NCBI GenBank assembly: GCA_037951105.1
Contig: JBAMJV010005532.1
Location: 1-64,000 of the forward strand
Source of the DNA: Echinarachnius parma
Lineage: Eukaryota > Echinodermata > Echinoidea > Clypeasteroida > Echinarachniidae
Length of the DNA: 64,000 nucleotides
Direction of reading: 5' to 3'
Below, piece after piece: positions 1-64,000 of the stretch; the first letter of the stretch is position 1, and each line of letters begins with the position of its first letter. The translations under genes and the position numbers were made by a program. The notes beneath the pieces are model-generated. The model was given only the letters and a program-made list of their open reading frames with translations. It searched no databases and was not told the DNA's origin.

Positions 1-188
1 ACAAAATAGAAGCATCGCACAAACCCCAGGGGCCAAACTTTGGAGGCGCAAAGGACCTCTTTACCACCGGGTACAGCCCAGGAGACTCATATTGTTGGTT
101 TTGTTACATTCTCCTCTAAATATTCATATGTGCAACAATCAGTACGCTTTTCGATGCACAAAAGACCTCTGAGCTGCCGGTCTAATAG

Positions 189-1299
189 CATCAAGCGGGG
201 CAAATACTGTAGAATAGGCCCAATTGTTACTAAATGACCAAACGCATTCAGTGCATGTTGTCCTTTGTGTCTATAAACCTTCTATAATAAAGAAAAAACC
301 CGAAAACACGCGTCCTGCGTGACCAGGCCCCAAGCAATAATTACACATTCAATTACATTCAATTACATTCAATAACACAAAGTACCCGTAATCACACTTG
401 TGTTAATATAAACCTGCATCTCAAATTGGTCCATTGCATCGACCTTAGCAACAAAAACAAAACTCTGTCAACAAAGAAAAGATTTGGCCCAAGTAGCAAT
501 CACAACAGATCCCCAAGTATCCCTACCATTACCCAAATTATCTAGACAAGACAAACCCAGATAACGATGAAAACACCCAGAAGTCCGCTGTGGCCACCAC
601 CTGGGTCAAATAAGACCCGCATACTTTGACTTTAAAGCCAACCCATCAGTGACTTCATTCATTAAACCGAAAACACCCTTTTCTTCTCCGCATTATATAT
701 AAAGTACTATAACACGTGACTGTCACAAACATCTGTGCTCTGTTTGTCTATCATTTCTATGCAACACCAAATATGTTCATTCCTTATCTAAATTCATACA
801 AATAGAACCTATACTATAGTTTTGTACAAAAAAAAAAAAGAAAATAAGAACATATTCAGAGACCACATGAAAATCAAATCTCCTGTGCATCCCAATTAAA
901 AGGACTGCGTTCCCCATTGTATACTAGAGCCTGCAATACACTCGCCTAACATAGCAACAAGCGGGGCAAATACTGTAGAATAGGCCCAATTGTTACTAAA
1001 TGACCAAACGCATTCAGTGCAATATTTCCTTTGTGTCTATAAACCTTCTATAATAAAGAGAAAACCCGAAAAAAAAAACGCGTCCTGCGTGACCAGGCCC
1101 CAAGCAATAATTACACATTCAATTACATTCAATAACACAAAGTTACCCGTAATCGCACTTGTGTTATAAACCTGCATCTCAAATTGGTCCATTGCATCGA
1201 CCTTAGCAACAAAAAACAAACTCTATCAACAAAGAAAAGATTTGGCCCAAGTAGCAATCACAACAGATCCCCAAGTATCCCTACCATTACCCAAATTAT
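189..1299. repeat. Direct duplication of about 350 bp
   Basis: 189-541 and 955-1299 are near-identical (both start GGCAAATACTGTAGAATAGG and end CCATTACCCAAATTATC), about 760 bp apart. Differences are small indels. Most of the first 1.3 kb lacks coding signal. Confidence 0.85.
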
Positions 1300-1302
1300 C
1301 AC

Positions 1303-1342
<40 letters not shown>
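1300..1342. repeat. (CA)n microsatellite
   Basis: A run of CA dinucleotides directly after the second copy of the 350-bp duplication. The antisense CV-rich open frames here are artefacts of it. Confidence 0.95.
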
Positions 1343-1346
<4 letters not shown>

Positions 1347-4300
1347 GCATGGCACGTCCGCTATACAATAAAATTGCAATTGTGAACGGAATGAGCAGCT
1401 TATATCGTGTGACCTGCGGGGATTCCCCATAAACATGACATGACGTCGTGGGATTCCCCATCGAGCGCAAATCAGTACACGACTAATTATTCGTCGTGCG
1501 TTGTATAGTACCAAGCAGGCCGGCCTAGCTCTTAGGATTCACGATACATGGTGCATGTGATGTACATAATTATGTATCTCCTAATCATAATTTGCCAAAG
1601 TTAGGCACGTACAGTTTATGTTCACGTCATCAACGAAATTTAACTGATATTGATAAATCTACGTCTGACAGCCAAGACTGCACGGTCATATCGTGGTATG
1701 GATTAGCCACCCCGGAAGTTAAGCTGGATACATACTCGCCGACATCAGATTTGCTGCGGGTGCGAACTACCGCCCGCTTCATCATTCGGTCCCGTTTTGT
1801 TCAAGGTCAAGGACTCTAACTGAGACCAGAAATCAATCTCTGTTCCAAAGGTTATTCCCGATATGCGGTGAGTAAGTAATAATTAATCTAAAAAGTAAAT
1901 ATAAGACGTGAGTTCAATAGCTTGCATACTAATAATTGTAATATTTTATTCTGAGTAATATGATTTTGTCTGTTTACTCGTAAACTTAATTGTACGATTA
2001 TCCATGTTCTTCTGCAAAATTAAAAATTCATATAAAAGAGTATACAATTTGCTGCTCATATGTAATAAAGTAATGATGCTAATAGTCAATACAGCGATAT
2101 CTGCTTTATAAGTGGGGTATTATATAGGCTTTTTTGAGAGCATGGCATTCAACATCAACGTGGCAATTTTGTTGTTAAATCGCCCCCCCCCCCCCCCCCC
2201 CCCGTATAAACGTTTGACTTGCATTTAAAGCCAAAAGGCACGTACTTACAAGTCATGTACCGTCGAAGGTAACTGTGATCAGCCCTGTGCGTAGCACAGG
2301 GCTGATACGCACGTCGCCTGGATAGGTTACGTCGAAGGGTGCTTTTAATTGTTGTTATTTGGAGCCAACGCCATTGTCTCCGTTTAAAACGAGACATCAA
2401 TGTTTGTACACACTTTTACCATTCAATATAACTATAATATATTGCACGTTGCTATAGTAACGTGCATTATTATACAAATAGCGCATGGTTTGGAGTTGAA
2501 TATACCAGAATAGACAACGATACATTTTTAAACGAGAGCGATTATATTGCATCGAGGCCGCAGGCCGAGTGCAATAAGCCAGTTCGTAGTTACAATCTGC
2601 GCATGCGCGTATTTACTTCCGGGTATTTTGATATTCCATCGATCGTGAGAATCAAAGGAGCCACACGTGCAATTGAATGCGAATTATTTGTTTACGTTTT
2701 TTAAAATCTGGATCAGGATAAAAATAAGCCCATCGTTTTTTGTATTTTACCACATCAAAGGTTAATAGCATAATATGTACTAATTTCATAGAACAAGAAC
2801 CGGTTTGATAGAATGTGTTGTTTCATGTGTAATGATGATATTTATTGATCAATAATTTCACCGAGCCTTGCTTAGCCTGGCTAGGTTGGGTAGCACGAAC
2901 TGGGTACGTACACACGTAGGTGTACATAGCATTGTGCGGAGATTATCGTCTTCCGCTTGCTGCACTATCCAACGCAAAAACAGATTTGCCGGCTGATTTC
3001 TCTCTCCCTTTATTAGCAAATGCAAACAAAATTTCGTTTATGTGATCCACAATTTATATAAATTGATAATGATTACCGACTTTCTTGTTTTGAAGAACGC
3101 AACATGTAGAAAAAAATTATTATATCCCATCTGTTTTCCTTGCCGATGGCGTCCTAAAAAATAGCGTTCAATTATTGAACAGTACAGTGTACGAATGGGC
3201 GATGTGCTTATCTCCAATCTTGTAGCATTAGTGCGTGTGAATGATCCACCTGGATCATTCACAAGAAAGTTGATTACAAGAAAGTTGATTTGGAGAAAAA
3301 TCGACAAAATTCTTGAAGATATTTTACATCAAATGTATTCTTTATGAGTTTATGCAGCTGCTCGTATAATTTCCACTTTGATTTTATGCATCTAATGTTT
3401 GTTTTATGCTGTCAAACTAAAATTATCCGGTAAAATGACATGATAGCATACACTTTACTGTACGTTGATAGCCCGTTGATGGAATATCGGACTACGCCCT
3501 CTGACGTCACCCAAGCTCCATAGTCTAATTACGAACTGGCTTATATAATCGCACGAGAGAAATTAAAAATGTAGAAGTGTTTATTATGGAATATTTAACG
3601 ACAGGAATCTGTTATATAAGATGATTATTTTTGAGGAACTGATTTTGTTATCATGTAGATAAACCCAAATTGACCATGCTCAAATTGTGAGTGTTCTCTC
3701 GTCGGCCCTGCGTACTTTGTACAAGGGCCAGCGCGTATTAAAAATAATTGCGCGCTCTGCGCATTTTCCCCATTCAAGAACAAGCGCACAAGCGCACATT
3801 ACGCACTCCAAGGCCATCCCTGCGCAGTTATAGTGCATATGCACTATAACTTTACCATTTACTATACCGGATTAAGCATCAGTAATCAACCAATAGGAAT
3901 GCTCAATTTCCCTTAACTATGACGTCATCATCTTATATAACAAAATAGGCAATGTGGGAGGGGGGGGGGGGGCACGTCCCCCCAATAATTTGGAAAAAAC
4001 AAGAAATACATAAGGTGTGCCCCCCAATAAGTTTGCGTGCCCCCCCCCCCCCCCCCCCCCCCACCCAATCAGTCCGACCACGCTACGCCACTGGCCTAAC
4101 CAACCAATAGGATGGCTCATGACGTCATCATCTTATATTATACAGGAGGGAATATCACAGAATCTTTCTCTCCGAGGGATTTGAAATAATATGCTATTGA
4201 GGGAAGGTTATAAGTCCCGAGGACGTACCATAGTCGAGGGACTTATTGTCTTCACGAAATATCATTTTGAATCCTGAGGGAACCTTCAATGATTTTCCCG

Positions 4301-5508
4301 ACAACACAGTTAGCATATGCTATATTATATGACAAAAGTAACACATCTTTACACTTTCAGCCTCTCTGATCTCGATTAGAAAATGTGGCTTTTCGAAGTG
4401 ATATGTTGACAAGTCATTATGGCGTCATAATAGAATCCCCCTCTCTCTCATTGTGACGTCATAATACAATCGCGCGCCATGTAATATAACACACTTGCCG
4501 TGTAATGTTATACGAATAATGAATGTTTATGAGTGGAATGGTACGAATATTTGCATGAGGTGAAAAGATGGAATGTTCCATTCAACGAGGCGAAGCCGAG
4601 TTGAATGGAACATTCCATCTTTCACCGAATGAAAATATTCGTACCATTCCACGAATGGAAAAAACATTCTTTATTTGTTTTATATGACACCTACTTCATT
4701 TGCTTCTTCGTGTTATAAGAATCCGCACTGTCGATTAAATCGTCCAAATCGGCATCCGTCAGCAAAATAATTCCCGGTTCTGCAGCCATGTTGTGTAAAA
4801 AGCATAGAATTATGAATAAACAAACCAACCCGTTTATAACTAGAAGGCTCACTTAACGCGCGCAAGGTCACGTGTCCAATAGACTTTGTACATGGGCAAG
4901 ATGGCGGAGTAACACGATTTTTGAAGCACAAAAGGAATACCACTAGACGTAATCGCGTAGTGACCTAGAAAGACTTGACCAATCATCATGCTATGAAGTG
5001 CGCGTAGACTATTGCGCCTTTTTTCCTGCGCACTGTCCTAGATTGTATCACGCTTGAGAACAATGGGATCTATGGTGACGTATGCATATGAACTTTTTTT
5101 TATTGACCTCGATCTGGTGACGACGCGTATGAACTGCTCTGTGATTGGTTTATGTAATTCCAAGTATCCCATAATGCAACCTGCAGTGGTATTCCTTTCG
5201 ATGACCAAAAATCGCGGCACTCTGGCAGAGTGACACCCCCCTGGTAAAAAGTACAGCTGCCTTGCATGGAGTGCGTAATGTTTATTAATGCGCTTGTTCA
5301 TGAATGGAAAATCTGCGCAAAGCGCGCGGTTAGTTTTAACGCGCGCTGGCGCTTGCACAACAACAACATAAAAAAGTACCATTCAACGTTGAATGGTACT
5401 AAAAAAAAGTTCTACTCAACGTCAAATCGTTGAATTGTACATTTCCACGATTGTCATGTGACCTGAATTCAACCAATCACATTGCGAGAACATTCCATGG
5501 TGTCATAT
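1343..5508. other. Gene-free region with hairpins, poly-C and foldback repeats
   Basis: No exon or conserved protein found. It holds poly-C at about 2181-2203; a perfect hairpin at 2278-2306 (arms ATCAGCCCTGTGC, loop GTA); a palindrome at 3237-3262 (GTGAATGATCC, inverted); a poly-G/poly-C element with a TAGCG-type end at 3955-4095; and diverged inverted copies of one repeat at about 3720-3835 and 5235-5360, both around GCGCACAAGCGCA/GCGCTTG and ACGCACTCCA. Confidence 0.6.
4525..4672. mobile_element. Foldback MITE (palindrome) with GAGGCGAAGCCGAG centre
   Basis: Two arms pair across the centre: GGAATGGTACGAATATTT and GATGGAATGTTCCATTCAA on the left, their complements on the right. Another palindrome-like segment precedes it at about 4180-4335. 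Non-coding. Confidence 0.65.
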
Positions 5509-6189
5509 TGTGGGAATGCGGACTAGTTTATATCGTATGTAAATCGCGGACTTGTCCAATTATGCAAGTTAGTTAATGTCACATTCCGCACCGAGTCCAA
5601 TTATGCAAATTAGTTTACAATACATGTTATATTTAGATTCGCGGACGGATAATGAGTGTGTTAGCCGCCGCCCACGCTTATGTTATAGTGCAGGTGTTAG
5701 TATAGGGAAACATCGGAGAAGCACATTTGACATGGTCAAGTTTGGGTGTATTCTGTCACTGTTCCTGTGTTCAGACTTCCGAGGTTTCCGGGCCTGCTGT
5801 TTTGCCTTTGCCAGGGCGTGGCTTTGCAGCTAGTTTACCGTGCCTGCATGCTGAGCAGATAGATGGCTGCTTGAGGGGCTGCTGGAGCCGTAGTTGTGTG
5901 CAGTCTGTGGGTCTGCATAGACCTTGGGGTTTTTTGTCTTCTGCGAGAATCTCGACATTATGAGAGATACCGTGGCTGATGAATAAATAACCAGAGCAAC
6001 CTAACAAACTTGTTACTGTGTGTCCTTCGGCCTCATCTAACGTACCACGACAAATTGGCGACGAGGATGGGATGACCGCAGATGAGGAGAGAAACCCCCT
6101 GGTCTTCACGAGGCAACCCACCGACGGCGCTGAGCTGGGACTGGACGGGATGTTCTGCAGTGAACGACGGCGCAAAGAGGATGAGTCTT

Positions 6190-6410
6190 CGGAATTCATG
6201 CTGATGCGATGACAGAACTTTGAAGCAGACAGCTCGGATAGATCGTCCTTGCTAGAAACCGAGTTATGTAGATGACAGCTCGGATAGATATCCGTGCTGG
6301 TGGCCGAGCTCTTTGATGACAGCTCGGATAGGTGACCTGAGTGCGATGACGGCTCGGATAGATAATCCGTGCTGGTGACCGAGCTTTAATGAAGACAGCT
6401 CGGAAAGATG
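6190..6410 (+). repeat. Degenerate tandem repeat in the LTR-element leader
   Basis: Five or so copies of GACAGCTCGGATAGAT-like units spaced 40-60 bp apart, upstream of the Gag frame. Confidence 0.75.
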
Positions 6411-6650
6411 GCCTGCAATGACGACCAAGGTAGCGACTGTTGGAAGAAGGCGTTGACCCGACATATGGGGCATGAACATTAACAGACTTGTCCCACATAT
6501 TGTGGTGTAGTGTAGTGTTTTGGTATCGCTTATGAAATGTTTGACTTTGTGAAGTAATTTAGAGTATTGCGCTTTGTTTACCTTGTTTGCAGGTATTTTT
6601 TAGTTTTCTCGAGGTAGAGGCCTGCTTGGCGTGATGCAGAGCCATGAGAG

Positions 6651-7910
6651 ATGGATCTACAGAGAGTGTTTGCCTCCTTGTTGGCTCTAGGGCAATCGGT
6701 GGATTTTGCGGATCTCCTTCTAGGCAGATTGGAGATTGAGAAGTTTAGTGGGGACTGTAGGGATGGCACTAAAACGCCTTTCTCTAACTGGGTTGAGGAG
6801 TTCAATCTCCTGGTAGGGCCATTCCAACTCAGCGACAAGGGGAAGGCGAAGGTTCTGGTTGACAACCTCACTGGGCCAGCAAGAGAGGAGGTTGAGTACT
6901 GCTTGACTGAGGAGCAGAGGGGCAGCTTCAAGGAGATTGTTAAGGCTCTCAGGCGGTGTTTTAGCTGTGAGACATGTCAGTATTTGCGGGTTTTGTTCCA
7001 TTCTCGTGTTCAGGGTGAGGATGAGGATTTGGCAGGGTTTAGTAGGGCTCTCATGCGTCTGTATGATAAGGTTGTGGATGCTGCAGGCGATGAGGTGGAA
7101 GCTGCGGCTTTGAGGCAGCTGAGGGATGGAGCCCTGGCCAATCAGTTTGTTGAGGGAACACGAGATGTGGGTGAACGTGTGGTTGTGAGGCGGCTTTACC
7201 TCCAGCATCAGGGTGAGTGTTTTGAGGTGTTCAAAGAAGCAGTGTTGCGGGTACTTCTCCATGGTGGTCCTTTGATTGAGGGAGATGTGCTGACAGGTTC
7301 AGGAACACATGTGTCTAGTGGAACGGTGGTTCAGCAGGACGATGTAGATGTAGAGGTCAATGATGTACAGATCGATGACATAGATGTAGAGGTCAATGAT
7401 ATACAGTTAGATGTTGTACATACAGAGGATTTAGAGTTAGATATTGATTGTCATGTAGATGTACATGTAGATGAGGTACATGTCGGTGTCAATGATGTAG
7501 ACGTCGATGATGTAGGTGTACATGTAGATGTTATAGATGTCGACGATCTAGATGTAGACGTATACTGTGATGTTGACCCTAGGGATGATATAGATGATAG
7601 GTCGGTTAGGGAGGAGGAAATTGGGGAGTTCCCATTTCCAGGAGTTAGAGAGGGCTCCGAACTGTCGACACTCGAGTATCGTAGGGTTAAGGACCATGTG
7701 GGGATAGAGAGGGTAGACGAAGAGTTGTGGAGTTATCCGAGGGAGGTAGGATACATGCCTAGCTTTACATTTGCTTTTGAGGTGTGTGCTGCTCGTGATG
7801 CAGTATGGAGTGACATCGGGCGTGTCCGGGAAGTTGTGTGGGGGCCCTGGGAGTCTCAGTGGAAGCCAAATTATAGATGTTTTGGGTCAGATATACCGGT
7901 TGGTGGATGA
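6651..7910 (+). CDS. Gag-like protein of the LTR element, 419 codons
   Basis: Open frame inside the LTR element. Residues about 30-200 fit a retrotransposon Gag fold (KTPFSNWVEEFNLLV, GPAREEVEY, F.....Y......F.SR.Q...E....F...L), the capsid-like region of Ty3/gypsy Gag. No CCHC zinc knuckle is seen. Residues about 225-320 are a low-complexity run of Asp/Val (DVDVEVNDVQIDDIDVEVND and similar) encoded by a degenerate GATGTAGAT repeat, an odd acidic tail in place of a basic nucleic-acid-binding one. Confidence 0.7.
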   Translation: MDLQRVFASLLALGQSVDFADLLLGRLEIEKFSGDCRDGTKTPFSNWVEEFNLLVGPFQLSDKGKAKVLVDNLTGPAREEVEYCLTEEQRGSFKEIVKALRRCFSCETCQYLRVLFHSRVQGEDEDLAGFSRALMRLYDKVVDAAGDEVEAAALRQLRDGALANQFVEGTRDVGERVVVRRLYLQHQGECFEVFKEAVLRVLLHGGPLIEGDVLTGSGTHVSSGTVVQQDDVDVEVNDVQIDDIDVEVNDIQLDVVHTEDLELDIDCHVDVHVDEVHVGVNDVDVDDVGVHVDVIDVDDLDVDVYCDVDPRDDIDDRSVREEEIGEFPFPGVREGSELSTLEYRRVKDHVGIERVDEELWSYPREVGYMPSFTFAFEVCAARDAVWSDIGRVREVVWGPWESQWKPNYRCFGSDIPVGG

Positions 7911-7964
7911 TGTAAATTTGTATGTCTATACAAATAAGGCTGTTTAGCCGAGGATGGATTTTTT

Positions 7965-8215
7965 GCACTTTTATGCATGTTGCATTTTATGCAGTGAGGG
8001 AGGTTTTTTGCATTTTTATGCATGTTGCATTTTATGCAGTGAGGGAGGTTTTTTGCATTTGTATGCATGTTGCATTTTATGCAGTGAGGGAGGTTTTTTG
8101 CATGTCTGCATTTGATGCGCTTTATGCAGCTAGGGAGGTTTTTTTTGCATTTGTTTTGTGTATCCAGCATAGAATAAGCGGGGAAGATTTTATGCATTAA
8201 GGAAGATTTTATGCA
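7965..8215 (+). repeat. Tandem repeat in the 3' interior of the LTR element
   Basis: Four units of about 55 bp sharing GCATGTTGCATTTTATGCAG and GTGAGGGAGGTTTTTTGCAT, followed by shorter degenerate copies with AAGCGGGGAAGATTT. Confidence 0.85.
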
Positions 8216-9559
8216 TGGTTTAGGAGTATTCAGCAAGAAATAAGCGGGGAAGATTTACTGCTTTTTCTTGGAGTATAGAGTGCATTATGGGAAGGAAACT
8301 GCATATTCATGGTTTTCTTTATTTTTGGTTGGAAAAAAGAAAGAAAAGAGGGAAGAGAATAGGCTACAAAGTGATTTGGGTTTAGATCGAGTATAAAAGG
8401 TTTCAGTTTTTGATAAGGCAAGCTAGTTGGTGCTAGATTAAAGTTTTATATGTAAATAGTTTGGATTTGCTTGTCGTTATACAGGAAACAGGGTTTATAC
8501 TTTGATTATTGGAGTCAGATTTGTAGGTAGTCATCTCATTTGATGGTATTCATAGGAGATGTGTGCATTTAGCAGTACACATTGGTAGAAGGTGATGTTT
8601 TTGTTGATGTTTTTGTCGATGTAGTTTTTTGGAAAAAGAAATAGTGTATAGGCTATAGGATTCTTTTTGTGTTATGAAATGGACTTTTGTATTACTGCAG
8701 AATGAAGTGTGTGGTCCAGAAGATTTGTTGTATTACTGTAAGATGGACAGGGTGTGTTCTAGAGGTTTTTTTTTTTTTGAAAATTTGAAGTGTTGTGGAA
8801 TTAGTAACCTTTTAGAGGGGTTGTGATATGTTCCATAGTTAGATTTTAGAGCTTTCGGGACGAAAGCTATTTTAAGCGGGGAATATGTGGGAATGCGGAC
8901 TAGTTTATATCGTATGTAAATCGCGGACTTGTCCAATTATGCAAGTTAGTTAATGTCACATTCCGCACCGAGTCCAATTATGCAAATTAGTTTACAATAC
9001 ATGTTATATTTAGATTCGCGGACGGATAATGAGTGTGTTAGCCGCCGCCCACGCTTATGTTATAGTGCAGGTGTTAGTATAGGGAAACATCGGAGAAGCA
9101 CATTTGACATGGTCAAGTTTGGGTGTATTCTGTCACTGTTCCTGTGTTCAGACTTCCGAGGTTTCCGGGCCTGCTGTTTTGCCTTTGCCAGGGCGTGGCT
9201 TTGCAGCTAGTTTACCGTGCCTGCATGCTGAGCAGATAGATGGCTGCTTGAGGGGCTGCTGGAGCCGTAGTTGTGTGCAGTCTGTGGGTCTGCATAGACC
9301 TTGGGGTTTTTTGTCTTCTGCGAGAATCTCGACATTATGAGAGATACCGTGGCTGATGAATAAATAACCAGAGCAACCTAACAAACTTGTTACTGTGTGT
9401 CCTTCGGCCTCATCTAACGTACCACGACAATATAAAACAACATATTATGGCATTCACGTGACTGTGTTGAGCTAATCAATGACTCGTATTTTATCAAGTC
9501 ATATAAGATATATTTTTAATTTATGACCCAATAGATATAATTGATGATAGTATATCCGA

Positions 9560-9727
9560 TAATAAGCAAATAATTACCGTTGGTGAAGGTGATGGGACAA
9601 TCTATCACTTCCAAGGCGATCTGGATGTAGCTATCTTTCCGAAGCGAAGCTGAGGAAAGATAGCGTATACATTCAGATCGCCGAGGAAGTGATAGATTGC
9701 CATCGCCTGAAACCAAAAGGTGATTAT
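9560..9727. mobile_element. Foldback MITE with GAAGCGAAGCTGAGG centre
   Basis: Arms pair over about 75 bp: GGCGATCTGGATGTAGCTAT and CAATCTATCACTTCC against their complements to 9690, with outer arms AAATAATTACC/GGTGATTATTT. The centre resembles that of the element at 4525-4672. Confidence 0.65.
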
Positions 9728-10212
9728 TTGCTTTATATTCCACATCAAACCGTAGATCTAGTCTATAAGCAGGCCTAGTCTAACGCAAGTCTTAATTACA
9801 GCTGTTACTACTACAGTACTAGGTTTGATCTACTTACCAACATCAATGTTATTCCAATTTCCAATGTGTATGTTGTTTACAGCATTCGCAATAATCTTGG
9901 AACACTTTACTTTCACTCTCAAGCAAAAAAAGTTCCATTTCAGCTCCGTTAGAACTCAAATCTTACGTCGAACAACAGAACAAGCAATTAAACAATAACA
10001 ACGCAGCAAACCTAACCGTGTACTGTACGATACGTATGCATACACAGTGCATGCATAGCGTATGAGCTTGAAACAGTGTGCTACGTACGTGTAACATGCA
10101 CAACGAATACAATTAAATTTGTAATTCGCGCGCATAGAGAACCCCGCCACATCATTTGGGTACGGAATTTGACTAGCCACACACGAGCTCCACAGTCAAG
10201 TCAATGCAACCG

Positions 10213-10277
10213 CAGTGAAAGTGCGTTGCACTCACTAGATAGTACTTTTTATCTAGTGAGTGCAACACACTTTCACC
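10213..10277. repeat. Hairpin in the RLR 5' flank
   Basis: Inverted arms of about 28 bp (GAAAGTG.GTTGCACTCAC and TAGATA, then complement) around a short TACTTTT loop, 270 bp upstream of the RLR start codon. Confidence 0.7.
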
Positions 10278-10549
10278 AAAGATATCTACAGAGTGTAACG
10301 AAGTTTTCTTCTCCCATCAATGATGGGCGAAACTATGCTTCATCACGTGATTAACTTTTGACCAATCGTAGAGCAAGATTCTTAGTATGTGGAATATAAT
10401 CCGTATTATGCATACAGGCAGGCTGCTTCGTGTTTGCTGAATATACTGTTTAGATGAATTGACTCATTATAGTTTATAAGCACTTTATTATGTATTAATT
10501 TTCTGTCATGTTCTATCATTTCATCATTAATGTCCTTGTAGATGTTGTA

Positions 10550-10724
10550 ATGGCTGATTCACAACACATCTCAGAAGCTGAGTTATTCTCTTTAAGCCAA
10601 GAAATCCTGCAGCGAAACCGTGATCATTATTGGACATTTGGCTTAGCCTTGGGTCATACTTTTAAAGAACTAGATGAACAACTTAACACATGCAAGGATG
10701 ACAGAATCCGAGCCCTAATGAAAG
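10550..10724 (+). CDS. RLR exon 1: first half of death domain
   Basis: Codes [20 protein letters not shown] and continues through a helical pattern with W28, typical of a death-domain N-terminal half. It ends in phase 1 at AAAG|GTAACT. A likely 3' splice site (CCTTGTAG) ends at 10540, just before the chosen ATG, so a 5' untranslated exon may lie upstream. The alternative start at 10508 would add 14 mostly hydrophobic residues and lies upstream of that acceptor. Confidence 0.8.
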
Positions 10725-13700
10725 GTAACTACTCTCAAACACATTTTCCCTAATGGAAATGCTAAACTCCTTTAATTTAGTTTCACAATTTGTAACAATG
10801 GTTAACAAATCAGTAAAAAAATCGGCTAAAATCACCAAAAACAAATTTAAGTAATGTCATAATTTTCCACCACTACGCAAATAATTCGATTAGTTATATC
10901 TCTAAAAGTATATTAGTTATGTGTTTGTCTACGCGGTAACAATATATATTGAAGGTACTTAAAGGGATAGTTGAGTTTTGGTATAGAGGGCGCTACACAA
11001 AATAATTTTTTGTGAGATAATGTAAAACTGAGTGTCAAATTCAAAAGAGCATACAATTATAATGACAGAATAAACTTTATTTGATAAAAATCGGTTCAGA
11101 AATGCCTGAAATATCCATAATTATAACCATTTGTAATAATTGTGGGGCCCCACAATTATTTGATAATTTTGAACCAGCCGTTAACAACATTTTAAAAATG
11201 CTTCCTCTTTTCAAAAATTTACGAAAGAGGCTTTTAAATAGTTGTTGATTATCTCTCTATCTATAGCTATTTCAACAAAACATCACATGCACAGTCCTTG
11301 ATTTGAAATGGTTTAAACCGATGAGTGTTAAGAGAGCGCCCTCTTGAGTTTGAACGGCTCCTTTTTAATGATAACAAGCTTTTTACTTAGTCATTTGTAA
11401 TTTTGTTTCAAGCAGGGTGTAGTTATAACTATTAGTTTGTAATGTTATGGTGCAGGTTTTGGTTACTAAAATTCAGTTTGACCAAAACTGTACTCTCTTT
11501 ACCAGAACTCAACTATCCCTTTATGCTATTTACCTATTTTTTCATGATTTTGATGATTTTAAAGTCCTCACCGAATGGCGGGAGAAGACGGGACCTGCCG
11601 CCAGAAGTAGACTACGCGATATTTTGCTTAAAGTGGGGCTTACAGATGCCATCAACACACTTGAAGGTATAAATCAACTTTTAATCTCCATTATATGTTC
11701 ACATAGATTAAATGCTTAATTTAATTTTGGGCCTACATTTTTATTGTTAGACGTCTGACTGTATAGTTATAAATTATAAACATTTCCCTCGGGATATTTC
11801 CTGCTATGTGAGGGTAAAAAAAACACCTTCGAATTTAGCTGTTTAGAAATGTGACGATTATTAAATGCACATTGCAAGTACCCTGCTTGAACCCTGAATT
11901 GAATCGGTCAAGGGATACCCACATTGGAAATCTCGATGAGGGTCTAGGGGCGGAGCCCCCGGAAGCTTTTGGAATTTCGATATCCAGAACCAAAGATGGT
12001 CTCCATATGTAAATAGAAACAAATAGTTAGTTATGTAGTAAGCTCAATTCTAGTGGGCATCATTAGCGAAAATTCCTAAATAAAACTATTAAATGTGTAC
12101 AGGGGAACGAGTCAAGTATCCTTAACGAGGGTCCAGGAGGCGCAGCCCCCGGAAGATTTTGGATTTGGGCAGTTTAGCACTCTCAAGATGTGGTTTATTT
12201 AATGCTATTTCCCCCCCCCCCCCACCTCATTTTTTTTTTTTTTTTTTTTTTTTGTGGGGGGGGGGGGGGGGGGGTTATCCCCCCCATCCCCATCCCCCCC
12301 TCCCCCGAGATCGACGCCCATGGGCGAGGGGAATGATTCATCCAACCCTCCATCAAGCATCGGAACGTACATCAGTCTATATATTTAAATTGCTTCTTTG
12401 CTAAGGATCAAATAATAATAACATAAAATGTGTAATTCGATGACTAATCCATAACTTTCCTAATGTCCACTGAATTCAGTTACCAAGGACCTCCATTTGG
12501 CAGAGGAGAATGCTTTGTCTGACACGTCATCAAGGTCATTTACCTTATCCAAGGAGAGCAAATTTGAGAAGGACAGCATGCTTCCTTCTTCAGAGAGCGG
12601 GTCCAGAACAGTTTGTACGCTCATGGACATTTACTACTATATTAACAAGTTTGATTTCTTACCACTATTAAACTACAATGAACCCAACATCAAACATATA
12701 CATTTTAAACATTCACAATTTTTAAAATCTAGTTTTGGGGAAACAAATTGTTTTCCATATTTTGTACACAAACCAGGAACAATTCATCACTTACCGGGCT
12801 CACATGCAATGATTATTACGTTTTTAAATGAGAATTCCAATATATCCAATACACTGGGCCGTATGCATAAAAACAAGCAATTGCTTGTGCTAGCCTTTTG
12901 CTTGAATCGGTATGCATAAAAACAAGCAATTGCTTGCAAGCAAAAGCATTTGCTTACAAGCACAAGCAATTGCTTACTGCTCGTAAGCAATTGCTTACCA
13001 AACAAGCAATTGCTTAAAACCGTATGCATAAAACGAACCTTTTACTTGTCTTGATAAGCAATTGCTTGCGTTTTTTCAAGCACATCCAGACCAGCTTGAG
13101 CTCTTGCTTACTCAGGGCATTCGCGTTTAAGGATCAAATTTTCGTACCGTTTCAGGATGATTTCAAGCTCCATATTCCAGAGGTTATGTTGTGATCAAAT
13201 TCCTGTTATTTTAGACTTTTTACGGCAATTTTTGTCCATCGATCTGCACAGAAAGCCCCCTGATGCTCCGCGCTGTTTCCCCCCTATTTGCGTAATAAAA
13301 AATACTGCTGCCAGGTCGGGCACGAAGCGTTGTTGCCCTGCAGTGCGATGTTCGCACAACCGTAACGATCCTTTGTCCAACACGTAAGCAATTGCTTAAG
13401 CAGTGCAAGCAAAAGGTTTCATCACAAGCAAAGGCTTGTGCATACGAATTTAAGCAATTGCTTGAACTTGATCTTTTGCTTGACAAGCTCTTGCTTGTGC
13501 TTAAAGCATTTGCTTATAAGCAATTGCTTGTTTTTATGCATACGGCCCATTATCATAATAATAAAGTAAGTGTTACAGTGTCCTAGTATTGCATTTTCCA
13601 TAACAGTTTTATATGGGACTTTAATTATTTCAATTATGAAGCTGCTAGCACCAATTCATCGACTGGAATGACGGCCAACATGGATCGTCTTCAAATGATT

Positions 13701-16700
13701 CAAACACCACGTAAATACACAATTTATCATTGTGCATCACTTCGTGTGATCCCACGCACTTTCTTTACCAAATCCGATTTAATTATCCTTGGGTTAGTGC
13801 ATCTGATTATTCGAGCATTGCAAAGGGTTACATGGGAACGTCCCCCATTTAAGGGTCTGTGTGGCTCGATGGTTGAGCACCGGTCTAGCAATCCTGGGGT
13901 CTCACGTCCTGGGATGGGGAGGAGGAGGGGGGAGAAGGAGGGGGGGAAAGGGGGTCACTCCCAACATGACTGGCTACACACCCGCGTCTAAAAAAGCGTC
14001 AAAGGGGTATCATTTTCAGCTATACGGCGTCGTCGACGTTTTCCTTTAAAAAGGGGTGGATTTCAGCTCTCATTAAACAAAAAACCCACAAAAAAGGGTA
14101 CTTTTTCAGGTGCACAAGTTTTCGACGTTATGGTCCATTTCAGAGGTTGATAGAAACGGGTGTGTAGCACTTAAGCATGAGAGTGACCCCCCCCCCCCTT
14201 ATGGAACAATCATAGTGTTACCACACGGTTACCACACGGTTACCACACTATGTTCACATAGTCAATTCTGTGTAATGTATGTGGAAATGGTGTGTTCACA
14301 GTGTTATCACAGTGTTGAGTTTCATAACATGTGGTTTACCACACAATAATCACATAGTCTAACACAGTGTCCACAACTTAACACATATTTACCACATTGT
14401 GTCATCTAGTCCACTATGTGTATACCATGTGATCATAGTGTTGCCAGTGTGATTCAATGAATTTCTGTGTAACACAGTGTGTTCACAGTGTTGGGTCTTA
14501 TACACCATGGATTACCACACAATACTCACATAGTCCAACACAGTGTCCACAACTTAACACATATTTACCACAGTGTGTCATCTAGTCCACTATGTGTATA
14601 TCATGTGATCATAGTGTTGCCACAGTGTGATTCAATGAATTTCTGTGTAACACAGTGTGTTCACAGTGTTGGGTCTCTTACACCATGGATTACCACACGA
14701 TACTCACATAGTTCAACACAGTGTCCACATTTTGTTTGGGTGTCAAATTTTCAGTGTTCAAATAAAGGGATAGTTGAGTTTTGATAAAGACAGTACAGTT
14801 TTGGTCAAACTAAATTTTAGTTACCAAAACTAATCTGTCAATTGTTACTTTGTATTGCCCACATGTCCAGATGGCGCAAGTGGTCGTGAGAAGGCAGCAT
14901 TATGGTTGCAGGAACATGAAAACGAATATCATAATGATGAAATGGGGGCAATGCCTGGTGGAGATCGTTATTCAGGTAACAATTATGAGATGCACATAAT
15001 CAGTGGCGTATAGCTACGGGGGACACGAGGGCACGTAGTCCCCCCCCCCCCCCCCCCCCCTCCCCCAACAAAAACAAATATAAAAAAATAAATAATATTT
15101 TTTTAATTTTTTAATTTTTTTAAAATTAATTAATAAATAAACACAAAAATGTATAATAATAATTAATAGATAATAATGAATAAATAAATTAAACATAAAT
15201 AAATTTTAAAAAATGAACAAATGCATGACAATTAATTCGTTGCATTGCCTACATGTCCAGGTGGCGCAAAGGCAGCAGCATGGGTGCAACAAGAACATCA
15301 AAACAGATATCCTAATGACGATGAAATGAGGGCAATGCCTGGTGGAGATCGTTATTCAGGTAACATGATATATGCACACTTAGTGGCGTTTAGTTTATGA
15401 GGGGCACGGGGGCAGGGGGGCACGTCCCCGAACAATAATATCCCAAAACAACAGAAAACATTGGGGCTAAATTTATGACTGAACAACATACAAAAATAAT
15501 TAAGGTCCGACCACGCTACACCATTGTGCACAATAACGATGGACATTGTTGCTTTCCACAATTTCACCTTGCTCTGTATTTAAAGGGATCTAGTAACTTT
15601 GTTGACATGTGCAAAAAGTGATGAATGGTTGATGCAATGTATATTGTTGTTATCTCATATGTCCACAGGGTATTGTGTGAAAATTTCAAGTCAAATGGAC
15701 ATTGTATGGCCAAGTAATGAGCGAAAATGCAAAGTGATATTCAGTAACTCACTGCACTCACTTTGTACACGGAAGAAAAACTCGCCCGGAGTTTTTCTTA
15801 TCTGAATACTTCAATCATACATATCTTTGTAACGAAAGGGAAATTTGAAAAACCGAAACCTGTCCCATGATTTTATTGTTAATACGAATACAACAAGGTA
15901 TAAGGGAACCGCTAGAATTAAAATTTTATTTTGAGGATTTGGACAATGTTACTAAGTCCCTTTAAGTGCACATTATTTCAAAATTTAGTATATATCATAG
16001 CATTATGCACTTCCGACGACGAATAGTCAACCTATTCGAAACGTCGAGCCCCTCCTACCATCCACACTGGGATCCACCCTCTCCTCACAATACCAACAGT
16101 TCTTTCCAGGACTATCTCAACAGTCCTTTCTAGGACTACCAGCAGTCCTTTCTAGGACTACCAACAGTCCTTGTTAGGACTATTCTAGAAAGAACACCAA
16201 CAGTCCTTTTCAGGACTATACCAACAGTCCTTTATAGGACTACCAACAGTCCTTTCTAGGACTACCACAGTCCTTTTTAGGACTATCCTAGGAAGAATAA
16301 CAAATCAGTCCTTTTTAGGACTCACCAATCCTTCCCTCTTACATGGTGCAACCGCAAACCACACGTATTATTATGCATTCTAAAGAAAACAAATGATATA
16401 GCATTTGTTCAAATCAATCAAAACAGTTAATAAATTTAACTTGAGTTTCCAAGAGTGCACCTATTAAAAAAGTATGAACTACATTTGTATCATGTTTTGT
16501 TAATCATTGTATCTGTTTATTAATCATCTCGAGTGCTGAAAGGCTCATCGATATCAAACTCGTCAATTTCATTGAATCTGTTCCAATACATCCAAATTTA
16601 TTTCATTTCCAGGCATATCTATCCCATCCACTCAACTTCTTCTCTTACGCGACTACCAAAGAGAGCTTGCACAGCCAGCCCTTGATGGGCATAACACGAT

Positions 16701-19700
16701 AGTAGTCGCCCCCACTGGGTCCGGCAAAACGTTTGTTGCTGTTGAGGTTGCTAAGCACGTCCTAGACAAATGGGACCGTCGAAGGAAAGTCATATTTGTT
16801 GTCAATCAGGTATTTATTTTGTTTGTATTTTGAATTTGCCTATAACCTTTATGTATGACGATGATAGAGACATATTTAAGTATGAATTGGCGTAACATTT
16901 ATTATCGTCTTCATTATCACCTACAATGTCAAGTTCAAGGTTATTTTCTTTACCAAAGAGTGCTCTTTATTTTCTTTGCCACATAGTGGCCCTTGTTGTC
17001 TTGCAGTAACTCCTGTGGTCTTAAACATCATTTATGTAATGGTATTTATTGATTGTTAGTGACTGTTGGAAACACATTTTTAGCAGACTCTAATATATGA
17101 CCCTTGTATCATACATACATTATGTGTATTGGACTCTTGTTGTTGAATATTACTGCATAATTATCTTGATTCTTATATAAGACTCCTATATCAAACACTT
17201 ATATCTGATAATTATATTTGATTTTTAAACAGTTGTTTTAAATGTCAGACTCTAATATGAGAAGCTTATATCTGTCTCTCTTATCAGAAACTGTTGTCAG
17301 AAGGTTTTATCTGATTCATATACAAAACCTTTTTATCAGTATCTTTTTTTCTCATACGTAGGCCTACGTATGAGACTTATAGTAATGGTAATATTATAGA
17401 TTTATATAGCTCCTAATATGATACAATATCATATCTAAGACTCTGACAGTATAGTGTATTATATCAAACTAGTATATGTGAATCTTAGATATGATACCAA
17501 AGTTGTACATCAGGCTCTTATAATTATCTGGTTCTCATTATATCTCTACAGAAAAAAAAAAACATTTTGAATATGCAATTATAATCGTCTAAACTTCTTC
17601 TATGTATTACTAGTTCAAATGTGTATATATTTATATAAAACAAACGTTAAATAAATGTTCTATTAAATTCGACTACACCGATGCAGAAAAAATGTCTTCA
17701 ACTGTCTCTCGCTCTCTCTCCCACTTCATACATATATAGGTTCCACTTGTCGACCAACAAAGCACCGTGTTCAAGATGTACATCGAGCGAGTCGACAAGA
17801 TTTGCGGTGATCACGGACAGAGTGGTCAACGACCACGGCCTCCGCTCAACGTCCTCCTGGCAAACAACGAGGTCGTGGTACTCACGGCGCAGATATTGGT
17901 GGACGCGCTACAAGGCAAGCACGTCTCTCTGAAAGACATTGGACTCATCATCTTTGACGAATGTCACGAAACCAAGGTAATACATTTATCATCTAAAAAA
18001 ACTGACTCAACATTTATTTACATGTTCTCATGTTCTTTTTATAAATATTTGGAATACTATGTCTACTATACGGTATGTGGAAACAACGATGGCGTGATGA
18101 GTAATGACACATAATTATATTGATGGAAGCACATCGCTTATCTCGACTTATTTTCAATGATTTTGTTTTAACGGAAACAAATAATATCATATAAAATGAT
18201 AAGCTTCTTATACCAAAACTTAACTGGTGCTATAAAGTGGATGTAAAATAAAAGCAGTTGAAGTTGGATAATCTTTTTATGGTCAATTGGACTAATAAAG
18301 TTAGTGAAAATTACCCTTAATCTACTGTAATACACTGACGGTTAAAGGGGTATTACAGTTTTGGTAAGACTGAACTTTAGTAACCAGAACCTGCACAGTA
18401 ACATTACAAACTAATAGTTATAACTCCACCATGCTCGAAAGGTATACAAAATTACAAACGACTAAGTAAAAAGCCTGTTATCATTCAAAAGGTGCCATTA
18501 AAACACAAGAGGGCGCTCTCTAAAAAGGCATGGTTTCAATCATTTTTCATACAAAATTATGCATGTGATGTTTTGTTGAAATAATGATTAAATAGAGAGA
18601 TCATCAACAACTATTTAAAAACCGCTTTTGAAAATTTGTGAAAAAGTGTAAGCATTTTTTAAAATTTTTTTAATCGAATAAATTTGGGGCCCAAATTTAT
18701 TACGATCGGATATATTTATTGATATTTCAGCCATTTCTGTACCGATTTTGACAAAATAAAGTTTATTTTGCCATTAAAATTGCATGTTCTTTCAAATTCG
18801 ACACTCAGTTTTTCATTACCTCACAACAAAAATTGTGTTGTGCAGCGCCCTCTCTACCAAAACTGAACTACCCTGTAACTTCTATGTATATTATAAAATC
18901 AATTATTACACTTTACAGAAAGGGAACCAGTTAAACATGATAATGGAACTCTATCATCAATACAAGCTTGATGGTGATGACCATAACGAAATACGCCTGC
19001 TACCTCAGGTAAAGATAGTGTTGTCATTTCTGAATAAAATTATTTTACTATTTCCTTATAAATAATTGATGATGTTTAATGATGAAGTGATATATTGAAA
19101 AATGTATTTGTAATTATGAGTTTTGAATCTTACAATAAACACATGGTCAAAAACATGCTTCTTTATAACATAGTAGAAATGTTCGATTTCTAGTATTACT
19201 TTTTTAATGATATTCTTACTTATTATTCATATTTGTATCAAAGGAGCTTTATTCGTTATATTTCTGATGAAGTAACAATGCTTATAATTATTATTCGTGT
19301 AAACTTGGGGTGGATGATTAATTGCCTAGGTTAAATTGCAATTTCTTTGATATTACTGAACATTCATGAAATTTGTGAATTTGTCCACTATGTCCATGAT
19401 TAAGGGTCGCATAAATGCAAGTTATGACAATTACAATACTTGAGCAATATTCATTAACAGATTCTTGGTATGACGGCCTCCCTAGGCGTCGGTGACGCTC
19501 ATGATGTGGAGTCTGCCAAAAAGTACATGATCAGGATTTGCGCAAATCTTGACGTCATGAGAATAGTGACGGTCAGAGAGCACACGAAGTCTCTTGCGGA
19601 GGTAGAAAATAAGCCGACCGAAGGTATATAACCAATGGCCTGTATTGGGTAATAATCTCTTGATTACTGTAACAGTCTCTACATCAACCTTCCTCAATCC

Positions 19701-22700
19701 CACATTGCTCCCCTCCAACGAATACAGAACTCAGCAGCCCGTTTAGTTTCCCGCACAAAGAAATCAGATCACATAACTCACGTTCTGCGCTCCTTACACT
19801 GGCTCCCTGTATCTCAAAGGATCCAATTTAAAGTTCTTACTCTTGCATACAAAGTTAAACATGGCCTAGCCCCTAAATGTATCTCAGAATTAATTATTCC
19901 CAAAATGCAACCCTCTCGTGTTCTCCTATCATCATCTACTGCCAACCTAGAATTCAATACTGGTCCTATCCCCCGCACTCGCTACGGAAAACGCGCCTTC
20001 TCAATTGCCACACCCACTCTCTGGAACAACCTTCCTGTCCACATCCGTGCCTGCACCACACTGGACTCATTTAAAGGGGTAGTACAGTTTTGGTAAGGCT
20101 GAACTTTAGAAACCAAACCTGGACAGTAACATTATAAACTAATAGTTATCAACTCCACCATGCTCGAAAGGTATACAAAATTACAAACGACTAAGTAAAA
20201 AGCCTGTTATCATTTAAAAAGAGCCATTAAAACACAAGAGGGCGCTCTCTAAAAAGGCATTGGTTTCAACCATTTTTTATACAAAATTATGCATGTGATG
20301 TTTTATTTAAATAATGATTAAATAGAGAGATCATCAACAATTATTTAAAAAACGCTTTTGAAAATTTTTGAAAAAGTGTGAGCATTTTTTAAATTTTTTT
20401 TAAAAATCATCTAATTATTTGGGCCCCAAATAATTATAAGATCAGATATATTTATTGATATTTCAGCCGTTTCTGGACCATTAAAATTGTATGTTCTTTC
20501 AAATTCGACACTCAGTTTTTCATTACCTCACAACAAAATTGTGATGTGCAGCGCCCTCTCTACCAAAACTCAATTACCCCTTTAAGACTGAACTCAAAAC
20601 CCACTTATTTAGATCAATCTAAGCAGTATAAGTTATATCGTCTCACTTATACATTACATGATTATATTGTACAATCTCTTATTTAAATGTCATTATATTG
20701 TGTAATTCTATTATTATGTAACGGCGCTTGGAAACTCTTTATAAGTGCAAGCTATTATTATGTATTATCCTTTTCTTAATGAATTGCCTATTTCGTACAA
20801 TATGCTTAGTGTATACAACTTTTTTGTCATAATAATAATAACGGTTATGTATATAGCTCTATTCCCGTGGGGATCATAGCGCTTTATCCACAATTATTAT
20901 TACCCCGGTCAACGGATACACACTGGATTCGTTCCTGCACATTAAGTGCACCTTTTCCACTCCCTGGGGAGTATTCCAGCCAGTCGCCTGTCAGGCGCAC
21001 ATAGTGCTAAGGAAACACGTTCCAATCCTTCCAATACACCTGGCTCATATCCCTCGCCAGTTATCTATTATTCATTCGTGGAGTAAAAAGTCAGGATTTC
21101 ATAACCAGTTTCATGTCATAGTTCAATAACGATTCAAAGTATAAGTACATACATTATATATTTAATTATAGTTTGAACCCCAAATTATGCTTCATTGAGT
21201 GAGGATTCCCCTTCCAATTACAGATACTCACATTGTTCCAGATCGAGTGAATGATGCTTTCAAGGAGGCGATCCAGGATATCATGTTTAACATCTTTGCC
21301 TGGATGTTTGAACACTCAGGTGAGGGTAATGTTGAGAACATGATAACTTTGCTGGCCAGTAGCCAGGATTTTTCAAGGGGGGGGGGGGGGGGGGGTGCGT
21401 CGCAAAACAAATTTGGAGGTCGAGACCACTGGTTAAGCTGTGTAATCGGGGGGAGGGACCGAGACCAGTGGTTTAGATGGTCGATACTGATTAAAAGTCG
21501 ACCCGAGACCGGAAAAAATGGACCCGAGACCGGTAAAAAGTGGACCTTTCTGATTTTTTTTTTTTTTTTTTTTTTTGGGGGGGGGGGGGGGTGTGTACAC
21601 ACCCAGCGTATCACTTTTTGCACTTTTCAACAAAGTTACTAGATTCCTTTTAAGGAAACCAAATCCTAATAAATGTGACTTATAACGAATTATGTTATGT
21701 TACCTTCATGTAGCAGTCACACCGCCAAACCGAATCCAAACCAACACGAGACCGAACTTCCACTTTATCGGGCACCGACAAGAGCCCGAAATGGGGTTAG
21801 CAGTCACAACAAAAGAGACCGACAATTCCGATACCACTCCGACACCAAACCACCAGCACCCCGAACGTCACCGAAATGTCCCCGAATTATTCGGTCTCGT
21901 GTCAGTTTGGATTCGGTTTGGCGGTGTGACTGCTACATTACTAGGAACAAATTAATGTTTTAGAGACAATAATATTTTGATCACGTACATTATTCGCACC
22001 GATCAAGCATGGGAAGACTGGTTGATGATTTACAAGGTTGGCTGGTTGGATATTTGGTTTTTGCAGACGCGTTCAAGCAATTATGATTGTTTGAAATGTT
22101 ACATGTCAGAACAATGATAACGTTTTGTTTCATTTAACAGAACCGTCTCTAGTCGAGGAATCAAAGAAATCTCTAACGACCCTTAAGAGTTACAACCACT
22201 CGTCAGAAAAGTTCGGCCAAGTTCTGAGCAAGCTAGAGAAATCGATCAGCGATCTGGCACGGGCGCCGGGCAGAATACGCAGTCTCATCACCTGCACCGA
22301 GCATCTTCAGGTTAATTTTCGAACTTTCTTTTTGCGTTTGATAATTATGAAAACATGACACGATTGTTAGCTCTATGGAGAGCATTTTATCCTTATGGCA
22401 ACATCATAATGATGCAACCATAGCCCAATGAGTCTATGGGGCAAGGGGGCTGCGACCCCCCCCCCCCCCCCCCCCCCCTCCTATCCCGAGAATTTTGAAA
22501 TGGCGATAATAAGGCAAAATAATGTCATGTTCGGGCAAAATCATGACATTTTAGGGCAATATACAATTTTTGATGGCAAAACCATGTCATAATCCGGCAT
22601 TGGGTATGGAAACAGAACAATTACAAACAAAATGGTTGGTGATGATCAGTACGTGGCATGTAGCGCCGGGATCGAGGCAGGGGGGGGGGGGAGACAATGG

Positions 22701-25700
22701 CTGCGTCCCAAATTACTTAATACATTAATCACCAACCTCATGGGAAAATCATTCAAAATAAAGAAATCCACAGAGTGTATATACCACCCTCAAATTAATT
22801 TGCATGTTCCCCTTCAATCAATCAATCAATTTGACCACTCTAATAAGTTATAAGCCAGTAATAATGAGAAATATGGCGTGGTAAACTTGTGCAAAATAGG
22901 TGCTGAATCTTGAGAAAATCCCTGTTCATTTTATAATAATAATTTGTTTAAATGTCCTTTGTATGTGATTATCCTTATTAGAGATACAGCAGATGTCTTG
23001 CGATTCATGAGACTGTTAGGTCAAAGGACGCCCTCGAACACCTTCAAACATTCATGGAGGAACAACGCCAGGAAGCAGCAACTAATACCGACACCGACAG
23101 AATGCTTATCCGAATGTTCCAAGGTACGGTAATCAGGGGCCTTTAATTTGCTCAACACTTTGAGACGCGATCGCTCAAAACTTTCTGAATTAAGCAATAT
23201 GTGACTTCACTTCATGAATCTTCAAGAAGCTTAATTTGGTTTGTATCTAATCGCAACTGTATGCAATTGGACCTTGATCCATGATTGACCATTATTGAAA
23301 AAAAATAAGGCGATAGCCGTAATGTGTCTCGCCCAATTGCGCTTTTATGCCAATGAAGTTTGGTTACAAACAGATGCAGGGTTGGAAAGTTATCGAACCT
23401 TGCAGGTCTTGCAGGTAAACTTTCAAATTTGACCTCATTTGACCTTTGACCTACATATGTGACCTTTGACCCCAGCATATGGAGGCCAATATAGGGCATC
23501 TACCAATCAAGTTTGGTTACAAACAGATGCAGGGTTAGAAAGTTATCAACCCTATTAGACGCTTACTCCAAAACTTTCACATTTGACCTCATTTGACCTT
23601 TGACCTACTTATGTGACCTTTGACCCCAGCATATCATGAAGGCCGGTATAGGGCATCTACCAATCAAGTTTGGTTACAAACAGATGCAGGGTTGGAAAGT
23701 TATCAACCCTAATAGACTCTTAACCCAAAACTTTCACATTTGACCTCATATGACCTTTGATACTTATGTGACCTTTGACCCCAGCATATCATGGATGATA
23801 TCATGATCATACAAACAGATGCAGGGTTGGAAAGTTATTCAAATTTTTGTAAGCGTCACGGACGGACAGACGGACGGACAGACGGACACAATTTGGATCC
23901 CTAAAGCCCTCTGCAGACAGAGCCGACTCGACCCGATTCGACTGGTTTTCATTCCGATCGGCTCAGTTTTCAGTGCCTCGCGACACACATTTTGCCAGTC
24001 GAGAGACGGTCGGATGCCAGTTGGGGCCGATTCAACACGATAAATCTGCTCCGACCGACAGGGCCCAACTCTAGCCTGATTGAAACCAGTCGGATCGGGT
24101 CGAGTCGGCTCTGTCTGCGCCGGGCTTTAGTCTCCCCTCCAACTACGGTGGGCTCGACAAAAAACGAAACGGGGTACTTGCCATAATAAAGACACATGAC
24201 GACTAGATTCACGGGATAGGACATATTTTACAAAGAATAATGATACCAAGAACAGTAATTTGGGTCAAGTAGTTTTTTTTTTTATATTTATGATCTCTTA
24301 AGTGAGACCATGTCAGGTTCCCATTTTTGTCAACTTTTACCAAATCAGTGCCTGATAAATCACACCTTCTGCCCGTCATAGCATCGAGCAACGATCAATA
24401 CGTGCGCTATGTTAAGTGTACATTCAGCTGTGTGCCGAGAGAAGGGGCATAGTAGGGAGTGAGTAGCAAGGGGTAACGGGTACGTTTTGTTAATGGTGCC
24501 GTCAGACCGACCTACGCTTCTACTACGCTCTCGGACAATAGCTGATCACAAGCACTGGAATAGATCTGCAAATGTATTTTGTTCAATAGGGAATGAATGG
24601 CAAGATTATTTCACATGCGTGAAAAAATAACCTCAGATAATATTCCATGAACAAAAGTTCAGATCGCGAAACCCCTACGCTTCTACTACGCTTGTTTTTT
24701 GATGTGTTCAAAACGAGCGTAGTATAAGCGTGGAGGTCCCACGATCTGAACTGTATCAGGGGGTATTATCAGTTCATGGGAGGTTATCTTTTCACGCATG
24801 TGAGATAATCTTCCCATTCATTCCCCATTGAACAAAAGGGTGCGGTTCCTTATTCCGAAGGTTCGTTATTCCGAAGGTTCGTTATTCCGAAGGTTCGTTA
24901 TTCCGAACACGCAAATTTCCTATACCCGAGTGTTCGTTAATCCGAAAATGAAATAGGGTTCGTTAATCCGAACATTTGTTGCATTATTCCGAAGGTTCGT
25001 TATTCCGAAGGTTCGTTATTCCGAAGGTTCGTTATTCCGAAGGTTCGTTATTCAAAGGGTTCGTTATTCCGAAGGTTCGCTATTCCTAAAATGAAATCGG
25101 TTCGTTATTCCGAAGGTTCGTTATTCCGAAGGTCCGTTATTCCGAGGGTTCGTTATTCCGAAGGTTCGCTATTCCTAAAATGAAATCGGGTTCGTTAATC
25201 CGAAAATGTATTTGGGTTTGTTATAATGCTATAATTTCATATAAAGAGATAAAATAAACTTAAATATTTGATTGGTCTGGCCAAGGGAGGGAAAGGGGGA
25301 GGGGTATGCTTAATGCAGGCTGTAAATTAAATAAACAAAACACAAACTATAGTATTATAACAAGCCCGATCTAATTTTCGGAATAACGAACCCGATTTTA
25401 TTTTCGGATCAACGAACCTTCGGAATAACGGACCTTCGGAATAACGAACCCGATTTTATTTTCGGATCAACGAACCTTTGGAATAACGAACCTTCGGAAT
25501 AACAAACCTTCGGAATAACGAACCCTCGGAATAACGAACCTTCGGAATAACTGAACCTTCGGAATAACGAACCTTCGGAATAACGGACTGTAACCGAACA
25601 AAATACATTTTGCGGAACGCCGCTCTAGCTACGTGTTTCTACTAGACTTCGCCTCGCGCTTCCAAATTTATCAATGTGGTATAAGAACGTAGTAGGAACG

Positions 25701-28700
25701 TAGTAGGTGTGACGGTGGTATAAGCAATTTATATTCAAAGGTTAACAAGGGGGTAATGATCACACAATAAGCTATTCATTGACCGAGTGATCGCATACCC
25801 GCTCGTTCATTCTTTGTTATATATAATTGCTTAACAGTGGCGAAGCACAGGTCGCAGTTGGAAACTGGAAAGAAAATGAAGAACCTCTGGGAAAATTTTC
25901 CCATCACTAAATCCTAACCCCCCTCCCCTCCCCCTCACTCTCTCCATGTCCGTTACGAAGTTAAATCATCAATTAACGCACCAGCCAGTTCCCAAACAGG
26001 AGCCAATTAATCAACATAACGCGGCAATGTTACCCCTTCTCACCCACAGCTGAATGCACACTGACAACGGCGCACGTATTGATCGTTGTTTGATGCTATG
26101 ACGGGCCTAAAGAGCGATTCATAAGGCACATACTTTGGTAAAAATTGTCAAAAATGGGAACCTGGCATGGCCTCACTTAAACATCCTAAATCAAAAACTA
26201 CTTGATCAAAATTACTGTTCTTGGTATCGTTTTTCTTTGTAAAAGATGCCCTATCCCGTGAACCTAGTCATGTGTCTGGAAACTGGAAAGTATCCCGATG
26301 GCAAGTATCCCGGTCCGTTGGGGGGGGGGGGGGGGGGGGGGGCACTCTGTTTATGGATGCATCGCTAACTCCTCTACGGGCCCGACCCTACCTGGGAGTG
26401 CTGCATACGGAGTTGCGATTAATCGCAAGTCAGAAAATGTGCCTAAATGCGCAAATCTGGTTGGGTCAAGTACACGTGTTTTCTGACTTAATCGCAACTC
26501 TTTATGCAACATCACCTTGAACCACTACAGGGTGTCCCAGAAAAAAACGAAACCGGATTTCATGGCAGAAATTTTCTGTCATAATGAAAATTGTCTTTGA
26601 TGAGATATACATGTATATGAAAAGCTCTGTTTCTCTTATTTCATTTGATCATACAACTTATGGCACATAATTCACGCATGACTGAATTAAAACAATGGAA
26701 ATTGGTGTTACCAAAATTCCATTTGCACTATACAGGGTGGCCCAAAAAAACTGAACGGGGCACTTCCCAAAATAAAGTAACACAATTATTATGTCCATCG
26801 GATAGGGTGTCTTTTCCAATGAAACACGATACCAAGAACAGTCATTTTGGTTGAGTAGTTTTTGTTTTAGGGCGCTGTGAGTGACACCATGTCAGGTTCC
26901 CATTTATGTCAATTTTTACCAAGTCAGTGCCCGATAATTCGCACTTACGACCCGTTATAGCGGAGCAGTACGCGCGCCATTGTTAGTGTGCATTAAGCTG
27001 TGAAACGAAAGAATGGGCACAGTTGCTCGATGCTATAACGGCTAGTAAGTGCGAATAATCGAGCAATGACTTGGTAAAAAATTGGCAATAATGGGAACCC
27101 GCTGACATGGTGTCACTCACAGCGCCCTAAAACAAAAACTACACGACCAAAATGACTATTATTGGTATCGTTTTTCATTGGAAAAGACACCCTATCATAT
27201 GGACATAATCATTTTTAAACTTTATTTTTGGAAGTGCCCCGTTCCGTTTCTTTTAGGCCACCCTGTATATACACAGGTTTGACTGTATTTGCATGTACTA
27301 AATCTTACAGAAAAGGAGCCAGAACTCGGGGAGCTTAGTCGTCGTCCGGACAGCGAGAACCCAGGACTGTTGAAGCTCCAGGAACTTCTAGAGGAGGTTT
27401 GCTACACTAGTACAGGAGTCCGTACTGCTTTCAGGGGGATCCTGTTCACACAGACCGTTGTATCCACGCAGGCTCTTAAGGCGTGGGTCTTTGAAACAGA
27501 AACCCTGAAGCACCTCTACCCTGAACTTCTGGTAGGATGCAGGCATCCTGGTAAGTAACACTCACTTGTAGCCTGTAGTTCTAAGGTAAGCATCTGGACA
27601 AACACATATCATTACACAGGGTGGCCCCCCAAAATCGGAACGGGGCACTTCCCAAAATATAGTAACAACATTATTATGTCCATCAGATAGGGTGTCTTTT
27701 CCAATGAAAAACGATACCAAGAACAGTAATTATGGTCGTGTAGTTTTTTGGGGGGTGCGCTCTGAGTGACACCATGTCAGGTTCCCATTTTTGTCAGTGC
27801 CTGATAACTCACACTTCCTGCCCGTCATAGCGTCGAGCGAACATGCCCATTCTCTTGGCACACAGCTGAATGCACACTAACAATAGCGCGCGTATTGCTC
27901 ACTGTTTGATGTTATGACGGGCAGTAAGTGCGATATATCAGGCACTGACTTGGTAAATATTGACAAAAATGGGAACCTGACATTGTGTCACTCAGCGCGC
28001 CCTAAAAACAACTCGACCAAAATTACTGTTCTCGGTATCGTTTTTCATTGGAAAAATACCCTTTACGATGTACCTTATCACTTTGTTACTTTAATTGGGA
28101 AGTGCCCCATTCCCCCCCCCCCCCCCCACCTTCTTTTTTTTTTTTTTTTTGGGGGGGGGGGGCCACCCTGTATATTGGCAGTGGTTTATTATTCATACAA
28201 ACTATTGGCTACACGCATGCCCCCGAGGCATGGTCATGGAAACGGAGTCTCTGAGTCACCCCAACCCTGAGCGTCTAGTAGGATACAGGAATCACTTTAT
28301 TTAACTTTCCTGGACTCTTATCCTGTTCAGTACAGACCTGTACAAAGTATGGAAAACAATACCATCTATGAAAGGAGGCTGCCATCGGAAGACTTAAAGG
28401 GGTAGTTTAGTTTTGGTAGAGAGGGCGCTGCACATCACAATTTTTTTGTGAGGTTATGAAAATCTGAGTGTCCAATTTGAGAGAACGTGCAATTTTAATG
28501 GCAGAATAAACTTTATTTGGTCAAAATCGACCCAGAAACGGCTGAAATATCAATAAATATATCTGATCTTATAATTATTTGGGGCCCAAATAATTAGATG
28601 GTTATTTGAAAAAAATTTAAAAATGTGCTTGCACTTTTTCAAAAATTTTCAAAAGCGTTTTTTTACTAGTTGTTGATGATCTTTCTATTTAATTATTGTT

Positions 28701-30981
28701 TCAATAAAACATCACATGCATAATTTGGTATGAAAAATGGTTGAAACCAATGCCTTTTTAGAAAGCGCCCTCTTGTGTTTTAATGGCTATTTTTTTTAAT
28801 GATAACGGGCTTTTTACTTAGTCGTTTGTAATTGTGTATACCTTTCGAGCATGGTGGAGTTATAACTAGTAGTTTATAATGTTACTGTCCAGGTTTGGTT
28901 ACTAAAGTTCAGCCTTACCAAAACTATACTACCCCTTTAATATAAATATGGCAAATGAGTTGGTCAGCCAATCCAGAATGTTGATGATTCGAACCTCACT
29001 TTCTTTGCTCTCCTTTTGATGATTTACAGGCATGAGCCAACGACACCAGACACAAGTTCTGGACAGATTTAAGGAAGGAGAACATCACTTGCTCATAGCA
29101 ACCTCGGTGCTTCAGCAGGGGATCGATGTCCCAGCATGCAACTGTGTAATTCGGTATAATTACACGACTGATGCTGTTGGACGCGTGCAAGCACGAGGTA
29201 TTGATGGATTTCATTTGGTTATTATGTGGATTATTTCAAATATAGGGAAATTGACCAGAATTATATAGTTTAAATGAACATGAGCAGATAATATAGGGTT
29301 TCCCAGGATTTCAATTGAGACCTTTAGATTGTTAGTACAGTTTTATACTGGTCTAGAGAGCCCTTTTGCTGGTTGATAGTCGCTTAAACCCTTTCTAATT
29401 GTATTATGTGAAAACACAATTATAGTTATACACTAGATTTTACTAAATAAAATATAACACATTCTGACTCATTTCTCAATTAATCCAGAATGTGTCGTCG
29501 ATGAATATTAACGGAACAAGATAATAATTGCATGTTCGGATTTGTACATTATGTAGGATTTGATATAGTGCAGGCGTAAATAATATCCCTTTGGAGACAC
29601 TGACTACTTCCTTTAAGAAGGCAATTTACTCTTCGTCTGTAACTCTGCAGATTGTTAGTGCAAATTTACACCATGGGTGGTGCACTGGTGCTAATCTGCC
29701 CCATGAGAGTTAATAAGATTGGGGCCTGTCCGGGAGCTGAACTCCGGACGTATTGCACACTTTTTGATGATGACACAGTGTTCGTTGGCAATTAGATCAT
29801 GTTTGTGTTGTAGGATATAGCCAAATAAAACAGTCACAACTGTTGGTTATATATTTCCAGAATAACGGTTTCTGTTCAATTGACCTATAAACGCATTCCT
29901 ATGCTCATACATTAATTAAAACGTTAAAATAATTTTTTCTAGGTCGCACGCGAGCGCCAGAAGGGAGGTTTGAGCTGGTGGTGCACGAATGCAGAGGTCT
30001 CCACAAAAAGGACAGCATGGGGAAAAAACAAGAGGCATTTATGTTAAAAGCCACAGTGGAACTCGGAGAGCTCGAACTTGAAGAGATGCAGCGACTGGTG
30101 AGCAATCAAAACAAAAAGCCATTTGGTTTCATTCAAACATTATTAATCATGCATTATCCAATCATGGTGACGTACTTTGGCTTGATGCGTCAATGCTATT
30201 TATATTCTTTAACTATGAACATTGTTTCTGTACATATCAAAACTCTTTAGCAATATATTGCATCACCACATTTTCGTTAAAGCATATTTTGGGTGAAATC
30301 AAGATGATAATGAACTTATATACATCATGACAAAGCTCTTAATTTTATCTTCTGGAACATTCATCTTATCGATAATCGCGTCTATCTCATCTTAATTGAT
30401 AGGTTTCAGCGGAGTTGAGATCACGCGCTGTGTCAAACCTACGCCGAAATCAACGGGCTACACGCGACCAGACAAACGCAAACAAACCATATGATACTTC
30501 GGGTACTTGCTTTCACTGCTGGAAGTGCGACACCCTGGTTTGCCGATCCTCGGATATTTGGAAGATTGCAGAAGGAGGTCACCATGTTGTCTTCGATCGC
30601 GAGATCTTACAAAAGATCACGATCAGGTCGCCAAGATCGGGCATTTTTGTACCGGAAGACGATGAGGAAATGGAGGAGGTGAAGGAGGAGAAGGAAGAGG
30701 AGAATGTGCATGACGAGGAAGACAAAACGGGATGGAAAGAGCTCAAGAAATCTGGGGATGAAATCAGATGCAGAGTCTGCGTCAGGAAACTGGGTAGTGT
30801 CCTCCGTTGCAGCCTAGGGGACTTACTTACGCTTTCCTCACGGAACCTGCGAGCAAGACATTCCTTGAAACCGACGTCTTCATTTAGGTACATAAAGTGG
30901 AAAAAGTTGCCCTTTCGCCTACACGAGGAGAAAGCAGAAGAGTGCTGCTTTGATCCTGATGAAATCAGTCTAATGTCTTAG
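10550..30981 (+). CDS. RIG-I-like receptor (RLR) with N-terminal death domain, 17-exon gene model
   Basis: RLRs are cytosolic helicases that bind double-stranded RNA and signal through an N-terminal death-fold domain. My exons, in order, are 10550-10724, 11565-11666, 12480-12614, 13642-13710, 14871-14975, 15261-15359, 16613-16809, 17740-17976, 18919-19008, 19461-19623, 21224-21319, 22141-22310, 22982-23123, 27311-27550, 29030-29197, 29943-30097 and 30403-30981. Every junction is GT/AG, all phases agree, and the total is 973 codons plus stop, close to RIG-I (about 925) and MDA5 (about 1025). Residues about 1-92 are a death domain, 93-228 a linker, and 229-781 the helicase: APTGSGKT (261-268), DECH (367-370), TAS (408-410), ATSV...GID (697-706), QARGRTR (727-733). 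Residues about 812-973 are a zinc-binding C-terminal domain most like MDA5/LGP2. The third and fourth exons are the least certain. MADSQ is preferred as the start; an in-frame ATG also lies at 10508. Confidence 0.9.
10963..11520. mobile_element. TTAA-flanked (piggyBac-like) MITE, copy A
   Basis: Starts AGGGATAGTTGAGTTTTGG and ends with the inverted AACTATCCCT, with TTAA on the left and TTAT on the right. Shares internal blocks with copies B-D (GCGCCCTCTTG.GTTT, ACATCACATGCA). In RLR intron 1. Confidence 0.75.
11565..11666 (+). CDS. RLR exon 2: second half of death domain
   Basis: Phase 1 at both ends. It encodes [20 protein letters not shown] and then a segment ending LTDAINTLE. The pattern L..W....G..A....L...L...GL is the classic C-terminal half of a death domain (helices 4-6). 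A TTAA-type MITE ends only 44 bp before the splice acceptor. Confidence 0.82.
11885..12330. mobile_element. Degraded element(s) with GGCGGAGCCCCCGGAAG signature
   Basis: Two blocks at 11940-11975 and 12128-12162 share GGCG(G/C)AGCCCCCGGAAG, as does the hAT element at 42807-43903. A T/G/C homopolymer cluster follows and a hAT-like end (GATCGACGCCCATG) closes it at about 12311-12324. In RLR intron 2. Confidence 0.5.
12480..12614 (+). CDS. RLR exon 3 (tentative): Ser/Glu-rich linker
   Basis: Open frame bounded by TTCAG| and |GTACGC, phase 1 to phase 1, 45 codons. It reads [20 protein letters not shown] and continues with Ser, Lys and Glu, as expected of a disordered linker. No domain is recognised, and support comes only from splice sites, symmetric phase and position between the death domain and helicase. 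Confidence 0.42.
12855..13549. mobile_element. TIR element packed with AAGCAATTGCTT palindromes
   Basis: Ends are inverted copies of TGGGCCGTATGCATAAAAAC followed by AAGCAATTGCTTG. At least eight AAGCAATTGCTT palindromes lie in two clusters (12875-13070, 13386-13535). The terminal GTATGCATAAAA motif also recurs internally at about 12910 and 13022, suggesting nested or tandem end duplication. No target duplication is recognised. Confidence 0.75.
13642..13710 (+). CDS. RLR exon 4 (tentative): short Ser/Thr/Met linker
   Basis: A 69-bp symmetric phase 1-1 candidate bounded by TGAAG| and |GTAAAT, reading [19 protein letters not shown] and onward. It fits the phase of its neighbours, but the acceptor has a weak pyrimidine tract. 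Leaving it out keeps the frame. Confidence 0.38.
13850..13915 (+). mobile_element. Possible tRNA-derived SINE head
   Basis: TGTGGCTCGATGGTTGAGCA resembles a pol III A box with D-arm; GGGTCTCACGTCC is a weak B box. A G-rich tract follows. Cloverleaf pairing is not preserved. Confidence 0.35.
14215..14740. repeat. Tandem repeat of about 175 bp plus CACAGTGT arrays
   Basis: The block from 14380 to about 14550 recurs at 14555-14725 with few changes (ACACAGTGTCCACAACTTAA, CATCTAGTCCACTATGTGTA). Both blocks are rich in short CACAGTGT/ACCACA units, and GGTTACCACAC repeats precede them. Confidence 0.82.
14763..14845. mobile_element. Fragment of the TTAA MITE family
   Basis: Carries AAAGGGATAGTTGAGTTTTG and CAGTTTTGGTCAAACTAAAT only, both ends of the family without the middle, 25 bp before the acceptor of RLR exon 5. 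Confidence 0.55.
14871..14975 (+). CDS. RLR exon 5: linker mini-exon, copy 1
   Basis: Bounded by CATGTCCAG| and TTCAG|GTAAC, phase 1-1, 35 codons. It encodes [20 protein letters not shown] and then [15 protein letters not shown]. The same exon, including flanking splice-site sequence, recurs at 15261-15359. No known domain is recognised; it lies between the death domain and the helicase. Confidence 0.72.
15001..15240. repeat. Poly-C tract and A/T low-complexity between the two linker mini-exons
   Basis: CAGTGGCGTATAGCTACGGG at 15001 looks like a hAT-type end. A C-run and a long A/T-only stretch (15065-15235) follow. The matching far end is not clear. Confidence 0.5.
15261..15359 (+). CDS. 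RLR exon 6: linker mini-exon, copy 2
   Basis: A paralogous copy of the preceding exon, 33 codons, phase 1-1, again bounded by CATGTCCAG| and TTCAG|GTAAC. It encodes [20 protein letters not shown] and then [13 protein letters not shown]. The strongest conservation with copy 1 is at the C-terminal MPGGDRYSG. Symmetric phase means extra copies can be added or skipped without changing the frame. Confidence 0.74.
15375..15535. mobile_element. Small hAT-like MITE with TAGTGGCGT end
   Basis: Begins TTAGTGGCGTTTAG and ends GGTCCGACCACGCTACACCA, an imperfect inverted match. A G-rich block and CACGTCCCC lie inside. Related to 3955-4095. Confidence 0.5.
16080..16330. repeat. Minisatellite, AACAGTCCTTTCTAGGACTA unit
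   Basis: About nine 21-30-bp units in which AGTCCT and AGGACT form a small palindrome, so each unit can fold. Directly upstream of RLR exon 7. Confidence 0.88.
16613..16809 (+). CDS. RLR exon 7: helicase Q motif and motif I (Walker A)
   Basis: Starts [20 protein letters not shown] and contains [19 protein letters not shown], the ATP-binding motif I with K267, then KVIFVVNQ leading into motif Ia. LRDYQ matches the RLR Q-motif region (LRxYQ). It begins in phase 1 (after TTTCCAG) and ends in phase 0 at NQ|GTATTT. Confidence 0.93.
17740..17976 (+). CDS. RLR exon 8: motifs Ia to II (DECH box)
   Basis: Begins VPLVDQQ (motif Ia) and ends [15 protein letters not shown] (residues 367-370) is the motif II variant shared by RIG-I, MDA5, LGP2 and Dicer-type helicases. 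The intervening [11 protein letters not shown] matches the RLR pattern before motif II. 79 codons, phase 0-0. Confidence 0.93.
18346..18874. mobile_element. TTAA-flanked MITE, copy B
   Basis: TTAA then AGGGGTATTACAGTTTTGG, ending ACTGAACTACCCT, with the right flank decayed to GTAA. In the RLR intron between the DECH exon and exon 9. Confidence 0.78.
18919..19008 (+). CDS. RLR exon 9: helicase segment between motifs II and III
   Basis: 30 codons, phase 0-0, reading [19 protein letters not shown] and ending RLLPQ. It matches the RLR segment in which HPYN.IM..Y is followed by a variable loop and LPQ. A TTAA MITE ends 44 bp before its acceptor. Confidence 0.86.
19461..19623 (+). CDS. RLR exon 10: motif III and start of the helical insert
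   Basis: Starts [23 protein letters not shown] (408-410) is motif III. The following [17 protein letters not shown] segment aligns by eye with RIG-I CASLDASVIATV. It ends in phase 1 at CCGAAG|GTATAT. Confidence 0.92.
19660..20760 (+). mobile_element. CR1/L2-type LINE, 3' fragment, split by MITE copy C
   Basis: Frame [20 protein letters not shown] then [51 protein letters not shown], ending [11 protein letters not shown] and stop: the conserved C-terminus of CR1/L2/Jockey-group LINE polymerases. 5'-truncated. The tail runs through GGCGCTTGGAAACTCTTTAT. The only interruption is the 507-bp TTAA element. Confidence 0.85.
20075..20581. mobile_element. TTAA-flanked MITE, copy C, inside a LINE
   Basis: Perfect TTAA on both sides (20071-20074, 20582-20585), with ends AGGGGTAGTACAG and CAATTACCCCT. 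It interrupts the CR1/L2-type LINE frame: removing it with one TTAA leaves GACTCATTTAAGACTGAACT, which reads on in frame. Confidence 0.88.
20830..21075. repeat. Interspersed repeat sharing a family with 60430-60625
   Basis: Contains ATAGCGCTTTATCC, TTAAGTGCACCTTTTCCACT and CCCTGGGGAGTATTCCAGCC. The copy at 60430-60625 has AAATAGCGCC, TTAACGTGCACATTCCCAAC and CTTGGGAAGCATTATAGCC. Confidence 0.6.
21224..21319 (+). CDS. RLR exon 11: Hel2i helical insert, part 1
   Basis: 32 codons, phase 1-1: [20 protein letters not shown] and then [11 protein letters not shown]. An amphipathic helix at the position of the RLR-specific helicase insert. The intron before it carries a CR1/L2-type LINE and a TTAA MITE. 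Confidence 0.78.
21370..21600. repeat. Poly-G/poly-T low-complexity element
   Basis: G-run at 21377-21395, three GAGACC.G(T/G) repeats (ACCCGAGACCGG at about 21500 and 21524), then T- and G-runs. Intronic to the RLR. The overlapping long frames are artefacts. Confidence 0.6.
21709..21937. mobile_element. 229-bp TIR MITE (TGTAGCAGTCACACCGCC)
   Basis: Inverted arms of about 50 bp: TGTAGCAGTCACACCGCC, AAACCGAATCCAAACC and ACACGAGACCGAA against complements at 21890-21937. Interior AT/GC-mixed, non-coding. Target duplication not clear. Confidence 0.82.
22141..22310 (+). CDS. RLR exon 12: Hel2i helical insert, part 2
   Basis: Starts [20 protein letters not shown] and ends [10 protein letters not shown], predicted helical. 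Starts in phase 1, ends in phase 0. The position matches the RLR Hel2i domain that contacts RNA; similarity is by helical pattern and order, not by strong motifs. Confidence 0.82.
22440..22600. repeat. Poly-C element with GGGCAAAATCATG repeats
   Basis: A C-run followed by degenerate TTCGGGCAAAATCATGACAT units. Same family as 54335-54745. Confidence 0.6.
22982..23123 (+). CDS. RLR exon 13: end of Hel2i
   Basis: Reads [20 protein letters not shown] and continues [12 protein letters not shown]. It aligns by eye with RIG-I DALIISEHARMKDALDYL, a diagnostic RLR segment. Phase 0 start, phase 1 end at CCAAG|GTACGG. Confidence 0.86.
23340..23880. repeat. Tandem repeat of about 165 bp with nuclear-receptor DR1 motifs
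   Basis: Three-plus units each carrying GGTTACAAACAGATGCAGGG and paired TGACCTTTGACC(T/C) motifs (23440, 23460, 23594, 23614, 23769). The complement is AGGTCAAAGGTCA, a consensus DR1. It ends in a GACGGACA microsatellite (23859-23888). In the RLR intron between exons 13 and 14. Confidence 0.85.
23901..24130. mobile_element. 230-bp TIR MITE (CTAAAGCCC ends)
   Basis: Arms CTAAAGCCC, CAGACAGAGCCGACTCGA and CCGATTCGACTGGTTTTCA pair with 24075-24130. Non-coding. Abuts the preceding tandem repeat. Confidence 0.8.
24144..26340. mobile_element. Palindromic mariner-type MITE split by a later insertion
   Basis: 24144-24445 and 26037-26315 are the two arms of the same family as 26733-27265 (blocks GATACCAAGAACAGTAATTT, ACCATGTCAGGTTCCCATTT, CAGTGCCTGATAAATCAC and complements). 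Between them, 24450-26035 is unrelated inserted DNA. The outer ends are decayed. Confidence 0.6.
24494..25730. mobile_element. Nested inverted-repeat element with mirrored arrays of TTCGGAATAACGAACC
   Basis: 24844-25210 carries more than a dozen GGTTCGTTATTCCGAA units; 25370-25590 carries the same unit on the other strand. Inside is an AT-rich spacer with TAATCCGAAAATG variants. Outside lies a 270-bp palindrome (24574-24842, centre about 24705) that starts AATGTATTTTGTTCAAT, matched by AACAAAATACATTTT at 25597. Outermost arms: CCGTCAGACCGACCTACG and complement near 25700-25727. Confidence 0.78.
26396..26515. mobile_element. Small foldback MITE (GTTGCGATTAATCGCAA)
   Basis: Arms GAGTTGCGATTAATCGCAAG/TCAGAAAA and complement around AAATGCGCAAATCTGGTTG. 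A related copy lies at 56950-57085 (TTGCATAAAGAGTTGCAATCG). Confidence 0.6.
26733..27265. mobile_element. Palindromic mariner-type MITE, 533 bp, TA-flanked
   Basis: Starts CAGGGTGGCCCAAAAAAACT and ends with the complement, flanked by TA on both sides. The arms pair along nearly the whole length. CAGGGTG(T/G)CCC ends and TA duplication are typical of Tc1/mariner. Sits in the RLR intron, 45 bp before exon 14. A lone related end (ACAGGGTGTCCCAGAAAA) is at 26527. Confidence 0.85.
27311..27550 (+). CDS. RLR exon 14: start of second helicase domain (motif IV)
   Basis: Starts [20 protein letters not shown] and contains [18 protein letters not shown], the motif IV region (RIG-I ILFVKTRALVDALKNWI), then [14 protein letters not shown]...L matches RIG-I SNENPKL. 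80 codons, phase 1-1. Its 4.2-kb upstream intron is packed with MITEs. Confidence 0.9.
27617..28170. mobile_element. Palindromic mariner-type MITE, second copy
   Basis: Same family as 26733-27265, 554 bp, ending GGCCACCCTG then TA. C-, T- and G-runs have expanded near the right end at 28111-28162. Confidence 0.8.
28398..28936. mobile_element. TTAA-flanked MITE, copy D
   Basis: Perfect TTAA on both sides (28394-28397, 28937-28940). Same family as copies A-C, here in the opposite orientation to B and C. In the RLR intron between exons 14 and 15. Confidence 0.86.
29030..29197 (+). CDS. RLR exon 15: motifs V and VI
   Basis: Starts [20 protein letters not shown] and contains [18 protein letters not shown] (motif V) and VGRVQARG (start of motif VI). 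The GMS....Q...L..F..G...LIATSV pattern is diagnostic of RLRs. Vertebrate EGID/EGLD is QGID here. Confidence 0.93.
29943..30097 (+). CDS. RLR exon 16: end of motif VI and pincer helices
   Basis: Starts [20 protein letters not shown] and completes QARGRTR (motif VI, arginine finger region). The following helices with [14 protein letters not shown] fit the RLR pincer. Phase 1 start, phase 0 end. Confidence 0.9.
30403..30981 (+). CDS. RLR exon 17: zinc-binding C-terminal RNA-recognition domain and stop
   Basis: 192 codons and a stop. Zinc ligands are likely C820/C823 (CWKCDTLVC, like MDA5 CKNCSVLAC) and C904/C907 (EIRCRVC, like MDA5 EIICKC). YIKWKKLPF and [10 protein letters not shown] near the end match MDA5 YKKWVELP and SECCLFSDED, so the domain looks closer to MDA5/LGP2 than to RIG-I. 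Residues 866-888 are an acidic run ([16 protein letters not shown]...) placed between the two zinc-ligand pairs. Confidence 0.92.
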   Translation, partial: VSAELRSRAVSNLRRNQRATRDQTNANKPYDTSGTCFHCWKCDTLVCRSSDIWKIAEGGHHVVFDREILQKITIRSPRSGIFVPEDDEEMEEVKEEKEEENVHDEEDKTGWKELKKSGDEIRCRVCVRKLGSVLRCSLGDLLTLSSRNLRARHSLKPTSSFRYIKWKKLPFRLHEEKAEECCFDPDEISLMS

Positions 30982-31710
30982 AATGTGGAAGGTGTTATTG
31001 ACATGATGTTAATCCTTGTTATATTCTTGCTACACTGGTGCACAAAGGAAACTATGTTCATCATTATACTAAAAGAGACAAACACCAAATATCCTAATCA
31101 GTTTGTATGAATGTGAAATATATATTGAAGAGGACCACCATGCAAAGAACAACACAGGTTTATATGTTTATATGTTTTGGTAACGTTGTTTGATATTAAA
31201 GGGCATCAAGCGTGGGGATGCTACATAGCGGGTCGCCATTTTGAACTGGGTTAGTTTGCGCGCACCGCATGACACTGAGCTAACGTGCATTACGCACCGT
31301 GCGCAACGCGTATGCAAGATGGCGCCGCGCATCTCATTTGACGAATCTGAACTACCTTTAAATAAAAGACCAGCACCTTGCAAAGATTTTTGTTATTCAT
31401 AAACAACACAATGTATTGATCACCAACACTTACGAAACCAACAGGGACTCATGGTCTCGTAATGAGCCAAACGTCTGCGAGTACGCCAATTCTATACACG
31501 CGTACGTTTGGAGACAATATAAACACGGAAGATGCGTACGTCCTAGACATAGTCGACTTCCGCAGACCCATGAAAACATACCCTTTGTATAATATGTTGA
31601 TCATTTGTCTGGAAACCTATTTTTCGGAACTTGTTGGCGGAATGGACTACTAAAACTATTACCCTTCATGTATAGAAATGTTGTATTTGGGTGTTTGTAC
31701 TCTTTGACTT
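30982..31710 (+). other. RLR 3' UTR region holding a degraded repeat
   Basis: No coding signal after the stop. An AATAAA at 31361-31366 is a candidate polyA signal but lies inside a repeat. 31130-31710 resembles the TTAA-flanked element at 47395-47826 (shared GACCACCA.GCAAAG, CATAAACAA.GCAAT and CGAGT.CGCCAAT blocks). It is split at about 31196-31362 by a GC-richer segment with TTAAAGG/CCTTTAA ends, probably a second nested TTAA element. Confidence 0.5.
31130..31710. mobile_element. Degraded copy of the 47395-47826 TTAA element with nested insert
   Basis: Left block GACCACCATGCAAAGAACAA and right blocks ACTACTAAAACTATTACCCT and TTTGGGTG parallel 47400-47826. The insert at about 31196-31362 has AAAGGGCATC and ACTACCTTT ends. 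Confidence 0.55.
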
Positions 31711-33558
31711 ATGTGAGGAAGAATAATTAATGATACCATGCCTAAAACATTCTCCGAATACATGCTAAACTAAGGCATAACGTACCAGTTCATGTAGCTT
31801 CATAGATCATATCCTGTGTACTTGCAACATTTTACCTTTTAACTTTATTAGTTTACCTTTAATATTATAATGGTTGTCCGTTCCCTTTAACTTATGTGAG
31901 GACCAAATAATTAATGATACCCATGTCTAAAACACACAATGCTATACTGATGCTTCATATATCATTTCATGTGTACTTGCAACATTCTAGCCGTACTATT
32001 CGCATGCCAAAACGTTTCCTTCTTTATAGTTTCTATAATTCATTTGAAGAAGAAAAAAAAGACTCCTGTAAACGTATAGGGCCGGGGTCAGAATCCAACA
32101 CTAAACGTTTTGTGTGATTAACTTCTACGCGGATTTATGATAATAAGGTTGTCACATTTGTGATGATCGGGTCAGTACTTTAAGGTACATTTACTTATGT
32201 AAAGGGATGTCGTACCAGAAATCTCTTGCTTTATATACACTGTACAAGTGGTTTGATTTGATTTATTCATTTCCACATTTTCAACATAATGTATGGCGAA
32301 AGAAAAATGACGAAAAACGCAAGTCCGAACTGAGACAGAGATATATATAATTATCACAAATATTCAAACAGTAAACAAGAAGTGAGAACTTATAATGTTG
32401 AAATGTTATTTATCAAGAAATAAAATAAATTATGTGAACATTTTAAAGCCAGAATAAGTGATTTATAGTAAAACAAAAAATTTAAAAAAAGAGAAGAAAA
32501 AAGGATAAGTAATAAGTAGATATTGATTATTTTCAAATTGATAATCATGAACTCGTGTAGATTTATGTCGCTAGCTGTATGCATGCCAAATTCATGACTG
32601 AGTTTATTCGTTGACCAAGATCTCTGGGTGAATGTGGTGGTGTTGCAAGGGGGGGGGGGGGGGGGGGGGGGGGTTGGAGTGGAATCAGTTTACTCCTCCC
32701 CCCCCCCCCCCCCGGCTCTAGCATATCCGAACAAGAATTTGAATTAAGTTTTAATGAGAAGAAGTAGATAACTGATACGTCAATCATAACGGAAAACCTC
32801 CTTTTTGAAGCTATTTTTTGGTTTTAATCTTGATTTTGTGTGAGAGTGCATTTTCAGGTTACAATGTCAATGATATCAAAATATTTTTGCAAGAATATAA
32901 TATTATACTAAATTGATTATTGCAAATGCATGTACATGTATATTACATGTAAGTAGAATTGTATACATACCAAGAATATAATATTATACTAAATTGATTA
33001 TTGCAAATGCATGTATATTACATGTAAGTAGAATTGTATACATACCATGAATTTATAATTTATCAGTCCTGTTTATACAATTTATTAGTTCCTTAAATCA
33101 ATGGACATTTTAAAAGGATGATTTTACAGATATGATTTGAATTAAAGAGAATTGTTGTTCATATTTGTAAAAAACGATGTCCTTCTTCTATGATAATATC
33201 AAATGTACAAATTGTATTCCAATTGGACAAAATACACTGGCACTCTTTAACTGAAATGTATATAAAAATCACATTAGTTCCCTTTCGAAATAAGTATAAA
33301 ATGTTATTGCAATATCATAAAGTAAACTGACCACGTAACATAATCAAGATAGAATCTGACATAGCCGATATTTTGTACCTCATAAAAATGTTCTAGCCGT
33401 GTCATGCATGTGATTGGTCGACGGTACGTCATGTGATCAAAAAAAGATTCTTTATGTACTATGCATGACGTCATTTTACTTTTTTCCCTAGGCGAAAATA
33501 GTAAAAAAGAGATATCGATACTATCGGTCCATGCATTTTGCATGTATAGTATCGATTC
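31711..33558. other. Intergenic region between the RLR and the LINE
   Basis: No exon seen. Contains an internal duplication (31712-31800 and 31868-31990 share GACTTATGTGAGGA/ATAATTAATGATACC), homopolymer G and C runs at 32650-32715, an 80-bp tandem duplication at 32889-33047 and a palindrome-like ATCGATACTAT...ATAGTATCGAT at 33513-33550. Confidence 0.6.
32889..33047. repeat. Tandem duplication, two units of about 80 bp
   Basis: AAGAATATAATATTATACTA and ATTGATTATTGCAAATGCAT occur twice. The second unit lacks one ATGTAC step. Confidence 0.9.
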
Positions 33559-33559
33559 G

Positions 33560-36500
33560 CGTACCACGGGGGAAAAATGGTTTGAAAAAACATTATACGT
33601 ATAGACAAATTAACCCCTTTGTACAAAGTCGTTTAGATTATTTTTTTATTTCACATAATTTAGAACAAATTGTTTTAAAATGCAATATAATCCCATCAAT
33701 TGCACCGGATCACTTTGCTGTTGAGTTACAATTTTATAATTTGCCTAATTGCTCAATTAAAAGTAAAGGTAGCTATTGGAAGTTTAATAATACATGTAGT
33801 TTATGTGGTGATGTGGATTTTGTTAGACAGATGAAAGAGGAAATAGTGAGATTAAGGAATATATATGGAAAAGAAATAAAAGATGTAAGAGTGTATTGGG
33901 ATTTTTTGAAAATGAAAATTAGTAATTTTATTAGGAAATATTCTAAAGAAAAATCTAGAAAAAGGAAAGAGAAAAATTCAAAATAAATAAGTGTAATTGA
34001 GAAAGAATTGATAGAAAAGGAAGAAAAGGAAAAGGTTGATTTGTTGGAAAATAAAAGGATGGAGTTAAAACAATGTTATGAATATATTAATGAGGGTTTG
34101 AAAGTTCGATCTCGAGCATCCTTTTATGAGAGAGGGGAACAAAATACTAAATATTTTGTGCAATTAATGGAATCAAATAAAAAGAAGACAATAATAAGTA
34201 AATTATTAGTAGAAGGAGGGAAAATAAGTTTTTTCATATGAATATAATTATTCGTGAAATACAAAGGTTTTATGTTGGATTATATTCAAAATTTGTTGTG
34301 GATGTAGAAATGTTTAATGATAGTCTATTTTTTAAAGATTTGCCAAAATTAGGTTTAGAATCAAAGGAAGTATGTGAAGGTAATATTACTCAAGGTGAAT
34401 GTATAGCGGTTTTAAAAGAAATGAAAGGCAATAAGTCACCCGGAAATGATGGTCTTAGTGTAGAATTTTATGAATTATTTTGGCCTGTCATTGGTGATAT
34501 TGTGGTAAGGGCCTTAAATGAAGCATTTGTTAAAGAAGAATTATCTTCTTCACAAAAACAAGCTATTATAATATTGATTCAAAAGGAAGATAAAGACCCC
34601 TTACAAATAACAAATTATAGGCCTATATTCTAAACGTAGATTATAAAATTTTAGCTAAGGTATTGTCTGTTCGGATTTAAAAAGTATTAGGTGAACTTAT
34701 TAGTATAGATCAGGTAGGATATTTAAAAGGGAGAAATATAGGTGAGGCTATAAGATTGATAGATGATATGATTTTTTATACTAAAACAAATAATATACCA
34801 GGGTTTTTATTAGCCATTGATTTTAAAAAGGCTTTTGATACTGTTTCTCATGATTTTTTGCAAAATGTGTTAAAGACGTTTGGTTTTGGGACTTCATTTT
34901 GTAAATGGGTTCGTACTCTCTATAAGGGCGCGCAGAGTTGTGTATTTAATGGTAATGTATCCACTGGTTATTTTAATATTATGAAAGGAGTAAGGCAGGG
35001 AGACCCCTTATCACCCTATTTATTTATATTATGTATAGAAATTTTAGCACGCTCGATTAGGACCGACAATGAAATTTCAGGGTTTATTCTGGGAAAGGCA
35101 CATATTAAACAAGTTTTATACGCAGACGATATGACGCTTTTTGTAAAAGATAAAGATTCGTTGATAAAATTAAATGAAAAATTTGAAACTTTTGCTATAC
35201 TATCGGGATTACAAATAAATCAAGACAAAACATATGTTCTGTTATTAGGACCTCTGCACGGAAGGGAAATTGTAACTCCTTTTGGTAAAAAAGTTCGGTT
35301 GATTAAAATATTAGGTATATATTTTTCTATGGATCCTGAAGTTCAAGAAAGAATTAATTATAAAGAAATTTTAAGTAAAATTAAACATTTATTAATATGG
35401 TGGAAACAGCGGGACTTGACCCTGATGGGAAAAATTCAATTGATAAAGACGTTTGTGATTTCTAAATTAATATATATATCTTCACTCACTCCAATACCGC
35501 CAGGTGTAATAGAAGATTTAAATAGACTAACATTTGATTTTTTGTGGCATGGGAAAGATAAAATTAAACGAGAAGTTACTTTTTTGAAATATGAAAAGGG
35601 GGGTCTAAAAATGATTGATTTTCAATTGTTTATTCGGACACAGAGAATAATGTGGATTAAGAGACTTTTTGAGGGGGAATCAATGATGGGATGGAAAAGA
35701 GTTTTTAAATTCTTGACTCGACAAGTAGGAGGTCTGTTGGTGTTTTTTTGTAATAGTTCATTTGATTTATTGAACTTGTCACTTCCGGTTTTTTATAGGG
35801 AAATGTTAGAAGCTTGGATAGGTTCAAAAGATTTTTTGTTAAAAGAAACTGGAAGTAGAAATCAAATTGTTTTTAATAATAGATACATTCGAATTAATGG
35901 ACAAATTTATTATAATGAAACATTATTTTTGAAAAATATTTATAAAATACATCATATAGTCGACAGTAAAGGAAGAATAAAATCTGTCCATGAATTCATT
36001 AGACTAGGATTAGATAGGTCAGAAATTGACATAGTAAAACAGATTTTTGAAAATATACCATTTATATGGAAACAATTGTTAAGTAGAAATTATAATGTGA
36101 TGGAAGATACTGCATTGAATTTGGAGTTTCGATTGAATGAAAAAGATTATTCATTACGTGATATAACTTCAAAAGGTATATATGAACATTTGTTAAATTT
36201 AACGGTAGAGAAGTCTTTTGCAGTTCGCAATATAGACCATTTATATAATGTTTTTGGAAAGGATAATGAAAATATTTTTGTACGTTCCCGAAAATCCACG
36301 CTTAATAGTACACTAAGGGAATTTCAATTTAAATTACTCTATAACCTTATTTATACAAACAAACATATGTTTACTTTTCATATGGGGAATAGTAATTTAT
36401 GCTCGTTTTGTCATAAAATGCAGGAAACCTATGAACATTTGTTCTATTCTTGTGAAATGGTAAGAATGATCTGGGTAGATTGCGGTAATGAGTTTGATTT

Positions 36501-37240
36501 AAAAGAATTAACAAATATAGATTGGAAAGGGGTCCATGTGGGAATTAAGGTTAGCAATGTAGGAAAAGACCAATTATTAAATCACGTTATACTATTGATA
36601 AAAAGTATGATATTTATTAATAGTAGAACGAAAGATTATCCTCCAACTATAAGAGATATTAAAGATACATTATTGAAAAATAAAGAGGAAGAAAGAAAGA
36701 TAGCTGAACAGAGAGGGATTTTGCGAATCCATTACAGAAAATGGAACACACTCTCTGCCTAGGGTATGAGACAGAGACACCAAGTACTGTTTGTTTTTTC
36801 TTACTACCGCCTCCCCCCCCCCCTTTTTTTTTTCTTTTTTTTTTTTTCTTTTCTTTTTTCTGTTATCTCTCCATTGTTTTCCTTTTTTTATATAGGTTTT
36901 CTCTCAAACACTATAATGATTATCATTCTATTTATGTTGATAGGTTGCAAATTTATATGTAATGGTGTACACAATTGTTAGTTTGTTGGCTTTTGACATG
37001 TTTTTTAATTTTATTTTTTAACTGGATATGATGATTTTGATAAGAGCTTTGGTTGATCCACATTTGTACTTTTAAAAGTGTTCTCTGGAAAATAATGATT
37101 TGAGAGAGAATGAAACACTTTAAAAAAAACACTTAATTGTATGTGGATTGTAAACAATAATTTATGAGTATTCATATGAATTTGTTGAAAGAATTTGTTT
37201 TGTATTGCAAAAATAAAATACTATTTCAAAACAAAAAAAA
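33560..37240 (+). mobile_element. L1/Tx1-clade LINE, 5'-truncated
   Basis: Non-LTR retrotransposon. 33575-33985: C-terminal part of an AP-type endonuclease (SRLDYFFISH, IPSIAPDHFAVELQF). Then a coiled linker and reverse transcriptase: GNKSPGNDGLSVEFYELFWP, TNYRPI, FLLAIDFKKAFDTVSHDFL, VRQGDPLSPYLFI, VLYADDM. A 668-codon frame (34756-36762) also carries the C-terminal zf-RVT-like CSFCHKMQETYEHLFYSCE. Host-type damage: a stop at 33984, a frameshift near 34220-34240, and another frame change with a stop between 34620 and 34680. The 3' UTR holds C/T runs at 36812-36850, and the element ends in an A-rich tail at about 37232. No clear target duplication. The long intact 3' frame suggests moderate age. 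Confidence 0.88.
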
Positions 37241-37292
37241 ACTCGTCCATTCTTCACACGCAGACAATTTGCACGACGGAAAGCTACTAGAT

Positions 37293-37391
37293 GGGCGTCG
37301 ATACTTACGTAATACCTATTCATCAGGGGGGATGAATGAATAGATCATTACCCCCTGATGAATGAGTATCAATGACAGATCGACGCCCATG
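37293..37391. mobile_element. 100-bp mini-hAT foldback, copy 1
   Basis: Ends GGGCGTCGATACTTACGTA and TGACAGATCGACGCCCATG; interior CATTCATC palindrome. Flanked by TACTAGAT (37285-37292 and 37392-37399), an 8-bp duplication. The left end lacks the terminal CAT. Confidence 0.75.
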
Positions 37392-38088
37392 TACTAGATG
37401 CCATATACACGCAAACCTGGCGAGGTGTCGGCACGGCACAGACGTGTATGACAGGAGCGGCAAATTTGAAATCGAAATCATAATCGTAAAGGACAATTAA
37501 TTTTTAGACGATTATCAGGGAAATTTATAATGCTAAATTTGTTTGTATAATAACAATACAAATTTTGCATTTGCTAGGAAAGGATGAATGTTTTAACTTC
37601 ATTCAAGTACTATGATTTCTTTCTTTGAATAAAAAGGGACAGTTTTAGATGATGGATTATAAACAAAAATATACCATGCCTTTCTTCGAGGCAGCATTTG
37701 AATCTATGGGCCTTTGGTACTTCACTGGTACTATTGAAGTTACCTCAGAGCCCATAGTTTCAACTAGAGCCTCTTAAAGCATGGTTTATTTGTATTATAT
37801 TTTCGGAATCCTGTATCTAATTCTTTGTCTCATTATGATTATATTAGAAGGGTTATAAGACGTAACATGTAAAATGTTGTAAGAATTGTATGAAATAATT
37901 GTGTTCCTAATGACGGTACTGGTATGTTAATGTAATTAAGGAATTGCTTTCACATGGTTGCATTCATGGAGCAAAACAAACAATTATCGTTTAATTAGTT
38001 TAAGAAATATGTTATATGTTATATGTTATTATGTTATAAGAAATATTTATAATATTATCAAATACAGTTCAATTTTGCTATAAAGGGA

Positions 38089-38345
38089 CATGGGCGTCAA
38101 TAGGCGGGGGACGGGGGAACATGTTCCCCCACATTTAAAAGTGGAGGGGATTCCGCCCCCCCCCCCCCACACTTTTTTTTTCAAAAGTGTATACAATAAA
38201 TGTAAACGGTTTGATTCCATACATTTTACTCGGACATACATGTATATTATGTGAAATTTCTGTCTTATGTATGCACCAAATCGCACAATTTCAAGCCCAA
38301 AAGTACAAAAGCTCCCTACAGGGGGACACTCCCCTCCCATATCAA
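38089..38345. mobile_element. hAT-like remnant homologous to part of 43200-43490
   Basis: ACATGGGCGTCAATAGGCGG resembles a hAT end. The interior (GTGCACCAAATCGCACAATTT-like, AAAAGCTCCCTAC, CACTCCCCTCCC) is the reverse complement of a block in the hAT element at 42807-43903. Confidence 0.55.
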
Positions 38346-38391
38346 ACTTATGTATGATTGTGTAGCGTGGTTGTGATAGTTATTGTATGTG

Positions 38392-38585
38392 ATCGTGATC
38401 GTGATTGTGATTTGGATGGTGACTGAGATGGTAATTGTGACTGTGATCATGATTTTGATTGTGTATTAGATTGTGATTGTGTTTTAGATTGTGATTGTGA
38501 TTGTGATTGTAATTGTGATTGAGATTGTGATTGTGATTGTGATTGAGATTGAGATTGTGATTGCGATATTGATTGCGATTGAACT
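38392..38585. repeat. (GATTGT)n-type hexanucleotide array
   Basis: Long degenerate run of GATTGTGATTGT with GAGATT variants. Its His/Asn-rich open frame is an artefact. Confidence 0.93.
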
Positions 38586-38605
38586 TATACTCAATGTTTG
38601 ATACA

Positions 38606-38878
38606 TGCCCATTCCTCGGCACACAGCTGAATGCACACTAACAATAGCGCGTATTGCTCGTTGTTCTATGCTATGACGGGCATAAGTGCGATTTATCAGG
38701 CACTGACTGAAAAAATTGACAAAAGTGGGAGCCTGACATGGTGTCACTCAGAGCGCCCTAAAACCAAAAATTACACTACCAAAATTACTGTTCTTGGTAT
38801 CGTTTTTCATTGGAAAATAATCATTTTGTTACTTTATTTTGGGAAGTGGCCCGTTCCGTTTTGTTTTGGGCCACCCTG
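38606..38878. mobile_element. Right half of a palindromic mariner MITE
   Basis: From GCCCATTCCTCGGCACACAG to GGGCCACCCTG followed by TA. The left arm is missing; a (GATTGT)n array stands in its place. Confidence 0.7.
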
Positions 38879-39454
38879 TATAGCTACGCCATTGCTCTCT
38901 TCACGTACTTTTAATACATGAAGCAATCATAATGTTTCAATACTGTGTGTCTATTCGTGACACATATTACCGTAATCAGCGGAGTGCTTTTAGTTTTAAG
39001 AAATGTCTTACCTGCCGTATTGCGTTCAATTCGTCAAGTATTGCGTCCATGGTTGATCTGTGTGCCGGTCTCCAATAAATGACAACTACCAGTGTATTTC
39101 AAACCTTCAAAAAGTAATAAGCCTACACTCATGTGGTATAATCATATGACCATCGTTTACCGTATAACTATAACTATAACTAGAACTACACATTGTATAC
39201 CTTTCGTTGTTGTAATTAGTTAATCCTATATATTGGGGGAAAAAGATTAAAACAAACCCAAACCGAATCAGAAACCTATAATTACAAACAAACCAAATAC
39301 ATGTGTATGCTTAAACAAATTACTAATAAGGTCTAAAAATGAAAGCAAGAGTGTAACGACTACATTCTTGGAGAAAATGTTGTTTCACATGACGATATTA
39401 TGTTTATGACACTGAACATTTGTATTATTATGTTTATTTTTACTTGTACCTTCA

Positions 39455-39514
39455 CACACACACGCACGCACAGGTACGCACACAAAGACACCCACACATG
39501 CATGTAGGCAAAAA

Positions 39515-39553
<39 letters not shown>

Positions 39554-39555
39554 GC
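39455..39555. repeat. (CA)n microsatellite
   Basis: CACACACGCACGCAC and longer CA runs. Confidence 0.93.
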
Positions 39556-40984
39556 ACAAATACCAATTACGCACGCACTCATGCATCGGAGTATGACTCT
39601 ACTATAACAAAGATAACAAATTGAGATGTTGGTGACATTTTAATTTCATCACAATAACATTATTTCATATAATGCTGTATAAGAATTTGTATCTGTCTTT
39701 GTACATAGAATAAGTGGTTGAATTGCATAATTTACATCTGCATTAGTGAATTTGCTAATAGCATGCTTTCATACAGGAATAAAACATAGCAATATAATTA
39801 TACTTTTTTTTAATAAGAGAGACCCTTTTTTACAAAGTTTATAGCAACATAATCGCGAAAGGTAAATTAATAGTATAAATAACAACAAACATAAAGTATA
39901 TACAGAATACTTAGTTAATTTCTGTTCATCTTATTCTTTAATATTAAAGCAATAAATGTGTACATTCGTCGAAATTCTGTACAAGCAAAAAAATGATAAA
40001 AGAAATATATATAACGTTCCATTATGCCAACATATACATACTGCGTTTATTGATATCAAAGATACTAAGTAACATTGTTGAAGGGTTACAAATTACAAAA
40101 CTAAATTTATATTTGTTTTGGAAGGGATGAAGTCGATGGGGTATATTGTAAACGTATATAACCAATCGCTTTGTAATACTAACGTTTTGTCAAAAATTGT
40201 CACGATATGAAATCATCTAGATTTCGCATGAAAGCCATTAAACTCATCCACAGTCTAAACCATGATTTCCTTTATGTTTTTGTTTCGCTCATGTTTTATT
40301 TTGTTTGTGTCGAAACAAAATAGCACCAAATATAGCTGTACGTGTTCAAGTTCAAATTCAAGTTTCGAATTTTCTGATCCGGTGGCTCTTAAAGTTACAT
40401 GATCAATTCATGTAAAATAAATTATAAGTTTGATACACATTGTATAAACGTCAAGTTGTATACTTTTTTAAAACACATATATTATTTTGGCAAATCAAAG
40501 GTTTTTTGGTCAATTAGGTGCCTCTGTTAACTGATAGATGTAGACAAAAGGACAAAATTTAATATTGTTATTGTTTGAGAAAATGCAGCATACTTGACTG
40601 ACGGACTTATAAACAAAACATAACAAATATAACATTAACATTTGAAATACATTTTAACATGAATTCCCAATATAACCCGCAATGCAAGGTCCACATTTCA
40701 CATACATGAACCTGTCTTTGACGACCAATTGCTCAAAATGACCATTTGCATGTATCGCTTGGACGGTCTTTATAGAAAGGTTTGAATATATTAGGCACTT
40801 TGTGAGGGCACCCATTTTCAAACATGGCACATACCATTTGCTAATATCTAAAATGTTAATATTAACATGTATTTTTTTTTTTTTACTTTGATTATTGAGG
40901 GACAATTGTTCATGTTAACTTCATGTTCATTGCCTTCCGCAAATAATCGAAGACATTGGATTTGTTCACATGGTGACAACTCAA

Positions 40985-41300
40985 ACAACAATATACACTG
41001 TTAAAACACTGTGTAAACAAATTCAACAACTTTTTGACATGTGTCAACAACCGCTGTTTGACATATGAACCATCCAACTGTTGTTGAAAACATTCAACAA
41101 CCCCAGTTGTTTAAAGTTTACACAACTGTTGTTTTAATTTGTTCTACAACTGTTGTTTAGATTAAAATTTCAACAATCCCGTTGTTGAAATAGCAAATAC
41201 AAAACAAGAGCGGCAAGGGTAGGATTCGAACCGGGGGTCTTTGGGTTATAAGTCTCACTCTCTATCGACTGCGCTATCTCGGTTCGATTGGTTTGCGAAG
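40985..41300 (-). mobile_element. tRNA-derived SINE with GTTGTTGAA-rich tail
   Basis: On the minus strand, 41287-41219 has an A box (TAGCGCAGTCGATAGAG) and a consensus B box (GGTTCGAATCC), with anticodon-like CTTATAA between. Stems do not pair, so it is not a working tRNA gene. Downstream, repeated CAACA/TTGTTG motifs (41155-40985) form the body and tail. Confidence 0.55.
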
Positions 41301-42184
41301 GGACAAAAGAGGATTGGACGCGGTGATTTTGCGGTCGAAAGTATCACGTGATTTAACACGTTTAATCAACGCTTGAACAATGGCCGCTTCACGCAACCCT
41401 TCTTCATACAACCATTTTTACACAGCGTTTTAACAGTGTAGTTATACCCATTACTAATGTCTGGATCATAGTTACTTTCCTCGTCATTCAGAGTGCTTCG
41501 TGGAACATAATTAATGACGGTCGCCATTTTGGTAGGGACCTTTGACAACTATAACAAGATGATAATTGCAATTATTGAAAACGAAAACATAATAAAAAGA
41601 CAATACTGAATAGGATAGTTTCATGTGGTGTGGTAATATTAAAGTAAACTTGAATGATAATATGTTAACCCTTCACCACCGCAAATTTAAAGATATTATT
41701 GAGCTCTGCAATTAATTTTTCCCCCCTTCAAACTGTTTTAGATTTGTTCGTGATGATCTAGACCAGTATATTAGGATGACAAAGTAAACCAGAACAAATT
41801 GAAGGAGTCAACTTACACCCTATATTACCCATATGAATTTGTTGTAAAGCTCCATACAATAGCATTGTGAATATTACACACCATTTTATTTTCGAATTAT
41901 CTTTCAAATTCGAATCGTATTCTTATCTTTGTTGTTGTAATCATTTTGTAAACAATTCCACGCGATTTCATGAAATTCAATCGAAATTATCAGAACTCAA
42001 GATCATCTTTAAGCAACATAAAATTGTGAGTTCATGTTTGAGTCGGTGTCTAGTAATACGGAAGGGAAGTCGCGGGTTCATTCCCAAAGATCCCGTAGCC
42101 GAGGCCGCTTCTGATCTATTGTTCAACATCAACTGAAACATGCACTATAAAGCAATGTGTCGGTAAAGTGGAGACATACAATTA

Positions 42185-42190
42185 TTTATT
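42185..42190 (-). promoter_or_regulatory. PolyA signal AATAAA of the CCP gene
   Basis: AATAAA on the minus strand, about 70 bp after the stop codon at 42261-42263, fits a 3' end here. Confidence 0.6.
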
Positions 42191-42260
42191 TAAAAAAACA
42201 AACAAACAAGAATATTCCCATTATAATTATTAAGTGAAAGTTTGTTGTGCGTTTTTCTTT

Positions 42261-42574
42261 TTATATTGGTCCTCCGGGTCCGTCGCCCGATCCGTTAGGG
42301 TTATTATTATCGTAGGGTGTGCTGCTGAGGCTGCTGCTGCTGGAGCTGGCGCTACCGCCGATCGACGAGGACGACACCTGTTCAAAGACCTCGGCGCAGA
42401 ACGGCTGGTAGCCGCTCCACTCGCCGCACTCGTCGCACACGCGCCGCGAGCTCCCCTGGATCTCGAAGTCGGGGTTGCAGTAGTACGTCACCTCGTCGCC
42501 GTAGTGGTAGGCGTCGCCGATTCGGACCCCGTTGTCGACCTGGCCCGGGTCGGAACAGCCCTGGCTCACCGTAT
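42261..42574 (-). CDS. CCP/sushi domain terminal exon
   Basis: CCP domain: CSDPGQVDNGVRIGDAYHYG then DEVTYYCNPDFEIQGSSRRV and CDECGEWSGYQPFC. It has the usual conserved Trp and Gly plus one extra Cys pair. A Ser/Gly/Asn/Pro-rich tail ending GDGPGGPI and a TAA follow. The tail has no membrane anchor. A CAG|GTGTCG inside the exon could be a donor, but a polyA signal 70 bp beyond the stop supports this as the last exon. Confidence 0.86.
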
Positions 42575-45500
42575 CTGTAAAAAAAAAAAAAATAATAATA
42601 ATAACAATGTAAAGTATGGCAATAGCTTATTAGAATGACAGAAACAATAGCTGATTACAATAAATGTAAAGCATCAACAAGGAACACTAGTCAGATTTGT
42701 TTGTTTGTTTGTTATGCCAGGGGTAAGTGGGGCGTGGCTAAGTTTCCGTGGTTGACAGAGTCGCCAATTCGAACCCCGTTTTCCATTTGGCCCGAGTCGG
42801 AGAAGCCAGGGGTGTCGATCCGTTTTTGAGATTGGGGGGGCGAAATTTGAAAAAATTTTCCAGAGTGACCACTGAGAGAGCTAAAAGCCCCACATTGGCA
42901 TGCCCGGAAGTTTTATTATGCGCTCATTGAAAGTGTCTTGATGGCTCGAAGACCTGACTTTGGGGGGCACCCACATTTGGGGACAATAATGGGGGTCCAG
43001 GGGGCGGAGCCCCCGGAAGCTTTTAAATTTCAGACATTTGCTCCTAGCATGGGTGTTAAAATTGTATCAAATAGTGAACCTACTCATAACATATTTTTAA
43101 AGGGCATAGCGAGGAAAAGACTGAGCCTTGCATGAGATGGATCCATGTGATCTTGTATACTATAGAGCCATCGATATAGTCTAGGGCATTGGGCTCCCAT
43201 GAAACTAAGCAAGGACGTCAACAATTTCTCAAAAGTGTAGGGGAGACATTGCGAGGAAGCGAAGCGACCGAGCGGGGGAGGGTGTGGGAGGGGGTGTCCC
43301 CCTCCCACAGTAGGGAGCTTTTGTATTTTGGGGCGTGAAATTGTGCGATATGGTGCACACCTGAGACAGAAACTTCACGTAATATGAAGTATATAGGTAT
43401 GGAACCAAACATACATAATGACAAAGGGAGGGGGACAATCTGCTCCTTTTTCAAATGTGGGGGGACATGATATTCCAATTTGATTTGCGTTCAGCGCATT
43501 ATGTACCGAGATTATTTTATTTTCTGTGACGGTGTGCTATCTATAGATGAGGGTTTAATAAACTTCGTTTGAGGTGTGCGTTTGAGAAATTACGCTGCCC
43601 AACACATTTCAAAAGGTGAGTTCTCGCAACCCAAATGAAACTTGCAATATGAGAAACTGTATGCGCGCGAAGCGCGCGGCAAAAAAGAGATTTACAGTCC
43701 TTTTCAAACTAAAAAACGGCTATTTTGAAGATTAATTATTGATAAATGTGTCTTTCCCCTCTTTGGCATTATATCACTCGATTTTTTTCTTCCTCATTTT
43801 CGGAATTATTGGGGGGGGGGGGGCGAAATGATATGTTCGCCCCCCCAATATTTTCATTGGGGGGGCGACCGCCCCCCCTGCCCCCCCAGGATCGACACCC
43901 CTGGGAGAAGCCCTGGCTCACCGTATCTGTAAAATGTAAAGAATTACAATAACTGATTATAATAAGCAGATCGACGTCGAGGAAAATGATTCGTCGACAT
44001 GGTGGATGCGGCCATTGGATGAGTAGTACATGTATGTAACTTAAGTGGCTTATTTTTCATAGTTGAAGCTGGAGTCTCTGATTCGAACCCTGTCGACTTG
44101 GCCTGGCCGGGTCTGGACGTCCCTCGCTCACTGTATCTGTGAAAGCAAAGTGTAAAGTAAATCATAGACAATTAGCAGTATACGAGCTACCTATAAAAGT
44201 CGGGGTTGCATTACTGTAATACGTGCTCGCGTCCGTCTCCGCGGTTGAACCAGTCGACGATTCAACGCCGTGGTCATTGTTGCCCGGGACGATGCAGTTA
44301 CAGTGTCACCATGTCACGTCGGTTACTCTATACGTATTATAGACGTTATCAAAAAAACACCATATTTAGCCTTAATTCGAGTAGAATAAATAAATAAATA
44401 ATATAAAGTAAATGAACGGGAAACGGTATGATCGAGTGTGTCCGATGACCGAGTTACTAATATCAATGTAAAACGCTTACAGATGATGATCAATCATGTA
44501 TAGGCGCTATATAAAACGAATAGATTATTATTATTTACCTGAACAAAAATGGTTACACGTCGACAATGCTCAAGGCTTGGTGAACGCGATTGAATTAGAG
44601 ACGAATTAAATCATCAAATTTTACATTAGAAAATATGCGTGTTGCATAGAGAATTCGTATTTAAAAAGGAATGACAAAATAAAGATCAATATAGTAAAAA
44701 AAAGCTTGACGTCGACTTTAAGGCTAACCAATCTTGGGAAAGCTTAATGGAATCAACATGATGGATGCTATCAATATGGATATAAAAACACACAATTTCG
44801 TGCTACGTGAGCAACGTAAGGTAACAGCTGTAATATAAAGAATCAGGATTTTTTACTTCATAATGGACTTTGTTTATATAATCATACCAGTCCTTAGTAA
44901 GTTTTAGTGAATATACAAGGGATATTTTTAATATAAATATGTGTTTTTTGTTTTTAATTGAATGATATATGCAAGTAACCATACAATAACAAATCAACAA
45001 TATTTACAACATTCATAAAATTGGTGCATGCTCACCGAAAGTGTTAAGACTCTTGTATATACCAACACACACTGGGGAAGAGGGCGGGGTATATCTAAGG
45101 ACAGTGTACTACATAACTGTACTTTCTTGGTATCATTCGAGTATTGTTAAAGACACTTCATTGCGTACAATTTGTTAACATTAATAATAAATAATGTATA
45201 GTGCGTAGTTCTTAGTACTACATATAACTATAGGGTAGTGTACCTAAGTAGTAAGTTCACATCTACGTACAGATGATGATAATGCGACTATGTGTTGAAT
45301 TTCCTAATATTTCATGAATGCCAAAATATTGAATTAACAGCTTATACATAAGCTACCAATTCCACAAAAGACAACTTCAGGAGTCAGGTAGTTTGTTAAT
45401 AACCAGTTCTCATAATATAAATCTGTATAAGGTAATTCGACTGAGAATACGGGGACAACATGGGTAAAAGTTCAATGTTGAATGTGCAAACTATTTTGTA

Positions 45501-46960
45501 TTATATAACAACATAGTGATTCAGGTTCTGGACATGCATATTTGAGGATAAAGGAGGTACAAAGTGGATAACAGTGTTCAATTCATCGGGGAGCATTTCG
45601 GTATAAATGTGCAGCAGGGTGTAATATACATTTCAATTTATATACAATTTGATTATTCTGGGTATTGGAGACAGGGGATTACAATCATTTAGGATTTGGA
45701 GAGATTGGGATCGATACACAAGTGGTAGTTTACCTTCCAAACTTCCATTCACTGAAAAGATTGTGAGTAAAACAAGATAAAATATAATTAACATAAACGT
45801 AATTGCTGATCATACTACTTTACTGATGTGTAAGATTTGGACAAAACCAAATTTTGTGTAAAACCAGCAGCTAAATGCAAATCATTTACATTGTTGCTAA
45901 AAAATGAAACATACCAGTATGAATGTACATCATAATGTGTTTGGAATACAGAGCTCGAATGATTTGGCCATATCAGTTGGCACTACATGACATTGTCTAT
46001 ATATTATTTGTAATCCTATGTTTTATAGTAATGTCAATTAGTGTAATGCGATTTACATGTCAGAGTAGGAACTATTTTTAGTACATCGAAGTTGAATAAC
46101 AAAACAATGTCTATGTAACTATTCATCATCCTGTTTAGAACTTTGTAATTCTGTAGATGGCAAATGTCGGTAATTATTTCCAATATCTGTGCATATTTCC
46201 TTCTTTTTTGTGTGCACAGACATGACGGACAAACGTACACTTTTAACAAAATTAAAACAATTAACACAATTTTTAATGACGTGTCTCACCTGGAACTTTG
46301 AATACTATTTCGTTGACATCGGCGTTGATGGTGTACTCGGCCATGCTGGTCGTCGTCGTCTTGCACTGGTAGATGAGGAGGACGGGGGCGTCCGTCTTGA
46401 GGAATGTTATGGTGCTACCGACCTCGTTCGTGAGCAGTTTGGCGTGGTACATATAGTTGACTCCCCAAACGCTGGAGAAAAACAAAACACCAATGGAAAA
46501 CGATTAATTACCAGTTATTACAACAAAATAAAAATGTAGGTATTTGGTAACGATGGTAATATATTGTGTTGGTGATGTTGACTCCCCACACGCTGAACAA
46601 AAGCATCAACAACAAAATATGATTGCATTAATACGATTAATAGAACGAGTATAAGAACCGGTTGGGCCAATCTCTTTAGTTTTAAACCACTCGTATGTAT
46701 CCAGTGACATTAGTAAAATTGCGTATCAATTTTGATGGTGATAAGAATGATCGTGAGCATTGAGGATATGGTAGAGGTGGTGATGGATGTGGTTGCAGTG
46801 GTGTTGGTGTTGGTGGAAATCGTGGTGTTGGTGATGTTGTTGTTGTTATGTTGTTGTTGTGGTTGTTGTTGCTGTTCTGGATGATGATGAGGAGGAGGAG
46901 GAGGAGGAGGAGGAGGTTGAGGAGGGGAAAACGAGGAGAAGGAGTAGGTGGATGTTGATT

Positions 46961-46993
<33 letters not shown>

Positions 46994-49900
46994 TTGATGA
47001 TGATGATGATGTAGAAGACGACGATGATGATGATGATAAAGAAATGGATGTTCACAGTTCAGAACAACAACAACAACAAAAGGCACTTTCTACCAACATA
47101 ACATCACCCATATCATAGCCTTACTGTCTGATTCTCGATAAAGGTTTATTCATCCGAGCAGAACAATTCTACTTACTTTATACCCGTGTGCTTGGCGATG
47201 GCGGTGCAGTCATCATTGAAGCAGGTGCGGACGGTGACGAGCTGCATTCCAGGCCAGATCATTCCCGCTGCCCACCATGTGAAATGCTCGGCGCGGTACA
47301 CCCAGATAAGACCGCCCTGCGGGTCCTCCTCGACCGTTCCAACTCCGTCCTGCACCCACAGACCTGTTAAAATGAAGTTCATTATTTATTTTAAAGGGGA
47401 CCACCAGGCAAAGGACAACACATTATTATATGTTTTGGTACCGTTTTGTGATATCAAATAGATACCCAACATTTTGCAAAGGGTTGTGTAATTCATAAAC
47501 AAAGCAATTAATATCCACCACTTACGGAACCACGGCTATCTCGTGGTTCCACACGGGCCAGGCATTTGCGAGTGCGCCAATGCAATTCGGGCGTACGTCA
47601 ATAGAATCCCGGATGATTCGTTCGCTCTGCATAGAGCGCCGCTGGCTCTGCTCGCATAATAGTCTGCGCATTCAGACCGCATGACCGCATGGCTGAGAAT
47701 GGTGATGCGTTTTCCAATTATATATTTTTTTCTGAAAACATATTTTTGTGAACTTATTGAAGGAATGGAATACTAAAGATGTTACCTTTCTATAAAAAGA
47801 TTATTATTTTTGGGTGGTGGTACCCTTTAAGTAATGTTATTTTGCTCACACACCATTCGTACACATATAAAGCTTATTTGGCAAAAGGTTTCCAAGGGGA
47901 GGGTGGGATATACATCTTATTGGAAATGTCTGCATTTAGTTGCACATTATATTGCTTGTATTATTAATATCATCTTTAACTTGTTTACTTTTTTGTGTGA
48001 TGTTCTTTCTAAAATAAAAAGATCATGATAGACCCAAAATCTAACTACCCAGTGAACGCGTGTTGTATAAGGAGATAGAGTATGTGGGCTATATAAAACG
48101 GCATTGCAAACATGGCAAAAGCCTGAAATGCATTTCCTACATTATATCCCGCAATGTAAAGAGACTGTGGCGAATGCACTGTCTGTGAAAGTTGCAACTG
48201 ACACTTCAGGGTTTAAAACCGACAGCCGCTTCGTGTACTTCTCAGAATAAAGCCTCTAGTCGAGCATCCCTCAATCATTGCCAGAATCATCCCGCCTTTC
48301 CGCCTTGTATCCTTGCGTAATTCCTCATATCCTGACAACATCCTCGATTGCAATGTGTTACCTGTTATATATCATGTTAGTATCATCTTCATGCTGTCCT
48401 CCGTTTGACCTTTTAAGAACTAGATTTCTTTTCTTGTTTGTCCCGGGACCATTGGGGACTTGGAATGATCTCTGTTTATCACTTCCCAGACCCTTAGGAC
48501 CCTTAATGCTTATAGGATGAGGTCTGTTTATCAATACCATTTGTACACGTCTAGGGCCAGTGGAGTAGAGCTGGTCGGACTGATTCGTTGGGGGAGGGGG
48601 GTACGCCATATTTATGTATTCATTTATTTTGTCACAGATCTTCCCAATAATGTGTGTTTACTTATAGTTTTGGCAAAATGTTTGGGGAAGGGGGCACATA
48701 CCCCCCCCCCCCCCCCCTTCCTCCTCCTGTAGCTATGACACTGTCTATCGCTGTATCCGCAAAATGACTTGCTTCTCGAATATGTCAAGGGAGTTTCCAA
48801 GAGTCGATAAACATGGTACAGCGCAAATGTCGTGTTTCTTTTGATCACTTCCGATTTCTTCCCTAAAGGCCCAGTCCCATACTGACGATTTTCACGGCGA
48901 ATCGCAACGATTTGACGTTCGTCGAGAAAATCGTCACACAGGACACGACTAGACCCACAAATGCAGTACGCATTGGTACGAATCTAAGGCAAGCCGTTGT
49001 AACTATTTCTTGATATCAAGAATTACCAATGCTTAACAACAGAAAAGTATTTCTTGATATCAAGAATGCATTTCTTGATATCAAGAATTACCAATGCTTA
49101 ACAACAGAAAAGTATTTCTTGATATCAAGAACTCCATTTCTTGATATCAAGAAATAGGAATAAATGTTAAAAACGGCTTGCCATAGATTTGTACCAATGC
49201 GTACTGCATTCGTGGGTCTAGTCGTGTCCAGTGTGGCCTTTAGGTCGTGGTGCATCGTATTACATCGTATCGGTTCTTCCCCAAAACCATGGGCGTATAC
49301 AGATCTGTCATTGATACCCATTCAACTGGGGGATGATCTATTCATTCATCCCCCCCTGATGAATAAGTAGTACGTAAATCGCTACGCCCATGCCCAAAAC
49401 CGTGGCTAAAGTCGAGTCGATTCGTTCTAGTAAATCTTTGCGAGTCGCCGTAAAAATCGTCAGTATGGGACTGGGCCTTTAACATATTGTTACCCTTTCA
49501 TACCATACTCGGTCATGGCGGTATTTCGTCTATAAATTATAGTCTATTTTACTCTAGCTCTAAATTGTCGTTCATCCCAGGACATATGTTCCTCTTCATA
49601 ATACAGTCGGACCTCTTTTAGCATCCACCTGTCTAGAGTAGCCATCTGAAATATATATATATATTTGTCGCTGAGAAACCCTTTATAAAGTCGCAAGATG
49701 TACAGCTGAGAAACTTGAGGAAATAGTTGACGTTGTCACTACAATATCTATACTTGTGTATAATGTTATTGCTGACAATTTATAACAAAATGAGTGTTGG
49801 GAATCCAGAAAATATAAATATCAGACATATCAAATTATTGCGGCTTAATCAGGCTTTTGTGATAAGAAGTCAATATTATAGCAATGCATCGATTGAAGTG

Positions 49901-52900
49901 AACAATTTTCACTATACAACTCGATGCTAAAATCCATTTTAGTGTTTATTGAAACACTCTATATACAGAGGAACTACTAGCTGGCACTCGGGCAATTCCG
50001 TGTTTATGATAATCGATGTCCGTTTTGTGGACGAGTTTGATGACAAAGATTCTTACCGATAGCTTCGTCGAAGTACCAGGCCGGGACCCTGTCGCCGGCT
50101 GAGATGGTGTCGAACCGGTCAGCGATCGGGATGCGGAGGGTGGCGGGCTCGGTCAGCTCGACCTTCTTGTTCCCATCGGACGTCCTCACCTCGACCTCGG
50201 CCATCGCGAACGCCTCCATGCGACCCATGGTTCCTATGTTCAAGGATGATAGTACGGAGAATGAGATTGAGAGGTGTACAATATTAAAAAAGATAATTAC
50301 ATCAAAGTAAGACGTGAAAATAATAATAATATTGATAATATTCCTTTCTTATAAACCGCAATCTTACAATAATGTCTCAATGCACATACGTATATAAAAT
50401 TCTAATAGAGCAGCCCAGCCAATTCATCAATGTTAAATTTGTAAAAAGATACCAGTAGCCAAATGCTCCGTAATAATATTATTATATTAAACTTGTTAAA
50501 AACAAAATCTGAATCACAATACTGAGTCGGTTGTGGTATACTGTATATCAACAATGCTCATGATGATGATGACCATGATGGACCTACCTGGCTCAATCAA
50601 TGCTGCCAGCTCCGGCGCAATCGCGACAGCATTCGGATCCGAGACGTCAATCGTTCGTACATCGAGCTTGATGTTTGTTCCATCAGATACATTCAGGCCA
50701 CCTTTAAGTTTGACAAAAAAAGAAAATAAAGCAAGGGAGTTAGTATGTACAGTATTACTATTTATTAGTCCTAACATAATTCAGCCATTATGTTGTGTTT
50801 AATATTGATGTTGTTGTTGTTAACTTAATCCTGGTAAAAGTGCGCTTACTGAATACTTACACTGCATGTGTGCACAACACGACTATATAGTACATTACTT
50901 TTTAAGGTTTTATCCAATCAAAATGTAGTTCGTTTGAATTATTAAAAAAAAACATGAAAATAGTACCGGTACTAATAATGTTGAATATAAAGTGATTTGT
51001 ATTATTATTATAAATTACTTATACGACAAGTTAGCTAGAGTTGATAGATGAGAAATTAATATTATCGAAGATATTGCTGTTTTAAAGTAGCCTACCACAG
51101 AAAGAATATTATTTTACAACAAATAATTGCACGAAATAAGGAAATATGTAGCACAAAGTAATTCACAAACTGGATAAAACAATAATTTAAACCAGATAAA
51201 AGTGATATAACTTACTGTTGGTTGGGATCTCCACGTGAAGTTGTCCACCCGGTGTGTTCGGGTCGGCGAAGGAGAAGGTTCGGCTGGTCGGGAGCGGGTA
51301 AGGGAACTCGGCACCATCGTTGTGACTGCTCAACGTTAGAGTTACAAGGTTATCTGTTGGAAGTCAAAGATAAAAGTTGTTTTTTAACTATTGTATCAAG
51401 AAAACTGTAATGTACACATTCTGGTTGATAACAATTTGTTATCATGTTATAGTATACCCTTCAGTCACTGTCAGTGGTTCACCAGGGTTGTTAGGTTCTG
51501 CGAAAGAAAAGGTTCGACTGGTTGGGAGCGGCGGGAAACGGAACTCGGCACCATCGTTGAGACTGCTCAATGTAAGCGCTATAAAGGTTATATGTCGGAA
51601 GCATAACAAAAGACATAAGTATTTTTCACTGATTTCTACAATAAAATAAGTAACACAAATATTGGATAACAACAATTTCTGATCCCGTTAAATAAATCTT
51701 TAGTCACAAGTATCACATGTATCGATGTACTCTGCTGCTATCATAGCTTAGGCCTCTACATCCGTCGATAAATATTGTGATCCACAGATCGTTCATATTT
51801 AATTATGTCCTCAATCAAACTGCCATTTCCTTGCAAGTCAATATTAATTGCTTTATTGTTTTAAATTTCAAATTTAAAGGAGTCAGTCAAAAGAAACTTG
51901 GCAGGTTGAATGGAGAATGGGGCAATCGTTAATCAAAATTACTCCTCCTTCCGTCGCCAATTTTCAATTAGCCTGGTCATCTCAATCCAAGGACACATTC
52001 ACACCCGTTTAAAGGCCCGGTCACATATCACCGGATAGCGTAAAGGGATGTCCGACCGAATATAACATTTGCGAAATCAAATTATCCGGTGATGAAAGTC
52101 GTCTCCAATGCCTCATGCACAAAACATTCCGCCGGATATAGAACAACGTACATCGTACATCGCCTGACAAGGAACGGGCAAGAAAAGGCATACGAACGGA
52201 GACGAGCGGATTGAAGGTGTTACTCTCCGTCGGGCATCCGTTTACGCTATCTGGTGATATGTGACCGGACCTTTAAGGTCCCTAATTGTCCTACCAAATA
52301 CGATTCCATTTAAATGACCCATTTGGGAATGGGAGGTTGAGACTTTTTTCACACCAAAGACTAAACGACCGGAAAGGGTGATGAGCCGATGATATTCAGG
52401 GATTCATATGAAATGTATCTATACATAATTATATCGTCATCTGTTTCGCAAGACATTGATTTAGTCTCCTCTCTTCACGTTTTGTATGTGCCTATTGACT
52501 ATGTAATTATGATTAGTTTATACACTACTCACAAAAAGTTAGTCCCCCCCTAGCATTTTATCATATCTCTCAAAAAGTATTTTACCGATTTTGATCATTC
52601 AAACGGTAATGGATATGAAATCGTCTTCCGCAAAAAAATGAATGGTATGTGTCTGCCAAATGATGGCATTGTTGTGAAATCATGCATTTTATGACAAAAG
52701 GTGTGAACTAAAATCTTGCACTTTTGTGATTTGTGTCAGCTTTTACACGAATAACAAGAGAATCACGAATGTTTCTGAACTTTCAAGCACCAATTATTGC
52801 ATGTCACTCTATGTTTTACTTTTAATAAGCATCACAATTAAAACAGGACATGACTTGGGCCACTCTCATCCCAAACAATTTCATATTGAAAGGCCTATTG

Positions 52901-55900
52901 TTTTTAAAAACATGTTTTTGAAAAATGGTTCCACTAAGAACAATGCAGCAGTAGTACTGAATTACATAACAGATTTGTGTATTAGGCCAACTCCAATAAA
53001 GATTAAAACAGGACATGACTTTGGCCACTATAATCCCCAACAATTTCATATTGAAAGGCCTATTGTTTCAGAAAAATTCATGTTTTTGAAAAATGGTTCC
53101 ACTAAGAACAATGCAGCAGTAGTACTGAATTACACAACAGATTTGTGTGTCGGGTCATCTTCAATGAAGATGCTTACTCGTATAAAAAATGTACACAATA
53201 TGCCATATAAAACTTAAAGTGCAACCTCTTTTTTAACACTTTGTATCAGAAAATACATTTTTTAATGGTAAAAACGTAATTCTATGTCAACAATATTTAT
53301 TGGAGTTGGCCTAATTCACAAATCTGTAATGTAATACAGTACTACTGCTGCATTGTTCTTAGTGGAACCATTTTCCAAAAGAATGCATTTTTCTGAAACA
53401 ATAGGCCTTTCAATATGAAATTGTTGGGGATTAGAGTGGCCAAAGCCATGTCCTGTTTAATTGTGATGCTTATTAAAAGTAAATCATAGAGTGACATGCA
53501 ATAAATGGTGCTTGAAAGTTCAGAAACATGCGTGATTATCTTGTTATTCGTGTAGAAGCTGACACAAATCACAAAAGTGCAAGATTTTTTTTCACACCTT
53601 TTGTCATAAAATGCATGATTTCACACCGACAATGCCATCAATTGGCAGACACATTCATTTTTTGCGTAAGAAAATTCCATATCCATTACCGTTTGAATAA
53701 TCAAAATCGGTAAAATACTTTTTGAGATATATGAAAAAATGCTAGGGGGGACTTACTTTTTGTGAGTAGTGCATATACAATACATATCATCCTACAATGA
53801 TGATGATTTCTGGAAATATTATTAAATTATTTTGAAGTTGGTGATTTGAGTTGTTTTGGTAAAATATCTTAATGGGACTTACTTTCATCGCTGCGGACAT
53901 CGTACGTGGTCGACGTCGTCAGGTGTCCCTCCTTGGACGCGACCACGATGATGCTGGCGTCGTTGGGCACGGGAAGTTTGGCGACTCCGTTGTCGAGGGT
54001 GAACGTCATGGCGAACTCGTTGGCTCCTCCGGTGCGGACGTCGAAGGCCCGAATCTGGACCTGGGGGATTGGAGCGCCGCCGACCTGGTCGACGACGAGC
54101 ACGGTTACGTCGACGTTGGACGCTGTCGAAGCAAAAATAAAACAATAATATGATTATTGTGACGACGTTCTTTCTTATTTTTGGTGAAACGTTTTGCTGA
54201 TTGTCTTGCTGAAGTTCTTGCTGAATATGATTCCTACGTATAGATTTACAATAAGTGCGGCAGTATTTTGGACTGTATTCATTATTGTTTCTCCCCACAT
54301 GGCGGCAATTGCATCCCTCACCATGATACCCCACCCTCATAGGCGTAGGAGGCTGGGGGAGGGGGAGGGGGAGGGGGGGCTGCAGCCCCCCTGTTTTTTG
54401 TTCTTCTCGTGAATACGGCCATATTCGGGCAAAACGCACCTGAAATTCGGGCAATTCATGTCACATTCGGGCAAAATCACGCCATATTCGGGCAAAATCA
54501 TATATTATATTTGGGCAAATTATGTTACATTTGGGCAGTGTCATGTTATTTTTGAGCAAAACCGTTTCACATTCGAGCAAAATCGTGTTATTTTGGACTA
54601 AACAATTGAAAACATGTCATTTTGGGGCATCAAAGAGGGCGAGGACATTTTTTTATTTTGTATTTGCTTGTCAGGTAAAAATTTGAAAATTTGGGCAAAA
54701 GCCAAAAGATTTCAGCCCACCTGAGAAGAATGTGCCCAATTCCCACCCTCTTTAGCTACGTGACTTGCCATGGAGCATGACTAGTATCCTGGTGCAGAGG
54801 CATAGCGTGGTCGGACCATTTACTGTAGTTATTTGTAAATAATTAGACTACTTTATTTATATATTTATTCATCTCCTCTTATTTGCTTTTTTGTGTGTGT
54901 TAGATTCATGCAAACTAATTTGGGGGCGGCCCACTCCAAGTGTTTCTTTATTTCTAAAGGTTTCTCCTCTAAATGTTTTTGCATTGTTTGTGTCAAATTA
55001 TTGGGGGAAGGTGCCCCCAGTGCCGCCCCCCCCCCCCCCCCCCCCCATAGCTACTCCACATTCCTGATGCGCAGTCATTCACCTTATTTTGACATTCACT
55101 ATCAAGTGTTTCATTGACAGTAGCTCACTTCATGATGCTAATCGCATGAAAGGGTGGCGGAGCTAAAGTTTACTAAACAAACATCTAAAACAAAAAAGGT
55201 CTGCGCTCCTAATTCGCCTCTTCGCAGGTTTTTTTTTCTTCTGACAAGCCAGAGAAAAGGAGTCCTTACATGTGTAAACATCTTAACCTTGCTTATAATC
55301 ACTGTTTTATTTACGAATTAGAAATAAAAATCAATTGGATTGTTTTATTACATTATTATTATTAATTTGTTGATGTATTTATTAATCTATGTTTAAGTTT
55401 TTATTTTTATCTTTATCCATTATTTTTCAAATTATATTCAATTTATTTATTTATTGTATTCATAATTGTTTTTATTTTATCTTTATTTATTTGTTCGTTT
55501 GTTTTTTTTTTTTCTTTTCGTTTTGTGTGTGTGTTTTTGTTGTTGTTGTTGTTGTTTTTTTGTTTTTTTTGGGGGGGGGGGGGGGGGGGTGAGGGGGAGT
55601 TGGTGTTGTTGCACACATCATATGGGTTACCCACATACACTTTGTGTGTCCCAAAAGCTACGCCACTGTAGGTTACTACTGACCACACCAATGCTTAGCA
55701 AAGCATTTCGCAACTTACCTACGCAGTCTACACCGTCACCCGAGTATCCGATGGGGCAGGAGGCGCACTCGAACCGCTGGGCGACCCCGCCGCTCTCGTA
55801 GTCGAGCTCTTCGACATCGAGTCTGACATCGCTGCACTTGACCCCCTCGAAGCAGGGTTCATCTTCGCACGTTTCTTCACCTGTGTGTGTCAACATGCAT

Positions 55901-56425
55901 GGGCGGTAGTTAAATGCATCCATTCATAATCTACTGCATATTAAAAGTGTCTAGTATCTATATAGTCGCTAACGGGCTAGTAGCGGCATGAACGCATTGT
56001 CATTTCCACTGCGCAGTATTATTTTTAATATCTAGTCAGAGCTATTTAACAAAATACGCACAAACTTACAAAGGGTTGATTGAACGTGTATGTGGATTGA
56101 TAAGAAAATGTTTTTCTTTGATCTGTATATCCACTTTGTCGTTTGTGGTGGGTGAAAAAAACATATCAAATGAATTTCTTATTGCCGACTAATGAATGAA
56201 AATGCGAAGTGCTATTTTGCTGTCAAAAGTTAATACACAGTTAAATAGATCCCCGGTATATTTGTTTAGAATCAAGGGTTTCAATGATTGACTTACCTAG
56301 CCTCATACACTTGGAGCCAGTTCCTATGTAGCCAGGCTTGCAGACGCATCGGTAGCCCCCGGACAAGTTATTGCAGAAGGCGTTGACGTCACACTTGTCC
56401 CTATTTGCTGCGCACTCGTCATCAT
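42261..56425 (-). CDS. EGF / FAM171-like / CCP (sushi) extracellular protein, C-terminal nine exons
   Basis: Read right to left, the exons are 56425-56297, 55880-55719, 54122-53883, 51353-51216, 50701-50588, 50233-50057, 47363-47177, 46471-46290 and 42574-42261. All have GT/AG borders and consistent phases (mostly 1-1) and total about 547 codons. Domain order is calcium-binding EGF, six-cysteine EGF, an ectodomain resembling FAM171 (ASKEGHLTTST; GDRVPAWYFDEAI; LWVQDGVG; LIWVYRAEHFTWWAAGMIWP), one CCP/sushi domain and a Ser/Gly/Asn-rich tail. The incoming first exon is phase 1, so at least one upstream exon, including any signal peptide, is missing and may lie beyond this window. No transmembrane segment is visible, whereas vertebrate FAM171 has one, so the product may be secreted. 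Function unknown; probably matrix, adhesion or complement-like. Confidence 0.82.
42743..43935 (-). pseudogene. Ghost CCP exon copy 1, split by a hAT element
   Basis: 42743-42806 and 43904-43935 together correspond to the 5' part of the live CCP exon (shared block around CGATTCG.ACCCCGTT, GGCCCG.GTCGG and CCCTGGCTCACCGTATCTGT). The pieces are separated by the 1.1-kb element at 42807-43903 with an 8-bp target duplication. The flanking intron (AATAGCTGATTACAATAA) is duplicated too. Confidence 0.72.
42807..43903. mobile_element. hAT non-autonomous element with perfect 8-bp target duplication
   Basis: Inverted ends CAGGGGTGTCGATCC and GGATCGACACCCCTG, flanked by GGAGAAGC at 42799-42806 and 43904-43911. 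8-bp duplications and CAGGG ends define hAT. The interior is non-coding, with the GGCGGAGCCCCCGGAAG signature at about 42999, a related sub-block at 43200-43480 and G-rich ends (43811, 43859). It is inserted into ghost CCP exon copy 1. Confidence 0.88.
44063..44140 (-). pseudogene. Ghost CCP exon copy 2
   Basis: Diverged copy of the start of the CCP exon and its acceptor (GATTCGAACCCTGTCGAC, CGCTCACTGTATCTGTGAAA). Indels break the frame, and only the 5' part of the exon is present. Confidence 0.62.
44203..44300 (-). pseudogene. Ghost CCP exon copy 3
   Basis: Diverged copy of the middle and 5' part of the CCP exon: GTCGGGGTTGCA.TA.TGTAATACG, then CGACGATTCAACGCCG and TTGCCCGGGACGATGCAG parallel the live exon. 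Frame lost. Confidence 0.55.
44405..44540 (+). repeat. Possible CR1/L2-type LINE 3' tail
   Basis: ATGTATAGGCGCTATATAAA followed by ATTATTATT resembles CR1/L2 tails (compare the tail near 20730). Confidence 0.4.
44541..46189. other. Intron of the CCP gene, nothing recognised
   Basis: AT-rich intronic DNA between the CCP exon and the exon at 46290-46471. I see no repeat family, RNA gene or exon in it. Confidence 0.5.
46290..46471 (-). CDS. Exon linking the FAM171-like region to CCP
   Basis: Codes VWGVNYMYHAKLLTNEVGST then ITFLKTDAPVLLIYQCKTTT and EYTINADVNEIVFKVPG. Beta-rich, no named domain. Phase 2 start, phase 1 end with a GTGAG donor. A partial duplicate of its 5' edge and adjoining intron lies at 46560-46600. 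Confidence 0.78.
46740..47085. repeat. Cluster of trinucleotide microsatellites (GTT, GAG, GAT)
   Basis: GTTGTT, GGAGGA and GATGAT runs in succession, with an AACAAC end. His- and Ile-rich frames here are artefacts. Within an intron of the CCP gene. Confidence 0.92.
47177..47363 (-). CDS. FAM171-like ectodomain exon 5 (Trp-rich)
   Basis: Starts GLWVQDGVGTVEEDPQGGLI and continues WVYRAEHFTWWAAGMIWPGM, then VTVRTCFNDDCTAIAKHTG. Matches the FAM171 W..(D)G.G ... L.W.Y.A.H...W.AA signature. Phase 1 start, phase 2 end. A TTAA element sits 31 bp upstream of its splice acceptor. Confidence 0.85.
47395..47826. mobile_element. TTAA-flanked MITE of a second family, 432 bp
   Basis: TTAA at 47391-47394 and 47827-47830; ends AGGGGACCACCAGGCAAAGG and GGTGGTGGTACCCT form short inverted repeats. 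Interior palindrome ACCACGGCTATCTCGTGGT. It lies 31 bp upstream of a splice acceptor of the CCP gene. Confidence 0.75.
48590..48735. repeat. G-rich and C-rich remnant of a hAT-like element
   Basis: GGGGGAGGGGGGTACGCC at 48590 and a C-run at 48700, ending TAGCTATGACACTG, similar to the (C)AGTGG.GTAGC ends of related elements. Confidence 0.45.
48864..49481. mobile_element. TIR element (TAAAGGCCCAGTCCCATAC) with nested insertions
   Basis: Outer arms TAAAGGCCCAGTCCCATAC and TGACGATTTT.ACGGCGA pair with 49440-49481. Inside is a second palindromic element (48940-49233, arms CACGACTAGACCCAC and TGCAGTACGCATTGGTAC) whose core has six TTCTTGATATCAAGAA palindromes and a 77-bp direct duplication. A mini-hAT sits at 49288-49392. 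Confidence 0.82.
49288..49392. mobile_element. 105-bp mini-hAT foldback, copy 2
   Basis: Ends CATGGGCGTA and TACGCCCATG; flanked by perfect CCCAAAAC duplications (49280-49287, 49393-49400). Inverted relative to 37293-37391, with the shared interior ATGATCTATTCATTCATCCC. Confidence 0.85.
50057..50233 (-). CDS. FAM171-like ectodomain exon 4 (GDRVPAW)
   Basis: 59 codons, phase 1-1. Contains GRMEAFAMAEVEVRTSDGN, PATLRIPIADRFDTISAGD and RVPAWYFDEAI. The GDR.PAW.(F/Y)D motif just before a W-G-G stretch is typical of FAM171 proteins. Confidence 0.84.
50588..50701 (-). CDS. FAM171-like ectodomain exon 3
   Basis: 38 codons, phase 1-1: SGLNVSDGTNIKLDVRTIDV then SDPNAVAIAPELAALIEPG, with a GTAGG donor. 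Resembles the FAM171 segment leading to the GDR.PAW motif in the next exon. Confidence 0.8.
51216..51353 (-). CDS. FAM171-like ectodomain exon 2
   Basis: 46 codons, phase 1-1: NNLVTLTLSSHNDGAEFPYP then LPTSRTFSFADPNTPGG and QLHVEIPTN. A decayed paralogous copy lies 100 bp upstream in the transcript at 51460-51597. Confidence 0.8.
51460..51597 (-). pseudogene. Ghost copy of FAM171-like exon 2
   Basis: The same exon duplicated: LSSLNDGAEFRFPPLPTSRT and FSFAEPNNPGEPLTV remain readable. The acceptor is lost (AG of the live copy is AT here), the first codons are out of frame, and the donor GTAAG is missing. Hence a dead duplicate exon, not an alternative one. Confidence 0.72.
52009..52276. mobile_element. 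268-bp TIR MITE (TTAAAGGCCCGGTCACATATC)
   Basis: Left TTAAAGGCCCGGTCACATAT and CACCGGATAGCGTAAA pair with right TTTACGCTATCTGGTG and ATATGTGACCGGACCTTTAA. The ends resemble those of 48864-49481, suggesting one superfamily. Confidence 0.83.
52523..53771. mobile_element. Palindromic mariner-like element, 1.25 kb
   Basis: Ends CACTACTCACAAAAAGTTAG and complement, TA on the left and CA on the right. The arms pair over about 400 bp. The left half holds a 165-bp direct duplication (AAAACAGGACATGACTT... at 52842 and 53006) absent from the right arm, so the palindrome is lopsided. Open frames in it are not coding. Confidence 0.82.
53883..54122 (-). CDS. FAM171-like ectodomain exon 1
   Basis: Starts ASNVDVTVLVVDQVGGAPIP and includes LDNGVAKLPVP and SIIVVASKEGHLTTSTTYDV. 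This resembles the FAM171/CILP carboxypeptidase-regulatory-like beta sandwich (LIVAASKQGYVTTS in vertebrates, from memory). 80 codons, phase 1-1, with markedly higher GC than the flanking introns. Confidence 0.83.
54335..54745. mobile_element. hAT-like element with TTCGGGCAAAATC repeat core
   Basis: Starts CATAGGCGTAGGAGGCTGGG with G-rich DNA, then eight or so 20-bp TTCGGGCAAAATCATGTCAT units (54425-54600), ending near TTTAGCTACGTGACTTG. Same family as 22440-22600. Confidence 0.6.
54795..55070. mobile_element. hAT-like MITE with GCAGAGGCATAGCGTGG end
   Basis: Left GCAGAGGCATAGCGTGGTCG; right C-run then CATAGCTACTCCACATTCCT. G/C runs inside (GGGGGCGGCCC, GTGCCCCCAGTGCCGCC). Imperfect ends. 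Confidence 0.5.
55380..55670. repeat. T-rich and G-run remnant ending in AAGCTACGCCACTG
   Basis: Low-complexity TTTATT and GTTGTT tracts, a G-run at 55571-55589, then AAAAGCTACGCCACTGTAGG, a hAT-type right end. Ends 50 bp from the second EGF exon. Confidence 0.5.
55719..55880 (-). CDS. Second EGF-like exon
   Basis: 54 codons, phase 1-1. Starts GEETCEDEPCFEGVKCSDVR and ends FECASCPIGYSGDGVDCVG. Six cysteines with a long third-to-fourth-cysteine loop and the GYSGDGV.C ending, as in thrombospondin- or nidogen-type EGFs. Confidence 0.88.
56297..56425 (-). CDS. Calcium-binding EGF exon
   Basis: 43 codons, phase 1-1: DDECAANRDKCDVNAFCNNL then SGGYRCVCKPGYIGTGSKC. Six cysteines with a DxDEC start and the aromatic YRC make this a cbEGF domain. 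It is the most 5' exon I can place. Confidence 0.9.
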
Positions 56426-56454
56426 CTGATGTGGAGAGATTTGATGATTAATTT

Positions 56455-56545
56455 ATTACTTGATTGATTGATTGGTTTATGGATGGATGGATTGATCGAT
56501 TGATTGGTTGATTAATGGATGGATAGTTGGATAGATGGATGGATG

Positions 56546-56584
<39 letters not shown>

Positions 56585-56885
56585 ATATATGTATTTCATT
56601 TATCTTAATCAATTACCATGCAGTACTGTTGATCAATTAGCATTATAATCATCGTTTTTTCCAACCATCATCATCATCATCATCATCTTCACCATCATCA
56701 TACTAATCATCATCAGAATTATATCATCATATTTATCATCATCATCATCATTATCATCATCACAACTACCACTATCACAATTCATCATCAGCAGCAGCAT
56801 CATCATTAGGCCTACTATCATTATCATTATAGTGGTCTTAAATTATTTAACATTAATTTGGCATCATCATCATCATCATCCATGA
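56455..56885. repeat. Microsatellites (GATT)n, (GATG)n and (ATC)n
   Basis: 56460-56585 is GATTGATT/GATGGATG; 56660-56785 and 56860-56880 are CATCAT/ATC runs. Intronic or intergenic upstream of the cbEGF exon. Confidence 0.93.
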
Positions 56886-56944
56886 TGATACACTCATAAT
56901 TATCAACTTCAAAATGTCAAACTTAGTGGAAACGACCCAGCCTT

Positions 56945-57085
56945 GCATAAAGAGTTGCAATCGATCGTATAAACTTGTAATCGATTGCAAGCCAGAACAT
57001 GTGACTAAATGCGCAAACCTGGTTCAAATGTACGTATTTTCTGACTTTTCTGACTATTATTTGCAACTTTAACAATCGATTGCAA
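56945..57085. mobile_element. Small foldback MITE, copy of 26396-26515
   Basis: Arms TTGCATAAAGAGTTGCAATC and GATTGCAA, interior ACTAAATGCGCAAACCTGGT shared with the first copy. Confidence 0.6.
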
Positions 57086-57454
57086 CTATTTGTACTACAC
57101 CACCATTATATATTACGTCAAGACATTGTTGTCATCTGCATTATACAAGCTGGTGTAAATATAACGGCTTTGACCTATTTCACTGTTACTTGTTCATAAG
57201 GTATCATAACAAAATGAGTAGGGGTGCACGGCATATGGTAACCTTTCTTTATATAGAGAGAGAGAGAGAGGAGTCGACGCTGACAAGGCCACCTGGGAAC
57301 AGGTGTCTTATTTTGGACGAACAGAATGTCTACAAGGAATATAATGCTAATTATTTCTACCTCCATTATTATGATCATCGCAGACACGATGGCCCGTGCG
57401 TGGCCTGTGACTCAAGTTTGACGAGGAAGTACCCTAATTGGTCCGACTTCGAAG

Positions 57455-57765
57455 GACAACAGTGTATCTCGCCACGGTGCAGAAAGTACAGGTTTATGCG
57501 CTGTAATTCCCGCATATCAAATATGAATATGAACTTGCATATAATTATTAATATTATGCCGTTGACCCGAATTCCCAACAACAGTGTATCCATGGTGAAG
57601 AAAGTACAGGGTATACAAATGCGCTGTAATTAAGTCCCGCATAAAAATATAAACTTGCATATCACTGTTAATTAGGGTATCATTATGCGCTGTAAGTCGC
57701 GCATAAAATAATATGAATATGAACTTGCATATAATTATAATGCTGGCCCGAATTTTCAACATAGG
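57455..57765. repeat. Degenerate tandem repeat of about 110 bp, three units
   Basis: Units share ATGCGCTGTAA.TCCCGCAT, ATATGAATATGAACTTGCAT and ACAACAGTGTATC. The 147-codon frame overlapping it has no recognisable domain. Confidence 0.7.
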
Positions 57766-59944
57766 CGTTTTTAATTTAACCCTATAGGTTATTTTTAATC
57801 CATCAAAATGATATCATTGTTGAAGCCTACAGACAAATAATTCAGCATAGTGTGATTCTCCGTGATCGCAAGGTGATGCCTTCTTTTTTGGTCCGAGACT
57901 ACATATTCCCTGGGATAGATGATCCCCATGTAGGTTGGTTCATATTGGTATTACAACAACTGACACAGTATCGCGTATAAACTAGACTCAATTTATTTCA
58001 TATGATAAAGGCGATCCATCATTTTGCTTCTGTCATGCTGTATTTGCTTTCCAATTCGGTATTACTCCTCAGTCCTCGCCTAAACGGAAATTGAAGAAGA
58101 AATGTTGTATGTATATTTGTTTTGAGAATCGTCGTAAGGGACTGCATGTCTACATATATACATGATGTACAAACTCATCGTGGTTCTCACCAAAAAAAAA
58201 TTGTTTGTATTTATTTCATTATTATTGTATAATTTAACTATGACAGGCATTATAATAGTTTATCACTTAACATCATGTGTAGAAACAGAAGATGAACGGA
58301 AAAATATGTGAAACTGTTCTTTTAATATTGAAGCGTCAAATTAACACAATCAGGACCCTAAAAACTCTGGCTGGGTTATACAATTATGAAGAGTGTGCCT
58401 TATATAAGAATCAAATCGTCTTGAATGGGTTAAAAACGAACAAATAAATACAGAATGATTTGAAGAGGCCGCCCATAAATTTCCGAGAGCTTTGATGCGA
58501 TTCACTATAAAAACCAGGGAACGACATTTTTGTATTTGCGTTGAGACATTAAAAGGTTTTATCTTTCGCCCACACGACAGTTTTCCTTAACATCGCCCTG
58601 GATTTATAACGCTGTATCAAAAAATACAGATAAGCTTTTCAGAACGAAAAAAAACCCACTATAATAAGCAAAACCTACAATAAGCAAAAACACGGTCTTG
58701 GTCTCCTGTTAGATCATTAATGCAAATGACATTGTCCAATACCTGTGCAAGAAACCTGTCAGATGACAGGAACAGTGCCCTTTTAATGAACTTAAAACCA
58801 ACTAACCTGACTAAGCGATAGGTAGAGATTCCCCCCATACCCTCTTCAAGCTCCTAAACCTAATTTCATCTCAAATATTAAGCCCGATTCTTCGAATCAT
58901 TAATGGACAAAGCTTGCCGCAAAATGGAGTCACGAAAGAACTTACTCATAAATTCCAGTATGGAATATAAAGTTATATCAGCAAGTTTTTAAATATGTTT
59001 TGTTCTCGGTCGACCCAAAATGCCGTTGGCTAGGCTTTATAGGCACAATGTCTGGAAACTGGTTCATTTTGTAGATCATGACCCAGTTATTTCATTTCCA
59101 CACAATGATATATGTGCTACAAATACTGATTATTTTGATCAGCCTTGTAATTAGTCATTTATCAGCTTCATCAATGACTTGTTTAAGCCTTATTAATTTT
59201 GGGGAAGGGGAAGAAGTGACGTCGTCTCTTGTGGTAAATTGAATATCAGAAAGAAACAAAAAAACATATGAAGGAAAGGTTGGAAAGTTATGGTGTCCAT
59301 GTCCATTCTATGTGTTATTATTCAAATGTTGCTTGTGTTAATCAACTATATTGTGGAATAGTCCCACCCAAAAAGTGGCAGTCGTATCAATTGATCGTTT
59401 CAGTAGGTCTACAAGGAGGTTAAGGAATGGCTGTCCCTATCATGTTGCAAGTAATATCTATGGGGAAAAACAAGTGGAAGAAATACATAACATAACATTT
59501 AGGTTTTATTTTATCTATACACCCCCTCCGCCACCAACCTCCCCTCCCCTCACGTCTTCCCCCCACCCTGGATACGCCGCTTCATTTGTTATTTCTATGG
59601 TATGATTTAATTCAAGAAGTAAAAGTTTCTAAATGTCTTCACCTAATTATGTCGATCACCGCATCGTCATCCTAATGGACCGCTAATGTCACAATCTCAT
59701 TTAAAGAAGCACCCTCACCTATGTATACGCGTATCCTGCATATCAGAGTAGGCCTATATGTCAAGGTATATATGCCACCGTATTGATTCTATACTTGTTA
59801 ATAATGGCAGGGAGGGAGAACCCTTTTTAAACTAACCTATATAATTGTAACGTAAAATAAAAAAAGACATGCAAAACTGTTCTTTTCTTAAGGAGGTGAC
59901 CTACAAAACTGGGTCATAATAAGCCGTTCAACAAGGCATTGGTG

Positions 59945-60095
59945 TCTGAGATGGATGCATGGCAGGAACAACTGGCGAACGCGACTATCACACGAGCAGC
60001 GGCAGTATTTGACAAGGTTATAAGGCCGTGTACGAGTCTGAACTGAATGCATGGCATGAACAACTAGCGAACGCGACTATCACACGAGCAGCACT
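59945..60095 (+). repeat. Tandem duplication of a coding-like block
   Basis: Two units read MDAWQEQLANATITRAAAVF and LNAWHEQLANATITRAAL then stop, with synonymous-type differences (CTGGCG/CTAGCG). Source protein not recognised. Confidence 0.6.
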
Positions 60096-60329
60096 ATAGC
60101 TGCGGGTGCAGCTCCTGCTGTATGCGTGCGGTATTCTTTAACCGGACTAGGTAATAACATACGTAATAATACTGGGCTAATGTTGAAGATATAAGGATTG
60201 CAGAAAATCGACTATGAAATTATTGTTTTCAAACATAAAATTCATGAAAACAAAAGTATATTATTAATACAATTATTGTGTATAAAAGGGGGTCACTTAA
60301 TAAACGCCTGTGCGTTCGATCCTATAGCA

Positions 60330-60420
60330 GAATCTTCATCAGTTGGTAGAGTGCTTGAAAGTTAAAGCAGAAGGTCGATTGTTCTACAATCCTGCAACGG
60401 TCGACCTCTCTTTTCATTCC
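60330..60420 (+). mobile_element. Possible tRNA-derived SINE head
   Basis: CATCAGTTGGTAGAGTGC fits a pol III A box with D-arm, and GGTCGATTGTTC is a weak B box 30 bp later. An AT-rich repeat follows. Confidence 0.35.
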
Positions 60421-61689
60421 TATTCAAACCAATGCCAGATTATAATAATTATTATAATTATAATAATATTCTCGATTTAAATAGCGCCTAATATGATTAC
60501 AGTCGGACATGGATATCCCATGCACCCATAGTAACGTATACTAAATACGGAAAATACAAATAATGCAATTAACGTGCACATTCCCAACTCCTTGGGAAGC
60601 ATTATAGCCGGGCTACGTGTTACAGGTGCACACGTTTATTACCAACACATTGCATTCCTATCATGCATACTGAGTGCCCATTTATCACGTTTATACAATT
60701 TGGTAGAGAGCAGCATGTGTGGATACATTGCCTTTCTGAACAGCTGAATAAAAAACGAGATTGGCGTAATTGTATAGCTCGGGTTCGAGCTCGGGACATC
60801 ACGATTCGAAGGTACGCGGCATGCTCGTGAATGGGCTCATCACCCTCCCTTTGTTTTGACTTCGTCTGGATAAATGGGCGGGTTTTGTCAGACGTAAATA
60901 CGATCCATGTATACATGTGCATATCGGGTTGCCAAAACGGGGACTTAGACATGTTGGAAGTATCTTGTTTACCATCACCGATGAAATATAGTGACCGTGG
61001 TGGGTGTCCTCCTTTCTCGTGCTGCTGTTTGGTTTTCTCTTTATGTTGCGCAAGGTGAATAATCCTCATTTCCTATACACTAGACTGCATGGACAGGTAG
61101 GATGTCCCTTTGGATACCAACCCGTGTTAACTCTTCTAGTGACGTAAACACGCAAGTTCAATCGTGTTATTGCATAAAAACATGTGACATGTTTGTTTCA
61201 TTCAAAATTGGCCTTTCGTGTGAACCTATTCATAATTAGGAATTGAAGACGTTGGAAGGCTTCCAATATTTATGTAATAATTCTGCCTTCGTATAAAGGT
61301 AAGCTTGCGTTCTTGTAGACAATATTCAACTAATGAAAACTAATAACAACAACTAGCTGGACAAATCCATACCCTTGGTTGTTGATACACATGGGCGTCT
61401 GCTTATTGTTTGTAATCGTTTTCAAATGATATTGTCTAGAGATAGTCTAGACTACATAATTAACCATAGCAATTGAATAATCATTACATGCATACATTAA
61501 TACATGTACATATTTTTTTCTCAAATTGATACAACGTATTACAACAGCTGATAACCCAAATCCTATATAAATACAATACTAGGTCTGTATAATACCACGT
61601 TTAAATGGTTGACTAAATAAATATTTGTCGATTATTTACTGTTAAATCTGTAGCAATTTCGCAAGAAAGTAATTATGATTTTCTTGCGA

Positions 61690-61765
61690 GCACACACACA
61701 CGCACACGCACACACACAAAACATACACACACACATACACAACCACACACGCACGAACACACTTA
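61690..61765. repeat. (CA)n microsatellite
   Basis: CACACACACGCACACGCAC and variants. Confidence 0.92.
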
Positions 61766-61989
61766 CTAATTAACACACTCAAGAAAAGAAAATATGGCTG
61801 CACGCAACGTCCTCAGCAAATATTAGTATTTATTATTTGGATTAATGTTGATAATTTTAAATTTCTATACAGTGCTATACATTTTCCCATATAATATTAA
61901 ATGAATATTATTAATGTGTACAAGGCTGTATGCAAGAACAAAAGGACCGCAAATCATTATTTTAAAAATAGATACTTGGAGGATAAGGG

Positions 61990-62640
61990 CCGCGGTCTGC
62001 CAGGATTTTTTCGACTGGGTTACCTTCACCACGCCTTCCATTAAGACAGACCTCAATCTAACACGTACACTCCAACGGGCTACGTCCGGCTGACCTATGG
62101 CCGGCGGTAATAGCTGCCTACACATACTCATAGGGGTCGCATGTAGCTCGTCTGACCCAGTGGCAGACTTGCTTGGTTTGCTTTCCCATACTTGCCATTA
62201 TAAAGCAAAACAAATTAAAGCCCGATCAAAGTGTCGCAGATACCGACAATGATGTTTGAACAGATGACTGACCGACATGTCAACAACACTCTCGTACACA
62301 TTTATCATGGTTCGGCTCCTTTCAGCCGGGCCTTGCCCGTTGGGTGATCTTCACCCTTCCCTCCATTGAGGCAGACATTTTCTAGACAGCAAGGGCCGTC
62401 ATGTTGGACTACAGATCACCGACCATTTGCCGGCACTTGTGGCATAATGTCGATTTAAACTTGCCGACACTTTTAACGGCTACTTTTACCCGTTCCTTGC
62501 TACCCTCCATTGTGGCACACCTTTTCTAGACAGCAATAAAGGGCCGTTGGGCTACATATGGCCAATTTTGTTTGCCAAAACTTAACCGCCCATTACTGAC
62601 AATAACCAACCTTCAAACGGACCCCCTACAGCCGACAGGA
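61990..62640. repeat. Diverged tandem repeat, three units
   Basis: Units share CC(T/C)TCCATT.(A/T)GGCAGAC, TTTTCTAGACAGCAA, GGGCCGT and GGGCTAC.T.(C/T)GGC. Spacing is irregular (about 150-320 bp). Confidence 0.55.
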
Positions 62641-64000
62641 CCTTACCGTTTGGTTTATTGGCGACATTAATTTTGTGTTGCATTTAATTAAAGTGATACC
62701 TGTAAAGTGTCAGATATTGCACAAAATGACATTTGAGACTTCAATCCTATATCAATATCATTGTAAAATACAATTGAAAGATTTGTGAAAGTTTGAAAGA
62801 AAACGAACACTGTTTACCTAGTGAAAAAACGAATATTGAGTTCATATTTTATCACCGAATACTGATGGCCTGCCATACATTTTGTCGCAGTAATGAATGA
62901 TCCGTTTGAGATATTCGCACCCTTGTATGTTTACACACGTTGTACAGAATTCATGGAATTTGCACTCGCTCGGCTCAAAGTTCAATCTCCGGAATGTTCT
63001 CACGAGTGCTGTATGCGGACGTTCTCAGCTAGGACAATTGTACTTTTTATCAAAAGCGTTAATCAACGTGATTGAAATAAAAGATTTAAATGATAATTAT
63101 CTTCATACTAAAGGGACATTTGAAAAAATCAAACCCTATTTTATTATTCTTTTACCATAAGCTAAACAACACGGTAGAAGAGAAACGAGGAAGCTCCAAG
63201 TAATTTTCGTGGATTTGGACACTTTACAGGTATGACTTTAATATATCAGAATTGTTAAAAGCAGATAATACCCGTTTTATTTGTTTTTATCTTGGGAATC
63301 CTAAGTAAGTTAACGATGCTTTTTAAAGATAACCTTAAATACTTTGTGGAAACAAACAAAAAGGCAAACCACATATAACATATATATATTTATGGAAATA
63401 TAGACGGCATATATTACATAATAAATACAGTCATAATTATAGTCAACTTAAGTAAACACTATGAATATCTCACAACCATTAGAAAAAATTACTTTGGTTC
63501 TTCACTTTCCAATATAACGCCTTTTCAATCAATACTCGTTTGTAGAATTTAGGGGGGATGGGTGGAATACAACTGGCTATATCTCTCAACTTTGCGAACA
63601 AAGTTTGTATATCACGAGTCATGTACTACATATTTTGAAAATGCAAACACCTAAGCAATAAATACAATACTACAAACAAAAGTTACGTAAAACGATCTGA
63701 AGTAGCATGCTCAATAGAGAGCTAATAGCAGAAAGGGGAGTATAATATACCGGCAAAGCGAACATATATATTAAAAGTATATGGTTGAAATATGATATAT
63801 TAAAATGTTCTTTAAGCAATGGAAATGCGAGTGCAAACAAAACATGACTCCGAATTTAACGAAAAACAACTTTCTGTATTTTATTCAAATAAATTTGTTT
63901 AGCACATATACCCGTAATGCACACGACTAAAGGACTAGCTATTAAAATATCTTTAAAATCAGTAATAACATCTATGGCAGAAGCATGAAGATCATATTTA

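Follow-up and report, generated by a model that had tools for sequence, protein, structure and literature searches.

Does the RIG-I-like receptor (RLR) locus in this stretch of the Echinarachnius parma genome encode one protein, in which the helicase is joined to a death domain in place of CARDs? We analyzed the whole stretch of 64,000 nucleotides (the window; C5526:1-64000 of an assembly of 1.2 Gb in 14,790 contigs) and obtained a gene model of 17 coding exons, all on the + strand and in frame, from an ATG at 10550 to a stop codon at 30979-30981. The gene extends beyond the interval of the initial annotation (10550-11666), taking in exons 3-6, which lie between that interval and the helicase, and a probable non-coding first exon ending at 1867.

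Gene model and upstream region

Coding exons 1 (10550-10724; donor GTAACT) and 2 (11565-11666; acceptor AG, donor GTATAA) supply the first 58 codons and the last 34 residues, respectively, of a putative death domain. Both are open, and joining them across a phase-1 intron gives 92 residues, including W28 (exon 1 may alternatively begin at 10542, after TTGTAG). Four linker exons follow. The 5′ boundary of exon 3 (12480-12614) is uncertain: its 3′ part is matched in four copies of the gene (73-83%), and no in-frame acceptor was found in three of these four. Exon 4 (13642-13710) is found with both splice sites in five other copies. The symmetric exons 5 (14871-14975, from the gene model) and 6 (15261-15359, from the gene model and the copies) are near copies of one another, the first and second members of a tandem duplication that is represented by a single exon in five other copies; no Pfam family was matched by these two exons. 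All of exons 2-6 start and end in the same phase, and the frame is open to the stop at 30979-30981 whether exon 2 is spliced directly to exon 7 (at 16613) or by way of exons 3-6 (four exon combinations were tried, each with one stop, the terminal one).

The helicase starts in exon 7 (16613-16809; motif I, APTGSGKT) and continues in exons 8 (17740-17976; motif II, DECH), 9 (18919-19008), and 10 (19461-19623; motif III, TAS). Exons 11 (21224-21319), 12 (22141-22310), and 13 (22982-23123) cover the region of the RIG-I_C insert, exon 14 (27311-27550) the second helicase domain, and exons 15 (29030-29197, which carries a motif) and 16 (29943-30097) further helicase sequence, with motif VI (QARGRTRAP) spanning the junction of the two. 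Exon 17 (30403-30981) encodes the C-terminal RNA-binding domain, with the cysteine pairs CWKC and CRVC and an acidic insert, and holds the stop codon. Exons 9 and 10 were placed by the gene model and the copies, and exons 7, 8, and 11-16 by these two and by Pfam. By eye, helicase motifs I, II, III, V, and VI are intact in the window model.

When the predicted protein was compared with Pfam, RIG-I_C (1.2e-29; 103.5 bits against a cut-off of 23.2), DEAD (1.4e-19), Helicase_C (2.6e-16), and RIG-I_C-RD (3.7e-11; 43.7 bits against a cut-off of 25.6) all passed their cut-offs, and the best relatives among solved structures were MDA5 (3.6e-89), RIG-I (2.9e-88), and LGP2 (1.9e-76). With the frame open to the stop and these domains above their cut-offs, the downstream part, which runs to 30981, is predicted to encode the full RIG-I-like helicase together with its C-terminal domain and to be joined in phase to exons 1-2, as the initial annotation had it. 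The same annotation described the C-terminal domain as MDA5-like, and here the preference is slight: against solved structures this domain gives 0.0051 for MDA5 versus 0.0068 for LGP2, and over the helicase and C-terminal domain together MDA5 and RIG-I tie (303.2 and 300.2 bits; LGP2, 261.1). CWKC and CRVC align to the cysteine pairs of the solved MDA5 structure 2rqb, as two low-scoring pieces.

Other features noted by eye in the window are inverted arrays of the repeat GGTTCGTTATTCCGAA inside intron 13 (24850-25600), open frames just 3′ of the RLR gene that resemble a non-LTR retrotransposon reverse transcriptase (33492-36762), and an open frame on the − strand with a sushi/CCP-like cysteine pattern (42261-42626).

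Upstream of the coding exons, an element at 1418-1459 (+ strand) contains two kB-type sequences, GGGGATTCCCC (1418-1428) and GGGATTCCCC (1450-1459), spaced 32 bases, with the ATF/CRE-like TGACGTCG (TGACGTC) between them; by their consensus, these are candidate NF-kB and ATF/CRE sites. The ten-base GGGATTCCCC occurs twice in the window, both times at this element, and two occurrences were seen in none of 100 shuffles. A block at 1.3-1.9 kb of the window is shared among copies of the gene: the window, C6232b, C7502, and C6232a each have two kB-type sites 5′ of exon 1, and C8767-2 has one. The probable non-coding first exon has its 3′ end at 1839-1867 (+ strand), at a donor consisting of GCG followed by GTGAGTAA, which is found 3′ of the kB-type element in three of five copies; the donor string TATGCGGTGAGTAA is present in the window, C7502, and C6232a, and absent from C6232b, C8767-2, and C8767-1. 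The block probably acts as an inducible promoter, in which NF-kB and ATF/CRE-type sites precede a non-coding first exon, a function that we infer from these motifs. Profiles run over the open frames in the 7-10 kb 5′ of exon 1 in five copies found no further death-domain exon (best score, 6.8 bits).

Identity of the N-terminal domain

As a single sequence, the N-terminal domain of the window protein scores 14.1 bits with Pfam Death, below the gathering cut-off of 22.6. We searched seven RLR N-terminal sequences singly (the window, C7502, C6232a, C8767-2, C6232b, and domains A and B of a divergent neighbor described below): Death was matched below the cut-off in three of them (14.1, 16.3, and 15.2 bits), and the other four had no Death match, giving weak unrelated matches or nothing. 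Among the seven, His_kinase, Trans_coact, NCH2, and DFF40 were also matched weakly (E 0.036-0.088), which we take as noise. In the whole of Pfam, CARD, CARD_2, and DED gave no match at E ≤ 1 for any of the seven. A single-sequence search of solved structures returned nothing at E ≤ 5; a profile of the seven returned, at E ≤ 10, ankyrin-3 (0.11, the best), PIDD (0.3), LRDD (0.38), Rei (0.87), and RIPK1 (0.9 and 0.98), five of these six matches (all except Rei) being death-domain proteins.

We compared the domain by hhalign with profiles built from the same genome. The death reference consisted of 20 of the 149 Pfam Death matches in the genome, picked for variety (two are nearly identical); the seven RLR N-termini aligned to it with a probability of 95.8% (P 7.5e-9, 68 columns), and five RLR sequences alone with 94.5%. 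For comparison, random seven-member subsets of the death domains gave 71.3-97.7% in 20 trials, 100 column shuffles gave at most 7.6%, the reversed profile 0.5%, and the helical insert of the same proteins 0.2%. Against the CARD profile (all seven CARD places of the genome, with the RIG-I-type CARD_2 not in it) the values were 0.2% for the seven sequences and 0.5% for the five, and against the DED profile (9 of 13 DED places, omitting two near duplicates, one under the cut-off, and one without a locus) the value was 1.0%; the baselines between families in the same test were 0.5% for Death versus CARD and 15.4% for Death versus DED. Similarly, the window domain scored 23.7 bits with an HMM of the 20 death domains, versus 4.0 with CARD and 3.0 with DED, and the best of 2000 shuffles of its residues reached 10.7 bits with the death HMM.

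These comparisons support the earlier proposal that exons 1-2 encode a death domain of 92 residues. The initial annotation had named a CARD match as evidence against this; we looked for one in Pfam and in the profiles and found none. Where a vertebrate-type protein would have two N-terminal CARDs, this one has a single, non-CARD domain.

Gene copies, an apparent mosaic copy and a divergent neighbor

When the genome was searched with the helicase (60 of 231 candidates scored), two close copies were identified on C8767, one on C7502, and two on C6232, of which one is cut short where the contig ends; C4033 holds a further piece. Exons 1 and 2 precede the helicase, on the same strand and in frame, in all five copies with a readable 5′ end, which bears out the claim that the death domain belongs to the RLR gene. 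In the four of these outside the window, exons 1, 2, 3, 4, and 5/6 are ordered upstream of exon 7 on one strand; the start codon, the exon 1 donor, and the exon 2 acceptor and donor are kept, both splice sites of exons 4, 5/6, and 7 are conserved, and the lengths of exons 1-2 differ among copies by three bases. A sixth copy (C8767-1) begins at exon 4, cut by the contig edge. C4033 has window-type exons 1 and 2 (98% and 94% identical, respectively) on the same strand as its helicase piece, and this copy is probably the other haplotype of the window gene; C7502 and C6232a, 97.9% identical in exons 1-2, are probably alleles of one gene. Across ten pairs each, dN/dS is 0.28-0.87 for the death domain, 0.30-0.49 for the helicase, and 0.49-1.02 for the C-terminal exon, the death domain being higher than the helicase. 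In exons 4 and 6, where very few sites contribute, values rise to >2, and exon 3 yields a value for one pair only, because no in-frame acceptor was found in three copies.

Two alternative structures for this locus have to be weighed. Exons 1-2 could be a separate death-domain gene, with the RLR beginning at exon 5 or 7, as the long introns and the in-frame ATGs in exons 4 and 5 might allow; but order and strand are constant in all five readable copies, exon 2 keeps both its acceptor and its donor, and exons 2-6 share one phase at both ends. Read on past exon 2, the frame differs between the types: in C6232b and C8767-2 it is closed by a stop after 4 codons, and in C7502 and C6232a it is open over the ∼14 codons read. 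We consider two genes very unlikely. More improbable still is an ordinary RLR in which a CARD or DED at the N-terminus has diverged. General models do often miss RLR CARDs (PMC2686710 gives RIG-I CARD2 at E 0.43-3.7), but the genome's own profiles, which cover every CARD place scored and most of the DED places, give 0.2-1.0% versus 94.5-95.8% for Death, and on these values CARD or DED identity was rejected. A single gene with an N-terminal death domain is the reading that we carry forward.

One of the copies, C8767-2 (L021-L023), appears to be a mosaic. Over 1.7 kb around exons 1-2, introns included, it is 90.8% identical to C6232b, and from before exon 3 onward it resembles C7502 (90-95%). 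Identity in exons 1-2 is 97.5% with C6232b versus 74.4% with C7502, and in exons 7-8 it is 93.5% with C6232b versus 97.0% with C7502. At synonymous sites, C8767-2 and C7502 differ by 18.6 in 59.3 for the death domain and by 32.5 in 366.3 for the helicase (with counts rounded, Fisher p 7.8e-6). An exchange of the death-domain exons, or else of the body of the gene, would have taken place, with a breakpoint in intron 2; the mosaic may also be an assembly join.

A divergent RLR lies head-to-head with the C7502 copy (L026), and has an allele on C6232 (L029). It carries two single-exon death-like domains (1529-1894 and 3196-3549 of L026; 669-1040 and 2342-2695 of L029), 36% and 29% identical to that of the window. 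Its helicase part has DECH, its C-terminal domain is above the cut-off (57.1 bits), and neither a recognizable GSGKT (motif I) nor a match to exons 11-16 was found in it. Further similar domains occur on C7502 (at 42.8, 60.4, and 62.1 kb) and on C6232 (at 85.1 and 118.4 kb). A tree of 27 domains groups the RLR death domains, both domains of the divergent neighbor among them, in a clade of their own (support 0.926).

Death-domain exons far outnumber CARD exons in this genome (at least 149 versus 7 scored matches), and many single-exon domains share 27-44% identity with that of the window (150 candidates scored out of 275). The RLR profile scored best, among the 20 sampled death domains, with those on C13262 (24.9 bits), C11709 (19.0), and C915 (18.9). 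A NACHT exon lies downstream of the C13262 death domain; for C11709 and C915, no same-strand NACHT exon was seen within 10 kb. The profile favors C13262, but the branch nearest to the RLR clade in the tree is L047 and not C13262; that the RLR and NLR-type death domains have a common origin is therefore no more than a lead. The seven scored CARD places are on no contig with RLR matches (these searches miss intron-split domains). We also observed a second class of RLRs (L018 and L058; C8953, C316, and relatives) in which a long exon rich in Ser, Pro, and Gln precedes the helicase, and no N-terminal domain was recognizable in the stretches read, including those of L057 and L058.

In a search limited to open-access literature, neither RLRs with two death domains nor an exchange of death-domain exons turned up. 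The two-death-domain paralog and the mosaic copy suggest that the signaling end can be duplicated or exchanged while the sensor end is retained. Tentatively, and as a possibility that we do not favor, the death domains may be a swappable module of a cytosolic RNA-sensor family, with recombination in intron 2 that combines a given sensor body with death domains of different types, two-domain RLRs, and a network shared with Death-NACHT receptors; if so, the two-death-domain RLRs would parallel RIG-I and MDA5 of vertebrates with their paired CARDs.

Proposed signaling and comparison with known systems

The reading that we regard as fairly probable is that of one RLR gene, encoding a death domain, a linker, a DExD/H helicase with a RIG-I-type insert, and an RNA-binding C-terminal domain, whose product would be clustered by RNA, engage a death-domain adaptor, and activate NF-kB. 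It builds on the domain order, the helicase motifs, the cysteine pairs, and the linkage of death domain and helicase in several copies, all as read in the predicted exons. Vertebrate RLRs rely on CARD-CARD contact with MAVS, and a death domain partners another death domain, not the CARD of MAVS; the initial annotation likewise proposed that a different adaptor may be engaged. In the proposed mechanism, double-stranded viral RNA would be bound by the helicase and C-terminal domain, which would form clusters along it with ATP, and clustering would gather several death domains. The gathered domains would seed a complex that includes a death-domain adaptor or kinase (of the MyD88/IRAK, RIPK, or NLR-partner type), and this complex would replace the CARD-CARD contact with MAVS. 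Judging from the motifs and by analogy, the output would most likely be NF-kB, which could also feed back by boosting transcription of the receptor through the two upstream kB-type sites. A single exon match to the RIG-I/MAVS-type CARD (CARD_2) was found in the genome (C14593:10934-11086; 39.4 bits), which could be part of a MAVS-like gene or of a CARD-bearing RLR, so the cell may have a MAVS-like route as well.

The strongest competing proposal keeps the same receptor and gives it a cell-death output, through a FADD/RAIDD-like adaptor and a caspase, in place of NF-kB. Vertebrate death domains serve both cell-death and NF-kB outputs, and on contig C106 a Death exon is followed or preceded at ∼7 kb by a DED exon of the same strand; the kB-type sites and the close death domain in a Death-NACHT gene nevertheless fit receptor signaling somewhat better, and we hold the cell-death output to be rather doubtful. 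Less likely again is that the death domain makes the protein a regulator or decoy, sequestering RNA or adaptors as LGP2 or single-domain inhibitors do: the divergent neighbor keeps its two death-like domains and C-terminal domain in spite of having no recognizable motif I or match to exons 11-16, whereas the window helicase has intact motifs, and helicase dN/dS is 0.30-0.49 over the ten pairs.

Vertebrate RIG-I and MDA5 share with the window gene the helicase motifs, the RIG-I_C insert, and the C-terminal cysteine pairs, and differ in having two CARDs where the window protein has one death domain. LGP2 is similarly alike in its helicase and C-terminal domain (1.9e-76), and it is without CARDs according to PMC2686710, whereas the window protein has a death domain; the same paper counts 12 RLRs in sea urchin, some of them CARD-bearing. 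The Death-NACHT receptor on C13262 has the death domain that scored best of the 20 with the RLR profile, but its sensor is a NACHT and its death domain lies outside the RLR clade. Fusions of RLR-like proteins to another death-related module are described for cnidarians and brachiopods (PMC8195603).

The closest likeness is to the A1-type RLRs, which PMC8998645 reports, with a death domain, in the sponge Amphimedon and in lophotrochozoans, molluscs included; in scallop they are expressed most in haemocytes, and the death domain is said there to have been acquired by exon gain or loss. The remark in the initial annotation on non-CARD RLRs thus holds for sponge and lophotrochozoans (Amphimedon proteins are counted as LGP2-like in PMC8260672). 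As described in PMC8998645, A1-type RLRs and the window gene are alike in forming a multigene family and in having an N-terminal death domain, DEXDc, HELICc, and the RIG-I C-terminal domain, and the Death-DEXDc-HELICc-RD order in one gene, by which the type is recognized there, is present in the window model. The window family differs in its duplicated linker exon, its kB-type element, one mosaic copy, and a neighbor with two death domains. With an RLR family that carries death domains, and with CARD exons so greatly outnumbered by death-domain exons in the genome, it becomes testable whether the RNA-sensing engine has been wired to more than one death-fold network in animal evolution. Death-domain RLRs have already been reported in a few invertebrates, so the window gene is a well-supported further example and not a new system: it is real and ordinary in kind, and the mosaic, the neighbor, and the upstream element could make it a variant.
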